This document shows, one piece after another, positions 1-64,000 of a DNA stretch of 64,000 nucleotides. The stretch's first letter is position 1, and every line of letters starts with the position of its first letter. Made by a program: the position numbers and the translations under genes. Source of the stretch: Galaxea fascicularis (Eukaryota > Cnidaria > Anthozoa > Scleractinia > Euphylliidae); the NCBI GenBank assembly GCA_948470475.1, contig OX419336.1, positions 14,350,979-14,414,978 of the forward strand, in the 5' to 3' direction. The notes under the pieces are model-generated. The model was not told the DNA's origin and made no database searches. It saw nothing but the letters and a program-made list of their open reading frames with translations.

Positions 1-180
1 TTTCATCCCAGTTCACATGCTCACAGAGGAAATCCTCGCCGATTCTACAAGAATTGGAAATTTCAGAAGCACAACTGCAGAAGACACTACTTCCGGCTTA
101 CTGATGCAAGTGGTAGCAAATGGATGGTCTGAAGTAAAGAAAGATTGTCACCCATTTCTTCTAGACTACTGGAGATGAAG

Positions 181-933
181 ATGCAGTTGAGAGCCTGAGA
201 AGCAGTATTCTGGCCAGGAATAACATCAGATTTACTGCAGACAGCACAGAGCTGTGAAGTGTGCCAGATGTTCTCCAGGAGCCAACAACGCGAAACACTT
301 TTGTCCCATGAAGTTCCTCAAAGACCTTGAGAGAAGTTAGGAATTGATTTCTTCGAGTTTCAATCTACCACCTATCTTCTGATAGCCGACTACTACAGTA
401 GGTTTCCTGTGACCAGAAAACTACGCAGCACCACCGCAAACGCTACTACCGAGACTCTGACAGAAGTGTTTAGCGAATATGGAGTACCTCAGGCCGTTAT
501 AACAGATACTGGGCCCCCATTCTCGTCAAAGGAATTTGCAGCTTTTGCAAACCAGTACCGCTTTGACCACATTACATCCAGCCCTCGTTACCTGCAGAGT
601 AATGGTTTCATTGAACGTATGGTACAGCATGTCAAGCAGTCCATGAGAAAGTGTGCAGCCGCAGGACATGATCCAAACTTAGCTATGTTGATCTACAGAG
701 CCACACCCCTTGCTACCAGCATACCATCACCCGCAGAACTATTGAATAGACGAAAGTACAGAGCATTACTTCCAACAAGATCCCCTATCCAGAATCCCCA
801 CAGCCAGATTGTCCGCAAACAAATGGTGAAAGACAAGGGCAAGATGTGCGAGCACTACAAGATAGCAAGGGATCTACCGTCACTACCACAGAATCAGAAA
901 GTGTACGTACAAGTTCATCCCCAGTCTAACTAA
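181..933 (+). pseudogene. Ty3/Gypsy integrase (rve core), broken
   Basis: The product inserts retrotransposon cDNA into the nucleus-borne genome. An upstream block reads like the zinc-binding region, with a surviving C-x2-C in SCEVCQMF. The catalytic triad is visible as D in GIDFFEF, D in VITDTGPPF and E in NGFIER, with the spacing expected of rve domains. A C-terminal part rich in basic residues follows. The open stretch that includes the second D and the E runs 409-933 (about 174 codons) and ends in TAA. An in-frame TGA near 330, where the family usually has Trp (RP-W-EKLG), and stops near 125-200 show that the copy is not intact. No ATG start is expected, since integrase is released from a polyprotein. 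Confidence 0.85.
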
Positions 934-1134
934 TGGACTCCAGCAACTGTTACCAAAACACCGGTTGCGTAGTTGACGAGAGATTGACGATTCATTCGCC
1001 CAGCTCAAGAGACTCACCCAAAACCTGCCGAGAGTGTAAAGCGTGACCACAGCAGTAGCAAAGAAAGACCGAGACGTGTGATTACAAGACCTAAAAGACT
1101 TATAAAGACAATTTAAGGCCTTAAGCTATTTTCA

Positions 1135-1147
1135 ATTAGAGGGGAGA
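1135..1147 (+). promoter_or_regulatory. polypurine tract of the Gypsy element
   Basis: The purine run TTAGAGGGGAGA lies directly before a TGTTATATAATTCC LTR start. This is the expected plus-strand primer position. It also fixes the left edge of the LTR at about 1148. Confidence 0.7.
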
Positions 1148-1390
1148 TGTTATATAATTCCTTCCGTAATCCAATTCATTCTGTCGCCTTTAAGGTGTTT
1201 CACAGCATAGATTAGAGTGTTGTTCAATAGTCTGCATTGTCCTAAATCCGTAATATATGCAGAGACTCTTTTGGAACTTTCTACATTTACATAACTATAT
1301 AAACGTGTGAGTTTAGCTCAGTATTTTTTCAGAGAATATTGAACGTGTGTTGATCTAGGAATAAAACGTTTTGCAAACCGGAGCAGTTGA
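1148..1390 (+). repeat. 3' LTR of the Gypsy element (left edge clear, right edge not)
   Basis: The LTR starts TGTTATATAATTCC just after the polypurine tract. A TATA box (TATATAAA, about 1296-1303) and a polyadenylation signal (AATAAA, 1360-1365) follow in the order expected for U3-R. I cannot place the U5 end. A minisatellite begins near 1389, and a later CACACA near 1828 could also close an LTR that contains the minisatellite. Confidence 0.6.
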
Positions 1391-1722
1391 CAGCTACTTG
1401 AGCTTCTTAGCATACTTGAGGTTCGTGTTCTACTTGGGGCTCCTGGACTACTCGAGCTTCTTGGCGTGTTTGAGGTTCTTGGCCTACTTGGGGTTCTTGG
1501 ACTACTTGAGGTTCTTGGCCTACTTGAAGTTCTTGGACTACTTGAGCTTCTTAGACTACTTGAGGTTGTTGGCCTACTTGGGGTCTTGACTACTCGAGGT
1601 TCTTGGCCAACTTGGGGTTCTTGCACTACTCGAGCTTCTTGGCGTACTTGATGTTCTTGGCCTACTTGGAGTTCTTGGACTACTTCAGCTTCTTGACATT
1701 CTTGAGGTTCTTGGACTACTTT
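1389..1722. repeat. 18-bp minisatellite, about 18 imperfect units
   Basis: The unit is close to GGACTACTTGAGGTTCTT, with substitutions at fixed positions (CTACTTGGGG, CTACTCGAGC). Because 18 is a multiple of 3, several frames on both strands stay open and give six-residue repeats (for example RPRTSS/SPRTPS on the minus strand). These open frames are by-products of the repeat and not genes. The array sits just after the AATAAA of the LTR and may belong to its U5. Confidence 0.9.
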
Positions 1723-1830
1723 GCATACCCATGTATGCCCCTGCTCACATGACTCGCACTCTAGCTCACTTGGCTCATCTTGTGACTTTCTTCACTCGCA
1801 CTGTGACTTGCATGACTCGCTGGGTCACAC

Positions 1831-4202
1831 ATTAGCCGCACAAATCCCTGCGATGAAATCAAAATGACTTGCCTTTTCTATAGATGGCAATCTCTTGGCT
1901 GGGAAACTCAGTTGTTCTTCTTTCAGTCCTTCTCCGGTACAATATATTTAAAGAGCCAAAAGTACATTATGTAGACCAAAATCACTTTATTTCAAGAATT
2001 ACCCTTCCTGCAGCAATATCCCACTGATTGGAAATCAACTAAAGTAAAAATCCACGTGTAAGAACCTAGTAAGAAAAACAAATTTGCGGTTTAATACAAA
2101 CAAACTTAAAATACCTGTGTAGCTAACCAATATGAAGCTTGTTCTTATATGTGGTTACAGTTAAATTATCATAAACATTGTAACCATTGAGTTTGACTTC
2201 GAGATTGCAAGAGTTTCTTGCAAGTTATAGAATTAAAGAACCTAATTAAGAACCTATACTTAACCTACTTTGGCAGTTATATCCTATTCATCCAGAATTT
2301 AAAAAGTGTAGATTCTTACACACGGCTTTTTACTGTATACGTTACCAGGTATAATGATACTGTGCGAAGAGACTCGTAGTAATTTCGTTCAATCATTTAA
2401 TCACTTCTGTGTAGCAACTTCCTCATACCCTGTGTACAGGCCCCCCTTCCTTGATGTGGATCAGTGCTGGGTTGTTGTTGAGTCTTGCTTGTCATGCATG
2501 TTTTATAACAGAACAGCAACCTGACGTTTCATGCATAATGCAATGTAACAAAACCAATTTTGACGTACAATAAAAATGGTGTGATCAAGTACCCCCCACC
2601 AGCTCAGCAGATTTATTAAAACTACTATCAAAAAATAGAACAAACAAAACAAATGGAAAATTTGCCACAATAAAGGTCTTGCTGTACTTAACATTAGTAA
2701 CGTATTATACTGCTTGACTTTCAGCAGGAGCAAATTCTTCGTACTTTGTGTCAAGATCTGTGTGTTTTTACAGTCCAGAAATATTGATTACAAATTCATC
2801 CGAATGTTTATAAGCCATTATCATGCATTGTCAGGCTGATTGCAGTCATAAACCAGTCAAAAGTAGAAGCCGGCCCAGAATCGAACATTGTGTTTGGTCT
2901 ATACTTCTACTTCTTCATCCGACTCTGTCAATGTAGCTTTCACTCGATCATAGGTAAGTAAGTGGAATTGGAAGAAAATGGTTTTGTCAAGGTTGAGCCA
3001 TTTTCCGAGAAAATCGAAAATCGCAAGACACTCGTGAAAAAATCGAATCTTTTTTTTTCTTTTGCCAAAACATCCCTTTTAGTACCCTAATTAAAAAAAA
3101 ATAGTTTTGGGTTCAAGCGATTCATTGTACAGGAGAAATTACAAAAAGTGTGAAAGATCCATTTTTCTGCTGGTTTTTCGCACTCAAAACAACGGAATCT
3201 GACCGCAACTTCGAGAAAACGTTGAACGCATAAGAAACAATCCCTAACATCGAAACTTCAGCCGAGTATTATTTCATACTTACTCTTTAATTTTCTGAAA
3301 GAAAATTTCAAGAAAGAAGTTTTTAACATTTACAATTGACAAATTTGTATCTCTGGAAATGTTAATAAATGAAGGCGAACTTTAACTGTTGTAAAAGCCC
3401 TCTGCTATACCGCTTTCTTGTAAAACCCATATAGAAAAAAACCTTGGTTATTGAACTAAATTACTGGAAATCCAATACAATCTTCACACTAAAGTAAGCA
3501 ATTTTAGTATCAGAGTAAATAAAACTTATGCAAATTAGATGGCCCACTGAATGAATTCATATTTTTAACGCAAAACTTACCATTGCTTGTTGTGAGAGAA
3601 GTTAAATCCATCTCTCAATCTGTTTGTCCTGTTAAGTGGCAACTCATCCATAACTGATTTTGACCAAAATGTGTCCAGCAACTTCAGTGCTTGACCTATC
3701 TAAACACTTCCCACTCAGCGCTTATTACGCATCATCAGACACTTCTGTAACAATGAAACCCGATTATGTTTTGGGCTGAAAATAACATACAGTGATGAAA
3801 ATTAACCACTGCTCAAACCACACAGTTAACAAGGTGAGTATTACTCTTATTGAGCGAACAAATCAGATACTAGACAGGATAACAGGATCATATGATGCAT
3901 AATTTAGCAAACGCGCAGAGATTGGTCACGCTAGCTTCTCACATACAACAGTACGTACTATACTCCGTACACATTGTAAAAAGATTAAGAAGCAATTACA
4001 GCTGTCCCAATGAAAAAATGTACAACTGTACGTCTGTTTATAGATCATCAGTGTAGAAATATTCGACTCTGGGAACAATATTAATATAACATTTCCAGGT
4101 CAAATGCTCCTGGAATAAAATTTATATATTGTCACGAACTGTTTTGCAACTTACTATTGCATGTGCCTCTACAATTTGATTTTAATTGAATTGTTCCCAT
4201 CT
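1831..4202. other. no gene recognised
   Basis: AT-rich sequence with only short, unsupported open frames. No inverted-repeat pair, protein domain or RNA gene was recognised. It may be flank or intron of the gene whose first plausible exon starts near 4203. Confidence 0.5.
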
Positions 4203-4805
4203 AGTATTACAAAATGCTGAAACAGCGTTGGAGGAGTTTGTCTCATTTGTTGGAAGAGCTCTGTTTTTTGTCATGGCTTCGGCAACGTTTCCCTCATGTA
4301 GTTTTTCTGGTTTATTACACGATGCCACACCCTGTGGTTTAAGCAGCGATTACCCAGGCCAAGTTGAAGTTCTTGCTTTAAGAAATTGTACAAGGGATAT
4401 ATTGAGGCACTGCGAGGTGTATGGATTAAAAGCAGATACAGCACTTGACACTGAATGGAAACTGCTGTTAGCAAGAGCAGGTAAATCTTATGTACTGTCT
4501 TACCATCTTACGTAACGGCTAAAAGTGGTGTACATTTCCATCATCTCTTAATCACAGACCTCGATGGTCGTGTTATTCTAAGAAAATCTTCGGGTGCTTT
4601 CCATTCAGCCTTTGAAGCTAGTTCACTTTGACCAGTCCGGTTATTTTGGTCAGTCGAACTCCATTTGGCAAAATTGTTGTGCCCAGTACTTGCGTACCAC
4701 GCTCTTTTGTATCATGCCTGCAAGAACAATATGCAAACGAGTTCATCTCTTTAAAAGTTGCCGGCTTTTATCCACGGCATAAATATTTTGCAAACCTATT
4801 ATAAC

Positions 4806-5049
4806 GCTTACAATAGACTACGAGTAGTCCCCTGTTTTTCCTCAGGGATAGTAGAGCGAGCAAAACGTGAGCGCGCGTGAAAATCACCCCACACGAGAAA
4901 AAGCAAAATGCGGTAGGGAGAGAATTTTTTCTCTCTCCCCGCTGAGTGTCACCTTTTTTCGCGTGGGATGATTTTCACGCCTACTTGCGTTTTGCTCGGT
5001 CTACTCTCCCTGAGGAAAAATGGGGGACTACTCGTAGTCTATGCTTACA
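4806..5049. mobile_element. foldback MITE with 7-bp target duplication
   Basis: Two arms of about 100 bp face each other, starting ATAGACTACGAGTAGTCCCC at 4813 and ending with its complement at 5042. The direct repeat GCTTACA flanks it at 4806-4812 and 5043-5049, and allowing one mismatch extends it to 9 bp. Nothing is encoded. The duplication length suggests hAT- or Mutator-type mobilisation. It lies in an intron of the plus-strand pseudogene. Confidence 0.9.
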
Positions 5050-6145
5050 ATAGCAAAAAAGATCTTTATTCACCACCCCCACCCCCCCCCCACGCACACA
5101 CCTGTCACTGATACACAGATTTTAAGGACATACTTTTTTATGAAAATGCGACCTCGAGATCTCCTAGCACACGAGCCTCTCAACTCGCTTGTGGTGTATG
5201 CAATGGATAATTTTACCTTTACCTTTGTTTAGGGGTATTTGCAGTGGAAGAGTGCCACTTGTCATTGACAATATGCCCTCGTCACAGAGCGAAATTTGGT
5301 ATACGCTGGAGATCCTCAAAAGTGTAGCATTCCCCTAGAAATAGCTGCTCACAAAACAGCCTCAGTCAAAGGCGATCGGCATTTGGACAGCGTTCTATCT
5401 GCATTTATTTTAAACACTGAAGGAATACTTTTTCAAGTTGGATTGCATAAGTTTATCGTAACACTTTTGTAGCTTGTGTATATGCTTTAATTTTAAACGT
5501 GCAAGGACGCAAAGCAACATATGCGCAACTGTTACAATACCCTTTACTCTCCTGTTCCCCTCCCCCCACAAAAGAAAAGATAAAGATATTCTAGTTGGCT
5601 AGTATGTTGATTTGCTCTTGGCTTTGAAGCACAGTAAAGAAATCGGCGATGGCCTTTTAACAAGGTTAACATTTATTTTTGCCACAGCCCTTTGCAGAAT
5701 GTGCAAGCAACATTTCACGGAGACAAACCAACAACAGAAAGTGACACCCACACCAATGATTGAGGTTACTCCATGCGTAGAGCTAGACACTTCAGAAGCA
5801 AATGTAAGTAAGTAAACGGTAACCTTGGATACAGGCAGTTACTCCAACATAACAAATGTCAAAATTGCGAAAGGGCTGAGCAACCGTGAATAAACTGTAA
5901 ACTTTGAAAATGACTCTGAAAATGATTTTAAGACGAATAGGTCACTGTTCGCTTCTTAAAATTCCTTTCAGTCTGGCCGGAGCAGGAGTATTGATAATGA
6001 TAGAGGTATGCATGTGAATTCATAGTTTCTTTTTTAAAATGCTGTATATCTTAAGTTCCAAACTATACTGAAAAAAAAACTAATGTCTAGTGACAAAATA
6101 AAGAGAAATATTGATGTGTAGACGTTTTTTTTTCTGTATGTTACA

Positions 6146-7166
6146 GAACAGCTCAAACTCATCTCCAGGACAAAGTGATACCAGTCAATCTGTTGAAGAG
6201 TTCGCAGAAAGCCTTGGACGTCTTACAATCACTGATGACCCCTTTCTGTCACCAGACACAATAAGCACAGCTTCCACTCAGAGTGATGAGCCCACACATG
6301 TGATCTTATCTGAGCTGCGCAAAAAGCTGAGTGAGTTCCTGGTAGCATGCAAACTTGGAGTGATTCTTCTGAGCGAACAAGACATCAGACAAGGAGAGCC
6401 ACAGAAATAGTAGCAACTGTGCTAAAGAGCGTCACCCCTGATAATGCTGGGGAACTCTGGCGACGTTTAGCCTCTTCCACAGCTATGAATAAGGCCCTAG
6501 GTGTAAGTGAGTTGTCACATTCAGAGCATTTGTATTTAGAGGCCCTACCAGAAACGTACCAGAATGCAACCAGCTGGGACACCCGTAGACAAGTGCTTTT
6601 GAGTATGGCAGGGGTCGGAACTTTCAACGACATTTCCCGTTATATCCCAGGGTTGACGAGATACAGATACTCCATGGCTAATCTTGATCGATCAAAGTTT
6701 GGCCGAGGCATTCAAGTTCCACAACAGCCTACCACACGAATACGAGTAGACTTGAGGCAGCTTGACCACGTTCTTGGTTTCATCAGGAGCCTGCATCTTG
6801 TTCAGGACCTTCCATTTGGGCAAAAACATCTCAAACTTTCGTCTGGTAAGGTTATTCAAGTACCTAATGTAATCCGTAAGATGATACCCAAGCGAGTGGT
6901 ACAACAGTACACTCAGTAATGTTTGGAGACCAACTTCAAACCATTCAGCTACTATGAGAAGGGTACTCTCTGAATGCAGTGCCTCTGTAAGAAAGTCACT
7001 GCAGGGCCTAGATTATTTTGCAGCTGAAGGTGCTCGTGTATTTGATGATCTTGTGGCCCTCGTACACCAAACAGGGGAATTAAATTCCAACAAGGAGTGG
7101 GAGACTACAGTTGTGCAAGCTCTTATGACAACCAAGCAGTATTTGAAGGGGCACTATAAGGTAATG
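6146..7166 (+). pseudogene. N-terminal conserved block of the C2H2 transposase-like gene
   Basis: The block begins after a TTACAG acceptor and ends at a GTAATG donor. Three frames must be joined to read it (breaks near 6390 and 6920), so it is not a single open frame. Visible conserved stretches include GELWRRLASST, YIPGLTRYRY, QDLPFGQKHLKLSSGK, NVIRKMIPKRVVQQY and a terminal VRKSLQGLDY helix. The same order occurs in the expanded family I recall. No catalytic residues can be assigned here. The region probably precedes the RNase H-like core. Confidence 0.6.
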
Positions 7167-7430
7167 TGAATTCTGACTCCAGAAAGACAGCATGAATAAA
7201 ACTAAAAATAAGTACTTATTTTACCTCATCAACAAAATCATTCAGTAAAAAAAAATTGTACTCTCTTTCTTCTCTAAATGGTGCACGTGTGTAACTAGCT
7301 TATATAAATTCTCGAGATTAACAATGCGCGCACGAGGTTAGTGGTCTTTTGTAAGGTTAAGGTTAAAAGTTATTCGCCCCGTCACGTTAATACTTTTTAG
7401 ATCAAAAAATCATTTGATTAACTATTATAT

Positions 7431-8390
7431 TTGAAGTATAAGCACAGACAAACAGTAATGTCAAAAAGTTTGTCTTGTCAACAGGTTCATGTCACTAGCC
7501 CCTCTAACGTAGCAGACCATTGTGTGTTGTTTGCACTTAGTGACAGTAGTGATGCAGATTACCAGCAACAATGCAGTCACCAACACACTGATCTTTGTGA
7601 CCGTTGTCAAAGTCTTCAGGAAACACTGGCAAAGATTGAACGGGTCCTTGGCGAGACGACCTTTCCAACTCAGGACGCGAAAGATGAAGCACTATTTATA
7701 TTCCAGACAGCCCAGCTAGCCATAGTGTCCTGGAAATGCCACATCCTGAGATCAGCTAACCAAGACCACGCGAGAATAGATGCACTGGAGAAACTTGACG
7801 ACAACACTGTCTTGATAATTAACGACTGGGCCATGAAGTTCCTTCCGCAAAAATACAGAGGGTCCCAAACCGACTCGTTTGGTAAGTGAGGTACTCCAGT
7901 CGCAGGGCTTTCTGTACATAGTCCAGTCGTGCAATCAAGGCAGTGCTGCAGTGGTTAAAATCATGCAGGATGTCCTAAATACCATCAAGCTGGAGTACAG
8001 TGAGATAATGCGCGATGTTATCATTTGTCGTCCACCATACTTTCATGCCCAGTGATATCCTCCTCCACTGGCATTGAAATCAAGCGCATTGACTTTTCTG
8101 ACCCACAGGGTGGAAAAGGTGCCGCAGACAGGCTCGTTGCAACCTGCAAGAATCACGTCAGGACCTCCATAAACAAAGGAAGTGACGTGACCAATGTTGA
8201 ACAACTGAAGAGTGCTCTTCTTTCGCATGGGAGGATAGAAGGAGTTTGCGTTGCTGTCATGCAAAGGGTTGAAGAGGATATTATTGGTATCAACAAATTA
8301 AACAATTTCGAGTTTAAAGACAAAATTCTCGAAGTTTGGCGCACTTATGGTATGGGAAAGGGAAAAGAGATCCCTTTGGAAACAACATAA
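7431..8390 (+). pseudogene. RNase H-like core remnant (DNARCYH ... GGKGAADR)
   Basis: A Cys/His-rich stretch (HQHTDLCDRC) precedes a helical part that ends in FLPQKYRGSQTDSFG. The family usually continues with a WHV-type strand, but here the reading frame is lost near 7888. About 8003 onward, DNARCYH followed by IDFSDPQGGKGAADR restores recognisable sequence. The D of DNARCYH fits a second catalytic Asp. The first Asp region is missing, so this copy should be catalytically dead. The open part 8025-8390 ends after a stretch that may contain the last acidic residue, but I cannot assign it. Confidence 0.55.
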
Positions 8391-8837
8391 GAAGGTTAGT
8401 CTTATGAAAACTCACAATTTCATTTTTTTTTTAGTATTATGTCATTGTGCCAATATATATTTTTTAAAGTTTGAGTAAAAGAGTGTACTTTTATTGTTTG
8501 TTATAGCCTTCAGACGCATGCAAGGCATCCATTTCCCGACCTGATATGCAGGAGGAGTGGGTGTCTGCCACCCCGTGGGGTTTTGCTTTGTAAAATACTT
8601 AAGCCTCTATAATTTTATAGCCCTTGATTTGTTCGACAAAATTTTTAAAACGAACATTGCAGAATATGGCGGTTCTGAAGAACATGTCCTCATGAGATGT
8701 AAAAAGCAAACGTTTCATCTGTTCGCGCAGTAAAGTGGACCAAAGGGGCACTCTTCACAGGCTGTGCAGAGTGAAGTCCTGAAGTAGTTGAACAGTGCTG
8801 TTTATGTAAATCTTGTTTCTTTATTTGTTATCTACCT

Positions 8838-9759
8838 CAGAGCATGGCAATAGTTGGCTTTCATCTGAGTTTTCTTCTGGAGACTTTAAATCCCTTAGCC
8901 CAAACCTGACTCAGTCAAGGAAGAAGAAAGAGATGGAAGTAGAGCAGGTTCATGATCCCACTGACCATACAAATGAATTGTCATCCGTGTTTACCTGCCC
9001 TCAGGATGGGTGTGTTAAGGTCTTTCAAAGGATGTCTTCTCTCGATAAACACCTATCTTTAGAAAAATGCACCAAGTATCTAGAGAAACGGTCTTTGTTA
9101 GACCTTGCCAAACTAGGCTACAAGTCCAGGTTGGAGGAGGGCACGACCAGTCAAGTTATTTTGTCTGCATCTTTTAGGGATACAAGAGAGGCTACATCTG
9201 GCAAAGTAGAGGTAAAAGAAGGATGGGTGCTCAAGCTGAGCAAAAAAGGATATCGCTTCAACCAAAACCAGAGGGATTATATAAATGTGAAGTTTACAAT
9301 TGGTCAAACCAGTGGCAGAAAACTGGATGGTGATATCGTATCATGTGAAATGAGACATGTACGAGGATCTGATGGAGTTCGCTTGTTCAAAGTATCCAAG
9401 TTTCTTACCCCGCAGAAGTGCACTTCATATTTCTCACATATTGCAGTGAAGGTCCGACTGGAAACATCCGACGATGCTGAAATCCAAGCTGTAGTAGAAG
9501 AGGAAAACTTTACCATGGCAAGAGAAACAATCCTATCCATCACGCTATAGAACCCCATCACTTACGATCACTACGATATCTGTGCCATGGCCAAGGGAGG
9601 ATCTCTGGAGTGACTTAAACTTGGAATGCTTCAAAACATTTGTCAGCAACTAGAATTAGAAGTATCTCCCAGGCCTGTTCGCTGCAAAGCGCTCTACGTT
9701 GACCTGCTGAAAAAAGCCACCAACAGTTGTACTTGCCAGCTCCGTGGGCAAAATATGTA
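8838..9759 (+). pseudogene. C-terminal C2H2 exon with two in-frame stops
   Basis: The exon follows an ACCTCAG acceptor. A C2H2 finger is clear: CPQDGCVKVFQRMSSLDKH with CTKYLEK after it, so the last metal ligand is Cys instead of His. A basic stretch and a block ending VRLFKVSKFLTPQKC follow. The first stop is at 9548. Translation in the same frame continues to look like the family's tail (LQNICQQLELEVSPRP, ALYVDLLKKATNSCTC) through a second stop near 9611 to a final stop near 9759. The true family C-terminus is therefore encoded but cut off by two nonsense codons. Confidence 0.65.
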
Positions 9760-10257
9760 GAAACAGAAAGTACTACCCTGCTCACAGACGTTTTTTCTGT
9801 TTTGGGAATTTGGTGCGCGCACAAGATAAGCGATTGCTCATGAGAGAGGGCGGAATGCGGTTTTTTTTCTACGTGCACTCGAGGATATCTAAAAATGAAG
9901 AGAGTCTGTGAACAGGCTGGTAAAGTACACAAAGTGTAGAGTTCTGCCTAAACGGTGTTCTTACTTCTCCTCAGAGGCTCCCTCCAGAAGTGAATCATTC
10001 ACCATTTGTTCTCGCCAGAATAACTAAGTCAAGAAAAAAATCTATTTTGTTCATTGTTTTGCTTTCTTTGCTTATTTTTGAAGCTTGTTTATGTTTAAAG
10101 AGTGTTCCTTTTCGGAGAGTGAGATCATTTCTTGTTTGTCAGGCTGAGTCCTTGTTACAAATCAGTCAGTTACCTTTCAGCTCGTGACTATTTCCATGTT
10201 ATAAATGTCTCTCCCCTCTCTAACAAATGAATGACACCTTATCTTATAAATGTGAAG
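9760..10257. other. no gene recognised
   Basis: Sequence between the stop of the C2H2 pseudogene and the next MITE. AATAAA-like words occur but none is convincingly tied to the gene. No domain or repeat pair was recognised. Confidence 0.45.
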
Positions 10258-10857
10258 AGGTATTCTAGCCTGCATAACAGGTGCTTTATGAGCCAAGAGA
10301 GGCGAACGCGGCATTTACTCGAAGCGCAAGATGAGGGATAAAGAGAGATAGAGCTTTATTTTTTCCTCCCCTTGTCACGTTTCATGCTTCGCGCAAAATG
10401 CCGCTTTCACCTAGCCTAGCTCATAAAGCAGGGGCACCCTGTCAAATATCTGTTTGAAGAAGCAAACATTGCCTAGGATTTTCTATAGCTTGAGGAAGGC
10501 TAAAAATTTCTAGATGACCATTCCATTCATGTACACAATTTTCGCAGCTTATGTAATAAATTCCCTCCAATTTTCTGATGTTTAATTTTTCCCATTTCAC
10601 TCCCCAGGTTAGGTTATTTTTCGTACAGAAAGGAAGCCTAAATTTCGGAATCCAAAATGCAATGCGGAAAGGAACTGAGAGACTCAAGTTACCCTAGGAT
10701 GACTGAACAGATATAAATTTCTTAGCGCCACTTAGAAAACATTTCTAGAGATCTTAAAGTACTCTGGATAGCCTAAAAAGTATTTTCAAAGTAATTTGGG
10801 GGGAAACCATCGTTGGGTGCCCCTAATAAAGCGCCTGTTATGCAAGCTGGAGGTATT
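10258..10857. mobile_element. MITE, 586 bp, with AGGTATT target duplication
   Basis: The left end CTAGCCTGCATAACAGGTGC (from 10265) pairs with the right end, whose complement reads CCAGCTTGCATAACAGGCGC (to 10850), giving about 25 bp of inverted repeat with a few mismatches. AGGTATT flanks both sides (10258-10264, 10851-10857). A further imperfect pair of arms (AGGCGAACGCGGCATTT against AAAATGCCGC) lies inside. No coding capacity was found. Confidence 0.85.
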
Positions 10858-11299
10858 TCTGCAAGTTCTCTGAGTTAACCAAAGATAACTTTGTTTATCT
10901 TCATTAAACAACACTTCTAGAGGTCTCTAGAGAAAGCGTTACACGCGAGAATGTGGAATTTTATAACACTCCACATCGCATATTCAGCCCTGCGGAGTGG
11001 TTCTCTTTTTCCCACGCTTGTGGCGTGAATTGGTCATACAGTATTGTGCAAAAGTAATGCAAACGTAATTCGGCGAATTTCGTGAATGTTCGACGATAAT
11101 TAGCGAAATTTCGTTTGGACAGCGCCTTCATGTCAAGACGTACTGTAGAGAGAATCAACAGAATCACTTTAAACTTTATTTGGGACGGCAAACCCGCCAA
11201 AATAAAAAAATGTAAAAATAATAATAATAATAAAAATAAATAAATTGTTGTCAAAAAAAAGTTATTTTATTGTTGGTTATTCACTTTTGCAAACTTGGT

Positions 11300-11315
11300 G
11301 GCTCCTAAAAGAGCC
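11300..11315 (-). promoter_or_regulatory. histone-type 3' stem-loop in the left inverted repeat
   Basis: On the minus strand the sequence GGCTCTTTTAGGAGCC forms a 6-bp stem (last pair U-G) around a four-base UUUA loop. It is preceded by AAAAC and followed by ACCAA. This differs from the usual metazoan histone mRNA 3' stem-loop at one stem base. It lies 26 bp after the stop of the coiled-coil gene, where histone genes carry theirs. Function is inferred only. Confidence 0.6.
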
Positions 11316-11341
11316 GTTTTGTTGTTTGTTCCTTTCCTTAA

Positions 11342-12063
11342 TCACTCGTAGAATCGCTCGTCGAACTTGAGTGGCAACAGCTTCCCTTCTCTCCGCATGT
11401 TGGCCATCACAGGTATGTACCGCCTGAGGCGCCTCCTACAGATAGCTTCCAGTTCCTTAACTGACTCCCCCTGTAGGTCACGGATGACAAGATCGTGTTC
11501 CCTAGAGTCGACGATCTTCAACTCTGCTATGGCCACAAAGTCTCGCAAGGTGCTTCTTGGACAGCCAGCCAATCGAAATGCATTAGCTATGCTGCAGGAG
11601 TTCTCTTCCAGGACTTGCAACACCTTCTCGTAGCGCTGAGAGGCTGTGGGTGGAGACACGGCTTGAGTCCCTCTGCTGCTGTTGCTGGGGGTTATCCGGT
11701 CGGTTAGAGCGAAGTGCTTGAACTTCAGCTTTGAGGTCTGCGATGTTCTTCTTTGCCTCCGCCAATTTACTTTCGAGTTTTTTTTATGACCTCATCCTTG
11801 GTTCTGACGAGGTCAGCCAACTCTTCCGCGTCTTTGTTCGCCTCTTCACACTCAGCCTCGATTTGTTCGTTTTGTTCGTTTTGTTGTCGCTGGTTCCTGA
11901 AGGACAGCGACACCCTCTCGTAGTCTTTTTTGAGATTATCGTAGAGCCTTTGGAGCTCTTTCAGATCGTTGGCTTCTTTAACTTTGGCGGCACCCTGAGA
12001 TGACGATGTTACTCCTTCTCTGCGCTTGTTTGCAGTCTTTTTCTTTTTCGCAGGTGGCAACAT
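11342..12063 (-). pseudogene. coiled-coil protein with HTH-like C-terminus, partner gene of the Merlin-like element
   Basis: The start at 12063 gives a Lys-rich leader (PPAKKKKTANKRRE), then a long coiled coil rich in Glu, Lys, Arg and Gln. A Gln run near 11680 and a C-terminal domain follow, containing SQRYEKVLQVLEENS and AGCPRSTLRDFVAIAEL, which looks like a helix-turn-helix. It ends FDERFYE at 11342. Reading it needs two frame changes: one at an eight-A run near 11781-11788 (seven would keep the frame) and one near 11665. Similar coiled-coil/HTH proteins are, from memory, common in coral genomes. Its role is unknown. A DNA-binding accessory protein of the transposon is a reasonable inference from its position. 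Confidence 0.6.
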
Positions 12064-12410
12064 TGGCGATTATCACCGTTGCATACAGCACACTTATTAG
12101 GGCACTGAAAGATCCAATGGTGACCAATACAGATGATACATTTCAAGATACGCTGAGACATGTCTACAATTGTTGAGCTAAGTCAATATGTTGGAATAGT
12201 GTGCACTAACGCATTTTTATGTGGATCGAAATCAATTGGAAGGTGATTGGTTAGTACCCACATAAAGGGATGTTAATGAATAATTATGTTGTTGTTGTGG
12301 ATTGGTCAAAAATAATTTAATTTACATATGAATAGTCTATTGATTATAATATCTTGTTTTTTATTGGTTGATTTCAATCCGACCGAAGTCATAAATAGGC
12401 TAACACTAAT
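12064..12410. promoter_or_regulatory. central divergent promoter region of the Merlin-like element
   Basis: These 347 bp separate the two divergent genes. A TATA-like CATAAATA lies near 12390, about 20 bp before the plus-strand gene, in AT-rich DNA. No matching element was pinned down for the minus gene. The promoter function is inferred from the arrangement. Confidence 0.4.
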
Positions 12411-13316
12411 TTGAATTGTCATTTCATCATGAAGTATTATGAGTTACTTACCTTGATCGGGAGTTTCCACACAGTTTTTATGTTCCTCGTCGAACGTGGC
12501 TTAGTGGCTGCAAGACGTGAATGCCATTGCGGGCAGGAGATGGTTTTAAGGGAGAGCCCCAAAGTCCAGGATGGATATCACTGGGAATGTCCAGTTCGTC
12601 AGTGCAGAAAACGTCGATCTATCAGAGCTGGCTCCTTTTTCGAAGGTTCGAAAATTCCTCTAGCGCAATGGTTGTTTATCATCTTCCTATGGTCCATTAA
12701 AAGAGATGAACAAAAAAGTGTCCCTGCTAACAGGATTATCACTGTGGACGGTCATCTCAGCACTACCGAAGTTACGAGACATCTGCTCTTTGAAGATCAT
12801 GCATGGCAACATTAAGCTAGGTGGGCGCAGAATGACGGTGGAAATCGACGAATCCATGTTTGGCAACAAACGGAAGTACAATCGAGGGCGTATTTCCACT
12901 GGCCAGTGGGTTTTCGGTATGGTTGAAAGAGGCAGTGGCAGGGCCCTCACCTTTCAAGTACACCAACCAACCGTACACGTGAAACTCTTGTAACCGGACT
13001 AGTACAGCAGTTCATAGAACCTGGAACACTAATAATTTCTGACAAGTTTTCCCCGTATTTCAACTTGAACAACCTCGGTTATATCCATCTAATGGTGAAC
13101 CATTCGAAGAACTTTGTTGATCCACACACAGGAGCCCACACGAACACCATAGAAGGAGTCTGGAGTCAAGTTAAAAGGAAGCTGAAATCGATGATCGGGA
13201 CCCTCAGAAGCCAACTTCCCGGATACCTGGACGAGTTTAACTGGAGGAAAGTTTATCCCGGCGACCCCTTCTACAACATGTTAGCTGGCATCGCAGAATT
13301 CTATCTGCCAAACTAA
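12411..13316 (+). pseudogene. IS1595/ISXO2-type DDE transposase (Merlin superfamily)
   Basis: The enzyme cuts the element ends and joins them to target DNA. A zinc-binding N-terminal part (CHCGQEMV then CPVRQCRKRRSIRAGSFF) precedes the helical part WLFIIFLWS. The catalytic triad can be read as D in MTVEIDESMFG, D in LIISDKFSPY and E in HTNTIEGVWSQVKRKLK. The C-terminus (YLDEFNWRK) is also typical. Frameshifts near 12709 and 12967 split it into three frames, so this copy is broken even though the triad is present. Length over the three pieces, about 300 residues, matches the family. It ends at 13316, 20 bp before the terminal stem-loop. Confidence 0.85.
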
Positions 13317-13336
13317 GCTCACTTAGTAAAACAAAC

Positions 13337-13352
13337 TGCTCTTTTAGGAGCC
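13337..13352 (+). promoter_or_regulatory. histone-type 3' stem-loop in the right inverted repeat
   Basis: The same hairpin occurs on the plus strand (TGCTCTTTTAGGAGCC, followed by ACCAAATAAA), 20 bp after the transposase stop. The outermost stem pair is T-C here instead of G-C, leaving five pairs. An AATAAA directly follows, so ordinary polyadenylation is also possible. Confidence 0.55.
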
Positions 13353-13558
13353 ACCAAATAAAATAAAGTCTTAACCAATACATCAGCACATAATATGTTT
13401 CTTTGGAAACGTTTCAAGTGCAAATTTGATTATTATTGCGTTATTACATTTGAAGCGCGAGTTTAATTATCGTTAAATTACACTAATTAATTACCATGTC
13501 AGTGCTCATCTACACAAAGTGTGTATAAACTATGTCTTGTATTATTGTGGTTTTCAAT

Positions 13559-13813
13559 AACATGCGAACTCTGAAGTTCAAAAGCTAACTGACGTTTGCG
13601 CTTTTCGCTACCATCAATCATCTTAGCGGACCTCATAGGAAACAGAAGTTTACTTCAAAGAAAGCAAAAGGTCATGATGATTGATTGGTGGATTTCGGTC
13701 TGTTTTGAGTGTTTCTGAATTTCAAGGTTCATTCCTTGTGATCGAAATTATGATTGACAGCAGCAAAAAACGTAATTGTTAAGGCGACTTTTGAACCTCA
13801 GAGTTCGCGTGTT
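13559..13813. repeat. foldback/MITE, 255 bp
   Basis: The 26-bp arms AACATGCGAACTCTGAAGTT(CAAAAG) at 13559-13584 and the complement at 13788-13813 differ at two bases. The interior is non-coding. No clear target duplication was found. It lies in the right arm of the mariner-like shell. Confidence 0.65.
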
Positions 13814-14189
13814 TTTTAAAAACGCAGTAATCAGATACGGAAGGAAAAAACCCAGTAAAAACAAACAAACGGAAGCCGTTCTGTGTATGTAGTGCCACAA
13901 CAACCTGTGTTAAGACTAATGAAAACACATTAGTAGGGTAGGAAACTTTGAGTATGCATACACGGGGTCACCTTATCTGTCACAAGGGACACAATGCATT
14001 GTAGGGCGATTTTCTAATCTACTTTTGGTCGTGAAATGAAGCAAAGTTTTTGAGCCAACAGTTGATAGCTTTACTTCAAAAGCAGTCACGGAGAAAGAAG
14101 AGAATATACACGGTGTAATTATCGAGTATGTTTTCGGTAATAGTCTTGTTTGTTTAGTTATTTTGCAGAGGAGTTTAAGTAGCACGTAG

Positions 14190-14276
14190 CTGTCGGTAGC
14201 CTGTCGGTAATCTGTTGACCGACTGTTGGTTAATTGTCGGCCGACAGTTGACCGACAGTCGACCAACAGTCGGTAG
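14190..14276. repeat. clustered TGTCGGT / ACCGACA words
   Basis: At least eight copies of a CTGTCGGT-like word lie in both orientations within 90 bp. They centre on the palindrome TGTCGGCCGACA near 14240. The block can fold on itself. No gene overlaps it convincingly. Confidence 0.7.
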
Positions 14277-14284
14277 TGGGGAGC

Positions 14285-15085
14285 TGTTCTTCACAATTAC
14301 CGATTTTTCGACGATAAGTCCTATTTTCTGAGCGACAATAAAATTTCGCGGCTATCCATGAAAATTCGAGCGAAATTTCGCTGCACTCCGCGATAGTTCG
14401 AGCGAATTTTCGCGGCACTCTGCGATAATTCGAGCAAAATTTCATGGCACAGCGATATTTCCAGCGAATTTTCGTTTGTATCGAGTGATTTTTCGCTTGC
14501 TGTAAATGATACATTTAACTCGCTTTATTCTGTCTCCCTCGCATCACAAACATGACAAGTAAACATTAACATGGACCAAGCGAAATTTTAAAATGGCTAT
14601 GTTTACACATCCAATTAAAGGTTTTTATTGTGCGTTGATTTCTTCCACACGAGTAGCAGTGAACGGCTAAATGAATACATGTAGTTTCGAATGGCTTGAT
14701 GTGAATGGCTGAATGGTAAGTAAATATTTATTGTGAGCTACTGTCTAGAGTAATCGAGGGTTAAAAAGAGATTTTTACCGAACCTAAATTTGTGGTAACG
14801 TTCGTTTGTTAACCTCAAAAAGCTCTAAACTGTAAACATAGGCCGAGCATGTTATCATGTGTGTTTCCGTGACCTTTCCGTATTTTGTCGTTGTTTTGTT
14901 TATAGTTTCTGCGCGAAATTTCGCTTCTGCGAAGTTTCGAAATAGCGATTTTCCGCTTGGCCTTCCGAAATATCGTGCGATATTTCCTCGAAATGTCGCT
15001 CGAAATATCGTTTGACAGTGAAACTTTTTGCATGAAATTTCGCTCGAAAGTTCGCGAGAACAATGAACGAAATTCGTCGAATTTA
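14285..15085. repeat. irregular array of CGAAATTTCG-like words
   Basis: Words of the type GCGAAATTTCGC and TTCGAGCGAA recur every 20-40 bp here and, at lower number, in the left arm (11070-11125). They occupy the subterminal parts of the TA-flanked shell. Open frames across them are by-products. Confidence 0.7.
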
Positions 15086-15113
15086 GTTTCCATTACTTTT
15101 GCACAATACTGTA

Positions 15114-16379
15114 TTTAACTCAAAGATTATTATTAGCCTCAATAGGCTCTTCAACAATTTTCAGGAGGTCTCAAAGGTTCAAGGATGTGATAAGCACACT
15201 CAAGTTTGAAGTTGTGTTGTGAACAAGCTCTAAATGAAACTGAGAATTTCTAGTTACCTGGCTAGGGTTTCCTGGTTTCTGAGAAAAAATCATTAAAAAA
15301 AAAATCCGAAACAAAACTATAGCAAGCTATAAAGTTGAATTTTATGCTTTTTTATTTTGCTGTAGGGATTGTTGCAAGGTGGTAAACGAACCTATTAAGG
15401 AAACATTTGTGTTTGAAATATTATACCTGCACTCTGAATCAAAAACTGTCATGTTTAGAGTTGATGAAGACGAGCTCTGGCGCAATTTTCGAAAAGCTTT
15501 GTATGCAATCGGTAAGGACATCTCTTTAACAGTTGCAGAACAAGCAACGAAGTTCTACAAGTCACAAACTTTTTTGATGTTATGTTGATACTGCACATCT
15601 TCAACACTTCAATATTAACCCAACATGTTACCGTCTCCAGTGACATCCAAGGACCGGGCGTTAGTTCAAATCCTCTCTCAGCCAAATATGTTGCACCTTT
15701 TGTTTTTTACCTATGCTTGCCACCAAAGTTGACTACAGCGCTTGAGTCAGATACTTTCGAATCACATTTTTGTTTCCACAATTGAAGCATTTGCAAAAAT
15801 TGGAGCAATACAAGCCTTGGCGAAGACATGGACACTTGGACTTTCTTTTCAAGTCTTTACATGCAATGAACTGAGGGTCTTTCTTTTTGTTATGCCACAT
15901 GAGCATCCCTTCTCCTAACCATCAGATGCTCAGATCTCCACAAGTAAAGAATTTTTGCAGTTGATGCACCAACATTCTCTTGAGCATTTGTTACCTGCTT
16001 TGGCACAGGAGCACCTTAAACTTTCACAAGATCTAAGAACTTCTCCATTTTGTTTCAAGAACATGCGGCTTGTTTTACATCAGTGTTGAAATCGTCAACA
16101 ATAGCTGGAAGTGAAAAGAATAAAGAAAATATGGGTATAGTTCAAGCAAAAATAAGCACAAATGACAATGAACGAATTCTTAAAATCTGACTAGGGCTAC
16201 CACTTAGATTATTGTAAGTGATTTATCCATGTGGACCAAAAACGCAATCCCCCTTGGCATCATTACTCTGAATTCTCGTGGTAACATGTTAAAATTTCGC
16301 ATGGGTAATGTTAAAAACTTGTACTTTACAGGTACTTATAATTTTGAATGCAAATATTAAGCTCACCTCTAGTTCCATC
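15114..16379. other. no gene recognised
   Basis: One exon-like open stretch (15366-15588, after TGTAG) reads KVVNEPIKETFVFEIL and onward, but matches nothing I recognise. The rest is AT-rich without domains. It may be 3' flank of the OTU-transposase gene copy that ends near 16380 on the minus strand. Confidence 0.4.
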
Positions 16380-17139
16380 CTAACGTCCTGGGGAGGAATG
16401 ATTATAGGCAATGCAGATTGAACGCCTACTAAGCAGGGTGAAGGGCACAAATGTCAGAACAGGTGAACCAGGAATCGAAGTGATTACCAAGACTGGAATG
16501 TTAAGCAGGTTGCTACATCCATAAACACAAAAGGAACTATTGAACCATCCAGATTCCGAAATCTCTTCAGTTCTATTTTGAACCCTGTTCATCTTTCACG
16601 TTAAAGTCCACAATAGAATTACACTTCTCGATATTTTTCTCAATTTCCTGGCAGAACAATGGGCGCAGCTGAAGTGTGTCGGTCTCAAATGTGTTTCCTA
16701 GTCCAATAGATTTCAAATGTCCAGCAAATTCCTCATTACCATCCTCACTGCAGACTAGTAACTTATCAAGTTCATTCACAATGCTTTAAAAACAGCAATC
16801 GCCATCCCCAGGGGCTTGGTCTAATTTAAGGCCAAATAAAGACAGGTGTCGTTGTAGGCAGTCACGATTCATTTCTGTAGAGAGTTCTTTGCTTTCAAAT
16901 TCCTTGTCTTCTGATGCTGTATTGCACCTTTGTCCACGGAAAATGTTGACCATTATTTTAACGTCAAAGAAAGGAAAGCTTAAAATGTCAAATGCTCTTG
17001 ATCTGCATTCCTTTTCAATTGATGTCAAAACATCATTCAAGTGAAGAACTCTGTTTGATGTATAGTTCAGCACCGTTTTTCTTTTCAGATCCTCAGCCTT
17101 GTCTCCAAAAAAGCAAAAATTCCACATGTGGAGATGATA
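16380..17139 (-). pseudogene. OTU protease part of copy 1
   Basis: OTU proteases remove ubiquitin or similar modifiers with a Cys-His-Asp site. The motif APGDGDCCF (D-G-D-C) is the OTU signature around the nucleophile Cys. The strand before the catalytic His is still readable as ICIAYNHSSPG, but the expected G-H-Y-D is lost, so this copy is probably inactive. A frame change occurs near 16785 and another near 16575. In copy 2 the matching site reads DSGHYDPI. Confidence 0.65.
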
Positions 17140-17515
17140 TGACGCGCCATAGCGGACAAAAATACTTGTGTCAATTTATATTGAACTTGTGCTCTTTAAG
17201 GATAACTTGTTGCTCCACATCTACAACTTGTTGTTACATCTAACTTTGAGCCAGACTCGTACAACATGTTTTCCAAATAGTGTACTTGTGTTTACGTTTG
17301 TGCTACATTAGTTAAAAACATATGCAACTTGTTTTCCAACATACAACTTGTTGTTGAAACCGTTTGAACTCGCATATAATTTTCGTAAAACTGATTTTAA
17401 AGATACAACTTGGCACCGAATACGTGTCTTATTATTAAATATTCACAACTTCTTTGACATTTATGACCAACTTGCTATCAATTGAAAGTTTGGCTTATCG
17501 ATTGATAGCACAACC
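17140..17515 (+). repeat. left terminal inverted repeat with CAACTTGT words
   Basis: The repeat matches the complement of 24779-25137 over nearly its whole length, with small gaps. A word close to ACAACTTGTTGT occurs about eight times at 30-60 bp spacing. Such clustered words are plausible transposase-binding sites. The HECT gene's first exon starts soon after, so the repeat probably carries its promoter. Confidence 0.85.
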
Positions 17516-17572
17516 CTCTCTTCGCACGCAGCAAAAATGGCAGACGATGGAAGGCAGTGAAGTGCCCAGCAG

Positions 17573-20500
17573 GTGTTAGAGATTCAGGTGTTAAGGACAT
17601 CGCATTCCCTTGATTTGCGTGAATCAAGCGTTGGCACCAATTCAACATTACCAGCGCAAACAAATTCGTCATCAATTATGTCAGTATCACAAGCGGTAGT
17701 AAGACTTTCATCTGTTGGCAGCACAGTAACCCGAACTGCTATAAGTGTGCCTCGTTCTGCAAAATCAAGGAAACAACAAAAGGACTTGAATTGCCGTAGG
17801 GAATCGGGCTTTTTCCTGTTATGCTACTACCAAGCCCTAGAATCATTAAAATTCCTCGTGGAAAGTTTAAGAGAAACCCTTCACCTGGAAGGGTATGCTG
17901 CCTCTGCAGTTGAGTTCGGATATGAGTGGTCAGAGCGAAAACTGCGAAGCGCCTTGGAGGCGGTGTATAAAAGCAAACTTGATGGTCTACCGGCGCCATT
18001 GTAAGTGCTTTATCTTGAAATAATTATAATTACACTTTAACAGGTGGTTGTACTCACGTAACAAGGCGGCTAGAAACAAAACAATGTGCTTGAGTTAAAT
18101 TCCCAAAGGAGAGATTGTTCATTGATTAGACCACCAACATGGCATGACACAAGGTGAAATTCATCTATAGGAGCTTATAGGCTTCTCTTATACTTTTCTT
18201 CACTGCCAAAAGTATTAGCTGTATGTTGAAGCTGAGACAAGCCAGGTGTGGACAAGGTAATTGTAATCACCTTGGGGGCCCAATGTCACAAAAGCAAAAA
18301 GCCCCTTTAACCTCTGAGCTCTTGTATTTTTAGTGAGTAATATTAAAATTATTTTAAGGATTTCATTGGTCTACCAAACTGCAGCTGCTTCAGCTTTGGT
18401 TTCATTCTGTTTTATTTCATGGTTTCACTTTGTTTGTGGTATAGGGGATAGACTGGTGCGTCCTACACTTCAGCCAAGCCAGGAGTTTTCAGCAAAGGTG
18501 GTAAAATTACTTGCAAAGCAAGGACCCATTTACATCAGGGCTGTCCAAGATCTTGATTCCTGGAAGGTACAGCACCCCCCTTATCAGTACTGTCAAAGGT
18601 GGGATAACATTCATTTATGACGTTTTATGCTCACCTCGATGATTTCTTTCCTGTGTGCAGTATATGACATTATACAATCCCTTCATCTTTTGGAAGATCT
18701 GTATTTTCAAAATACAGTTGGATATCAATTACAATACCCTTGGTATTCTCTTCTCCCAGTAGTGTGCATTTCAATTTGTCTCAATTTAGGTTTATGCAGA
18801 TTAATGGTTAGTATGATGTAGCACCTTCTTCTTCATACTGTATAAAGAACTTACTAGGCAAAAATCAGTGCAAGTCTGGCCTGGACCAAATCCTCCTTTT
18901 TTCTGACTTACAATGTTCCAAAATGCCAACTTTTGACTTACATGTATGTATTGTGTGTAATGCCAGAGATCAGCAAACTTTCACACATTTTTAGTCAAAG
19001 TAAATGAAGTACTTTTGTGTTATTTGCTGGCAAGAAAACATAAATATGTTTTACACAATTAAAGTAAAACAGGACTATAATTTGATCAGTGCAGCCTTGT
19101 CTTATTAGCCATTTCTGATTATTTAGGGCAGTCAGTACTCTTTTATAGTTATTTATAAACATAATTACGTACTGTAAAAAATGCAAAAATGAGTACAAAT
19201 AATTGTTGCTGTTGTAGATTGTACTTTAAAGAGTTTACATGTGTATTTTGCCATGTAGCAGCTATAGGTGCATTGTTTTGGACAACAGTCCTACCCTCAA
19301 ACCATTAATACAGTATCAATCACCCCACTGGCATAAGTCTAAACTAAAGGAAAGTAGATTGCTTTGAGATTAGTTAATTTAGGACAATGGCAATATTCAA
19401 CAGGAACTACTGATGAAGATGATGAAAAGCCTGATTTTCATAAGGTACATTGTCATTCTTGTGTATTTACAAAGTTAGCCTGCTACTCAGCAAAGCCTCC
19501 AAGCCTTCTTTACCCTGCACAATTAAGTACCATATTTTTTAGTCCATAACTCCCATTTAACATAAGGAAGGAAGGACATGTTACTCTATATAACTCATAG
19601 TTTTTTTATTACAAGTCGATTCTAAACAATTGATTCTGGATTTTGATGTGTGAAGACTTAGGTCTGGTATTTATTGATTGTGATTGACTAGGTGGATTTA
19701 GTAGCACACTCTTACAAGAGGAGATCATACCTAGTACTTAACGAATTTTGTTATTCCTTCTTTTAGAGACAGACAGAAGACAATCAGTTGGGGCTTAATT
19801 ACTTCATAGAAAGGTTGGTTAAAAGTACTATTACCATGAAGGCTTCTTGATTTTGAAGCTTATTATTTCCTGTTTTTATTTTCATCATGATGTTTTGTTT
19901 GAAGTGCTCTGTGTTTGTCTCCCTTAGTTTCTTACTCCCTCTTACATTCCTTCTTGCAGTGATGGAGAATCTGAACCACCCACTGGAATCAAGGTTAGGA
20001 AGATGTCAAGCACTTTAAATAGCTCCTCTCCTCAAGTGGAGTTGCCAATGCCTGGACCATCATCTGTTCTAACTGAAGGAAAAAAGCTGATTACACTGAT
20101 GGAAATGTTTCCCTCCCATAGTAGAGTTGCAAAACGCATGAAATATTCATGTCACTGTCGAAATGGCAGTCCTTGTCTTCAAATCTGGCAAATGACCCTC
20201 CAGATTTTGATACAGTTCTCTTGCAACCAGCATTCCTTCCTAGGGATCATGATGTAGTCACCCTACATAAAATAATTGAGCAAATTCAGAGGAATTTCAG
20301 CAGTGACAAAGAAAAAGTTAAAGTGGATGAAGACGATATCTTAAACGATGCTTTGGCGCTACTACAAAGACTCCAAATTTGATGCCAGGAAGAAATTGCG
20401 TGTTGTTTATAAAGGGCAGCCTGCAGCAGACACTGGTGGTGTAATATGCCAGTTTTATACCCAACTCCTGCAAGAGATGTCACAACAATTCTTTCAAGGT

Positions 20501-21840
20501 GACACTTTTAAAACGCCCATTTACAACTCCAATATGGTTGTCTCTGGTATCATGAAACTTGTTGGTACTGTGATAACCCACAGCATCCTTCAGGGTGGTC
20601 CTGGTTTCCCTGTATTCAGTCCATCTGTCTACCACTATCTAGCCACTGGTGATTTTGATGCTGCTGTGCAGAAAATTTCTGTGAATGACTGTACTGTTTC
20701 TACAAAACATTTCATTGACCAGGCAAGTATACTTGTAGTAACCTACACCCTCTGGCCCTTAGTGCAAAATAACAGATATATCCAATACATGGAAAGTTGC
20801 AAATGCTATTTTCTTCAATGTCTCTATATGAACAAAAAAGAAAACAATGCCAAAGAAATGGAAGTCTTGAAGTACACTTATAGAAGTATTTTTAAGAAGT
20901 CTGATGGACAGAATAATTGTCCTCTTTTGTGTATTTCCACAGATTGCAAACACAAGTGATATGTCAACTTTGGACACAGATGAAACCCTGAACTTTTTGT
21001 CTGAACGTGGTCAAAACGTGACAATGACTGTAAGTTTACTGTTATTCTATTTATTTGATCTTGTGACATATTATCATCAAAGCCAAACCGAACTAAGGAG
21101 GAAATGGTGAAATAAAATAGATATTCTATTCGGTCATTATGCTTATGTACTCTTTATTGGATATAATTTATTAAGCATTGTAAAATAAGCATCTCCATAT
21201 GGTATTTCAAAGATGGATTGTATCATTAACAAAAGAAACACCCAATTGATACCATCACAGCTAGCAATTTCCTAATACATCTCTATTTGCAGAATTAAAA
21301 CAAGACGATCGTTTTGCAAGGCATGATAGTGCATGATGTTCTGGGACGTCCCAAAATTGTGCTTGATCAAATCAGAGAGGGACTGCAAACATTAACATTT
21401 GTTTCAAAGACGAAACAGTACCCTGAGCTCTTCCAAGAACTGTTTGTCCCACACGACAAGGAATGCAGTCATAGTGATGTTATTAAAGTTTTAGAATTTC
21501 CGCAGACAATGACTGCAGATGAAACAACTATTCAGGGGTACCTAATAGAATTCTTGCAAACTCCATCAAAAGAAACTTTGGCCTAGGCAATATTGAAGTT
21601 AAGTTTGCCAATGTCACATCCATATTTGCTTCCACATGCCTCGTGGCCATAACCTTTCCTCGAGTGTTTCCCAACAAGGAAACGTTTTCATCTTCTATTG
21701 AGGCTGTTCTGACTTCTAAAACTAAGTCATTTAACTGTGTTGAAATGTGTATTCCATTTGATGTTGGCAGACTGCACTCTTACCTTGATATTGTTTTTGC
21801 AGCAGCTGTGACAATCTCAGTTTCTCCAGTTACTCAATAA
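17573..21840 (+). pseudogene. HECT-type E3 ubiquitin ligase gene carried by the transposon
   Basis: HECT ligases take ubiquitin from an E2 onto a catalytic Cys and pass it to a substrate. Exons with splice signals are about 17520-18000 (donor GTAAGT), 18445-18566, 19404-19444, 19767-19813, 19960-20722, 20943-21029 and 21293-21840. The intron after 20722 starts GCAAGT, a GC-AG type. The HECT N-lobe is clear: FDARKKLRVVYKGQPAADTGG, then FYTQLLQEMSQQFF and GPGFPVFSPSVYHYL. The C-lobe has the catalytic Cys in IFASTCLVAITFPRVF and ends FNCV. It resembles the G2E3-like HECT proteins expanded in fish and corals. Frameshifts near 20140, 20360 and 21595 and a stop at the start of the last exon break it. 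Confidence 0.75.
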
Positions 21841-23032
21841 CGTATCACGTTAAAAAATATTATTTTGGGAGGACAGGTGCATGTTTTGCGTTTGTATCTG
21901 TGTTGTCAGGAACAAGTGTCCTTTACATTGTAAATGAGGTTGCCAATAATTACTACTTGTCTAGTATAAGGTTATATTCCTCTAACATGTCAATATTCGT
22001 TTACTGATGTAGCTCTGATAACTACTCCCCGGTATTTGGAGTTCCTTCCGATTGGTTGTTGTTATTATGTTTATGTTTTTTTCCTGATCATGTGGAAGTG
22101 ATCATTATGGAAGTGCAATAAAGTGTTTAATGTTATCCACATCGTGTCAGGTGTTCTACTGAAAATTTCCTGTATTCACTCTGCTGAATCTTTCCTTACT
22201 GAAATGCAGGTTTTACAGGGGAAATTGATCAACCATGGTTTTGAGTCTGAAAGGGCTTGAAATCAAGCTTTTGGATAAAGGGTGAAAGAATGTGTTTACA
22301 ATTTCTGGGTTAGAGTGCTTTTCAATTGAGTGTAGTAAAACCAAATGCAAACCAATTACTTACCAATAAGACTACTCAGCTAATCTCAAACTGTAGTAAA
22401 ACCAAAGCCAAAACCACAGCAATTGTCTAATTACTTACTACACTCAACTTGAAAAGCGCTCAAACCAAAAACATTGACTCACACCTGCCATTACGGTGTG
22501 AGGATATCTGTAATTTACAGTTGCTATCATAAACAGAATGAACTCCCACATATATCAGGGTAAGGGTAGGTTGCAGTGATGAAGTCCTTTCCATTTTCCA
22601 TAACATCAATGCCGATGGATGCAGGACAGCTACATACATGTACATACATTTTATTGCAGCCCCCTCTGCAGGGACTGCTATCAATAACTTGTGATACCAA
22701 GACATTAAAGCACGCATAAGCAATCTAGCAAATTACATACATGTACGACTTTGAATGAGGGGGCTCAAAGTATAAGATAACAACTATGCTGAACCACATG
22801 AGCGCAGTTGCAAACTATTTCAGGAAGAATTTAACTATTTGGATCTTGAAGGGGGCAAAGGTGCAACAGTCTTGTAAATACATGACTGTTATTGGTGCAC
22901 AAAATTAACAATGACACCCACAGCTTGCAAGTACGAGTTAACCCCACTATTCTGGTCATCACTGAGAGGGTTTACAACCAGTGCCAGTGTAACATACTGT
23001 GAGGGAGAAAGTTCAATTCCTGACCGTGGGAC
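21841..23032. other. region between convergent genes of the 8-kb transposon
   Basis: Apart from the MITE at 22313-22461, I recognise no gene or repeat. It would contain the 3' UTRs of the HECT gene (from the left) and the transposase (from the right). Confidence 0.45.
22313..22461. mobile_element. short MITE
   Basis: The left end GAGTGCTTTTCAATTGAGTG and the right end (complement GAGCGCTTTTCAAGTTGAGT) are near-perfect inverted repeats around an interior with repeated AAAACCAAA. Nothing is encoded. It sits between the convergent HECT and transposase genes. I recall a longer version of this repeat from coral genomes. Confidence 0.65.
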
Positions 23033-24690
23033 TTAAATGTTGTTGTCTGTTTGTAACTCGGGCATCAGTGCAAGATCATCAATTCCATAGTCATCTGACA
23101 CAGTCTCTGTATCACTCAAATCAGAAGGACAGTTGTACAGACCTTCAATCATTAGCTGCAAGGGTGTTTGGCATCTCTCTGAAGATAAACCGTGGTGACT
23201 CCATTGAAAAACAAATTCCTCAATGCTTCTGTTGATCTTTGGTTGATAAACATAGTGCAGGGCAAACCGATGTAGCTCATTAAGTGGGTCAAGCAAGCCA
23301 AAGCTTTCTAAGTAAGTAAATATGTTTCTGCATGGTGTGACAATGAACCTCACGACATCAACCCATAGACGTTCAATACGTTGGGTATGTACAGAAAGGC
23401 CTCTTATCACATGAGACCCTTCAACTCCATGAGCATTAATTTTAACATAAAACGAGCCACTTCAATGTTCTCGGTGCCATGATCGCATCGCATTCTTGTA
23501 GGAAGGCCGAATGTTCTAACTGCTCCACGAAACAACTGAAGAACCGTTTCAGCTTTGTGGTTGGTGCTGCAGCAAAGAAATACAACTACTCTTGAAAATC
23601 CATCCAAAGCCCCATGTATGACAAACCTCCATCTGATGAGTTTGTGCTTACCGTCCTGATGCCTATAAATGAGCCAGGTACATGTAAGAAATGAATTGTC
23701 TTAATTGTAGTTTACATTATAAAATCAGGCTATCCTAAAACAAATTATGCTATGATTGTGGAATCACTGATGCTATACTATTTGAACACTAAATGAAGTT
23801 GGTCCCAATGTCTAGGGACAGATTTAAAGAAGTACTATCTTGTGTAAACTTCGCACCTCCTAACTCAGTCACTTGCTTGCCCATACTTCCCCTTACCCAC
23901 TCCTATGATAAGGGCATGGCATATCATGAGGTATCCTGGACAGATTTGAACAAAGAGATAAACTAATTGGTGGAATAACATCTCCCATTGGTAGCAGTTA
24001 ATTATAGATACACAAACATATAAAGGTACTTTCCTCTCTCTTACCATAGGGTATTTGGCTCTGTTACATTATAAACTCGCCTCTGGACTGTTCTAAAACG
24101 CAAAGCACAGCTGACCGGATCGACTCTGACAATAGACTCCTTTACTCTGTTTCTTTGAATGAGGAGACCTCGTCCTCTGAGAGCCCCTAACACCATTCGC
24201 TCACCAGAATTTGGTGACAGAGAGAGTATATTCCTGACAACAATGTCCAAGGTGTAGTCTAAAATTTGACTGAACTCCTGTCATAGGCCATCCTATTTCT
24301 TGACGCCGTTGTCGCTCCGAAACACAAAAGAAACTTGCAATTTTTCTCCATGTGAAACCCACGCTTCTGAGACCCCAAATTTGAAACACTGTAATCTTGT
24401 ACACCGGCCTTCCTTGTCTTCCATTCTGCACTGTTTTGCAAGTGTAACTTTGAGGCAATTCAAGACTGTCTCCTTCCAGTAGAAAATCTTATCATGCTTG
24501 AAAGTGAAAGACATTACTTTCCAAACGACTGATCAACTCTTGTATTTCCCGAGTTGAGGAAACTGTGAGGTTGTTCTGTTCAGCGAGCACTGATGCACAC
24601 ACTCGCAGTAAACCCACGAAGTCTTCCCCTCTCCTTGCAAAAAATCCACACATATCGATACTATCAGACAAATAATGGCATTCCATCTCC
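23033..24690 (-). pseudogene. integrase-like DDE transposase of the 8-kb transposon
   Basis: The order is an N-terminal helical part (CGFFARRGEDFVGLL), a Gly-Arg-Pro linker with an HTH-like stretch, a DNA-binding part (NSGERMVLGALRGRGL, RNRVKESIVRVDP) and an rve-like catalytic core. The triad reads D in IHGALDGFSR, D in MRCDHGTENIEV and E in HTQRIERLW, followed by FALHYVYQPKINRSIEEFV. One intron is well supported: a GTAAGA donor at 24044 and a TTATAG acceptor at 23663 join TG|G of a Trp codon. Frameshifts lie near 24290 and 23440. The catalytic residues survive, so the inactivation looks recent or partly due to sequence error. Confidence 0.8.
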
Positions 24691-24778
24691 CACAGTAACG
24701 ATGGCAGAGTAAAAATGACACTCTCAAGATCAGAAACAGTTTGAGCCGCAATTTTCTCAAAGAGAGCGCAAAGAATGA

Positions 24779-25137
24779 TGGGTTGTGCGATTAATCGATA
24801 GCAAGTTGTACATAAATATCAAAGAAGTTGTGAATATTTAATAGCAACACACATATCCGGTGCCAAGTTGTATCTCTAAAATCAGTTTTACGAAAATTAT
24901 ACAAAAGTTCAAACGGTTTTAACAAGTTGTGTGTTGGAAAACAAAGTTGTATATGTTTTAACTAAAGTAACACAAACGTAAACACAAGTACGCTATCTGG
25001 AAAACATGTTGTACAAGTCAGGCTCAAAGTTAGATGTATGCAACAACAAGTTGTACATGTGGAGCAACAAGTTATCCTTAAAGAGCACAAGTTCAACATA
25101 AATTGACACAAGTATTTTCGTCTGCTACGGTGCGCCA
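24779..25137 (-). repeat. right terminal inverted repeat with CAACTTGT words
   Basis: Mirror of the left repeat, with the same spaced words in the form ACAAGTTG. It lies just upstream of the minus-strand transposase gene. Confidence 0.85.
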
Positions 25138-26340
25138 TAAGATGATGACGAGACACTAATGTTATCTTTTGCAATTGCCATTGCTACAGGAACTTTTTCT
25201 GGCACACCGGTACTCTTGAATTTCTTGGTGGATTCATTAAAAATAGTAGCCATTCCTTCGCTTTGTTGAATCTCAATGGGCACAACAGGAATCACTCGAG
25301 CATTGGATCGATGTTTCTTATGATCTTGGGAAAATTGACAGTTCCATACGTACAAAACTACAGTGAATAATGCAATAGCAAGTTCAAGAAGGGATCTTTT
25401 AAGTTGCTTGTGTAGTCACTCATTTTTTTAGTGCCTTCTCCAAGGGGGATTTCTCAACAACAACCACTGCGAATGTGTTTCTTCATATTATATCTATGGC
25501 ATTCTTACTTTCATCAGACAGACAGTGTTCCCATTTCTTAACAAACATTTCCAAATTAGCTTCTATACTTTCCGAATCTGGAGTTTCCATTGTCTTAGCT
25601 GGTCCCACATCGTCATTTGCACGAAAAATGAGTCCAAATGCATTTAAAATTTGCTTTAAATGACAAGATCCCTTTGGCACAGTTCGGACAAAACGTTGAG
25701 GGGCATGGAAAAGATCCAGTTTCACTAGTGTAGCAAGGAGATGCAACACTGTCATAAAATTGTTCAGATCAATACTGTCTTTGTGGTTTCTGATACATGC
25801 TTCAAAATTCATTTACCCAATGTTTTCCAAAAGTTCCAAAGAGTTCTGTCCATGTCCAATATGGGTCACGACATAGTCAAGCAGATCTTTGGTACAAGTG
25901 GATCGGTAAAATAGCTTAATAGGAAACCTTTCCTTGATTGTCAGGGGCACAACGTTCAAGATTTCTGTAGATGCAGAGTAATATTCATGGCCAGGCGTTG
26001 TGTGGTTTGGGAGATTCTGATTGCACCTGCAGGTCGACTGAATTAAAATTATATTCCCTTGTAGGTCGTACACCAATCTTGGATTGCGTGGACTTTGTTG
26101 AGTTAATTTAGTGGTCCACGAATGAAATTCCAAGAGACACCTGTGGACGGGGCAAAGCACTAGAGTGTGATAATGTTGCAATGGGCACCACAGAAATATC
26201 TTTGAGATGCAAACATCAGCTTTGTCTGGATAAATGGAAAATTGTAAGTCAAGTATCTGGGATCCCATTTAAATTCGTCTATGACTTTGATCAAAATCGT
26301 TTCTTCTTCTCTACCGACAATGATCCCGTCAGTTGTCACA
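25138..26340 (-). pseudogene. N-terminal and DDE part of copy 1
   Basis: Reading toward lower coordinates gives FKWDPRYLTYNFPF, a Cys/His block (LVLCPVHRC, STCRCNQN) and RSTCTKDLLDYVVTHIG. About 300 bp for the first catalytic region is less clear. Then come LVKLDLFHAPQRFVRTVPKG and a basic helical part. The order matches copy 2. Several frames are needed to read it (for example a change near 25813 and one near 25440). Confidence 0.6.
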
Positions 26341-26468
26341 ATACAGGAAGCAATAAACAAAGTGATAACAATTGGTAAAACCTTTGAAGAATTCTGGAGA
26401 ATAAAAAATTTCAAGTCATAACCTGTTACCTTCTCATGTCTAAAAATAGTTTTTCCACGCTCAGGCAA

Positions 26469-27194
26469 GCAATGTGCTCTTAGGTGTCACCTTTGTCTTG
26501 GGGTGTAGGTTGGGTCCGTGAAACTTAAGTAAAAAATGTTTTCTCGCGATGCTAATCTCTTTTAAAACACAACTCCAATTAATTTGTTTTAGGGGTTGCT
26601 TTCTGAAAGAAGCTTCTGTGTCAGGCGTAGTTTTTAAACAACTTCTTGAAAACTAATCTAATTCATCATGGAATCTGAAAAGAACTCTTGCCACAAGCAA
26701 TTAATTGCCGCAGACAACTCAACAAACTGGTCTGTCTTTTTGGAGATAATACAATAGCAAAGTATGTGATCATGCTTTTCAATAATTTCCATCATAACGA
26801 TGGAATATACATGTAGATGTTTTTAAATGTATATTACGTGCTTGCTGTTGGACGTCGTAAGAAAAATTATTCTAATATGAAAATGTAAAACAAACTATCT
26901 TGAGATCGATTTGTTGAAATAAAGGGATACAAAGATTTGTAGTTTCACACCTCATCGAAGTTGTTTTGGCGGACTGTCATTTTGGAGAACACCCTAACGA
27001 TAGGTGACGCACTAGTTCAGCGTCAGGCGAAGTAGTTACCTTTTACATTGTGGCAAGAAATGAATTTGCTACTGCAAATTCGTCTGAAACTACTTTTGCA
27101 GAAAACCTCCTAAATCGGTGAGACAAATCTTACTTAGGATTTGGTGAATACGGCTCCAGGATCTTAAAATAACTGGTAAGATCATACAGCCTAT
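26469..27194. other. no gene recognised
   Basis: AT-rich spacer between the OTU-transposase gene copy and the LINE. No domain, splice-bounded exon or repeat pair was recognised. Confidence 0.45.
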
Positions 27195-27229
27195 GTGCTT
27201 GAGATAAGTCAACGGGGTCACTTGGATAG

Positions 27230-28967
27230 GTGTATGCCAGTAAGGGTGGTCACTATGTCATCACGTGACCCCACCTGGATGACCGCTCTTGTTAAGGCAA
27301 TGTTGTGGTCGAAATCGACGATGTCCAGTGAAGCTTGGTTGAAAGATTTGAATAAGAGGATTTCGGAAGTGATCAGTGAGAACAGAAAGCTGTATAATGT
27401 GGGTGTGATTGGCTCAAAGCAATGGTGGAAAGGTGTTGACCTGGTATCCCAACGCAGGAATGCAGCCCGTATTATCTTAGATCGTGAATCACTTGACCAG
27501 TTAAATGAGTACTTCGGCAATCTATGCAGTGACACTAACTACATTCCACCAATTGATATTCACATTGACCCAAATCTCAAGGCTCCAACAATCCCTCTGG
27601 GACTCGTTTGGAACACTCTGTCTAGTCCGAAGAAAACGGCAACCGGCCGGATGAAATTCCTTATTGGCTTTAAAAGAACACGTGGAACTACTAACCCTGG
27701 TTATCTGTTATATGTGGAATCTTTCCCTGTCAACTCATTCCTGGCCTGAATCTTGGAAAGAGCGAACATCAGTCCGTTAGCTAAGGTTGATGTACCTAAG
27801 GAGCATGGTGATTTCCGTGAAATCAGTGTAACACCGGTGATCGCTAGAGCTTTTGAAAGGGTTGTATACAACACATGTCAGAAGCGTGGAGGATCACCTG
27901 AGCAGTAGTCAATTTGCATACAGAGAGGATGGGAACTGCACATCTGTGCTCTTAACTATTCAGCACCAGATTTGCAAATACCTAGATGACAATAACTGTA
28001 AAGCTGTGCGACTCTTTACCATGGACTTTTCAAAGGCATTTGACTCGGTGAAACACAACCTTTTGTCCACCAAGCTTAAACAATTACATGTATCGCCATA
28101 TCTTGTTAATTGATATCACAGTTTTTTATCAGATAGACAGCAACGCATTTTGTCTGGTCACTATCACTGTAGGTGGAAAGCCGTCAATAAGGGTACCACA
28201 CAAGGTAGCGTTAGTGGTCCCCACCTCTTTAATATATTTCTTAACGATCTTGAAATTACATATGATGGCTCCCTGCATTATTCAAATATGCTGATGATTC
28301 GACAATTGTTGCACCGGTACTAGGCAATACTGACACCTCTGTAGCCTTAGTAAACGAGTTTTTAAATTGGTCGCAAGATAACTGTATGTCATGTAATCCA
28401 AGTAAATGCAAAGAGCTCGTAATTAGAAAGAAATCGAACAAGGACACTTACAATCTAGTCAGTTGCATTCCACAACATAGTGAATTGTGCTTACTTGGAG
28501 TCACACTTCCGAGTGATTGTAAGTTCAGTTCTCATGTTAAGGTCAAACTAGCTAAGGTTAACAAGGGCCTCCATATATTAAGAAGCTTGAGAAAGGAACA
28601 ATATGACCACAACGAAATAGGCCTCCTTTTTAAGACAATTGTATTGCCTAATTTAACTTATGGCCTTTCAGTGTATGGTGCGTATGAACGTGATCTTAAC
28701 ACAGTACAGAACTTTTTAAACCGTTGTTACAAGTGGCATTACTTTTCAGTTCTATTGAATGTCAAGGATATCATGCATATGCAGGACAAGAAATTATTTC
28801 GTAAAGCTAGGACTCTAACCTATCATCCGTTAAATTTAATTCTGCCGAAGCCTAAATTCCAGCAATATAATTTACGTTGCACGGTTTGCCTCTGCCCAAA
28901 GATTAACACCGAACGTTTCAAGAACACATTTGTAAATAGACTCATTTTTGAACACAACTTGTTATAA
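27230..28967 (+). pseudogene. LINE reverse transcriptase
   Basis: The product would copy LINE RNA into DNA at the target site. Visible blocks in order are SSRDPTWMTALVKAML (linker), [51 protein letters not shown] (motif A), [17 protein letters not shown] (motif B) and the catalytic Y-A-D-D near 28280. After these comes the thumb region (SKCKELVI, LLGVTLPSD) and a C-terminal part with LPNLTYGLSVYG. At least three frameshifts or stops separate these (near 27750, 28110, 28260). The gene is dead but all RT motifs are still recognisable. Confidence 0.85.
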
Positions 28968-29029
28968 TTACATAATTTATTTTTAGCCACATTATTGTAA
29001 TTTCGTACATAGTTCTCGTTTATGTAACA

Positions 29030-31004
29030 TACAGTACAGCCCAAAAATAATGCACGCGCAAGAAGTGCCGCAAGAACTTCTTGCGCCGTAAGAACACGCA
29101 ATCCGCCGCAAGAAGTAAAAATGTCGGGTTTTTGCGGTTTTCCCGCAAGAACTTTCGAAACGCAAGAAGTTGAAACTCTAACCGCAAGAAGCCGCAAGAA
29201 GTTGAAAATCTAACCGCAAGAACCTATGATTCTTACCGCAAGCCGCAAGAACGGGCAAGAAGTTACTGCAGGTCAAACCGTCAAGATCTGTTTGTAATGC
29301 CGGGTTGGTGGTCGAAATGCTCAGCGCTTGCTTGCAAATTTATCCATTAGATAAGAAACTGCAGGGGCAAGAGATGTAATATCATCTTTACTTTTGAACA
29401 GCCGAGACCAGAACTAGACTTATGCTTGCTGATAATGTAAAAATATTATCGAACACGCTCGCTTATTATGTGTACTTGCGCATACGAACCTCAGCTACGT
29501 GTAACCACGAGCATGCACATGTCATCAAATCTCGCACTGAACCACCGCTAAGACTGCGTGTGTAAACAAATGTTACGATGTTGTAAATGTCTTTTAGAAC
29601 TTACAGTAGATTTATCATTGCGGAAAAGAAAATATCTTGTGTCTCTAAACAAACGGTAATCAAGGTAATCGACTGTAATCAGGTCGCCTACGGAAGCGAA
29701 CCGCTTTCATAAACTCAAGCAGCCGTTTGAGATGCAAAACATACCGGTATGTTATGATAAGCCCATGATTTAATGAACACCGAAATCTCATGCGATTTCC
29801 TTGTGAATCCCTCTTATTTAGAAGAAAATCATGTTGAGAGAAGAAATCTTTTAAGAAGCCACCATAGAGCGTGAATAAGCAAGATAACAATCATGTTGTT
29901 GTGACACCTTGAATTTGCATAAGGATTCAAACATTACTGACGGGTGGACCCGGTACTCCTTTCCAGTAATTATATCTTTTTAACCTTTGACACGCGCAAT
30001 AGATATCGAATTTGCTGGCTTCTTAGGCTGAAATTATCCAGAAGCAAACTTCATTTCGTTTTCTTGACAAACGCCACAAGCGGTGAATAATAATTATCGG
30101 GTTTTATGCTGTCTGCTCTGCCTTTTGTTTCGTTCTCTTTCGTAGCTCGCCGAGGTTATTTTTTTCGTCTAAATTACCTTAGAAAAGTTTGGAAAAGATG
30201 TTACCATTCACCTTTCAGCTCTCAGGCAAAAAGTCTGGATTTTGTTAGGCCAAAACATCGCTTCGTGTTTTGGTTGCCATGGGCGACCGCAATTCCCGTG
30301 TCTACTCCAGCAATTGAACGAGACAACAAAAAAGTTTCAAATTTCTTTTGGTTTCGTTCGATTTTGCTGAAATTTTAACATGATGAAGCTTGGTTTGTTA
30401 ACGAATGAATCTGTCGTTTGCCGATGTGAGGTAGCTATCAACGTGAAAGTGATATATCACTTCGAAGTCAGGGTTTTTGAAGAGATTTTGGGTAGCGGGT
30501 GGGTTCGGCGTGACTTTGTAATCAGAGATTTTTGTGTGTTCTTCGAGCCTCTTCTTTAGAAATAATTTAGATTTAGCAAGTTACCAAGTGATTCTCCTCG
30601 AATCTGTTTGAAAACTTCTGAAATTACAAGCAGAAATCTCACAATTTTAAATGAACGTACAGGTAGTTCAATCAAGACAGTCGTAAGTCAACAAGATAAG
30701 TGCGGGAAAAATTGTAATTCGACCGTGCCGTGCGTCTTGTTACGCTTACTTCCCCAATCCCGTGTTACGATGTTAAATAATACAAAGAAGTTCTTGGGGT
30801 TTGAAAATCCCACCGCAAGAAATTCTTGCGTTTCGAAAATTCTACCGCAAAGAAGTTCTTGCGGTTTTAACTTCTAACCGCAAAGAAGTTCTTGCGGCTT
30901 GCAGGATCCAAGCGCAAGCGACCCGCAAGAAGCCGCAAGAAGTAGCCGGCTTGCGGACGCAAAAAGAAGTTCTTGCGCGTGCATTATTTTTGGGCTGTAC
31001 TGTA
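29030..31004. mobile_element. mariner-type non-autonomous element, 1,971 bp, with CGCAAGAA arrays
   Basis: The ends CAGTACAGCCCAAAAATAAT (29032) and its exact complement (31002) form an inverted repeat of about 34 bp, and TA flanks both sides. Just inside each end, about 200 bp (29050-29270 and 30790-30980) is packed with CCGCAAGAAGTT-like words in both orientations. The middle has no recognised gene. The host site is the 3' UTR of the LINE. Confidence 0.9.
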
Positions 31005-31055
31005 GAATATGTATTTTTTATCTTATGGTTTATTAAAGACATCAATAAATAACTC

Positions 31056-31996
31056 AGGGGATGATAACAAAAAAACAACAAGGACAACAGGAGAAACTGT
31101 GGTTATAATGATAATACATTCTAAATACACTGTAATACAGGGTACACAAAGTAAAAGCTACTGAAACCCCCGACTAAGGCTTGTTGCTTCTTACAAAGAA
31201 TCACGTTGCACCAAAAAACTTTAAGTTTTGCACTTTATCACTGGCTGAAGCACTTCAAACTGGTGAGCTAATGTGAAAAGTGCGGTTAAGCACAACCTCG
31301 TTACATTTTTCCTTTTCTCTAATACCACTAGTTAAATTCAGTTTTCTTGTATTGAGGTTTGGTTCCAGTTATGAATCGGTAAACCTTACAAAATATTTAC
31401 TTACCTTGCTGGTGTTGTTGTGGTCCTTTAGAGTACTTGCAGAGGACAAGATAAATGTAGTCATATCGGCTGGAACATAGGAGAAGAGGAACCTGCAAGT
31501 ATAGGCTACCGGTACTTTGTGAATACAACTGAAGATGACCAACCGTGTTCCAAGGCAAAACGACCAGTAGAAAGAACAGAATTCGACTCGCAAAAGCAGT
31601 GACTATGCCGATATACGCACGCAGATTTACTTGTGATCTACCATGTGAATTCTCTCGAAATGATGCGGCACTCTCTCTTGCTAGGACTTCAATATGTAAA
31701 TAACATACCTGAACATGGTAATGCGTGCTAAATCGTTTGAATAATTGGACCATAGGGAATTTACAGATCCCAAAGGAATAAACTGGAAAATCATGATCAA
31801 GAAAAAACAGAGAGAAAATAAGTATTTTTTCTGTTAACCAGGACCAACAATAAATAGTCCATGTGATCTACCAATACACCCATTCCATAAATGGCGGATG
31901 ACATGGACAACCTGGGCCAAGTAGCACGAGAATGAGGCTAGTCAGTCCTCAGTTCGTGGGATGGAATAATAAAAGTTTTCACTGAAGTCTTCGATC
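31056..31996. other. no gene recognised
   Basis: Probably the left flank of the THAP/YqaJ element. No inverted repeat partner or domain was found. Short open frames on both strands have no support. Confidence 0.4.
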
Positions 31997-32401
31997 ATGC
32001 CTTCCGACTCCTGCATGCCTGAATGCAATAAAAGGTTACAAGGGCGAGAAAAACGAAAAGGTATATTTTAACTGTCTTACAGATGACAGTAGACGTAAGC
32101 AATGGCTGCATGCCATAAGAAGAGGGAAAGTACTTTCACAAAGACAAAGAAGAGAAAGGTATACTCTCGATTTTTTAAGCCAAACAATTTGAGAAAGTCG
32201 TTCAATGGAAGGATGTATGTAAAGGACAATGTTATGCCCTCGAAGTTCAACTGGTGTGCGGAATTGCAAAAAAGAAAAGCTCCAGTGTACGACTTCCCTT
32301 ACAAGCTACGGCAAAAACAAAAAAGCCATCAACCAGCGCTGTGGCATGCTGTTTTTCAGATTCAATGAATGAAAGTAAAACTGTTCAAAAGGCAGGTCGC
32401 G
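31997..32401 (+). pseudogene. N-terminal THAP domain of the transposase
   Basis: THAP domains are zinc-binding DNA-binding modules of transposases. The start MPSDSCMPECNKR gives the first Cys pair. A frame change near 32040 leads to KVYFNCLTDDSRRKQWLHAI, the THAP core with its Trp, and a second near 32130 leads to FFKPNNLRKSFNG and VMPSKFNW, the THAP end. The second Cys-x2-His pair is not clear. The gene is interrupted at 32402 and resumes at 43031. Confidence 0.6.
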
Positions 32402-34532
32402 TCTGTAGGTACCCGAGCACAGAATACGTCATCAAGCTCTAGATAAATTAATGCTATTTAACTACATAATTAATGCAAATCCGCGCCTCCTACTGCGGTC
32501 AACAACTACATAATTAACGTAAATCTGCGCTCCTACTACAGTGAACACCTATTGCTACATACATGAGCTGTCCACTACCCATACGTCTACAGGTCAACGA
32601 GTCCACAAGTCTACAGGTCCACCAGTCAACACCTCCTGCTACATACGTGATAGACATTCTGTCCACAACCCACAGGTCCACACCTCCTGCTACATACATG
32701 GTTGATTTTCTGTCCACAACCCACAACCCACACTTGTTACGATATACAATTTACACATTCTGTATACAACTCACAGGTTCACGTAAGTACATATTCACTG
32801 GATGATGGTGGCTTAATCATTAAGACGATTTGTTTATGGCCCTCAGTCCGTAGACTGCTGACAGCCGGGTTCTCTAAAGGTCACTTTGACTAGTGTTTAG
32901 TCATAGCGAATGCAAAAGGGTGGCATAATTCCTGCTGAATTTCGAGAGAAAAACGGTCTGCCAGCAGTCTATGCGGTAAAACTTGTTCTGTCTTTTGTTT
33001 CTTTTGTTTTAAGTCATTTGTGCTCCGGTACTTGCAGAGCGTACCTACAATTTACAATTCTATGGTAAGGTTCAAAGCAGTTTTTTTGGGGTGGTATTTC
33101 ATATAATAATTTATGGAAACATTGAAAAAGAAATTGTTTGTTAAAATAACCAATGCTGTGGTATCATCAGAAGAAATAAAAGAACGGAATACCGTAATGA
33201 TTCTTTTATGCGGCCTCTTTCAAATTAGCACCCCCTTTCGAATAAGCAACTGCTTCAAATGAGTTTATCAATAACCACCACTATTCTGATATTCTAATTT
33301 TACAGCACTGTCACAGTATGTATCGAAGGTTCATCGTCCTTAATTGCTCACGTATGTTATGTCGCATTACAAAACGAGTGGTCTTCCTCTGACGTTCTCA
33401 GCTATTTAAATATGTCCAGGTGAGCGCCCTGTCTTGAATAAGCGCCCTCCCTTAGGGTGTCAAAAGGAAATAAGTACCCCGGGTGCGAAATGGGTGCTAT
33501 GCTATGGGTGGGGTAAAAACTTTCGTAGCTCATTGGTGCTTGTTTGTTAGATATGATGAAAGCTTTAGCTGTTCGAGAGCAAGTTTGCTATTTCATAAAA
33601 GAAAAAGAACAAAATAAAATTACATTAACCCATTTAAGTCCAATGTGCCCCCATGTGACCCCATGCGCCCTGGCAGACCGACCTGCCTTCTGCCGCCTGT
33701 GACGCCATCAGTTTGAACGGTCAAGCGTAGTTTTGTTGACTAACGTGTTTATCATAGCGAGATCTTTGAAACCATACCAGATTGAGCATGATTCAGTCAA
33801 GGGGGGCCAAACAAAAAGGCAAAAAGCCAAGCCACATGAACGCAAAAATTCCTATAAAAATCTGCCCCCACCACCCACTTACCTTTCCTTTCATCAAATC
33901 CTAGGATCCTAAACGCTTTTCCAGAACCTTTTCCCACCAAAACAAAGCCCACTCAATACCCAGCAAAAGCCCAAAGAAAATGAGGCAAAAAGAACGGGAA
34001 AAGAGGGAAGAGGAGAAAGCGAAAAGCAAAAGTCAAGACTGCTGTGCCACTTTTCAACCCATCTCGAAATTTTGCTTTCTGCGCATGCCCGTACTCTGAA
34101 AGCTAATGTTTTGCATCTGGAGCAGAAGGCCGCGTAGTCCACGAACTGTCAACGGTTTTGTGGTGAGTTCTAGCTCCTAATTGCTAGATAGTGGCAAGAA
34201 AATGACTCGACTAGCTTGAAAACATGATTTTCGGCGAAAGTTCCAGATGCCAATGGGTTAATTCAAGCACAGCACAGCAGGTTTTTTTGTAATTCACTGT
34301 TTTTATAAGCTTAATGACAATAACTTTACGTAATGTAGCTACATTTCTTACTTCATATCAGAAAACTCAACAGACATTTACAAGAAGCAACATACGCTTC
34401 ACATAGCTTGTTACAGATCACTGTTCTAACAAAATCCAAACTTGTTGACCTTGAAAATGTATAACGGTAGTGTCTGCTAAACTGTAACCAAATCAAATTT
34501 AACATTTCATCATTTTGTTTCATAATCTATCA
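32402..34532 (+). repeat. left long inverted repeat arm
   Basis: Complementary to 41514-43030 over its length apart from the MITE. Near the tip, at 32540-32780, partial repeats of CTCCTGCTACATAC and CTGTCCACAACCCAC form an irregular minisatellite that also exists in the other arm with a different copy arrangement. Confidence 0.85.
33625..34261. mobile_element. TTAA-flanked MITE (piggyBac-like), 629 bp
   Basis: TTAA at 33625-33628 and 34258-34261 flanks an element that starts CCCATTTAAGTCCAATG and ends CCAATGGG. The other arm of the host element shows the empty site with a single TTAA in matching context. That is direct evidence of the insertion and of its target duplication. No coding capacity was seen. 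Confidence 0.95.
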
Positions 34533-35100
34533 GTTAATCAATTAATTAATTATAATTTATACACTGTCAGTTCACCTCAACCAAGTGCCCAGGTGCTTAC
34601 TTCAATTTTTATATTTTCCCTAATAATACAATGTATGTAGTAACAATATTATTTTTGAATGTTCATATTTCTTTAAGTTTCAATCAGATCGCCACAAAAC
34701 TATATCCTTAACATTAACGAACAACAAATTGACGTAATTTGCTGAATAAACCAATTTGAGATTAACTCTAGCCTTAACATGTATGGCCAGGTAGCAGCTC
34801 TTGGAAGGTCTTGCATAAATAGCTTGATACCCTTTCACAGAACAACGGAACAGACAACAGAAACAATGCCCCTAGCCCTAAAACAATAACAACTACTACA
34901 CTCAGGCGAATGACAAGCTTACAAGAGCTTGTAGATTTAGCCTAAATTTTTTGGCAAAATAGCTTAGTCATATGGAAACAAAAGCCACAAGTAATCATAA
35001 GAAAATGGTCCCAATGTTTTGCACATATACTACAAATAGTGTAAATCATGACATGTAGTATTGTTGGTCCAGACCATTTAACTTTTTCCTTTAAAATAAC
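34533..35100. other. no gene recognised
   Basis: AT-rich sequence between the left arm and the 3' end of the minus-strand DDE-OTU-CXC gene, presumably 3' UTR. Confidence 0.4.
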
Positions 35101-35397
35101 TTACAGATCATTTTCAGACAAATTCTTTGCAACCTGAATGAGGTAAAACTGCCTGAAAAGTACTGCTTGATCCTTAATAGATTCAATTTTTCTGGTTATT
35201 GACTTTTCTGTCTTATTGGAGATAGGAACATTGATTTCTTTGGCAGAATCAGCAGTGGACACTATGTTATTAAAGACTTTACATACATCAGAATCAGCTG
35301 CCTCTCCTAACCTTTCTATCAGCAGGTCTTCAATAACTTCAACAAGGATATGTTCCAGCTTTGTCCACTTTGGTTCCACAGGTCTTTCGTCGTTTCT

Positions 35398-35901
35398 TTA
35401 CATAAATTTCAAGCTGTTTGTCTCTACATTTTCTAGCACATGACTCTCATTTTGATCACAGTCTGGCCTTTTACCAATTGAATTGCAGCAGTTGTAGCAT
35501 CTACACAAGTTTGTGCATGCCTTGAAAGCCCTGTAGCAAGGGCATAGTGTTCGACGCTCTCCAGGTACCTGGAAACAGAATGCCTTTGAAGCACTGTTAA
35601 TTGAATCACCTTCAGGTTGTACTTTTCTTTTCTTTGCTGCTCCCCTTCCACAGGCACAGCCTTTGGTTTCTTCTTTCTGTGAACCAGGACTGCTTTCACT
35701 TGCATGTTTACAACTTTGGACAGGATCACGTCCAGTGTCGGTTGTATTCACCACTTCTACAATTGGGTCATAGTGTCCACTGTCCAAATGATTAAAGACA
35801 AGGTATAAAGTTTGATGGGTGCAAATCTTCTTAAAAGTGGAAATTGGGATACGAGGAAAGTTCTCCATTGATGTGAACAGGACCATGTTCACTCTCAACA
35901 C
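35398..35901 (-). pseudogene. OTU C-terminal strand and CXC-like Cys-rich domain of copy 2
   Basis: After the catalytic-His strand (HLDSGHYDPI) comes a basic Ser/Lys-rich linker (KGCACGRGAAKKRKV) and a Cys cluster CPCYRAFKACTNLCRCYNC. Its spacing resembles tesmin/TSO1 CXC zinc modules that bind DNA. The stretch ends at 35398 with a stop, and the next block resumes in another frame with EPKWTKLEHILVEVIEDLL. Confidence 0.65.
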
Positions 35902-36013
35902 GTTTGTGAACTACAAAGCCATTACATTGCCTATTTCCCCACTGTAAACACCAAGTTTCTTGAAGTTCTTCACTTGCTCTTCATATTCAACAACATCATT
36001 ACTGATATAACCC

Positions 36014-36520
36014 TCATAGGTTGCTGTGTTTTCTAATAGCTTGTATATCATTAAATTTCGCAAACCAGCCACAGCAATTTTGTGTTCCTGGTAGCAGAGT
36101 ATGAAATTCAATTGCTTGCAAATGACTAATAACCTCTGAATTCCCTGAAGATACCACCTGCTTCAGCTGAAAAATCACACTCGAAAATGAACAATCATCA
36201 TCAGGTGCAACCTGTATTCTGGTAAAGTTGTAGCTAGAAAGAACATTTTCAAGCTTACTGGCACTGTCACATGCAACATGGGATGACATACTTCCAAAAC
36301 CAAGCAATGCATAGGTTGCAATTAAATAGAAGTGATCAGAACTTACAGCACTATTCACAATTTCTGGTAAATTAGTTGTTAGAAAATATAGGTTGAGGGC
36401 ACGTGTAAATGCTTCATTCTCAATATCCTTCACATCACTAGCATGTTCTTCCTCACTTTCAGTAGTGCGTTCACCAGTTTCTAAGGTATCATCAAAAGCC
36501 CTTCCCATGATATCTTGCAT
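36014..36520 (-). pseudogene. OTU cysteine-protease domain of copy 2, first part
   Basis: The open stretch begins MQDIMGRAFDDTLETGE, with an acidic linker, then a helical region and VAPDDDCSFSSVIFQL. D-D-D-C-S-F fits the OTU nucleophile motif. The domain continues after a frame change near 36060 into GWFAKFNDIQ and, at 35901-35740, into LYLVFNHLDSGHYDPI with the catalytic His. Removal of ubiquitin-like modifiers is the family activity. Its use by a transposon is inference. Confidence 0.65.
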
Positions 36521-38407
36521 TTCACTTAAGGAATTACTCTACTGTTCATAAGCTGCACGAAGAAATGCCATACAATTGGTTCGCTCTTTTGAAATTCCAA
36601 TTCCAAATTTTTCTTTTATAAGGCTAGTTTGGCCATTCAAAAGCTCTGCTTTTCTAGAGGTTATAGGAGGCAACACCTTTGCCTTAGACCCTTTCTTCCT
36701 GGCAGCTTGTTTCTCATTCCACTTGTGCAGAAAGGATGTCAGAGGAGCTACTGCCAAAGCAACACCTACACGTTCTTTAGATGCCGCCTGTTGGAGGCAC
36801 TTATGTAAGTTTTCATTCCTCTCACTTCCACAGACCACTGGAATATAAGAAAGACAACCTTTATGGACATGTTTCTTAAGTTCTCAATTTCCTTTATTGC
36901 TGCTACTGTAAGTACTGCTTGATTCCCATGCGAGATATCTTTCCATGTTCTTAAAAACCTGTTTATGTTGTCAAGGATGAGCTGTGGTGAAGGCGTTGGT
37001 GAAGTACGTTTCTCTTCAGCATCTGATAGGTCACGAAAAACAAGCCTGAATGCTTCACAGCAGCGATAGGCAAAGGGGTGTCGTTTTGGTATACACTTCA
37101 CAACCCGCTGTACAGCATGGAACAAATCCAATTTCACTAACATTTCTGTACCAAAAACAACTTGCAATTTTCCCCTCCATGCACAAAAGTTATCAATAAT
37201 GCAAAGTTTTACATTGTTATGTTGCTCATGAAATCTGCCTCTTAAATCCTGAAGAAGATCTCTAACATTGTCAAATGCAGTTCCTTTGGTCAGTTGCCAT
37301 GCTAAGACTATCCATTTTCATTTAGAATACAGAACTTAAAATCATACTGCTTTTCCCATTTTTTGTCAGACTGATGCAGTAGTCCAATGTTAGCTGCAAC
37401 TTTAAAGGCGTGGTCACATGAAATCCAGGTTGCACCAGTTTGTGCCATGCACTGTGTGCAAAGCATTTCGTTTAGTTGATAATCATGAATTATACATTGA
37501 CAAATGAAATCATTACTGGGAACTTTCAGATCATCTGGCATTGCTTTAGGAAAATGTGAATTGGTGCTTCCATTTGAATTAATCTGTTGTGGCTGACAAC
37601 TGTTCATTTCGTTTTCGAACACCTCTCTCCTTTCCTCGAAATATTCGAGATGTTGTTGCCCGATTAGGCGCTCGATTTGTTCAATTTTCATTCCTCTGCT
37701 GCTATACAAAACGATATTCTTGTAAAGGTCGCGTGTTATTCCACTAACATGGCTTAGTAACAAGGACAACTGTTCCTGACAGGGGAAACATTAAAGGATG
37801 CAATTATCATGTGCCACTATTTCATGGTCATTACGGCATCTGTATACTCGACTAACCAAGTAAGTGACACCATTACGAGAAAACAACAGTCTAGGAGCAT
37901 TTCTGTCATTTCTTCCATCTTTCCAGTATGCAGGCCGAAGGCAAACTCCTGCAACATCGCATTGTGGGGAAGTCAAAAGCCCACTTTGTAGGGTTTGCTG
38001 TGAAACTGGATCCCGTAAAGAAAAGTATTGGGCTCAGATAATGGTATGGGTCTCCAAAACGAGAGTTCAAGCTCGACCCGAACCACAGTGGTGGAGGCTC
38101 CACAATAAAGGGTGGTATATCTCCAGCGACTTCCTTAAGTACATCCTGTATGTAACTGTAATGTTCTTCTTTGTGAGAGACACAGTCAACGATCTGCAAT
38201 GATCCATGGAGAACGATTAAGACGATTAATATTAAAAAAGGGAATGGCGGCCATCTTTGAAACTGACAAGCTTCATGCAACTCCCACTCATGCAACCACA
38301 TGTGCGTCGCGCAGTAGTGATGTGCTGTTCCCAGAGAGCAATGTGCAAGGCCTTCTATTATCTGATCTTTACCCTCACTCGAATGAGGTATTTTCCCACG
38401 CTCCGCG

Positions 38408-39113
38408 ATGGCTTCTCCACCAAAGAGTAAAATAGCCCAAGATGTAATCCTCAATGTCGCTAAGGAGGCCTCTAAAGTTGAAATGCCTTGGGCAGATGTA
38501 GCACCGTTTTTTGTCGAGTGGATTGAGGAATTTTCGTGAGCCCACAATGTGGTGAAGGAAATGATGTTTATGGCAATGCACCTGAGTATTGCTGCTCTAC
38601 TCGCATCTTCGTCAAGCCATCCCTGCAAGATCCATACAGCGAGAATTTCAGCCTTTTACCCTGTGCGTCTCCCCTCCATCGTCAGGTAAAAGTCAAGTGT
38701 TTAAGTACGGAGCGAAAATCCCCCTTTCCCACGTTGAGAATGTCAATGAAGGTGCCTGTATTTTGCTGGACAAGTTTACGGATGCTGTTCTAAGGAAGCA
38801 CCTTCTGAAGTATGCAGGACTAGCAGCGATTATCAAAGACGAGATGTATGATACTCTCCGGGCTATCATTGCCGAGAAGGAGGTAGGAACTCTTTGCCGC
38901 CTGTATGATGGTGACTCTCTAACCTCACACCTTGGGAACAATTCATTACATGTCAGCACTGAACAAACTTCTCTAGAGCTTGGAGGATTTATACAGGTAA
39001 CAAACTTTTTGTCCGAAGTTTATCCAGCCATGGTTTCTTCACAAAATGGATTTGACAAGCGTTTCCTTTATTCTGTTGTCAAGCCAAAGGCCATGACCAG
39101 AAAAGAAACAAAG
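38408..39113 (+). pseudogene. DUF3987-like P-loop protein gene
   Basis: The start MASPPKSKIAQDVIL leads to VEMPWADVAPFFVEWIEEFS, an in-frame TGA at 38537, then AHNVVKEMMFMAMHLSIAAL. After a frame change near 38620 come the P-loop-like SPPSSGKSQVFKYG, KDEMYDTL, GTLCRLYDGDS, LGGFIQVTNFL and GFDKRFLYSV, ending at an AAAG|GTAATA donor (39113/39114). The family is an uncharacterised ATPase-like one that I recall as repeated in cnidarians. It is divergent from the DDE-OTU gene in the same element, with which it may share a promoter (37991-38407). Later exons appear lost to retroelement insertions. Confidence 0.6.
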
Positions 39114-39327
39114 GTAATATTAAAAGAGACCGATCATTTATGTCCGCAAGAAGGGGGGGCCTGGGGGAAAAGGGGTCTTTAGGAGTGCACTTTTAAGGGT
39201 GTGATCTTTATGCTGCAGTCCCTTTATCAAGTTGTAGGGGAAGCCCAGGGTACAAGAGAGTAGAAATACAGCCATTGAGTTTAATACACTTTAATGGCGG
39301 AACCATATTTATAGTTATCAACTGGCT

Positions 39328-39660
39328 GTGATTATGTATAAAATCCATAATAATCTTTCCCCATTGTACCTGAAGCGGATTTTTACAACCACATCAACCA
39401 TACACACACGCAATCTTATCCATTATTGTAAACCGGATTGTTCTTCTTTTCACATGCCAGCTCATTTTGTCACCAACTCATTAGTACTTGTGTGTAATTT
39501 TCCTGCAATTACATAATCTCTAGACTTCATATCTATCACCTTTCCACATATTTAAGATCTTGTAACCGACTTAGTTTCAGCCAAGTATTTCTTAGGTTGC
39601 ACTGTGAACACTGAAGAAGCCCGAAGGGTGAAACGTTTGTTCCCTACATGAAATATGGAC
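39328..39660 (+). pseudogene. retroelement 3' fragment (LINE RT C-terminus-like)
   Basis: MYKIHNNLSPLYLKRIF and the residues after it resemble the C-terminal region of non-LTR reverse transcriptases. A downstream CTGAAGAAGCCCGAAGGGTG-AAACG word resembles retroelement 3' ends. Both borders are unclear. Confidence 0.4.
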
Positions 39661-39712
39661 CTGTGAGTGGTTTGCTTTTGACTTCATTTTTCATTCAACC
39701 TATATTTATATA

Positions 39713-39873
39713 TGTTACAGGTTAAATTTGATCTCAGGTGATTTTTGATTTAACCTAGATGAAAATGAAATTTCTTTATCTTCTCATGAATAATTAGGAT
39801 AAGGAGACAAAGGAATTTCATTTTGACCTAGGTTAAATAAAAAATAACCTGAGATTAATTTTAACCTGTAACA
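39713..39873. mobile_element. foldback MITE, 161 bp, in a (TA)n tract
   Basis: Arms of about 62 bp start TGTTACAGGTTAAATTTGAT and end with its near-complement. The flanks are TATATA on both sides, with a 20-bp (TA)n on the right, so the duplication length cannot be read. Confidence 0.85.
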
Positions 39874-39899
39874 TATATATATATATATATATATATTGG

Positions 39900-40735
39900 T
39901 CAACCAAACGAAGGACTCCCAGTAAGAGGATCCAAAGGATTCAGTGTCTTCTCCAAGATTTATAACTGTATATGAAGATGAGGACGAAGACGAACTCTTG
40001 ACTGTTCTGGCTTTAACAAAAAACGACGTTTTAGCTGTTCGGCCTTCCTCAGAGTTAAAAACTAAAAATTATTTTCAATGGTTGTGAGTTACAAAAGCAG
40101 CAACTTATATATCAAGCAAAAATATTAAAATTAGGGTTACATAATAAAACAAAGGTCTAAATTGCAAGGTGAGCAAATTACGTAAGAGTTGAATACAGGT
40201 GGCAAGGAAGAAAATCAAGCCTAATTAATGTTCATTCTGCAGTAACAGGTTCCCCATTGAGGGCCTCTGACTGAATGTAATTAAGCAAAAATCATAACAG
40301 GATCCCAAGAAAGGGCCATTAAATCACAGTAATAACCTCCCTTCCCAAAGCCCCTGAATGAAAAGCTGATGACAAACACAACAGAATCCCTAAAATGAGT
40401 TCCTGAACCCAGAAATAAACTAACAACTTCGTCCATCGCGATAATGGCTAAAAATATATTTGGAAAATGGTACATCACAAATACTCAATTGTAATAATTA
40501 ATGCAGTGTTTTGATCTAAATTCCCGCCTTTTATTTGAGAAATTTCATGCTCAGAATTATTAAAATGGATGGCTAATTCACAAGTTCTTTTGTTCTTGAG
40601 CATGTTGGACTTGTGATTACGGAATCGTACTTTAAATTCGTTTGAGGTGGAGCCTACATATTGTAATTCTGAACATGAAATTAACAAAGAACAGTCAAGA
40701 GTTCGTCTTCGTCCTCATCTTCGTATACAGTTATG
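39900..40735 (-). mobile_element. Penelope-like element fragment
   Basis: A GIY-YIG endonuclease remnant (40475-40687, minus) is followed toward lower coordinates by an AT-rich 3' part. It ends with a GAAGGCCGAACAGCT-like hairpin region near 40045 on the minus strand, as in Penelope-like elements. Inverted copies of about 45 bp (ATGAAGATGAGGACGAAGAC and on) bound it at about 39963-40008 and 40691-40735. The reverse transcriptase is absent. Confidence 0.65.
40475..40687 (-). pseudogene. GIY-YIG endonuclease fragment of a Penelope-like element
   Basis: LQYVGSTSNEFKVRFRNHKS matches the second half of the GIY-YIG motif (Y-V-G-S-T) and the catalytic Arg helix of Penelope endonucleases. LKNKRTCELAIHFNN follows. 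The first GIY strand is missing, so the domain is truncated at its N-terminus. Confidence 0.75.
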
Positions 40736-40740
40736 TATAT

Positions 40741-41513
40741 ACATACCGGTACATCAAATTTGAAATAGACCTCTCACTTTTTGTTGAGGGACTACTATAA
40801 CTGACAGTGTATGAGAAATTTAAATCTAATGATGCAAATGTGGTGTTATAAAGAGTCCTGTTTATAATCCCTCCCCCCTCCCCAAACCCATTCCCGGTTA
40901 TAAGCCTCACTAGTTCAAAATGAAATGAATTTGATTAGCTATGACGAAAGCAGAGTACCAAAAAGCTATTTTGATCAACATTGCTGTAGCTCATTTCAAA
41001 ACGATTTCTTATTCCACTAAGAAACCACACCACCCTCAACCCCTGTGTCATGATTTGCACTATTTGTAGTATATGTGCAAACCATCAGGGAACATTTTGT
41101 TATGATTACTTGTGGCTCTGCTTCCACACGATCAAACAATTTTTCCACAAAATTAATTGTTAACTTATGTCAACAACCCCCCTACCAATTAAGATCCAGG
41201 GCTTATAAGCAGCGATTTATGGTATTGGGTTTGCAGTTTACCAGGCACTGTTTTCCTTTATTTTCAGAGTCAGTAGGTTATAAATTTCTGTCCATTATTC
41301 ATGCCATTGATGTACAATATTGCACAAGATGTGAGGCTAAATGTTAAGGCTTATATTTTTCTCACTTGGGTTCATTTTATCAGGGTTGATTTTTGGTTCA
41401 TAATTGATTTGGAAACAGGCTAGAGTTTTGATTTGATGGAAACTCCAGGAAATATGAAAATTCAAAGCTAATACATGTTTCTTGCAAATCATATTTCTTG
41501 AAGACGATTCCCT
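40741..41513. other. no gene recognised
   Basis: Interior of the 10.6-kb element between the Penelope fragment and the right arm. Only short open frames. It may hold lost 3' exons of the DUF3987-like gene, but nothing can be read. Confidence 0.4.
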
Positions 41514-43030
41514 TTCTGATAGATTATGAAACAAAATCATGAAAGGTTAAATTTCATTTGGTTACAGTTTAGCAGAAACCACCGTTATACATTTTCAAGG
41601 TCAACAAGTTTGGATTTTGTTAGAACAGTGATCTGTAACAAGCTATGTGAAGTGTATGTTGCTTCTTGTAATTAACCAAATAAATATGTCTGTTATATCA
41701 GTTGAGTTTTCTGATATGAAGTAAGAAATGTAGCTACATTATGTAAAGTTATTGTCATTAAGCTTATAAAAACAGTGAATTACAAAAAAAACGTGCTGTG
41801 CTGTGCTTGAATTAATGTAGTTTTTTTCATTTTGTTCTTTTTCTTTTATGAAATAGCAAACTTGCTCTCGAACAGCTAAAGCTTTCATCATATCTAACAA
41901 ACAAGCACCAATGATCTACGAAAGTTTTTACACCACCCATAGCATAGCACCCATTTCGCACCCGGGGCACTTATTTCCTTTTAACACCCCAAGGGAGGGC
42001 GCTTATTCAGGGCACTCACCTGGACATATTTAAATAGCTGAGAACGTCAGAGGAAGACCACTCGTTTTGTAATGCGACATAACATACGTGAGCAATTAAG
42101 GACGATGAACCTTCCATACGTACTGTGACGGCGCTGGAAAATTAGAATATCAGAATAGTGGTGGTTATTGATAAAAACACTTTTGAAGCAGTCGCTTATT
42201 CGAAAGGGGGCGCTAATTTGAAAGAGGCCGCATAAAAGAATCATTACGGTATTCTGTTCTTTTATTTCTTCTGATGATAATACAGTGTTGGTTATTTTAA
42301 CGAACAATTTCTTTTTCAATTGTAAATTTTAGGTTCCTTCTGCAAGTACCGGAGCACAAATAACTTAAAACAAAAGAAACAAATTTTACCGCATCGACTG
42401 CTGGCAGACCGTTTTTCTCTCGAAATTCAGCAGGAATTATACCACTCTTTTGCGTTTGCTATGACTAAACACTAGTCAAAGTGACCTTTAGAGAACCCGG
42501 CTGTCAGCAGTCTACGGACTGAGGGCCATAAAAAAATCTTCTTAATGATTAAGCCACCATCATTCAGTGAATATGTACTTACGTGAACCTGTGGGTTGTA
42601 TACAGAATGTGTAAATTGTATATCGTAACAAGTGTGGATCTGTGGGATGTGGGTTGTGGACAGAAAATCAACCATGTATGTAGCAGGAGGTGCGGGTTGT
42701 GGACAGAATATCTATCATGTATGTAGCAGGAGGTGTGGACCTGTGGACCTGAGGACCTGTGGATTGTGAACAGAATGTCTATCACGTATGTAGCAGGAGG
42801 TGTGGACTGCTGGACCTGTAGACCTGTGGACTCACTGACCTGTAGACGTATGGGTAGTGGACAGCTCATGTATGTAGCAATAGGTGTTCACTATAGTAGG
42901 AGTGCGGATTTAAGTTAATTATGTAGTTGTTGACCACAGAAGGGGGCGCAGATTTCTGTTAATTATGTAGTTAAACAGGATTGATTTATCTCGAGCTTGA
43001 TGATGTATTCTGTGCTCTGGTACCTACAGA
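41514..43030 (-). repeat. right long inverted repeat arm
   Basis: Complement of the left arm. It keeps the uninterrupted site ACATTAATTCAA (read on the minus strand near 41810) into which a MITE inserted in the left arm. Confidence 0.85.
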
Positions 43031-44190
43031 AGCAACCAAAAGGAACTTGTGGATAAACTAAAGAAAGATGCCACCGTTACAAAACTGGATGAAAAGGTGC
43101 AGTCCAAAGACCTTGAGCACAAACTTATAAGCAATAAAAGAAAGCTTCAAGAGGTCGAAAAACGAATAATTGCACTACAAAAAGAAAACAATCTTCTTCT
43201 TGAGAAGCTAACAGTAGCGGAGCAAACACTTGAATGTATGACCGAGCACGTGTCCAAATTTAGAAAGTGACGAAAACATTTCTTTCTATACAGGCTTTTT
43301 TAAGTATGGTACCCTCCCAGCCACTTACGAATTTCTCAACTTAGGTGTTTATGTAGAAAATATCAGGTAGTGCTCTTCTTCTGAACGAGCTATACCAGCT
43401 GAGTTCTATGATAAGGGGGAAGAAGAGGACTTTAAAACAGAGCAATGGAACACCAAACAGGGAAGACAAAGAAAGCTGAAAGCAGTTGAAGAATTTTTTA
43501 TGGTAATGTGCCGTCTTCAAAGTCGATTTGCTTTGCAGCATCTTTCCCATTTATTTGGAGTTGCAACATCAACTGTCAGCCGAATCTTTACTGCTTGGGT
43601 TAACTTTATGTACCTGAAGTTTGCTCAGATAAACATTTGGCCATTTCGAGAAGTTATTACAAAAAGTATGGCAGGAGTATTAAAGGACAAGTATCCTTCT
43701 ACGCATGTTATAATAGACTGTACTGAAATAAAATGCAAAATGCCCAGTAGTCTACTAATAAACACTGAACTATTCAAATCTTATAAAAACCACACTACAC
43801 TACAGGGTTGATTGGAATTGCCCCTAATGGTGCTGTTACCTTCATAAGCCAGTTCTATACAGGCAGCATCTCGGATCGAGAAATTTTCATCCGCAGCGGT
43901 TTTCTGGCTCAAAAATTCAATGAAGGAGACACTATCATGATGGACAAGGGCTTTACTATTCAAATCTCTTGCCATTGGGAATGAGCCTCAACATCCCTCC
44001 ATTTCTCGGACAAAACGAGCAAATGACTCCTGAGAATGTTATAAGAACCCGACAAACTGCTAGTATACAAATTCACGTGGAACGAGCTATCAACAGGATA
44101 AAGAACTACAACATTTGGAATGGAGTAATTCCCTTAAGTTTGTTTGGTCTTGTCAATCAGATGTGGAGTATTTGTTCTTTTTTTATGTAA
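43031..44190 (+). pseudogene. C-terminal part of the THAP transposase: coiled coil, HTH_Tnp_4, DDE_Tnp_4
   Basis: A coiled coil (43049-43270, KDLEHKLISNKRKLQEVEKR) precedes YEFLNLGVYVENIR and an HTH region FALQHLSHLFGVATSTVSR. The DDE_Tnp_4 core shows D in VIIDCTEIKC, D in IMMDKGF and E in IHVERAINRIKNY. The C-terminus is PLSLFGLVNQMWSICSFFM. An in-frame stop near 43370 and frameshifts near 43270, 43800 and 43950 break it. It is the downstream part of the gene that starts at 31997. Confidence 0.85.
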
Positions 44191-44771
44191 TTTACAGCAC
44201 CCCCTCATCTCTACCTGATTCAAGAAAGTGCAAGTTGAATGAAAGTTTTGTCCTGTGCACTAAATGTATTCATTAAAACAGATGTTGTTGCATGTTTTTG
44301 CAGTCAATTGTCTGAGAATGGGTAGTTTTGATGGGAAAAAGTAATTAACTTCCTTGTTGATTTCCCTTTGATTCAACACCACCCCACCCCCTTGTAAGCA
44401 ACAGGAGAAAATAATCTCTTCTGAGTATCAATTATGTACCATAGTTAAAATATGAAAAAACTTGTCTTGAGATGTGTAGTTGCTCTTTGTTTATAACAAG
44501 ATAAGAGTAATATCTGACTTGCCACCCCAGTCCCTGTCCTGTACTGTTCAAATCTAACAATACTTTTTTTGAGATCCACAGTCAAAACTAAACAAACAAA
44601 CAAAAGGAAACATTAGACTTGATGTATCAAATTAACCACTCTATTCATTGAAAATAATGCAGACACACCTTATGACTTTATTGTGGCAAGATGAGATTCA
44701 ACCCCCGGATACCGAATCACTTAACTGTTAAACCATGTGTTAAATCATTATTACAGTATGTTGTTACTTGA
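44191..44771. other. region between convergent transposase and nuclease genes
   Basis: Holds the 3' ends of both genes. No further coding sequence or repeat pair recognised. Confidence 0.5.
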
Positions 44772-46725
44772 TTAAACACAAAATTCAGTAGCAGCTGTGG
44801 AAATAAAGTGATCAAAGAAGTAACTCTTCAGCTTATTCTTCATACCTGAACAGTATGCATGGTCATAGGTGATTCTTTCAATGCTCATGCCTTTGCTGGT
44901 GTAAACAATGAAGTCACCATTTACACTGTGTTCCACTAATTGTCTTTGTACTTGGGCATAATAATGATGATTCTGCTTACGTCTAGGCTTTCCATTAACC
45001 AGTTCTAAAAAGAAATTAGGGTCAGAACATGCTTCTACAGGTGTAACTCTGAATTTTGATTCAGGACATTTAACTTCAGCTAATCCATAAGGATCTATGC
45101 AACCAATGTCAATGACTTCACCATCAGGTGAAGCCCCAACGATAGGTACGTCTTGGCATACAACAAATCCTGATTTGAACACTTGAACTGGTTTCGAGTA
45201 GAAAACATGGACTTTTGGTTTTACATTAAGGCCAGACTCATATTTTTTACCATGCCTAGATGAAAACGGCTTCGGGTGTAACATGTTCTGTACAAGGGAG
45301 GGGTGATTTCTCGTTCTGTTCAGTATTAGTCCAAAATTAGAGGCAGTAAACCTAAATTTCCTTTCATTTCCCCATGCTTCTGAATCAGCTTGTGTGGTAG
45401 TTTTTCTTTCAATTTCATCTACTTTGTCCTTGTCAACTGTTAGGTGTTCCAGACGTTTCTTTTCCAATTCACCAATTTCATTTGGGTACTGAAATTTTGG
45501 TACATCATTAACAGGAAATTGTGGAAAATCTGAACAAATAAGCCTTTGTTGACTTGAATCAATTCGAGGCATAGGGTCTATATCACAAAATACTTGAAAA
45601 TTGGCTTCAGTAAAAGACAGCTGGTAGCTTCCATAGGATCCAGGTTGAAATTTGCCAAATCTAGTTTCAATTCTGTCACTGTCACTTGTTCTCAGGGTGA
45701 TTATCTGTACTAATGGCATGGCAGGATTAATCTGAATGAGTTGCTCTTTGAATTTAACCTCATCAACATTCTGAGTTCTCAAATTATTTCTGGCTTTGCA
45801 CAGAAGGCAGCTTACTCCAGGCTCTTTGGAGGAATCTGAGCTGTCATCAAGCTTTGTTTTCTTTACTGCAATTTCTGGGGGGATATCGAATCCCCTTTCC
45901 CCTTTCGGTGCCACAGCTGAAGAGTCGAAGTACAGGCCTTGGTGGATTGCATGGCATCCTCAACAAGTTCACTTACATCTTTGCTACCATAAAGACTTAA
46001 TTTGCATATTTTCATAAGCAGAGCTAACATATGGTTATAAAATCCTATCTGTCCAGCAACACATGTACATAAAGCATTTTAAACGTCTCCACAGACCAAA
46101 TCTAGCGCCACCTTTAAATTGTGTGGAGGGTCATTCTTTCTGGAACTATGGTGACACTTGGACTTAACAAAAAGTGCACTTGATTACTTGCAACTGATAA
46201 ATCGTTTAAATATTCATCTTCCAAAAATATTTTTGCCTTTTTCATGCTAGTCGGGACTGTGTGTGCCTTACTTTGTGGATCAATGTGTTTTCCAAAGTTC
46301 GATATGTGCATATTCATTTCATCCTGGGTGAACATGGGCATACGCAAAAGGCTTGAAGACCAGCTGTCTGAAGGATATTTTATTGGCTGTATTGGTGATG
46401 CAGCCCCGCAGTCCACATAACTGTTTTGCCTTTCTTTTCTCTTTATATAAATTTGATCACGATCTGCAGGGTCACCAATGTTCTTGTCACGGCCACTTGG
46501 AATGTATTCTTCCAATCTGGTTGTTTGTGCAGCTTATTACTTTAAAATAAGCTCCAAGCAGGACGTTGTCTCTTACCTTTTTTTGAGTCCTTTGCAGGAA
46601 TCACCGCAACACATGAGCCAAAATTTGAGCCCTTCAATTTGAAGCTGGGATGGTAACCTCCCTGTGGGGGATGCACCTGGATTACCTTCTTCCATTAGCT
46701 TTACAGACCTCACAGATGCGGCCAT
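44772..46725 (-). pseudogene. SAP-SWIM-YqaJ exonuclease-like protein of the ISL2EU-type element
   Basis: YqaJ proteins are PD-(D/E)XK nucleases of the lambda-exonuclease type, found as the second gene of ISL2EU elements. Exon 1 (46725-46583) encodes MAASVRSVKLMEEGN and a SAP-like stretch and ends K|GTAAGA. Exon 2 begins near 46520 after AACCAG (EEYIPSGRDKN). A SWIM-like zinc region follows around 46000 (ALCTCVAGQIGF-Y-NH, one Cys replaced by Tyr). The nuclease domain (45914-44772) shows RKFRFTASNFG, VGASPDGEV, LAEVKCPES and HHYYAQVQRQL, so the D...E-x-K core is intact. A frameshift near 45890 separates the two parts. Confidence 0.8.
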
Positions 46726-46924
46726 ATTTATTTTTCCCCTCGCAAAAGGACTGACTAGTCTTGTTCTTGCGCTACTGGGCCCAGGTTGTCCATGGTTGTG
46801 GTGGACGGGTTTTCCAATTCCATGGCTGCCAGAAATGTTGCCGACCAAGACCAAAAGCTAGCCCAGAACAAAACGGTGGAACAGCTTTGCCAAGCCACAA
46901 GAAGAAGAACTAAGTGGTCGAAAA

Positions 46925-47965
46925 GTGGGAGTGCACTATCAGAAAGCGCCGCCAAAACCCGAGAACTTTCACGAAATCCTACCCAGACGCCATCATCTTT
47001 GCTTTAAAGCATTCGGGAACAAAAACCAGCAGAAAGAACCAACACCCGACCTCACGTTTGAAAGCATCCATGTTCCCATCTCAGTGTTGAGCGGTGACAC
47101 ACTCGACCTGAGCCCCACGTACATCTGTGAAAGAGACCTGAAAGAGCTTTGCCGCAAGTTCATGGCTGAGCTGGACAGACGGGGAAAGGAACTTCAGAAA
47201 AAGGTTTGGGCAGAGTTTATTCCCCCACCACCCACCAAGCCTGAAGTCCCCAAATGGTGTGACCAAGTGCTGGTCCTCAGGTTCAGTTCTGGCAGTTATG
47301 ACCTCAACCTCATTATAGAACATTTCGTGGAGCAAATTGTTGGAACCAAGCAAATGATCAAAGTTTTTGTTCTGAGACAAGGGAATGAAAACCTTTGCCC
47401 ACTGGCTGTGCCACTACAACAACCTGGATGCTGCTTGCCGAGGTATTAAAACTGCTGGGGAACAGCGTGTACGGAAAAATGATCGAAGCCGTGAAGTGGC
47501 AAAAAAATGTGGTCTACATGAAAGACAAAAAGGTCATCAACAGAGCATTGCAGAGTGGCTTCTTCAGCGATCTCGAGGAAATCAGGGAAGCATACGAGCT
47601 GGACGATCAGAAGACTGTTCCAAATTGGAATCGCAGTCTATCAGTTGGCCAAACTGTGGAAGGTGGAGTTTTATTACGATTTCCCTCAACAGGTTCGTTG
47701 ATCACAAAGATTTCAAGCTGATCTAGATGGACATTGACAGCAATTACATGGCAATCAGCAGTGAGTGGCTGGAAGACATCGTGAAACCGGAGATGCACAC
47801 AGAATTTGAGGCAGAAAAATAACAGTGGCTCGCTTGGAACAAGTGCAGCAACCGCGCTCCGAGAGGCACAGTGGAAAAACAACTGATTGGCTACTTATTT
47901 CGCATGTATAATTGCTATCCACTGGACGGTTCTAAGTGGCTCGACAAAGCTAGAAAACTTACGAA
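46925..47965 (+). pseudogene. protein-primed type B DNA polymerase fragments (Polinton/adintovirus type)
   Basis: These enzymes replicate linear DNA of Polintons/Mavericks and adintoviruses. An exonuclease motif is readable as SSGSYDLNLIIEHF. After a large internal deletion near 47400 come polymerase motif B (KLLGNSVYGKMI) and, in another frame, motif C (DIDSNYMA, of D-x-D-S type). Stops and frame changes lie near 47450, 47690 and 47720-47820. The palm region between the exonuclease and motif B is missing. No capsid, integrase or protease gene lies nearby, so this is an isolated relic. Confidence 0.75.
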
Positions 47966-48645
47966 ATTTGAGCTCCTGTAACTCAACAGATACTAAAAAA
48001 ATGTAAAAGTAACTCCATTTTCTAGAAATAGGACTCCATAAAAAAGAGCACTCCATTTTTCAAAACTTTAGGAGGAAAATAAGGGTCTCTTTTCAACATC
48101 GGAACATGTGACCTAATTTGACTCAACTTCAGGTTCTTGGCGATTACCATGCAACACAAAATTTCATAACTTACGAACGTTTTTTCATACTTAAGGCTAT
48201 AAATCGAGGCTGGCAAACTTTAAAAGCAGGGGAAAAAATATCAAAGGCAAAAAAATTAATCGGGAAAGGCGAACTTACACATTTTCGCATTTCTTTCCGG
48301 CAATGAACTCACAGCACAACATCGTAGACAGTATGGCCTTCGTCCAAGCCATCTGCACAAAAATGAAGAGCTCGTATAAACTCCCAAGTTAGCAGTCATG
48401 AAAGACAAACCCATTACCTGTTTATTTGTCAGAATCACGTCTGATAGTTCACTAAACTGTTCTATTTGGCTTTTCGTTTTGCAATAATTTGCGCCCTTAC
48501 TTGCCCTTCGAACAAGTCTGTTCAGCCCAAGAAAATGATAGGGCGGCCTGCCATGGGTATTTACGGCAAAAATGCCCTTTAAATTCCAAAGTCTGATTGT
48601 TTGGGGTTTTTAACTCGTGTGATGGATTGAGCAGTAAATATCCAA
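47966..48645. other. no gene recognised
   Basis: AT-rich sequence after the polymerase relic. No inverted repeat pair or domain recognised. Confidence 0.4.
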
Positions 48646-48993
48646 ATGGAAAATTTGTGCGAGTACAGTTGTCGCTTGCGAAGCGATTATGACGAATGCT
48701 CCAGTGCACTTAGCAAAATAACGTGCCAAGAGGCAGTAGTTTGTGGCTTTACAAGGGCAGTTTGGCTTTGCCGAAACCATGCAAAATGGCTTACAAATCA
48801 AAATCAAACAAGCTGCTGTTTTAAGGGTGAAACAAAGTGTAGTAACAGCTCTTACTTCTCACCCTGGTCAAGAAGGTTGACAAATGTTTTGAGTGAGTTG
48901 CCTCAATACAGCGGGGGTACATTTCTGTGCAAAAATCACCTTGATTCCCTGGACCAGGAACCCTGCATTACCGACCCCCCCGAGAACGGAAAG
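48646..48993 (+). pseudogene. Cys-rich exon of the unknown gene
   Basis: An open stretch with eleven or more Cys (CEYSCRLRSDYDECSS, VWLCRNHAKWL, FLCKNHLDSL) ends at GAAAG|GTAATC. Two C-x2-H-like pairs (CRNH, CKNH) suggest a zinc-binding module. The next open block (49055-49215) has a short coiled coil, AEAKKIIADLQRENTELRAH. Confidence 0.45.
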
Positions 48994-49928
48994 GTAATCA
49001 CTATTTATTGTTCCAAAATTTTGATTTTTTCTTTTTTGGTAGAGGAGGGGTGACATGCCCTTGAGTAAAGTACATGTCGGATTTCAAGAAAGGGCCTCCC
49101 AGACTACAGACCAATGCAACGAGTTAGCCGAAGCAAAGAAAATCATTGCTGATTTACAGAGAGAAAATACAGAATTGAGGGCACATAACCATGACCAGCA
49201 AAGTCGTGGAATTTTTAACTTTACATTGTTTTGTAATTTATTCTAAATAATACAGTACCGCTCAAAGGTAAGTTACCACTGTCTTGTGAGACGCGTCTCG
49301 AGAGAAATGAGATGAATCTCGTATCTCTCGAGTGCACTGGAAGTACCAATACTTTGCATTCGCCGGTATCTGAAACTGGTTTGTGTGTTAAGACTTGCTT
49401 TACGTATTGTACCAAATCGATTAGCGCAGTAGACACAATTTTCATTCCCATGAGCGATGTGTGTGTACCATGTGTGTATTTCAAATTCTCAAGCGTCCAT
49501 CAATATTGTTTCATAGGCCAAACCTTTTTTCAAGTCAGGCTCCCTTATCATTTAGTTTTTGTAAATACAAGCACACGATAAAATATGAAGATATCTGAAT
49601 CGTTGGTGACAGTCGCTCGTGTTTACAAATACGTTCTAATGGTGGTTGTATAGATCTTGTGACAACTGATCTCTTCCCGTACTAAAAAAAACAAATGTTT
49701 GTTTACAACCCTAAACGTGATGCCTACAGTTGTTAATCAAAACATAGTATTCATGAAACAAACCCCATTGTAAGCTGCGATCGCCATCACTAAATGTCAA
49801 CACAATTAAGACAGCAACGTCGCCTATGTCAACAATTGCTTCGCCAACTTTGTAGCGTGAATAAAGGAGTTCTTCCCAAAAAAAATCACTTCAGGATCAC
49901 TTGACGTTTCCTAATCGACACATTTCAG

Positions 49929-50880
49929 CTTCAAGCGGTTCTGGCCGTAGTTGCTCGCCTTCACGTAGGAGTGTCCGTGAGCGTTTGCACCGTAGAAGTC
50001 GTTCCACTTCTCGCAGCCCTGAGCCCCCATCTTAGGCAAAGGAAATCTTAAAGGCCCTGGGGGTGAAAACGGAGGAGGTCAAGGTTGTCAAGGAACAGCT
50101 CGACTCACTAAAACGCAAGTCTGCGGAGGGAGAGCCCGAGTTTAAATATAAGAGTAACAACAAACAGTTCAAGTTCAACACTGATGTTAAGGACAAATTC
50201 AACCAGATTTTAGAGAGGGCTGGGGCGGATGATACGATCACTAAAATTGCCAACGAAGGTATCTCACTCCTTGATAACAGAAATAAGCTTATTTCTATTG
50301 CTGACCGGGATGGTTGGGACATGGCAGAATATTTTGAGGCGGACCCACTCACTAAAATGACGAAGGAGAAAAGAAACTTTGTGTCGCGTGCAAGGAAGCA
50401 GAGAGGTTTCAGGAGAAGTGAAATCGGAAAAATAGCCTGAGAACCAAAATGGGAACTTGTTTTAAGTCTCAGTCTACATCTTCCAAAAGTGGCCCCAGTG
50501 TAAATTTTGGCCAGTCACATAGAATCGTGGATTTTCGCCCAGACGTCGATCAGCTTTTGGTTAATCCTGTACCAGAGAAAAAAGCTTCTGTTTATCGCTG
50601 TTTTGGTTGCGGCAAAGCAGGCCATTTCATCAAGGATTGTAAAGTTCCCTCTTCCGCTAAATTACTAGCTGACTCTGCTTTTGAAGAATTTTCGGAACAC
50701 AGCGAGGTGAAACTTGACATGGGCGTTTCCTCAGTTTCCTGGATTAGAGGCCACTTACGAAAGTTTTTGCATGTTTGGCGTTCTATTGGCCTTATTTATA
50801 GCAGTTATAAGTTACCGTTTGTTTCAATTCCAGTGAAGTGTTTCTTTGGTAATCATAAAAGCGCTCTTGGATAATGGAGC
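49929..50880 (+). pseudogene. gag-like ORF of the DIRS-like element
   Basis: After an ATTTCAG acceptor-like word, an Arg/Ser-rich leader (SPSRRSVRERLHRRSRST) runs into an in-frame TAG at about 50033. It then continues as ILKALGVKTEEVKVVKEQLD and a helical part to 50440. The next open frame (50449-50874) holds one canonical zinc knuckle, CFGCGKAGHFIKDC (C-x2-C-x4-H-x4-C), then WIRGHLRKFLHVWRSIG, which leads toward the polymerase. One frame change separates the two. Confidence 0.75.
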
Positions 50881-51412
50881 TTTTGTTTGTGAGGCTATCG
50901 AGCGCGGTGGAAACGTGACCAAGTTCATGTGTGCAGTCCATTAGGTGTAGTCCCCAAAAAGAATGGCAAACTTCTTGACCTTTGCTTTCTTAACAAACAC
51001 TTGCCCAAGGGTAACTTTAAGTTTGAAGACCTTAGAGTCGTGGCGGAAATTCTTCAGCCAGATGATTGCTTTTTTACTTTTGATCTTCGCAATGGCTACC
51101 ATCATGTTGACATTTTTCAACAGCAATGAAAGTATTTGGCTTTTTCCTTTATTTTCGATGGTACGCCACACTATTTTTTGTTTTGTTCGCTTCCTTTTGG
51201 TTTCCACCAAATTGTTGAGACCAGTTGTTGCACACTGGTGGTCACAAGGCATTAGAGTTTCTGTCTATTTGGATGATGGTATCGGCGCTGATTCAAGTAA
51301 AGATTCATGTTCTCAAGTAGCGCAACTAGTGCGAGGCGATCTTGATCGACTTGGCCTGCTAGTGAATGAGGAAAAGAGCAATTTTGAACAAGGCAAAAAG
51401 GGGAGCACTTAG
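50881..51412 (+). pseudogene. reverse transcriptase of the DIRS-like element
   Basis: Motifs in order: LGVVPKKNGKLLDLCFLN, FFTFDLRNGYHHVDIF (motif A with the first Asp), CSLPFGFHQIV-like finger strand, and SVYLDDGIGADSS (Y-L-D-D catalytic pair). At least two frame changes and a stop near 51130 interrupt it. The enzyme would copy element RNA into DNA. Confidence 0.8.
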
Positions 51413-51420
51413 GCTTTATT

Positions 51421-52519
51421 TTGGACCCTGTTAGAGGAGAGTTTTGTATCCCACCAGGCAAGATTGATCACCTGTTTAATCTGATTTCACTGCTTCATGA
51501 TGACATTTCACCCATGGGTAGGGATGTGTCTCATGCTACGGGTACCCTTATTTCCATGGAGCTCACATTAGGTCCAGTTGTGCATTTGCACACCCGAGCC
51601 TTGTACGCAGTCCTTAATAGCGTTTATAGCCTTAGTTGCAAGCTGGCTTTAACACGTGAAGCTGTAGAAGAGCTTAATTTTTGGAGAGATAATTTCTCTC
51701 GTTTGTGCGGCAAACCTATCCGAAGATAGAGCTTTTGTCTTACTCTGATGCCAACAATGTGGGTTGGGCAGGTTTTATTGTTCAATTTGGTACGCACATC
51801 ACTAGAGGGAACTGGTTGGGTTCCAAGGCCCTATGCAGCTCTTCTTTCCACGAGATTCGTGCCATTAGATTTGTTCTTCAGTTGTTTTCCAGTCTTTTGG
51901 CGGGTAAGGAGTGCAAGCATAGATCTGACAACCAGAGCGTCTGCAGTATTTTGTCTGTCGGTAGTAGTAAGCCTCACTTGCAAAAAGAAGCGGTTGCCAT
52001 TTACAATTTGTGTCATGTAGCAGGTATTCGCTGTTCTGTGGAGTGGATACCTCGCCACATTAATTGTAAAGCTATTATTGGTCAAAAGTTGTCGACACCG
52101 ATGACTGGATGCACAACCCTGTTCATTTTCACCAGTTGGATATTCTATGGGGACCCCACAACATAGATCGTTTTGTGAGTCATAATTATTTCCCGTTGCC
52201 CAGGTTTTGCTCTCGATGGTGGTGTCCTGGGACCGAAACTGTTGATGCTTTTACCATCAGCTGGGGAGGGGAAAACAATTGGTTGGTCCCCCCAGTGTTC
52301 CTTATTCCCAGGGTTATCAATCACATGAAACTGGGTAGAGAGCAGTGCACTCTCATTATCCCCTTTTGGCAATCTGCTCATTGGTGCCCATTGGTATCTT
52401 GCAGCCCCAGGGTTTTCCACTCTTTTGTTCTTGACTGGCAGGAGGTTCCTTTACATGAGTCTACTTTTTTCCCTGGTTCTGCAGCCACAGATTTTTTCGG
52501 GCACGGTATTCCCTCGTGA
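51421..52519 (+). pseudogene. RT thumb and RNase H region of the DIRS-like element
   Basis: The block GEFCIPPGKIDHLFNLI (thumb) leads to LTREAVEELNFWRDNF, then RNase H-type strands: YSDANNVGWAGFIV (first Asp), SSFHEIRAIRFVL (Glu), HRSDNQSVCSIL (Asp). After a frame change near 52105, IDRFVSHNYFPLPRFCSRWW and DAFTISWGGENNWLVPP follow, the usual extension in these elements. Frames shift near 51715 and 52105. Confidence 0.75.
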
Positions 52520-52967
52520 AGGGTATTTGCTTTAAGAATTGTATTTCCTTAGTTTTTTACTATAGAACGTTTTCCGGTATCAGATGAGTACCTTGAACAA
52601 GTTCTTCAGCCGTATTACTTGTTTTTTGTTTTGGCTGAGCCTTTTTTGGCCTAGGTGTGGGCCTTTGCTCTGTGCAAGTCAGTGGACTTGGAACTGTACT
52701 AGTGCACACGAGTTGTGCAGCTGAAGCAAGCCGAGAGGGCAGTCCCGACACAGTAGCGTGTTCATTTTAGAGTCAAGTGGACTCCTCTATCCTTTGTGTG
52801 GATTTGCTTACCAGTTGACACCGAGTGGGGGCCAAGCCTCTGTGTGTTGGAGTGTGTGCTGGTGCTGTGTTATCTTGCCATGTGGGCACTTTTTGCTGCC
52901 GACGATGTGTATCTTGCACGTTTAGTGTTCTGTAGCAATTGGATGTTGTTCCTGTCTTTAAAGTGCC

Positions 52968-53960
52968 ATGTTTTGGACATTGTTGATTTTCACTTTAGGC
53001 TTGTCGCCTTACCAACGGAGCAGCGCAGAGATTCAGAGGCTTGTAGAATTGTTAAAGACTGTCATTCGTGATGACTGTGCCGCTTCAACTGTGTCTTTGT
53101 ATGCAGGGGAAGCCAATCGATGGATTGACTGGTGCAAGTCTTACTCGTTTCCCCCTTTACAGTCTAACCCAACCGCGGTTGCCCTCTACATAACAAATCT
53201 TTCACACCGTGGCTTATCTTGTTCGTCAATCTTTGAAGCAGCTTATGGCATTGCATGGCTACATAAGAAACTTGGATGTCCTAATCCGCTCGTTTCTCAA
53301 ACCTTGGCTGGTTTTAAACGTCTCCTGGCTGGTCCATCTAAGAAAAAGCAGCCTATTGAGTCTCACCACGTCAGGGCGCTGATTCGTTCCTATGGTCACC
53401 CTACTTCTTCTCTGCTGAACTTACAAATGGTATTGCTGGTTGCGCTTGGTTTTTGTGCCTTCCTGCGTTGGTCAGAGCTGCATGACTTATGTGCGTGTGA
53501 CTTAAAGTTTTGCGCCACCCACATGTCTGTTTACCTAGACAGGGGTAAGAACGATCAATTCCGTCGGGGATCTGTGGTTAAAGTTGCTCGTTTACTTTAT
53601 AGCTCATGTCCAGTGAAACTGCTGGAGTTACTCCTTAAGTGCGGAGAGCATCAACCATCTCAGTCATTATTTTGTCTCTGCCAGAAATTTGGTACCGGGT
53701 ACAAGCTGCGACAAGCTCCTCTGCCATATTCTCGGGCACGCAAACAGTTTTGCCAAATGATTTCCGGGCTTGGTTTAGACTCAAACGAATTTGGTTTACA
53801 TAGCCTTCGTTCAGGTGGTGCTTCCCAAGCAGCACGCAGCGGAGTTTCTGGTAGAGTATGGCGTAGACATGGTGGTTGGCGCAGTATCCAAGCCGCAGAT
53901 GGTTATGTCGATGAATCTTTGGAAAATACCCTTGTCATATTTAGAAATTTGGCTCTCTAG
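52968..53960 (+). CDS. tyrosine recombinase of the DIRS-like element
   Basis: The open frame spans 330 codons. The enzyme would integrate circular cDNA without making target duplications. An N-terminal core-binding part (SLYAGEANRWIDWCKSY) precedes the catalytic domain. The residues are visible: Arg in GFCAFLRWSELHDL, a Lys in the DRGKNDQFRRGS hairpin, His-x-x-Arg in GLHSLRSGGAS, HGGWRS, and the nucleophile Tyr in ADGYVDES. This is the best preserved coding block of the window. The start codon is uncertain, because in these elements the frame often overlaps or continues from upstream. Confidence 0.85.
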   Translation: MFWTLLIFTLGLSPYQRSSAEIQRLVELLKTVIRDDCAASTVSLYAGEANRWIDWCKSYSFPPLQSNPTAVALYITNLSHRGLSCSSIFEAAYGIAWLHKKLGCPNPLVSQTLAGFKRLLAGPSKKKQPIESHHVRALIRSYGHPTSSLLNLQMVLLVALGFCAFLRWSELHDLCACDLKFCATHMSVYLDRGKNDQFRRGSVVKVARLLYSSCPVKLLELLLKCGEHQPSQSLFCLCQKFGTGYKLRQAPLPYSRARKQFCQMISGLGLDSNEFGLHSLRSGGASQAARSGVSGRVWRRHGGWRSIQAADGYVDESLENTLVIFRNLAL

Positions 53961-54766
53961 TTTTCAGTATGTGATTTCCTTGATTGACATTACGTGAGTT
54001 GTGTTGTATGTAGCAGTATAGAGTAATTTACATTTGCCCAATTCTGATGGCTTAACGTTGCTTGATGACACAGTATCATTGCTGCGGGTGGATATGCTTA
54101 ACAATTTTTGGACAGTACCCTTACGGTATCCAAGCGATTACCTGTTTGTTATATAGTAAATACATTTGCTTAATTAACATTGCCTTGTCTTCTATCCTTC
54201 TATGCTTTTGCCACTGATTGTGAATTGTCTGCTTATCCTGCACCGCATTTTCTGGTTGTCAGTTTTTTGGGTGCGGGGAATTCAAGAAACTAATGTATTA
54301 AACAGCGCATCACAGAAACCTTGATAAAAATTTCTGTGTTCAAAGATACAGAATTTTGGCGTTTGAATGAGCGATTTGTGCTTAATAGAACCGGAGATAT
54401 TATTTTTTTTCTGTGACGCATTTATGACTCGCAAAAACAATTGACTCACCAGCATGTGCCAAAAGGCAGAACATATTTCTCCTACACAAAACTACTTGTA
54501 GTTTATAGATATATAAAACCTTACTTGGCTATTTCTATGAACTATTTCCTTTCCTTCGTAAATTGTGGCTAAAAATAATTGTGGTCTCAGACAATGCAAA
54601 TTCGGTGCCTAATATTTATCACTGTGAACGTTCGATGTTTGTTCGATATGAATCCAGCGAATGATCTACATGTACACTGCATGCATATCTTATATTGGAC
54701 AGTCCCATCGATTTGGCAAACTGCAGAGCAGCAACCGTTACACATAACTGGTTTCTTATGTGTAAT
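53961..54766. other. no gene recognised; likely 3' end of the DIRS-like element
   Basis: Non-coding. DIRS-like elements carry complex terminal repeats here, but I could not match this stretch to the 5' side (49253-49928). Confidence 0.35.
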
Positions 54767-57547
54767 ATATGTGACCCTCCACACGATTTTAGGTAAAATG
54801 GTGATGACACGGGCACGCGTGTCATGACACGACACGCTTTTCGTGTCACAATGTCACGGATATGTGCAAATTTAATAGGTAAAACAAAGACTGTCACGGT
54901 AGGTTTTGTTTGGCACGCTGAAACTTTTGTTTCAAGCAGTGTGCCATAAGTCACGCCTAGCGTGTGATATGACACTGCACGCGTGTCATAAGCCAAGCGT
55001 GCCTTATGACACACCACGCGTGCGATGTACATACACGATAACGGACTGACACGCCAGCCCTGGATGGTCCCAGGCACGCGAAGCATAAGATCAGACTGGA
55101 GTTTAATTAACGGAAAAAAACTATTTTATAAACGGTCTAGCTTTTTCCAGTTGTTCTTTACTTTCCTTTAAAAGACGGTACTCAAGCAAACAGAGCTTCA
55201 GATAGGGAGGAATGCGAACGAATGATTTCGGAAAGAAGTAACTTTTTCTTTCGTGTCGCGTTACATACCAGAACAGAGTGAGATGTGTGGAAGCAAATAA
55301 ACTGCTTCCTCCAGTGGATATAGGGTAAGCTGATATTTTGTTGAATCAAACGAAAATATCGTTGTAGGATTCACAGCAATGAAACTAAAATAGAATACAT
55401 TGTCACTCCGTTCACGCGTTTGTTTACATTTTCGCGCGACAGCGGGAAGTGTTTTCCTGGTTTTTGGATGCAAACTTCTACGGTAAAATTGTTTATGGGT
55501 TGATACTGAATATTTATTTGAACGCAGATATTTTCTAGCTTCAATTACAATCATAAAACACTTCCTATGATAAGACTCTTTTCCAATTTGATCAGACCGA
55601 TGAACTGTGTGTATTTACAGTTCTAATTTGCATCGGAAAACACATCTCGCTATTGCGCGAAAACTGACTGTGAAACTGAAACAAAAATCCTGTACTCCAG
55701 TAAAAAAAAAAATCATAATTCTCGTTCTAGGAAAGATATGTGGATGCTTCTGATGTCTATTTGAAGCTAAAAAAGAGCTTCGTTCAAAGAACATATTTGT
55801 TATAACGCGTAGAGGACTTTTAGAGGTACAAAACTGTTTAAAAAACCCTTGCTGTAGCGCGTCCAACGTGTGTAAATCATCCCGACACTGTCGCGTATGC
55901 AAATGTGAGTAAGAAAGATTATATTTTTGTGACAAAATCAAAACTCTTTCTAATAACATTGCTCTTTCGTTTTGTTATTGAGTGCTATAGTTTCCATTAA
56001 ATTATACCAGCGTATGAGTGCGATTTTACATTTCGATTTGCATCCCAAAACATTTCTTGCTATCACGTGAAAATGTATACAAACTGTCAGTGTGAAACTG
56101 AAACAAAAATCTTATACTACAGTAAAAAAAATCATAACTTCCCTTCTAGAAAATATATTTGGATGCTTCTGGTGTCTGTTTGAAGCTAAAAACGAGCTCC
56201 GTTCAAAAAACGTAGTTATTATGACGCGCCGAGAACTTTAGAGGTAGAAAACTGTCTATCTTGCGAATAGTGCGTCCAATGTGTGAAAATAATCCCGACG
56301 CTGTCACGTATGCAATTGCAAGCATAAAAGATTGTGAAAAATCAAAACTCTGTCTAATAAAATTTCTCGTTCGTTTTGTTATTTACTGCTGTAGTTACCA
56401 TTAAATTATGCCAGCATGTGCGTGTTGCAACTAAACGACAAACATTTTGCGACGAAAAGATGAAATAGAAAAAGACGTAAAATTCTCAGTAAAGTACTGA
56501 TAAATCATTATTCCAGCATAAAATTGGAGATTTTGCCACTTTTCGCACTTTTGGCTATTTTCTTACAATTCTATTTCCTACTCTTGGTTCACATGTAGAG
56601 TTCGCATGGCCAATTTGCGATTTTGGTTATCGTCAACACGTGCGTGGGAAATTTGCCTGGTTACTCAGCACACAAAAGACTCGTTTGGCTGAACGTCGAA
56701 CTTGTGATTTGTGTTGAATTCTGAAGACCAACTCCCTGTAATTATTATACGAACTTGAAGAATTATAAGGACCGTTTCCCACGAATAGAATAGGCAGTAA
56801 CTACAAGAGCTCTTAAAACAACGAAACGTGACGAGCAAAGCAATACATTTCGCTCGTCTAATAGCCGATTGTCTGGAAAGATCTTTGAAGAAACTTAAAC
56901 CGCCAAGCACCATTTCAGAATTTCCAACTAATTCAAGTCTGCAGCTGGTACAGTGTGGACGTTGTACGGGGCATTTTCATTCTACTGTTCACGCTTATCG
57001 AAATTTTAGTTTCATAACTTGTATGAAAACAGTAAAAAAGCAAGTTTTACTTTACAAGCTATTCACATGGCGTTGGAGTTCGCGCTTCTAACAACTGAAC
57101 AGGCCGAATACGCAGTTTTTGCCACGACTAAGTTCAAAGAAAAATTCGCGAAGACACATTGGTCCATCGCGGATGTGAGCGTATTTTCTTATATATTTTT
57201 TTCTGAGATGAGTCTTTGGCTATACAGACAACGGACCCTCTGTTGTGTGACAATACGTAAGTTGAAAGAGTGGACTCGGCTGCCCTGCAGCATGTCATTT
57301 TGCTCACCAAGCTAGCGTGTCATTTTACTCACTTGCGTGCTAGTTTGCTCAGTATCACACGACATTGTTTCACAGGACACGATCCTTTGTGTTTCGCGTG
57401 CGATGTAAACAAAAGGTTAACCGTGCCAGTTGGCGCACTGCTCACACGCTGGCGTGTCATTTCGCTCACTGCCTATTGTTTAGCGTGTCATTTTAGCGTG
57501 CCCGTGCATTCACCTTTTTACCCAAAATCCTGTGGACGGTCACATAT
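54767..57547. mobile_element. inverted-repeat element, 2.8 kb, with TGTCAT-rich ends
   Basis: Left ATATGTGACCCTCCACACGA and right (complement ATATGTGACCGTCCACAGGA) start an inverted repeat of about 55 bp that reaches GCACGGGCACGC-like sequence. The subterminal 200 bp on each side is rich in CGTGTCAT/ATGACACG words. No transposase was recognised. It is nested inside the mariner-type shell, only about 73 bp from the shell's right end. Confidence 0.75.
55615..56420. repeat. tandem duplication of a block of about 400 bp
   Basis: Copy 1 (about 55615-56015) and copy 2 (about 56035-56420) share long stretches such as GTGAAACTGAAACAAAAATC, GGATGCTTCT, TTTGAAGCTAAAAA and TCGTTTTGTTATT in the same order, at roughly 85-90% identity by eye. 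Neither copy has coding capacity. Confidence 0.85.
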
Positions 57548-57673
57548 GCCATACTAAACGCTTCAGTCAATCTTGAGAGAAACGAGACGGGAGGTGGTAA
57601 CTTACCTTTGAGCTGTACTGTAATAGCCTCAAAATGGGAATATTAACTATTAATCGGAGCAATTTTTTTATCA

Positions 57674-57835
57674 GATACACCTTTCCACGAGAAATTTCTG
57701 AATTTCCATAAGCAACTCACCAAACATTATACTGCTGGGGGAGCAAAGCTTTACAACCCTGATGTAATGGAACAAATTTGGAACAAGCATGCACCTGGTC
57801 TGTTTCATGAGCTAGTCTTCAACAAGTGATCAGAA
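57674..57835 (+). pseudogene. exon-like block of the unknown zinc-finger gene
   Basis: The frame reads HEKFLNFHKQLTKHYTAGG, PDVMEQIWNKHAPGLFHELV and meets a TGA. A continuation (MKEDKFQNREDPFKG) follows in frame. It lies after the mariner-type shell and before the Gypsy insertion, on the same strand as 48646-49215 and 59810-62380. Confidence 0.4.
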
Positions 57836-57996
57836 ATGATGAAAGAGGACAAATTTCAAAACAGAGAGGATCCATTCAAAGGCAACAAGTGGTTGCAATA
57901 TTGCACCAGGTCTCTTACATGTATTTCATGAATCAAGTCAGTTGGTAAAAACTCATTGCTGTTACAGTATGACACTTGGCTTTTCCTTGGCCTGTG

Positions 57997-58170
57997 TGTA
58001 GTGTTGATTAACCCCGTGGGGGTTATGCAATTAATATTCCTGTTGTATAAGTTCGCACGCTTGTAAATTTCAAGTCAGTGTGTGTTAGTGTTTAAACTTT
58101 GTTCGTTGTGAAATAAAGTTCATATCTTCTTTTCCGTAACTGTGTCATTCCACATTTAAAGAACACAACA
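57997..58170 (+). repeat. 5' LTR of the short Gypsy element
   Basis: Begins TGTAGTGTTGATTAACCCCG and ends AAAGAACACAACA (TG...CA). AATAAA near 58110 is a likely polyadenylation signal. The primer-binding region TTGGCGACAAG follows at once (58172-58182) and touches the gag start codon. Confidence 0.95.
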
Positions 58171-58182
58171 GTTGGCGACAAG

Positions 58183-58899
58183 ATGCCGGACCCACCAGAA
58201 GGCTCAGCAGAACCAAGTGCTGTGGTTCATCCATCGTTTTTGGGGCGTATGGAAGAGTTTATGCCGGGCAGTGACTGGAAGCATTATGTGGAGCGACTCA
58301 AAATGTTCTTCGCAGTTAATGGTATTCCCACGGAAAAGCAAATACCAAGCATACTTACCTTGATGGGTAGTAAGATGTATGCTTTGTTGAGGTCCATTTC
58401 AGTGCCGAGGAAACCGAACGAATTAAGTTTTACGGAAATTGTAGATACTCTGGCTCAGCATGTGGACCTCAGGCCGATAATTATCACTGAAAGATACAAG
58501 TTTCACAAAGCCGAACAGAAGAGTCGGAAACCATTAGGCAGTACCTAGCCAAGCTACAAAAGTTAGCGGAGACTTGCAAATTTGGTCTGTATTGCCAGGA
58601 AGCCATTTGTGACCAGTTTGTTTGTGGTTTGCATTCTCAGCCAACTCAGTGCAAGTTACTGGCTGAAGCGACGTTGTCTTTACAAACTGCCGTGGAGAAA
58701 TCCTCTGCCATCGAGTTAACGGAAAAGGAAGCCTCAGGATTTCATAGTGTTGCCCACTACGATGTTAAGAAAGTGGAAGGAACTTTTCCCGAGTGTTTCA
58801 GGTGTGGGAAAGCTAACCAATCTCCGGAAATATGTTTTCATCGGAAAGCACAATGTCATGGATGCCAGAAGTTTGGCCACATTGTAATGAAGTGTCCGT
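58183..58899 (+). pseudogene. gag of the short Gypsy element
   Basis: The ATG at 58183 directly follows the primer-binding region. The capsid-like part reads FLGRMEEFMPGSDWKHYVER, GSKMYALLRSISVP and TLAQHVDL. A frameshift near 58525 moves the frame into IRQYLAKLQKLAETC and continues to two zinc knuckles: CFRCGKANQSPEIC, in which the His is replaced by Gln, and CHGCQKFGHIVMKC, which is canonical. The frame stops at 58899. The altered knuckle and the frameshift make the product non-functional. Confidence 0.85.
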
Positions 58900-59071
58900 A
58901 GAAACATGCACCTCGGAACCAAGGGCCAGGAGCGGGGAAAGGAAGAAGAAGAAGAAACCCAGTGGAATTCATAATGTTGAAGAATCGGAGTCGATGGCAC
59001 AACCAGTGGATAAAACAGCCTGGCCGATATTTACTATAGTCCATAATCAGGGGTGAAGCAAGGAGTTAATA

Positions 59072-59464
59072 GTGCCAGTCCTGACTGATGGAAAGCCTGT
59101 GGATATGGAGGTGGACACTGGTGCCTCTGTGACGATCATACCGAACAGTGTATGGACTGATGTACTGGCAGCGAAGTCCTTGCAGTGCACTGACATGAAA
59201 TTGCGTAGTTATTCAGTGCATGAAATTCCAGTTCTTGGAGAGACCAAGGTTCATGTGTTGTATGGTGATCAACAAGCCTGCCTTCCAGTTTTTGTCACTG
59301 CAAGTGATGATCCAACACTTCTGAGACGAAATTGGCTGTCCGTTCTTAAGCTGCACTGGATTTCTCTGGCATCGGTGGACCAAGTGGATAACCTGGTATT
59401 GAAGTATGCATCATTGTTTGATGGAGGTCAGGGAATTATCAAGGGTGTGCTCACCTCAAGCTAA
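59072..59464 (+). pseudogene. aspartic protease of the short Gypsy element
   Basis: VDTGASVTIIPNSVW holds the D-T-G active site of retroviral-type aspartic proteases, and a flap and LRRNWLSVLKL follow near the C-terminus. The stop at 59462 precedes a remnant of the protease-to-RT linker (NATLQFFKPRPVPGIP), after which the element is deleted up to the LTR. Retrotransposon proteases cut the Gag-Pol precursor. Confidence 0.85.
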
Positions 59465-59625
59465 AAGAAAATGCCACCCTGCAGTTCTTTAAGCCAAGAC
59501 CTGTTCCAGGAATCCCTGTAGTATGTCACCATTAACACTCATCCCCTTTCGAGTGTCGGCAAGTCCAGCCGTTTTTGAACTTTGTTCCTGTAATTTCACT
59601 TAAGTCACATTTGTGTGGCAGGAAG

Positions 59626-59802
59626 TGTAGTGTTAATTAACCCCGTGGGGGTTACGTAACTCAGAAGCTTCATGCAAGTAATTAATATTCGTGTTATATA
59701 AGTTCGCACACTTGTAAATTTCAAGTCAGTGTGAGTTAGTTGTTCGTTTGTTCATATCTTCTTTTCCGTAACTGTGTCGTTCCACGTTTAAAGAACACAA
59801 CA
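59626..59802 (+). repeat. 3' LTR of the short Gypsy element
   Basis: Begins TGTAGTGTTAATTAACCCCG and ends as the 5' LTR does. Relative to it there is an insertion of about 20 bp near 59655 and a deletion of about 20 bp near 59745 that removes the AATAAA. The polypurine tract before it (GGCAGGAAG) is weak. Confidence 0.95.
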
Positions 59803-60247
59803 CTGTGTATAGCTGCTCACTCCCCTCCAGAAATATTTAGTGGAGGGCAGCTACACAAAGACCAGTTTTATCTGTCTGAATTTTTTCATTTTCTAATTGA
59901 ACTACAACAGAAAAATAACACATTGCAACAAGACTGTCCTTTCATGGTGCCAGTGATGATGCCTGAACAACTGGATGTGTGTTAAACCACAAAAAGACTA
60001 GGGCAACAAGAAGCACTACCAGCACTGACACTATCATTAAAAGTGCCATCAGGGTATAACCTTTAAGCAAAAGATTGAAATAAGAGTTATAGGACTTTTA
60101 ACAGGTATTGATTGAAACTGCAGGGGGTAACCCTCAGGGCACATTTCAAAGAGCACTGTGTTATTCAAAATATGGAATGTACAACTGTAACATTCAACTG
60201 TTAAATTACCAAGTTACTGAAACAGTTTTCCTTTTTTTTTTTAACAG

Positions 60248-60600
60248 GGTAACAAATTCCTTCTGCTACTAATAGATGATTTCCATTGTGTTCACACCAT
60301 AAAAGACCCCAAACAGGCAAAGCTAAGTGAAAGTCTACATATGTGTACAGGAGTTGTAGACAGCCCGAAGTCTATCTTTGCTATCTGTGTGAACAAACTG
60401 ATCGATCAAGAAGTACTGGTTCAAGAACCTGGTAGAGGAATTGTCAACTGATATGGCAGAATCCACCCTGATGAAGTAACCAAGCTCTTCAGAGAACATC
60501 AGCCAGACTATTTCATGTATGCCTACCTAGATACCCTACCAGTTGAATATCACAACTTTAACATGGCATGTGTTAACAAAAGCATCACAGAATTGAGGTG
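60248..60600 (+). pseudogene. exon-like block: IDDFHCVHTIK ... HQPDYFMYAYLDTLPVEY
   Basis: After TTTTAACAG the frame reads NKFLLLLIDDFHCVHTIKDP and HMCTGVVDSPKSIFAICVNK. It meets one TGA near 60450 and continues GRIHPDEVTKLFREHQPDYF up to ITELR|GTGAAG. The block resembles an uncharacterised family that I associate with cnidarian mobile-element-like genes. Confidence 0.5.
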
Positions 60601-60879
60601 AAGTACTCAAAATTTAGCATGTTGTTTTGTCAACCATCCTACATGAGTTCTGTAACTTTCTCACTGTTTTGCTTTTCTAAGCTTGAGATGATGTGTAAAG
60701 TTCAATTTAAAAAAGGACTAGTGGATTGAAGCCTAATAAATTCAGATAGAACTCAACCACAAACTTATGCCTCTCTCATAAAGTTTCTTTTACAATGTGA
60801 AAGATAAGTTTAGCTAATTCTGTGCAAAACGGGAAAGGATAAAAAATAAATATTTGCAAGAACACATTGGATTTCAGAG

Positions 60880-61560
60880 TGTATACTGATGAGGAGAGAC
60901 ATGACTTAGATCTGCTGTCAAACACGTGGCTAGTTGATGAATTTCAATAGTCACTTAAGAGTATGGGAGACTACAGGAGGCCATAAATCATGTCACTGAC
61001 ACATGTCCATCACTACAAGAGTACATGCAAAAGAACCTGCTGTTTTTAGCCAGTGACTGGCTAACATGGTGCTACAACAAGAAGATTATATGCCAGGTTT
61101 GCCCAAGTTAACTTTAAACCGTTCAACTTGTCACCTTCACTACTACACAGGAATAAAAATAACTGCAATGTTAAACACACAGTCATGTTGAAAATATTTT
61201 TTCATTTTGTTACATAACCTGTAAATAAATTAATGTGATGCCAGTTTTTTTTTTAGATTTCCTCGGAAGATGTTTAATAAATTAAGACGCAATTCTGTCT
61301 CAGCAATGCACAGTTTCCTTTTGTCAGATCAATTCCACCAAATACAACAGCTGCGCAAGTTCAAGAGGCTGCCAGGGTCCTTAGTGCCAGCAGAGGAAGC
61401 TTTTGCAAGGTTCCTTCCTGTGAACTCCAGGGGTAGAGGTCTGCAAAACTTACAGGGGATGGCTGATTGAGCAGCTGAGTTTCTCCTTGATTTGTTCACC
61501 TCAATAAGGCAAAACCTGGAGGGTTATGCAAAAATACAAAAAGGACATCGCAAATATCAG
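60880..61560 (+). pseudogene. further exon-like blocks of the same gene
   Basis: 60880-61100 reads VYTDEERHDLDLLSNTWLVD with three stops afterwards, ending near a CAG|GTTTGC donor. 61258-61560 reads FPRKMFNKLRRNSVSAMHSF and SLVPAEEAFARFLPVNSRGR, a stop at about 61468, then AAEFLLDLFTSIRQNLEGY to CAG|GTAAAA. No function can be assigned. Confidence 0.4.
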
Positions 61561-61876
61561 GTAAAACAAAGTGATTGCAACACAAGACACCTAAATTTAT
61601 GAGGTCCAATTTTCCTGCATTTTATACTGAGACTTGTTGCACGCATGTAGATTTTCTACACTCTGAAGTCAACCAAAGCATCAAAAGATTATGTTCAACA
61701 TCTCTCACACTCCCTCTAAAACAATATTAGGAGTTCCCAGGATATGCACATGACACAAACTTATCATACTCACCTTTCGTTCATATTAGCCATATTACCT
61801 TCCCTCTCTTGATGCCACTGTGGATCAGCAAAGTTTGCATTTGGGGTAAGCATGGAAGGGACTAGAAGCAGACCCT

Positions 61877-62380
61877 CTGTTGAACTGTGATGCTACAGAC
61901 TGTAGAGTAGATGAGGACCATCCTGTACAATGCCTCAGCTGTGGCCACACTTATCACAAAGTTTGCCTTGGCAAATCCACAGACGATAATGATCATGGTT
62001 ACTCAATGCCAAATCGAACCATCTGCATCATATGTTCTGTAAAGCATCCTCTCAGAATACAAGAGTTTGCTTGTAGCTTCAACAAAGGTTTGTTGGCTAG
62101 AAGTGATGATGACAACGATGATAGTGAAAACTCAGATGGTGACAGTAATGACAAGCCTGTATCAAAGGTTCAAAAGTTACTTCTCAGAGCCAAGGAATGC
62201 CTTCACCACCTTCCCCCGGCAGACTTATTTAAGTACAGAAACAAAAATTTGAAACCTGCGACCTGCAGCAACCCAGTATCAACATCAGTAAATGTTCACA
62301 CTGGCTATATGTGCTCCATGTGTGGTAAGGTCTGCAAGACCAAAGGGGGGCTGACTCAAGATGAAGAAACCCACAGATAA
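61877..62380 (+). pseudogene. RING/PHD-like and C2H2-like terminal exon
   Basis: A Cys/His cluster (LNCDATDC, VQCLSCGHTYHKVCL, ICIICSVKH) has the spacing of a cross-braced zinc domain of RING or PHD type. An acidic Asp/Asn run (DDDNDDSENSDGD) follows, then a C2H2-like finger YMCSMCGKVCKTKGG with LTQDEETHR, in which the first His is replaced by Asp. It ends in TAA at 62380. The open frame of 166 codons is intact, but upstream exons are not. Confidence 0.5.
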
Positions 62381-62390
62381 CAAAAGGAAT

Positions 62391-63915
62391 AACAATAAAT
62401 GACCAATCTTTCCTTGTCGTGCAAGTATAAACAGAAATATAAAAGCAAACCCGAGCAAGCAATGTAACTGTCAGTGATAAAGAGTAAATGGAGTTAGCCA
62501 TGTTGGTGTCCCAGTTCGTTGTAACATATGCATTTCTAACATACATGTGGCAGAATTTCAAACCTTCTTATAAAGTTTAAATTCGAATGGATCTGAAACA
62601 GCTAAAGCAGCTGTACTTCTGAATTTGCAAATTATCAGTAACATTCAGAAGTGTACAACTGATATTTTGACTTAGTTATACTCTCATAAAGTGAATGATC
62701 TACTGAAATTCTCAAGTGGACCAAGGTTTATGAACATAATTTAATGGTACTTGAATTGATTTCGGATACCCTGCTTGGGATTTTCTTTACAAAACTCAAT
62801 TATGCTTATACACAGTGTACATGTATTATTCATGTACAAAAAAAAGACAGCTTTTCTCCTAAAATGCTTGAAACTTCACCATACATGTCAATAACCCTTC
62901 AAAAAGACTGTCTTCAGGTCAGAGACGTTTTGCACGATATTAAATTTAAAAACGGTTTCAAGACATGCAATTAGTCAAAATCAATAACAACAAAAACAAA
63001 CCTCTCTAAGCTACAATCATGGAGAAAAGTGTTGAGACAAATCCCTAAAACTATCGCTTTCGAACTAACAATAGTATATGTTTCTGAATGAAAACACCTT
63101 TTTCATCTGTTGTCAGCCCCCTCCCCCCCAAACAATGTTGCAAAAGGCTTCGTGGATGTTTATTTGTTTCCAACATTGATAAAGGGGGGAGGGGAGGTTA
63201 CCCTGAATAAGGGACGAGAGGAGAATTAACACCTAGGGTAAAAACGTTGTTAATTTTCATGTGTCTCAACAATTTTTGTCCATGATTGTAGGTTATCTAC
63301 CATATCAGGTTCTTTTGTGCACCACTGCAAAAGACAGTCAAAGATGTATTTTATATTACAAAAAAAAAACACTAAAACATGGGCAACACAGGCTAGAATA
63401 TACAGCAAAACGGAGAAACAAATGTATCTCTTATAATTTTACTACAATTAGGTTAAGCTAACGACATTATTAGCAAAAACCAAATGGATCTCTTCCCAGA
63501 AGCAAGTCAAGATATGACTGGTAATTTTAGCGATAGAGTAAGTTAATTTGAACCAAATATGAGTCATCAAGGCAAAAAATTCGCGAAACAAAACACCCAT
63601 GAGAAAAATGACACCACAAATATCAACCGCCCAGTGATGGCCTGTGTTCAAGCTCAAATTTTGCTATTTTCTGCGATTCACAGATAAGCAGAAAATTACT
63701 GTTTTCACGGTTCACTAAACAAGTGGCAGTTACCATGGTAACAAGGCTAGTTTGTGGACGGTTAGGAGCACATGGTTTTGACAGTTCCATTCTAGTCTGG
63801 CGCAGCTCCCACATGGTCAATTTTTTTTACTCATTGCATCTTCGTGACAAATTCTGCCCAGTTAACAGGGTTTTAAAAACTTTCCTTACGACAGAAGCAG
63901 TATTTCTGTACCTTT
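62391..63915. other. no gene recognised
   Basis: AT-rich sequence with short homopolymers (C and G runs near 63120 and 63185). No domain, repeat pair or RNA gene recognised. Confidence 0.45.
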
Positions 63916-64000
63916 ATGGGCAGAAAGCGACCGAAACAAGGATCAAGTTCATCCGTAGATGAAGAAGGCACCGCCACCTTGAAGTATGAATCTCTACAGA
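63916..64000 (+). CDS. possible start of a coding exon, cut by the window end
   Basis: From ATG at 63916 the frame stays open to the edge and reads GRKRPKQGSSSSVDEEGTAT, a basic and Ser-rich start. The stretch is too short to identify. It could as well be a chance frame. Confidence 0.2.
   Translation, partial: MGRKRPKQGSSSSVDEEGTATLKYESLQ

Follow-up and report, generated by a model that had tools for sequence, protein, structure and literature searches.

A HECT ubiquitin-ligase gene recurrently paired with the integrase-like transposase of IS3EU/GingerRoot-type elements in a coral genome

Within a 64-kb stretch of Galaxea fascicularis DNA (the window) lies an element of 8 kb that is very probably a decayed copy of a two-gene type of IS3EU/GingerRoot DNA transposon, carrying a HECT E3 ubiquitin-ligase gene alongside its integrase-like DDE transposase. 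The same pair, mostly in convergent orientation, recurs at dozens of loci in the genome, which makes the ligase appear a standing component of such elements and no accident. Taken jointly, the identity of the element and the recurrence of the HECT-transposase pairing are close to certain.

Borders and genes of the window element

The element and its ends were placed as follows.

17132..17137, no strand: left copy of the 6-bp target-site duplication AGATGA
17138..25139, no strand: complete IS3EU-type element, 8002 bp, termini TATGA..CCATA
17138..17483, + strand: terminal inverted repeat at the left end, in which ACAACTTG-type motifs recur
24793..25139, - strand: right terminal inverted repeat, with similar motifs at matching places
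25140..25145, no strand: right copy of the 6-bp target-site duplication AGATGA

The two arms of the inverted repeat, each ~350 bp long, are 89% identical, and the AGATGA duplication is perfect and lies directly outside the element on both sides. Within the left repeat AACTTGT occurs five times, where mononucleotide shuffles lead one to expect 0.04, and the ACAACTTG-type motifs of the two repeats are plausible transposase-binding sites. The sequence-only reading had correctly recognized a real element with exact borders at 17138-25139, but had taken the flanking TA for the target duplication; TA instead forms the two outermost bases at either end of the element, inside AGATGA, and the perfect 6-bp duplication outside it refutes that view. 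The accompanying claim, that removal of the element restores the frame of the gene it interrupts, is not confirmed. Excision with the 6-bp duplication takes out 8008 bp, a number not divisible by 3, and leaves flanking frames that are offset by one; only a 2-bp reading, with 8000 bp removed, brings them into agreement, which chance would do in one case out of three. The frame question is not decided by seven related copies of the flanking gene, since their alignments begin only some 9-34 residues past the junction. The host gene itself spans 16786-17175 and 25125-26268 and has seven further matches in the genome at 30-36%; it includes a GDGDCCF stretch that we take to be reminiscent of an OTU protease, while Pfam gave no OTU protease match for 16786-17175.

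The hallmarks of IS3EU elements are termini TA..TA and a duplication usually of 6 bp, as given in PMC10045372, and fungal IS3EU ends are described as TAYGG..CCRTA (PMC12730594). The window element has TA..TA termini (TATGA..CCATA), the other elements start with TATGA, TATGG, TACGG or TATAA, and a perfect 6-bp duplication outside TA is present in all nine elements with both ends read, in five of which (L043, L044, L045, L050 and L053) it had doubled as a search criterion. Repeat ends found by BLAST agree with the duplication-based ends within 0-8 nt. The fungal pattern is fitted at both ends by L042-L045 and L053, but not by L050, nor by L010 and L011, both of which have TATGA; in the window element the right end (TATGG) fits and the left end (TATGA) has one difference. 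The TA..TA termini and the 6-bp duplication place the window element in IS3EU/GingerRoot, and with its integrase-like DDE core also in agreement with the published descriptions, it is very probably a member of this superfamily. A Tc1/mariner-like element with a TA target duplication would explain TA at both ends and the agreement of the flanking frames once 8000 bp are removed, but deserves next to no credence given the perfect 6-bp duplications outside TA in 9/9 elements and a transposase of integrase type, whose significant Pfam matches are rva_4 and rve.

Two genes lie between the repeats.

17537..18000, + strand: HECT exon 1, with an early in-frame stop; limits inferred from GT/AG
18452..18566, + strand: HECT exon 2, inferred
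19767..19813, + strand: probable small HECT exon; a further exon near 19383 is uncertain
19960..20722, + strand: HECT exon with linker and N-lobe, two frame breaks
20943..21029, + strand: HECT exon located between the N-lobe and C-lobe pieces
21299..21840, + strand: HECT C-lobe, its cysteine (..FASTC..) aligned with the invariant one; one frame break, residues lost
24044..24686, - strand: transposase exon 1, N-terminal part with frame breaks; splice junction agrees with Montipora P0003
22892..23700, - strand: second transposase exon, encoding the DDE core (rva_4) and the C-terminus, with a frame break and a premature stop; compared with P0002

As had been proposed, each gene starts near a repeat and reads inward: the HECT pieces on the + strand from the left repeat, between 17537 and 21840, and the transposase on the - strand from the right repeat, from 24686 to about 22892. 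GT/AG reading gives the HECT gene at least six exons, and both genes are broken by stops and frame breaks.

The initial protein search with the window HECT product returned a single match, P0001 from the sea anemone Actinostola. The window product aligns with P0001 at 46% identity over 370 residues (E=1e-114), in an alignment that spans the HECT domain without the CUE region. Pfam detects a HECT domain (PF00632, E=3.7e-8) and a CUE domain (E=9.2e-6) in P0001 and no HECT match in the joined window protein; a HECT HMM built only from public HECT proteins, P0001 included, matches the window exons at E=1.8e-24, 4.6e-12 and 0.0042. The AlphaFold model of P0001 has a mean pLDDT of 58 over the whole protein and mostly 58-93 in blocks of the HECT region, and this predicted region matches the HECT structures of WWP1, Nedd4 and HUWE1 (E from 1.9e-10), with moderate TM scores by target of mostly 0.35-0.60. 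Searched by sequence, the PDB gave four HECT chains for P0001, the best at a non-significant E=0.34, and no matches for the HECT of another element, L047. The viral collection gave no relatives of P0001 and none of the transposase alignment.

In the joined transposase pieces, Pfam finds an rva_4 integrase core at E=7.3e-69, and all three DDE residues are present; across 18 relatives the second D and the E, 34 residues further on, are invariant, and the first D is nearly so. The transposase is matched by 1110 proteins at E<=0.001, and among the best 120 of these the named ones are mostly from cnidarians, fish and mussels, the nearest named one of those listed being P0003 of Montipora foliosa (77% identity over 54% of the query). 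The related protein P0002 runs on beyond the premature stop of the window transposase. With the rva_4 core on one side and the 46% identity to P0001 on the other, the earlier description of a multi-exon HECT gene beside an integrase-like transposase in one transposon is borne out. In the bacterial-genome collection the transposase occurs in three short sponge-associated contigs, which gave no match to either HECT HMM; L003 contains a short stretch resembling the N-terminus of HECT, at a non-significant E=0.44.

Other features share the window. A second large element at 32395-43037 has inverted repeats of about 2 kb (roughly 84-97% identical) around ~7 kb, and its open frames at 36769-37317, 37311-37790 and 37909-38655 have no Pfam match. 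At 50036-53957 a tyrosine recombinase (Phage_integrase, E=7.6e-7) follows long open frames on the same strand, a candidate that could be a DIRS-like retroelement. A YqaJ-like nuclease domain (E=9.5e-5) lies on the - strand at 44775-45959. Another rve integrase core, at 331-930 (E=8.4e-11), probably stems from a retroelement, and a tandem array with an 18-bp period occupies 1359-1739 inside a minus-strand open frame.

The HECT-transposase pair across the genome

The genome searched was the window's own (416.6 Mb in 170 contigs, with the window in contig C2), using three HECT queries (P0001, L044 HECT and L047 HECT) and two transposase queries (P0007 and L044 transposase). Matches were clustered into at least 77 HECT loci and at least 133 transposase loci. 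Those of P0007 (89 rows), L047 HECT (69 rows) and L044 transposase (106 rows) were entered in full; 18 of the 54 matches to P0001 fell in its N-terminal region (ending at or before residue 300) and were dropped from the HECT counts, and 10 of the 26 matches to L044 HECT were excluded, two at 100% being listed loci and eight lying on or beside listed places.

A HECT and a transposase locus lie within 6 kb of each other in 44 pairs, where an even spread of loci would give 0.29, although the pairs are not all independent, with L044/L045, L047/L050, L048/L049 and L042/L043 each being copies of one family. These pairs take in 41 of the 77 HECT loci and 44 of the 133 transposase loci; 40 are convergent, and the exceptions are four pairs with HECT and transposase on the same strand, all on contig C13, at 10.67-11.04 Mb. 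With the distance limit raised to 15 kb the pairs number 55 where 0.74 are expected, of which 49 are convergent, 4 same-strand and 2 divergent, with 49/77 HECT and 53/133 transposase loci paired. The locus lists miss real pairs, as L046 carries both genes on reading, yet is listed as unpaired.

At 80 of the 133 transposase loci there is no HECT match within 15 kb, some of the unpaired loci being masked, truncated or degenerate, and among 51 transposase clusters of at least 900 nt a convergent HECT lies within 15 kb in 32 and not in 19. Elements without HECT may exist. Four loci in two families (L047-L050), picked as strong transposase matches that had no HECT match at that stage, all proved to contain HECT (Pfam E from 9.3e-7 to 0.0032), with L048 and L049 passing the Pfam cut-off and L047 and L050 missing it. 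Eight of 60 unpaired transposase loci were drawn at random, and HECT was found in one of the eight stretches read (L055), four of the draw being masked to 41% (L051), 82% (L056), 61% (L057) and 79% N (L058). No HECT was seen in L052 and L054; for L051 a later list has a HECT match 14 kb away. L053 has no HECT; its fold-back element at 6194-8838 (2645 bp, duplication ATTCCC) consists of two 5' halves of the transposase, with arms 99.5% identical.

The 18 matches to the N-terminal part of P0001 alone, including C8:11586223, C7:16283359 and C4:23376642, are possibly further HECT-side genes with a HECT domain too divergent for detection. Six loci had been entered without a known transposase (L010, L011, L021, L023, L024 and L026); a HECT match was found in one, near L023 at C7:16283359 (E=2.2e-5), and the transposase HMM matched none of the six.

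Besides the window element, five elements were read from end to end, all with both genes in convergent orientation.

L042 with L059: 9685 bp, duplication TGTTAC, HECT and transposase
L043: 4762 bp, duplication ACATTA, HECT a C-lobe remnant only; interior without masked bases
L044: 4906 bp, duplication GACTCA, HECT and transposase
L045: 5245 bp, duplication CTAATG, HECT and transposase
L050: 7464 bp, duplication AAACTT, HECT and transposase

These elements (4.8-9.7 kb) have very different HECT sequences. For L050 an inner end candidate (AATATT, 7213 bp) has the higher end-identity score, and the outer ends were chosen because they coincide with the BLAST repeat ends. L047 belongs to the same family and is masked at its left edge, and L048 and L049 form another family with both genes present and no ends found. 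Open, intact-looking copies of both genes exist in the genome. At the DNA level L044 (1806-3164) and L045 (1805-3163) agree at 96-98% along most of their length; their HECT and transposase frames are open and their duplications perfect, and they probably represent a recently active family. The HECT domain of L044 is found by Pfam at E=1.2e-15, and its HECT side begins with a separate open frame for a zinc ribbon (Pfam 1.6e-4, below the cut-off); a similar, weaker zinc ribbon stands at the N-terminus of the L044 transposase (Pfam 0.068, below the cut-off). If these zinc ribbons are real, both L044 proteins may target the same DNA or partner.

The full repeat of the window element occurs at no other site in the genome. 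Two relatives share its repeat ends (4.9 and 2.3 kb, with 6-bp duplications GTTACC and AATGTC), and neither HECT nor transposase was seen in them. The sequence-only reading had held that copies with the same repeats and without HECT would speak for a chance capture; such copies do exist, but as they show no transposase either they look like non-autonomous derivatives, and do not refute HECT as a gene of the element.

Origin and role of the HECT gene

Distances among the families read reach 0.86 for HECT and 0.74 for the transposase. Across seven elements the two distance matrices correlate with r=0.83 (p=0.0016), a value driven by the near-identical L042 and L043, and without this duplicate family the correlation is weak (r=0.44, p=0.022). 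As far as sequence distances can tell, this favours, short of proving, co-inheritance of the two genes. Among these families the window element is nearest to L042 by HECT and to L047 by transposase, a mismatch that speaks for some mixing or saturation. The N-terminal stretch of the window HECT is weakly related to those of L047 (E=5.6e-6) and L048 (E=7.8e-5).

Different IS3EU lineages might instead have acquired HECT from the host several times, with no single two-gene ancestor. Sequence differences between HECT families reach about 86%, against 47-74% between their paired transposases, and the architectures differ as well, with CUE-HECT in P0001 and a separate zinc-ribbon open frame plus HECT elsewhere. 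The mismatch in nearest relatives, the weak correlation without the duplicate family and the four same-strand pairs on contig C13 point the same way. Repeated uptake is nonetheless unlikely, though it has to be reckoned with, given the same relative position and convergent orientation in 40/44 pairs, the N-terminal stretch common to the window gene, L047 and L048, weakly related as it is, and the seven-element correlation, driven as it is by one near-identical pair.

The ligase could also be a passenger with no role in transposition, retained by hitch-hiking. Many copies have decayed, and in one recent pair of open copies (L047/L050) dN/dS exceeds 1 in HECT (1 synonymous and 10 non-synonymous changes) as well as in the transposase (2 and 13), on these few changes, with no sign of purifying selection. 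For L048/L049, dN/dS is 0.26 in a 146-codon HECT piece and 0.56 in the transposase, again on few changes, and L044/L045 differ by two or three changes per gene. A mere passenger is improbable given what very different families retain: long open frames, near 450 and 400 aa, and a C-lobe cysteine kept in the window element and five other element families. In 17 aligned sequences the corresponding cysteine of P0001, C661, is invariant; from the HECT family motif we take it to be the catalytic one.

One transposon copy might have picked up a host HECT gene once, by chance. This would fit the restriction of the full window repeat to the window and the two relatives with the same ends that show neither gene, but is very improbable beside 44 pairs within 6 kb where 0.29 were expected, 40 of them convergent, and both genes in five other elements read end to end; the association, as the earlier reading had supposed, is more than that.

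The earlier reading had also tied the element to the G2E3-like genes of fish and corals, and at the protein level this tie finds support. The L044 HECT has at least 179 protein matches at E<=0.001, and among the best 120 listed, those named G2/M phase-specific E3 ubiquitin-protein ligase(-like), names that are similarity-based annotations, are 34-50% identical to it. They come from fish, corals and an acorn worm, under the names Acropora, Paramuricea, Oculina, Erpetoichthys, Ptychodera, Centropristis, Semicossyphus and Fundulus. P0141 of Montipora foliosa, the nearest named relative among the matches listed, is 83% identical over 56% of the L044 HECT. The separate N-terminal open frame of L044 is matched by P0235 of Centropristis (E=6e-18), P0236 of Semicossyphus (E=6e-14) and the uncharacterized P0237 of Siganus (E=4e-22), and the fish G2E3-like P0235 and P0236 thus have both the N-terminal domain and the HECT domain in common with L044. 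A bolder reading, which we consider less likely than not, makes HECT one of the founding genes of an IS3EU lineage in animals, where it would mark the stable transposase-DNA complex or a host silencer for removal, and derives the large G2E3-like families of fish, corals and their relatives mostly from copies and descendants of these transposon genes. If this is true, transposon genes seed host genomes with ubiquitin ligases. Recurrent transposon-borne HECT would account for the abundance of G2E3-like genes in some animals.

Intact relatives of the window element are predicted, with good probability, to encode an active ligase. Made by active relatives, this E3 enzyme would work in trans to the benefit of the element. 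Its candidate substrates are the strand-transfer complex of transposase and DNA, which would need disassembly after integration, and a host factor responsible for silencing the element or for blocking repair; these are the two likeliest, each on its own having at best somewhat less than an even chance. Integrase-type strand-transfer complexes are very stable, and disassembly of the Mu complex requires ClpX. This stability makes ubiquitin-driven disassembly an attractive role for the ligase. Through this pairing one can put to the test whether the ubiquitin system serves a DNA transposon in completing or safeguarding its own transposition.

Comparison with known systems

The integrases of Ginger1, Ginger2 and Polintons have an integrase-type catalytic core, as does the transposase here. 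Ginger1/2 elements make 4-bp duplications and have TG-type ends, unlike the window element. Transposons with deubiquitinase- or protease-like genes are known. Among the matches listed from a literature search with HECT or ligase names and transposon terms, none describes the pair in its title or the start of its abstract, and no paper with both IS3EU and HECT was found in the literature searched; a note in a Repbase-type database may exist. The sequence-only reading knew of no described superfamily with this pair. The superfamily is in fact a known one, IS3EU/GingerRoot, and what stands is that the HECT partner appears in no paper found: as far as the literature searched goes, the novel part is a recurrent HECT second gene within a known superfamily.

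The IS3EU/GingerRoot elements of PMC10045372 have the same TA..TA termini, 6-bp duplication and integrase-like DDE transposase; the words 'hect' and 'ubiquitin' are absent from the main text of that paper, and HECT as a second gene sets the window element apart from the elements it describes. The TET-bearing IS3EU elements of fungi, as PMC12730594 describes them, have an alpha-kinase gene opposite in orientation to the transposase. They share with the window element the superfamily, the 6-bp duplication and a second gene for a protein-modifying enzyme; of their TAYGG..CCRTA ends, the window element matches the right one and has one difference at the left. The fungal elements carry a kinase and a TET dioxygenase, whereas the window element carries a ubiquitin ligase and has an animal host; 'hect' and 'ubiquitin' are absent from the main text of this paper too (PMC12730594). 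Together, the HECT gene here and the kinase of the fungal elements hint at a repeated pairing, within this superfamily, of the transposase and an enzyme that modifies proteins.
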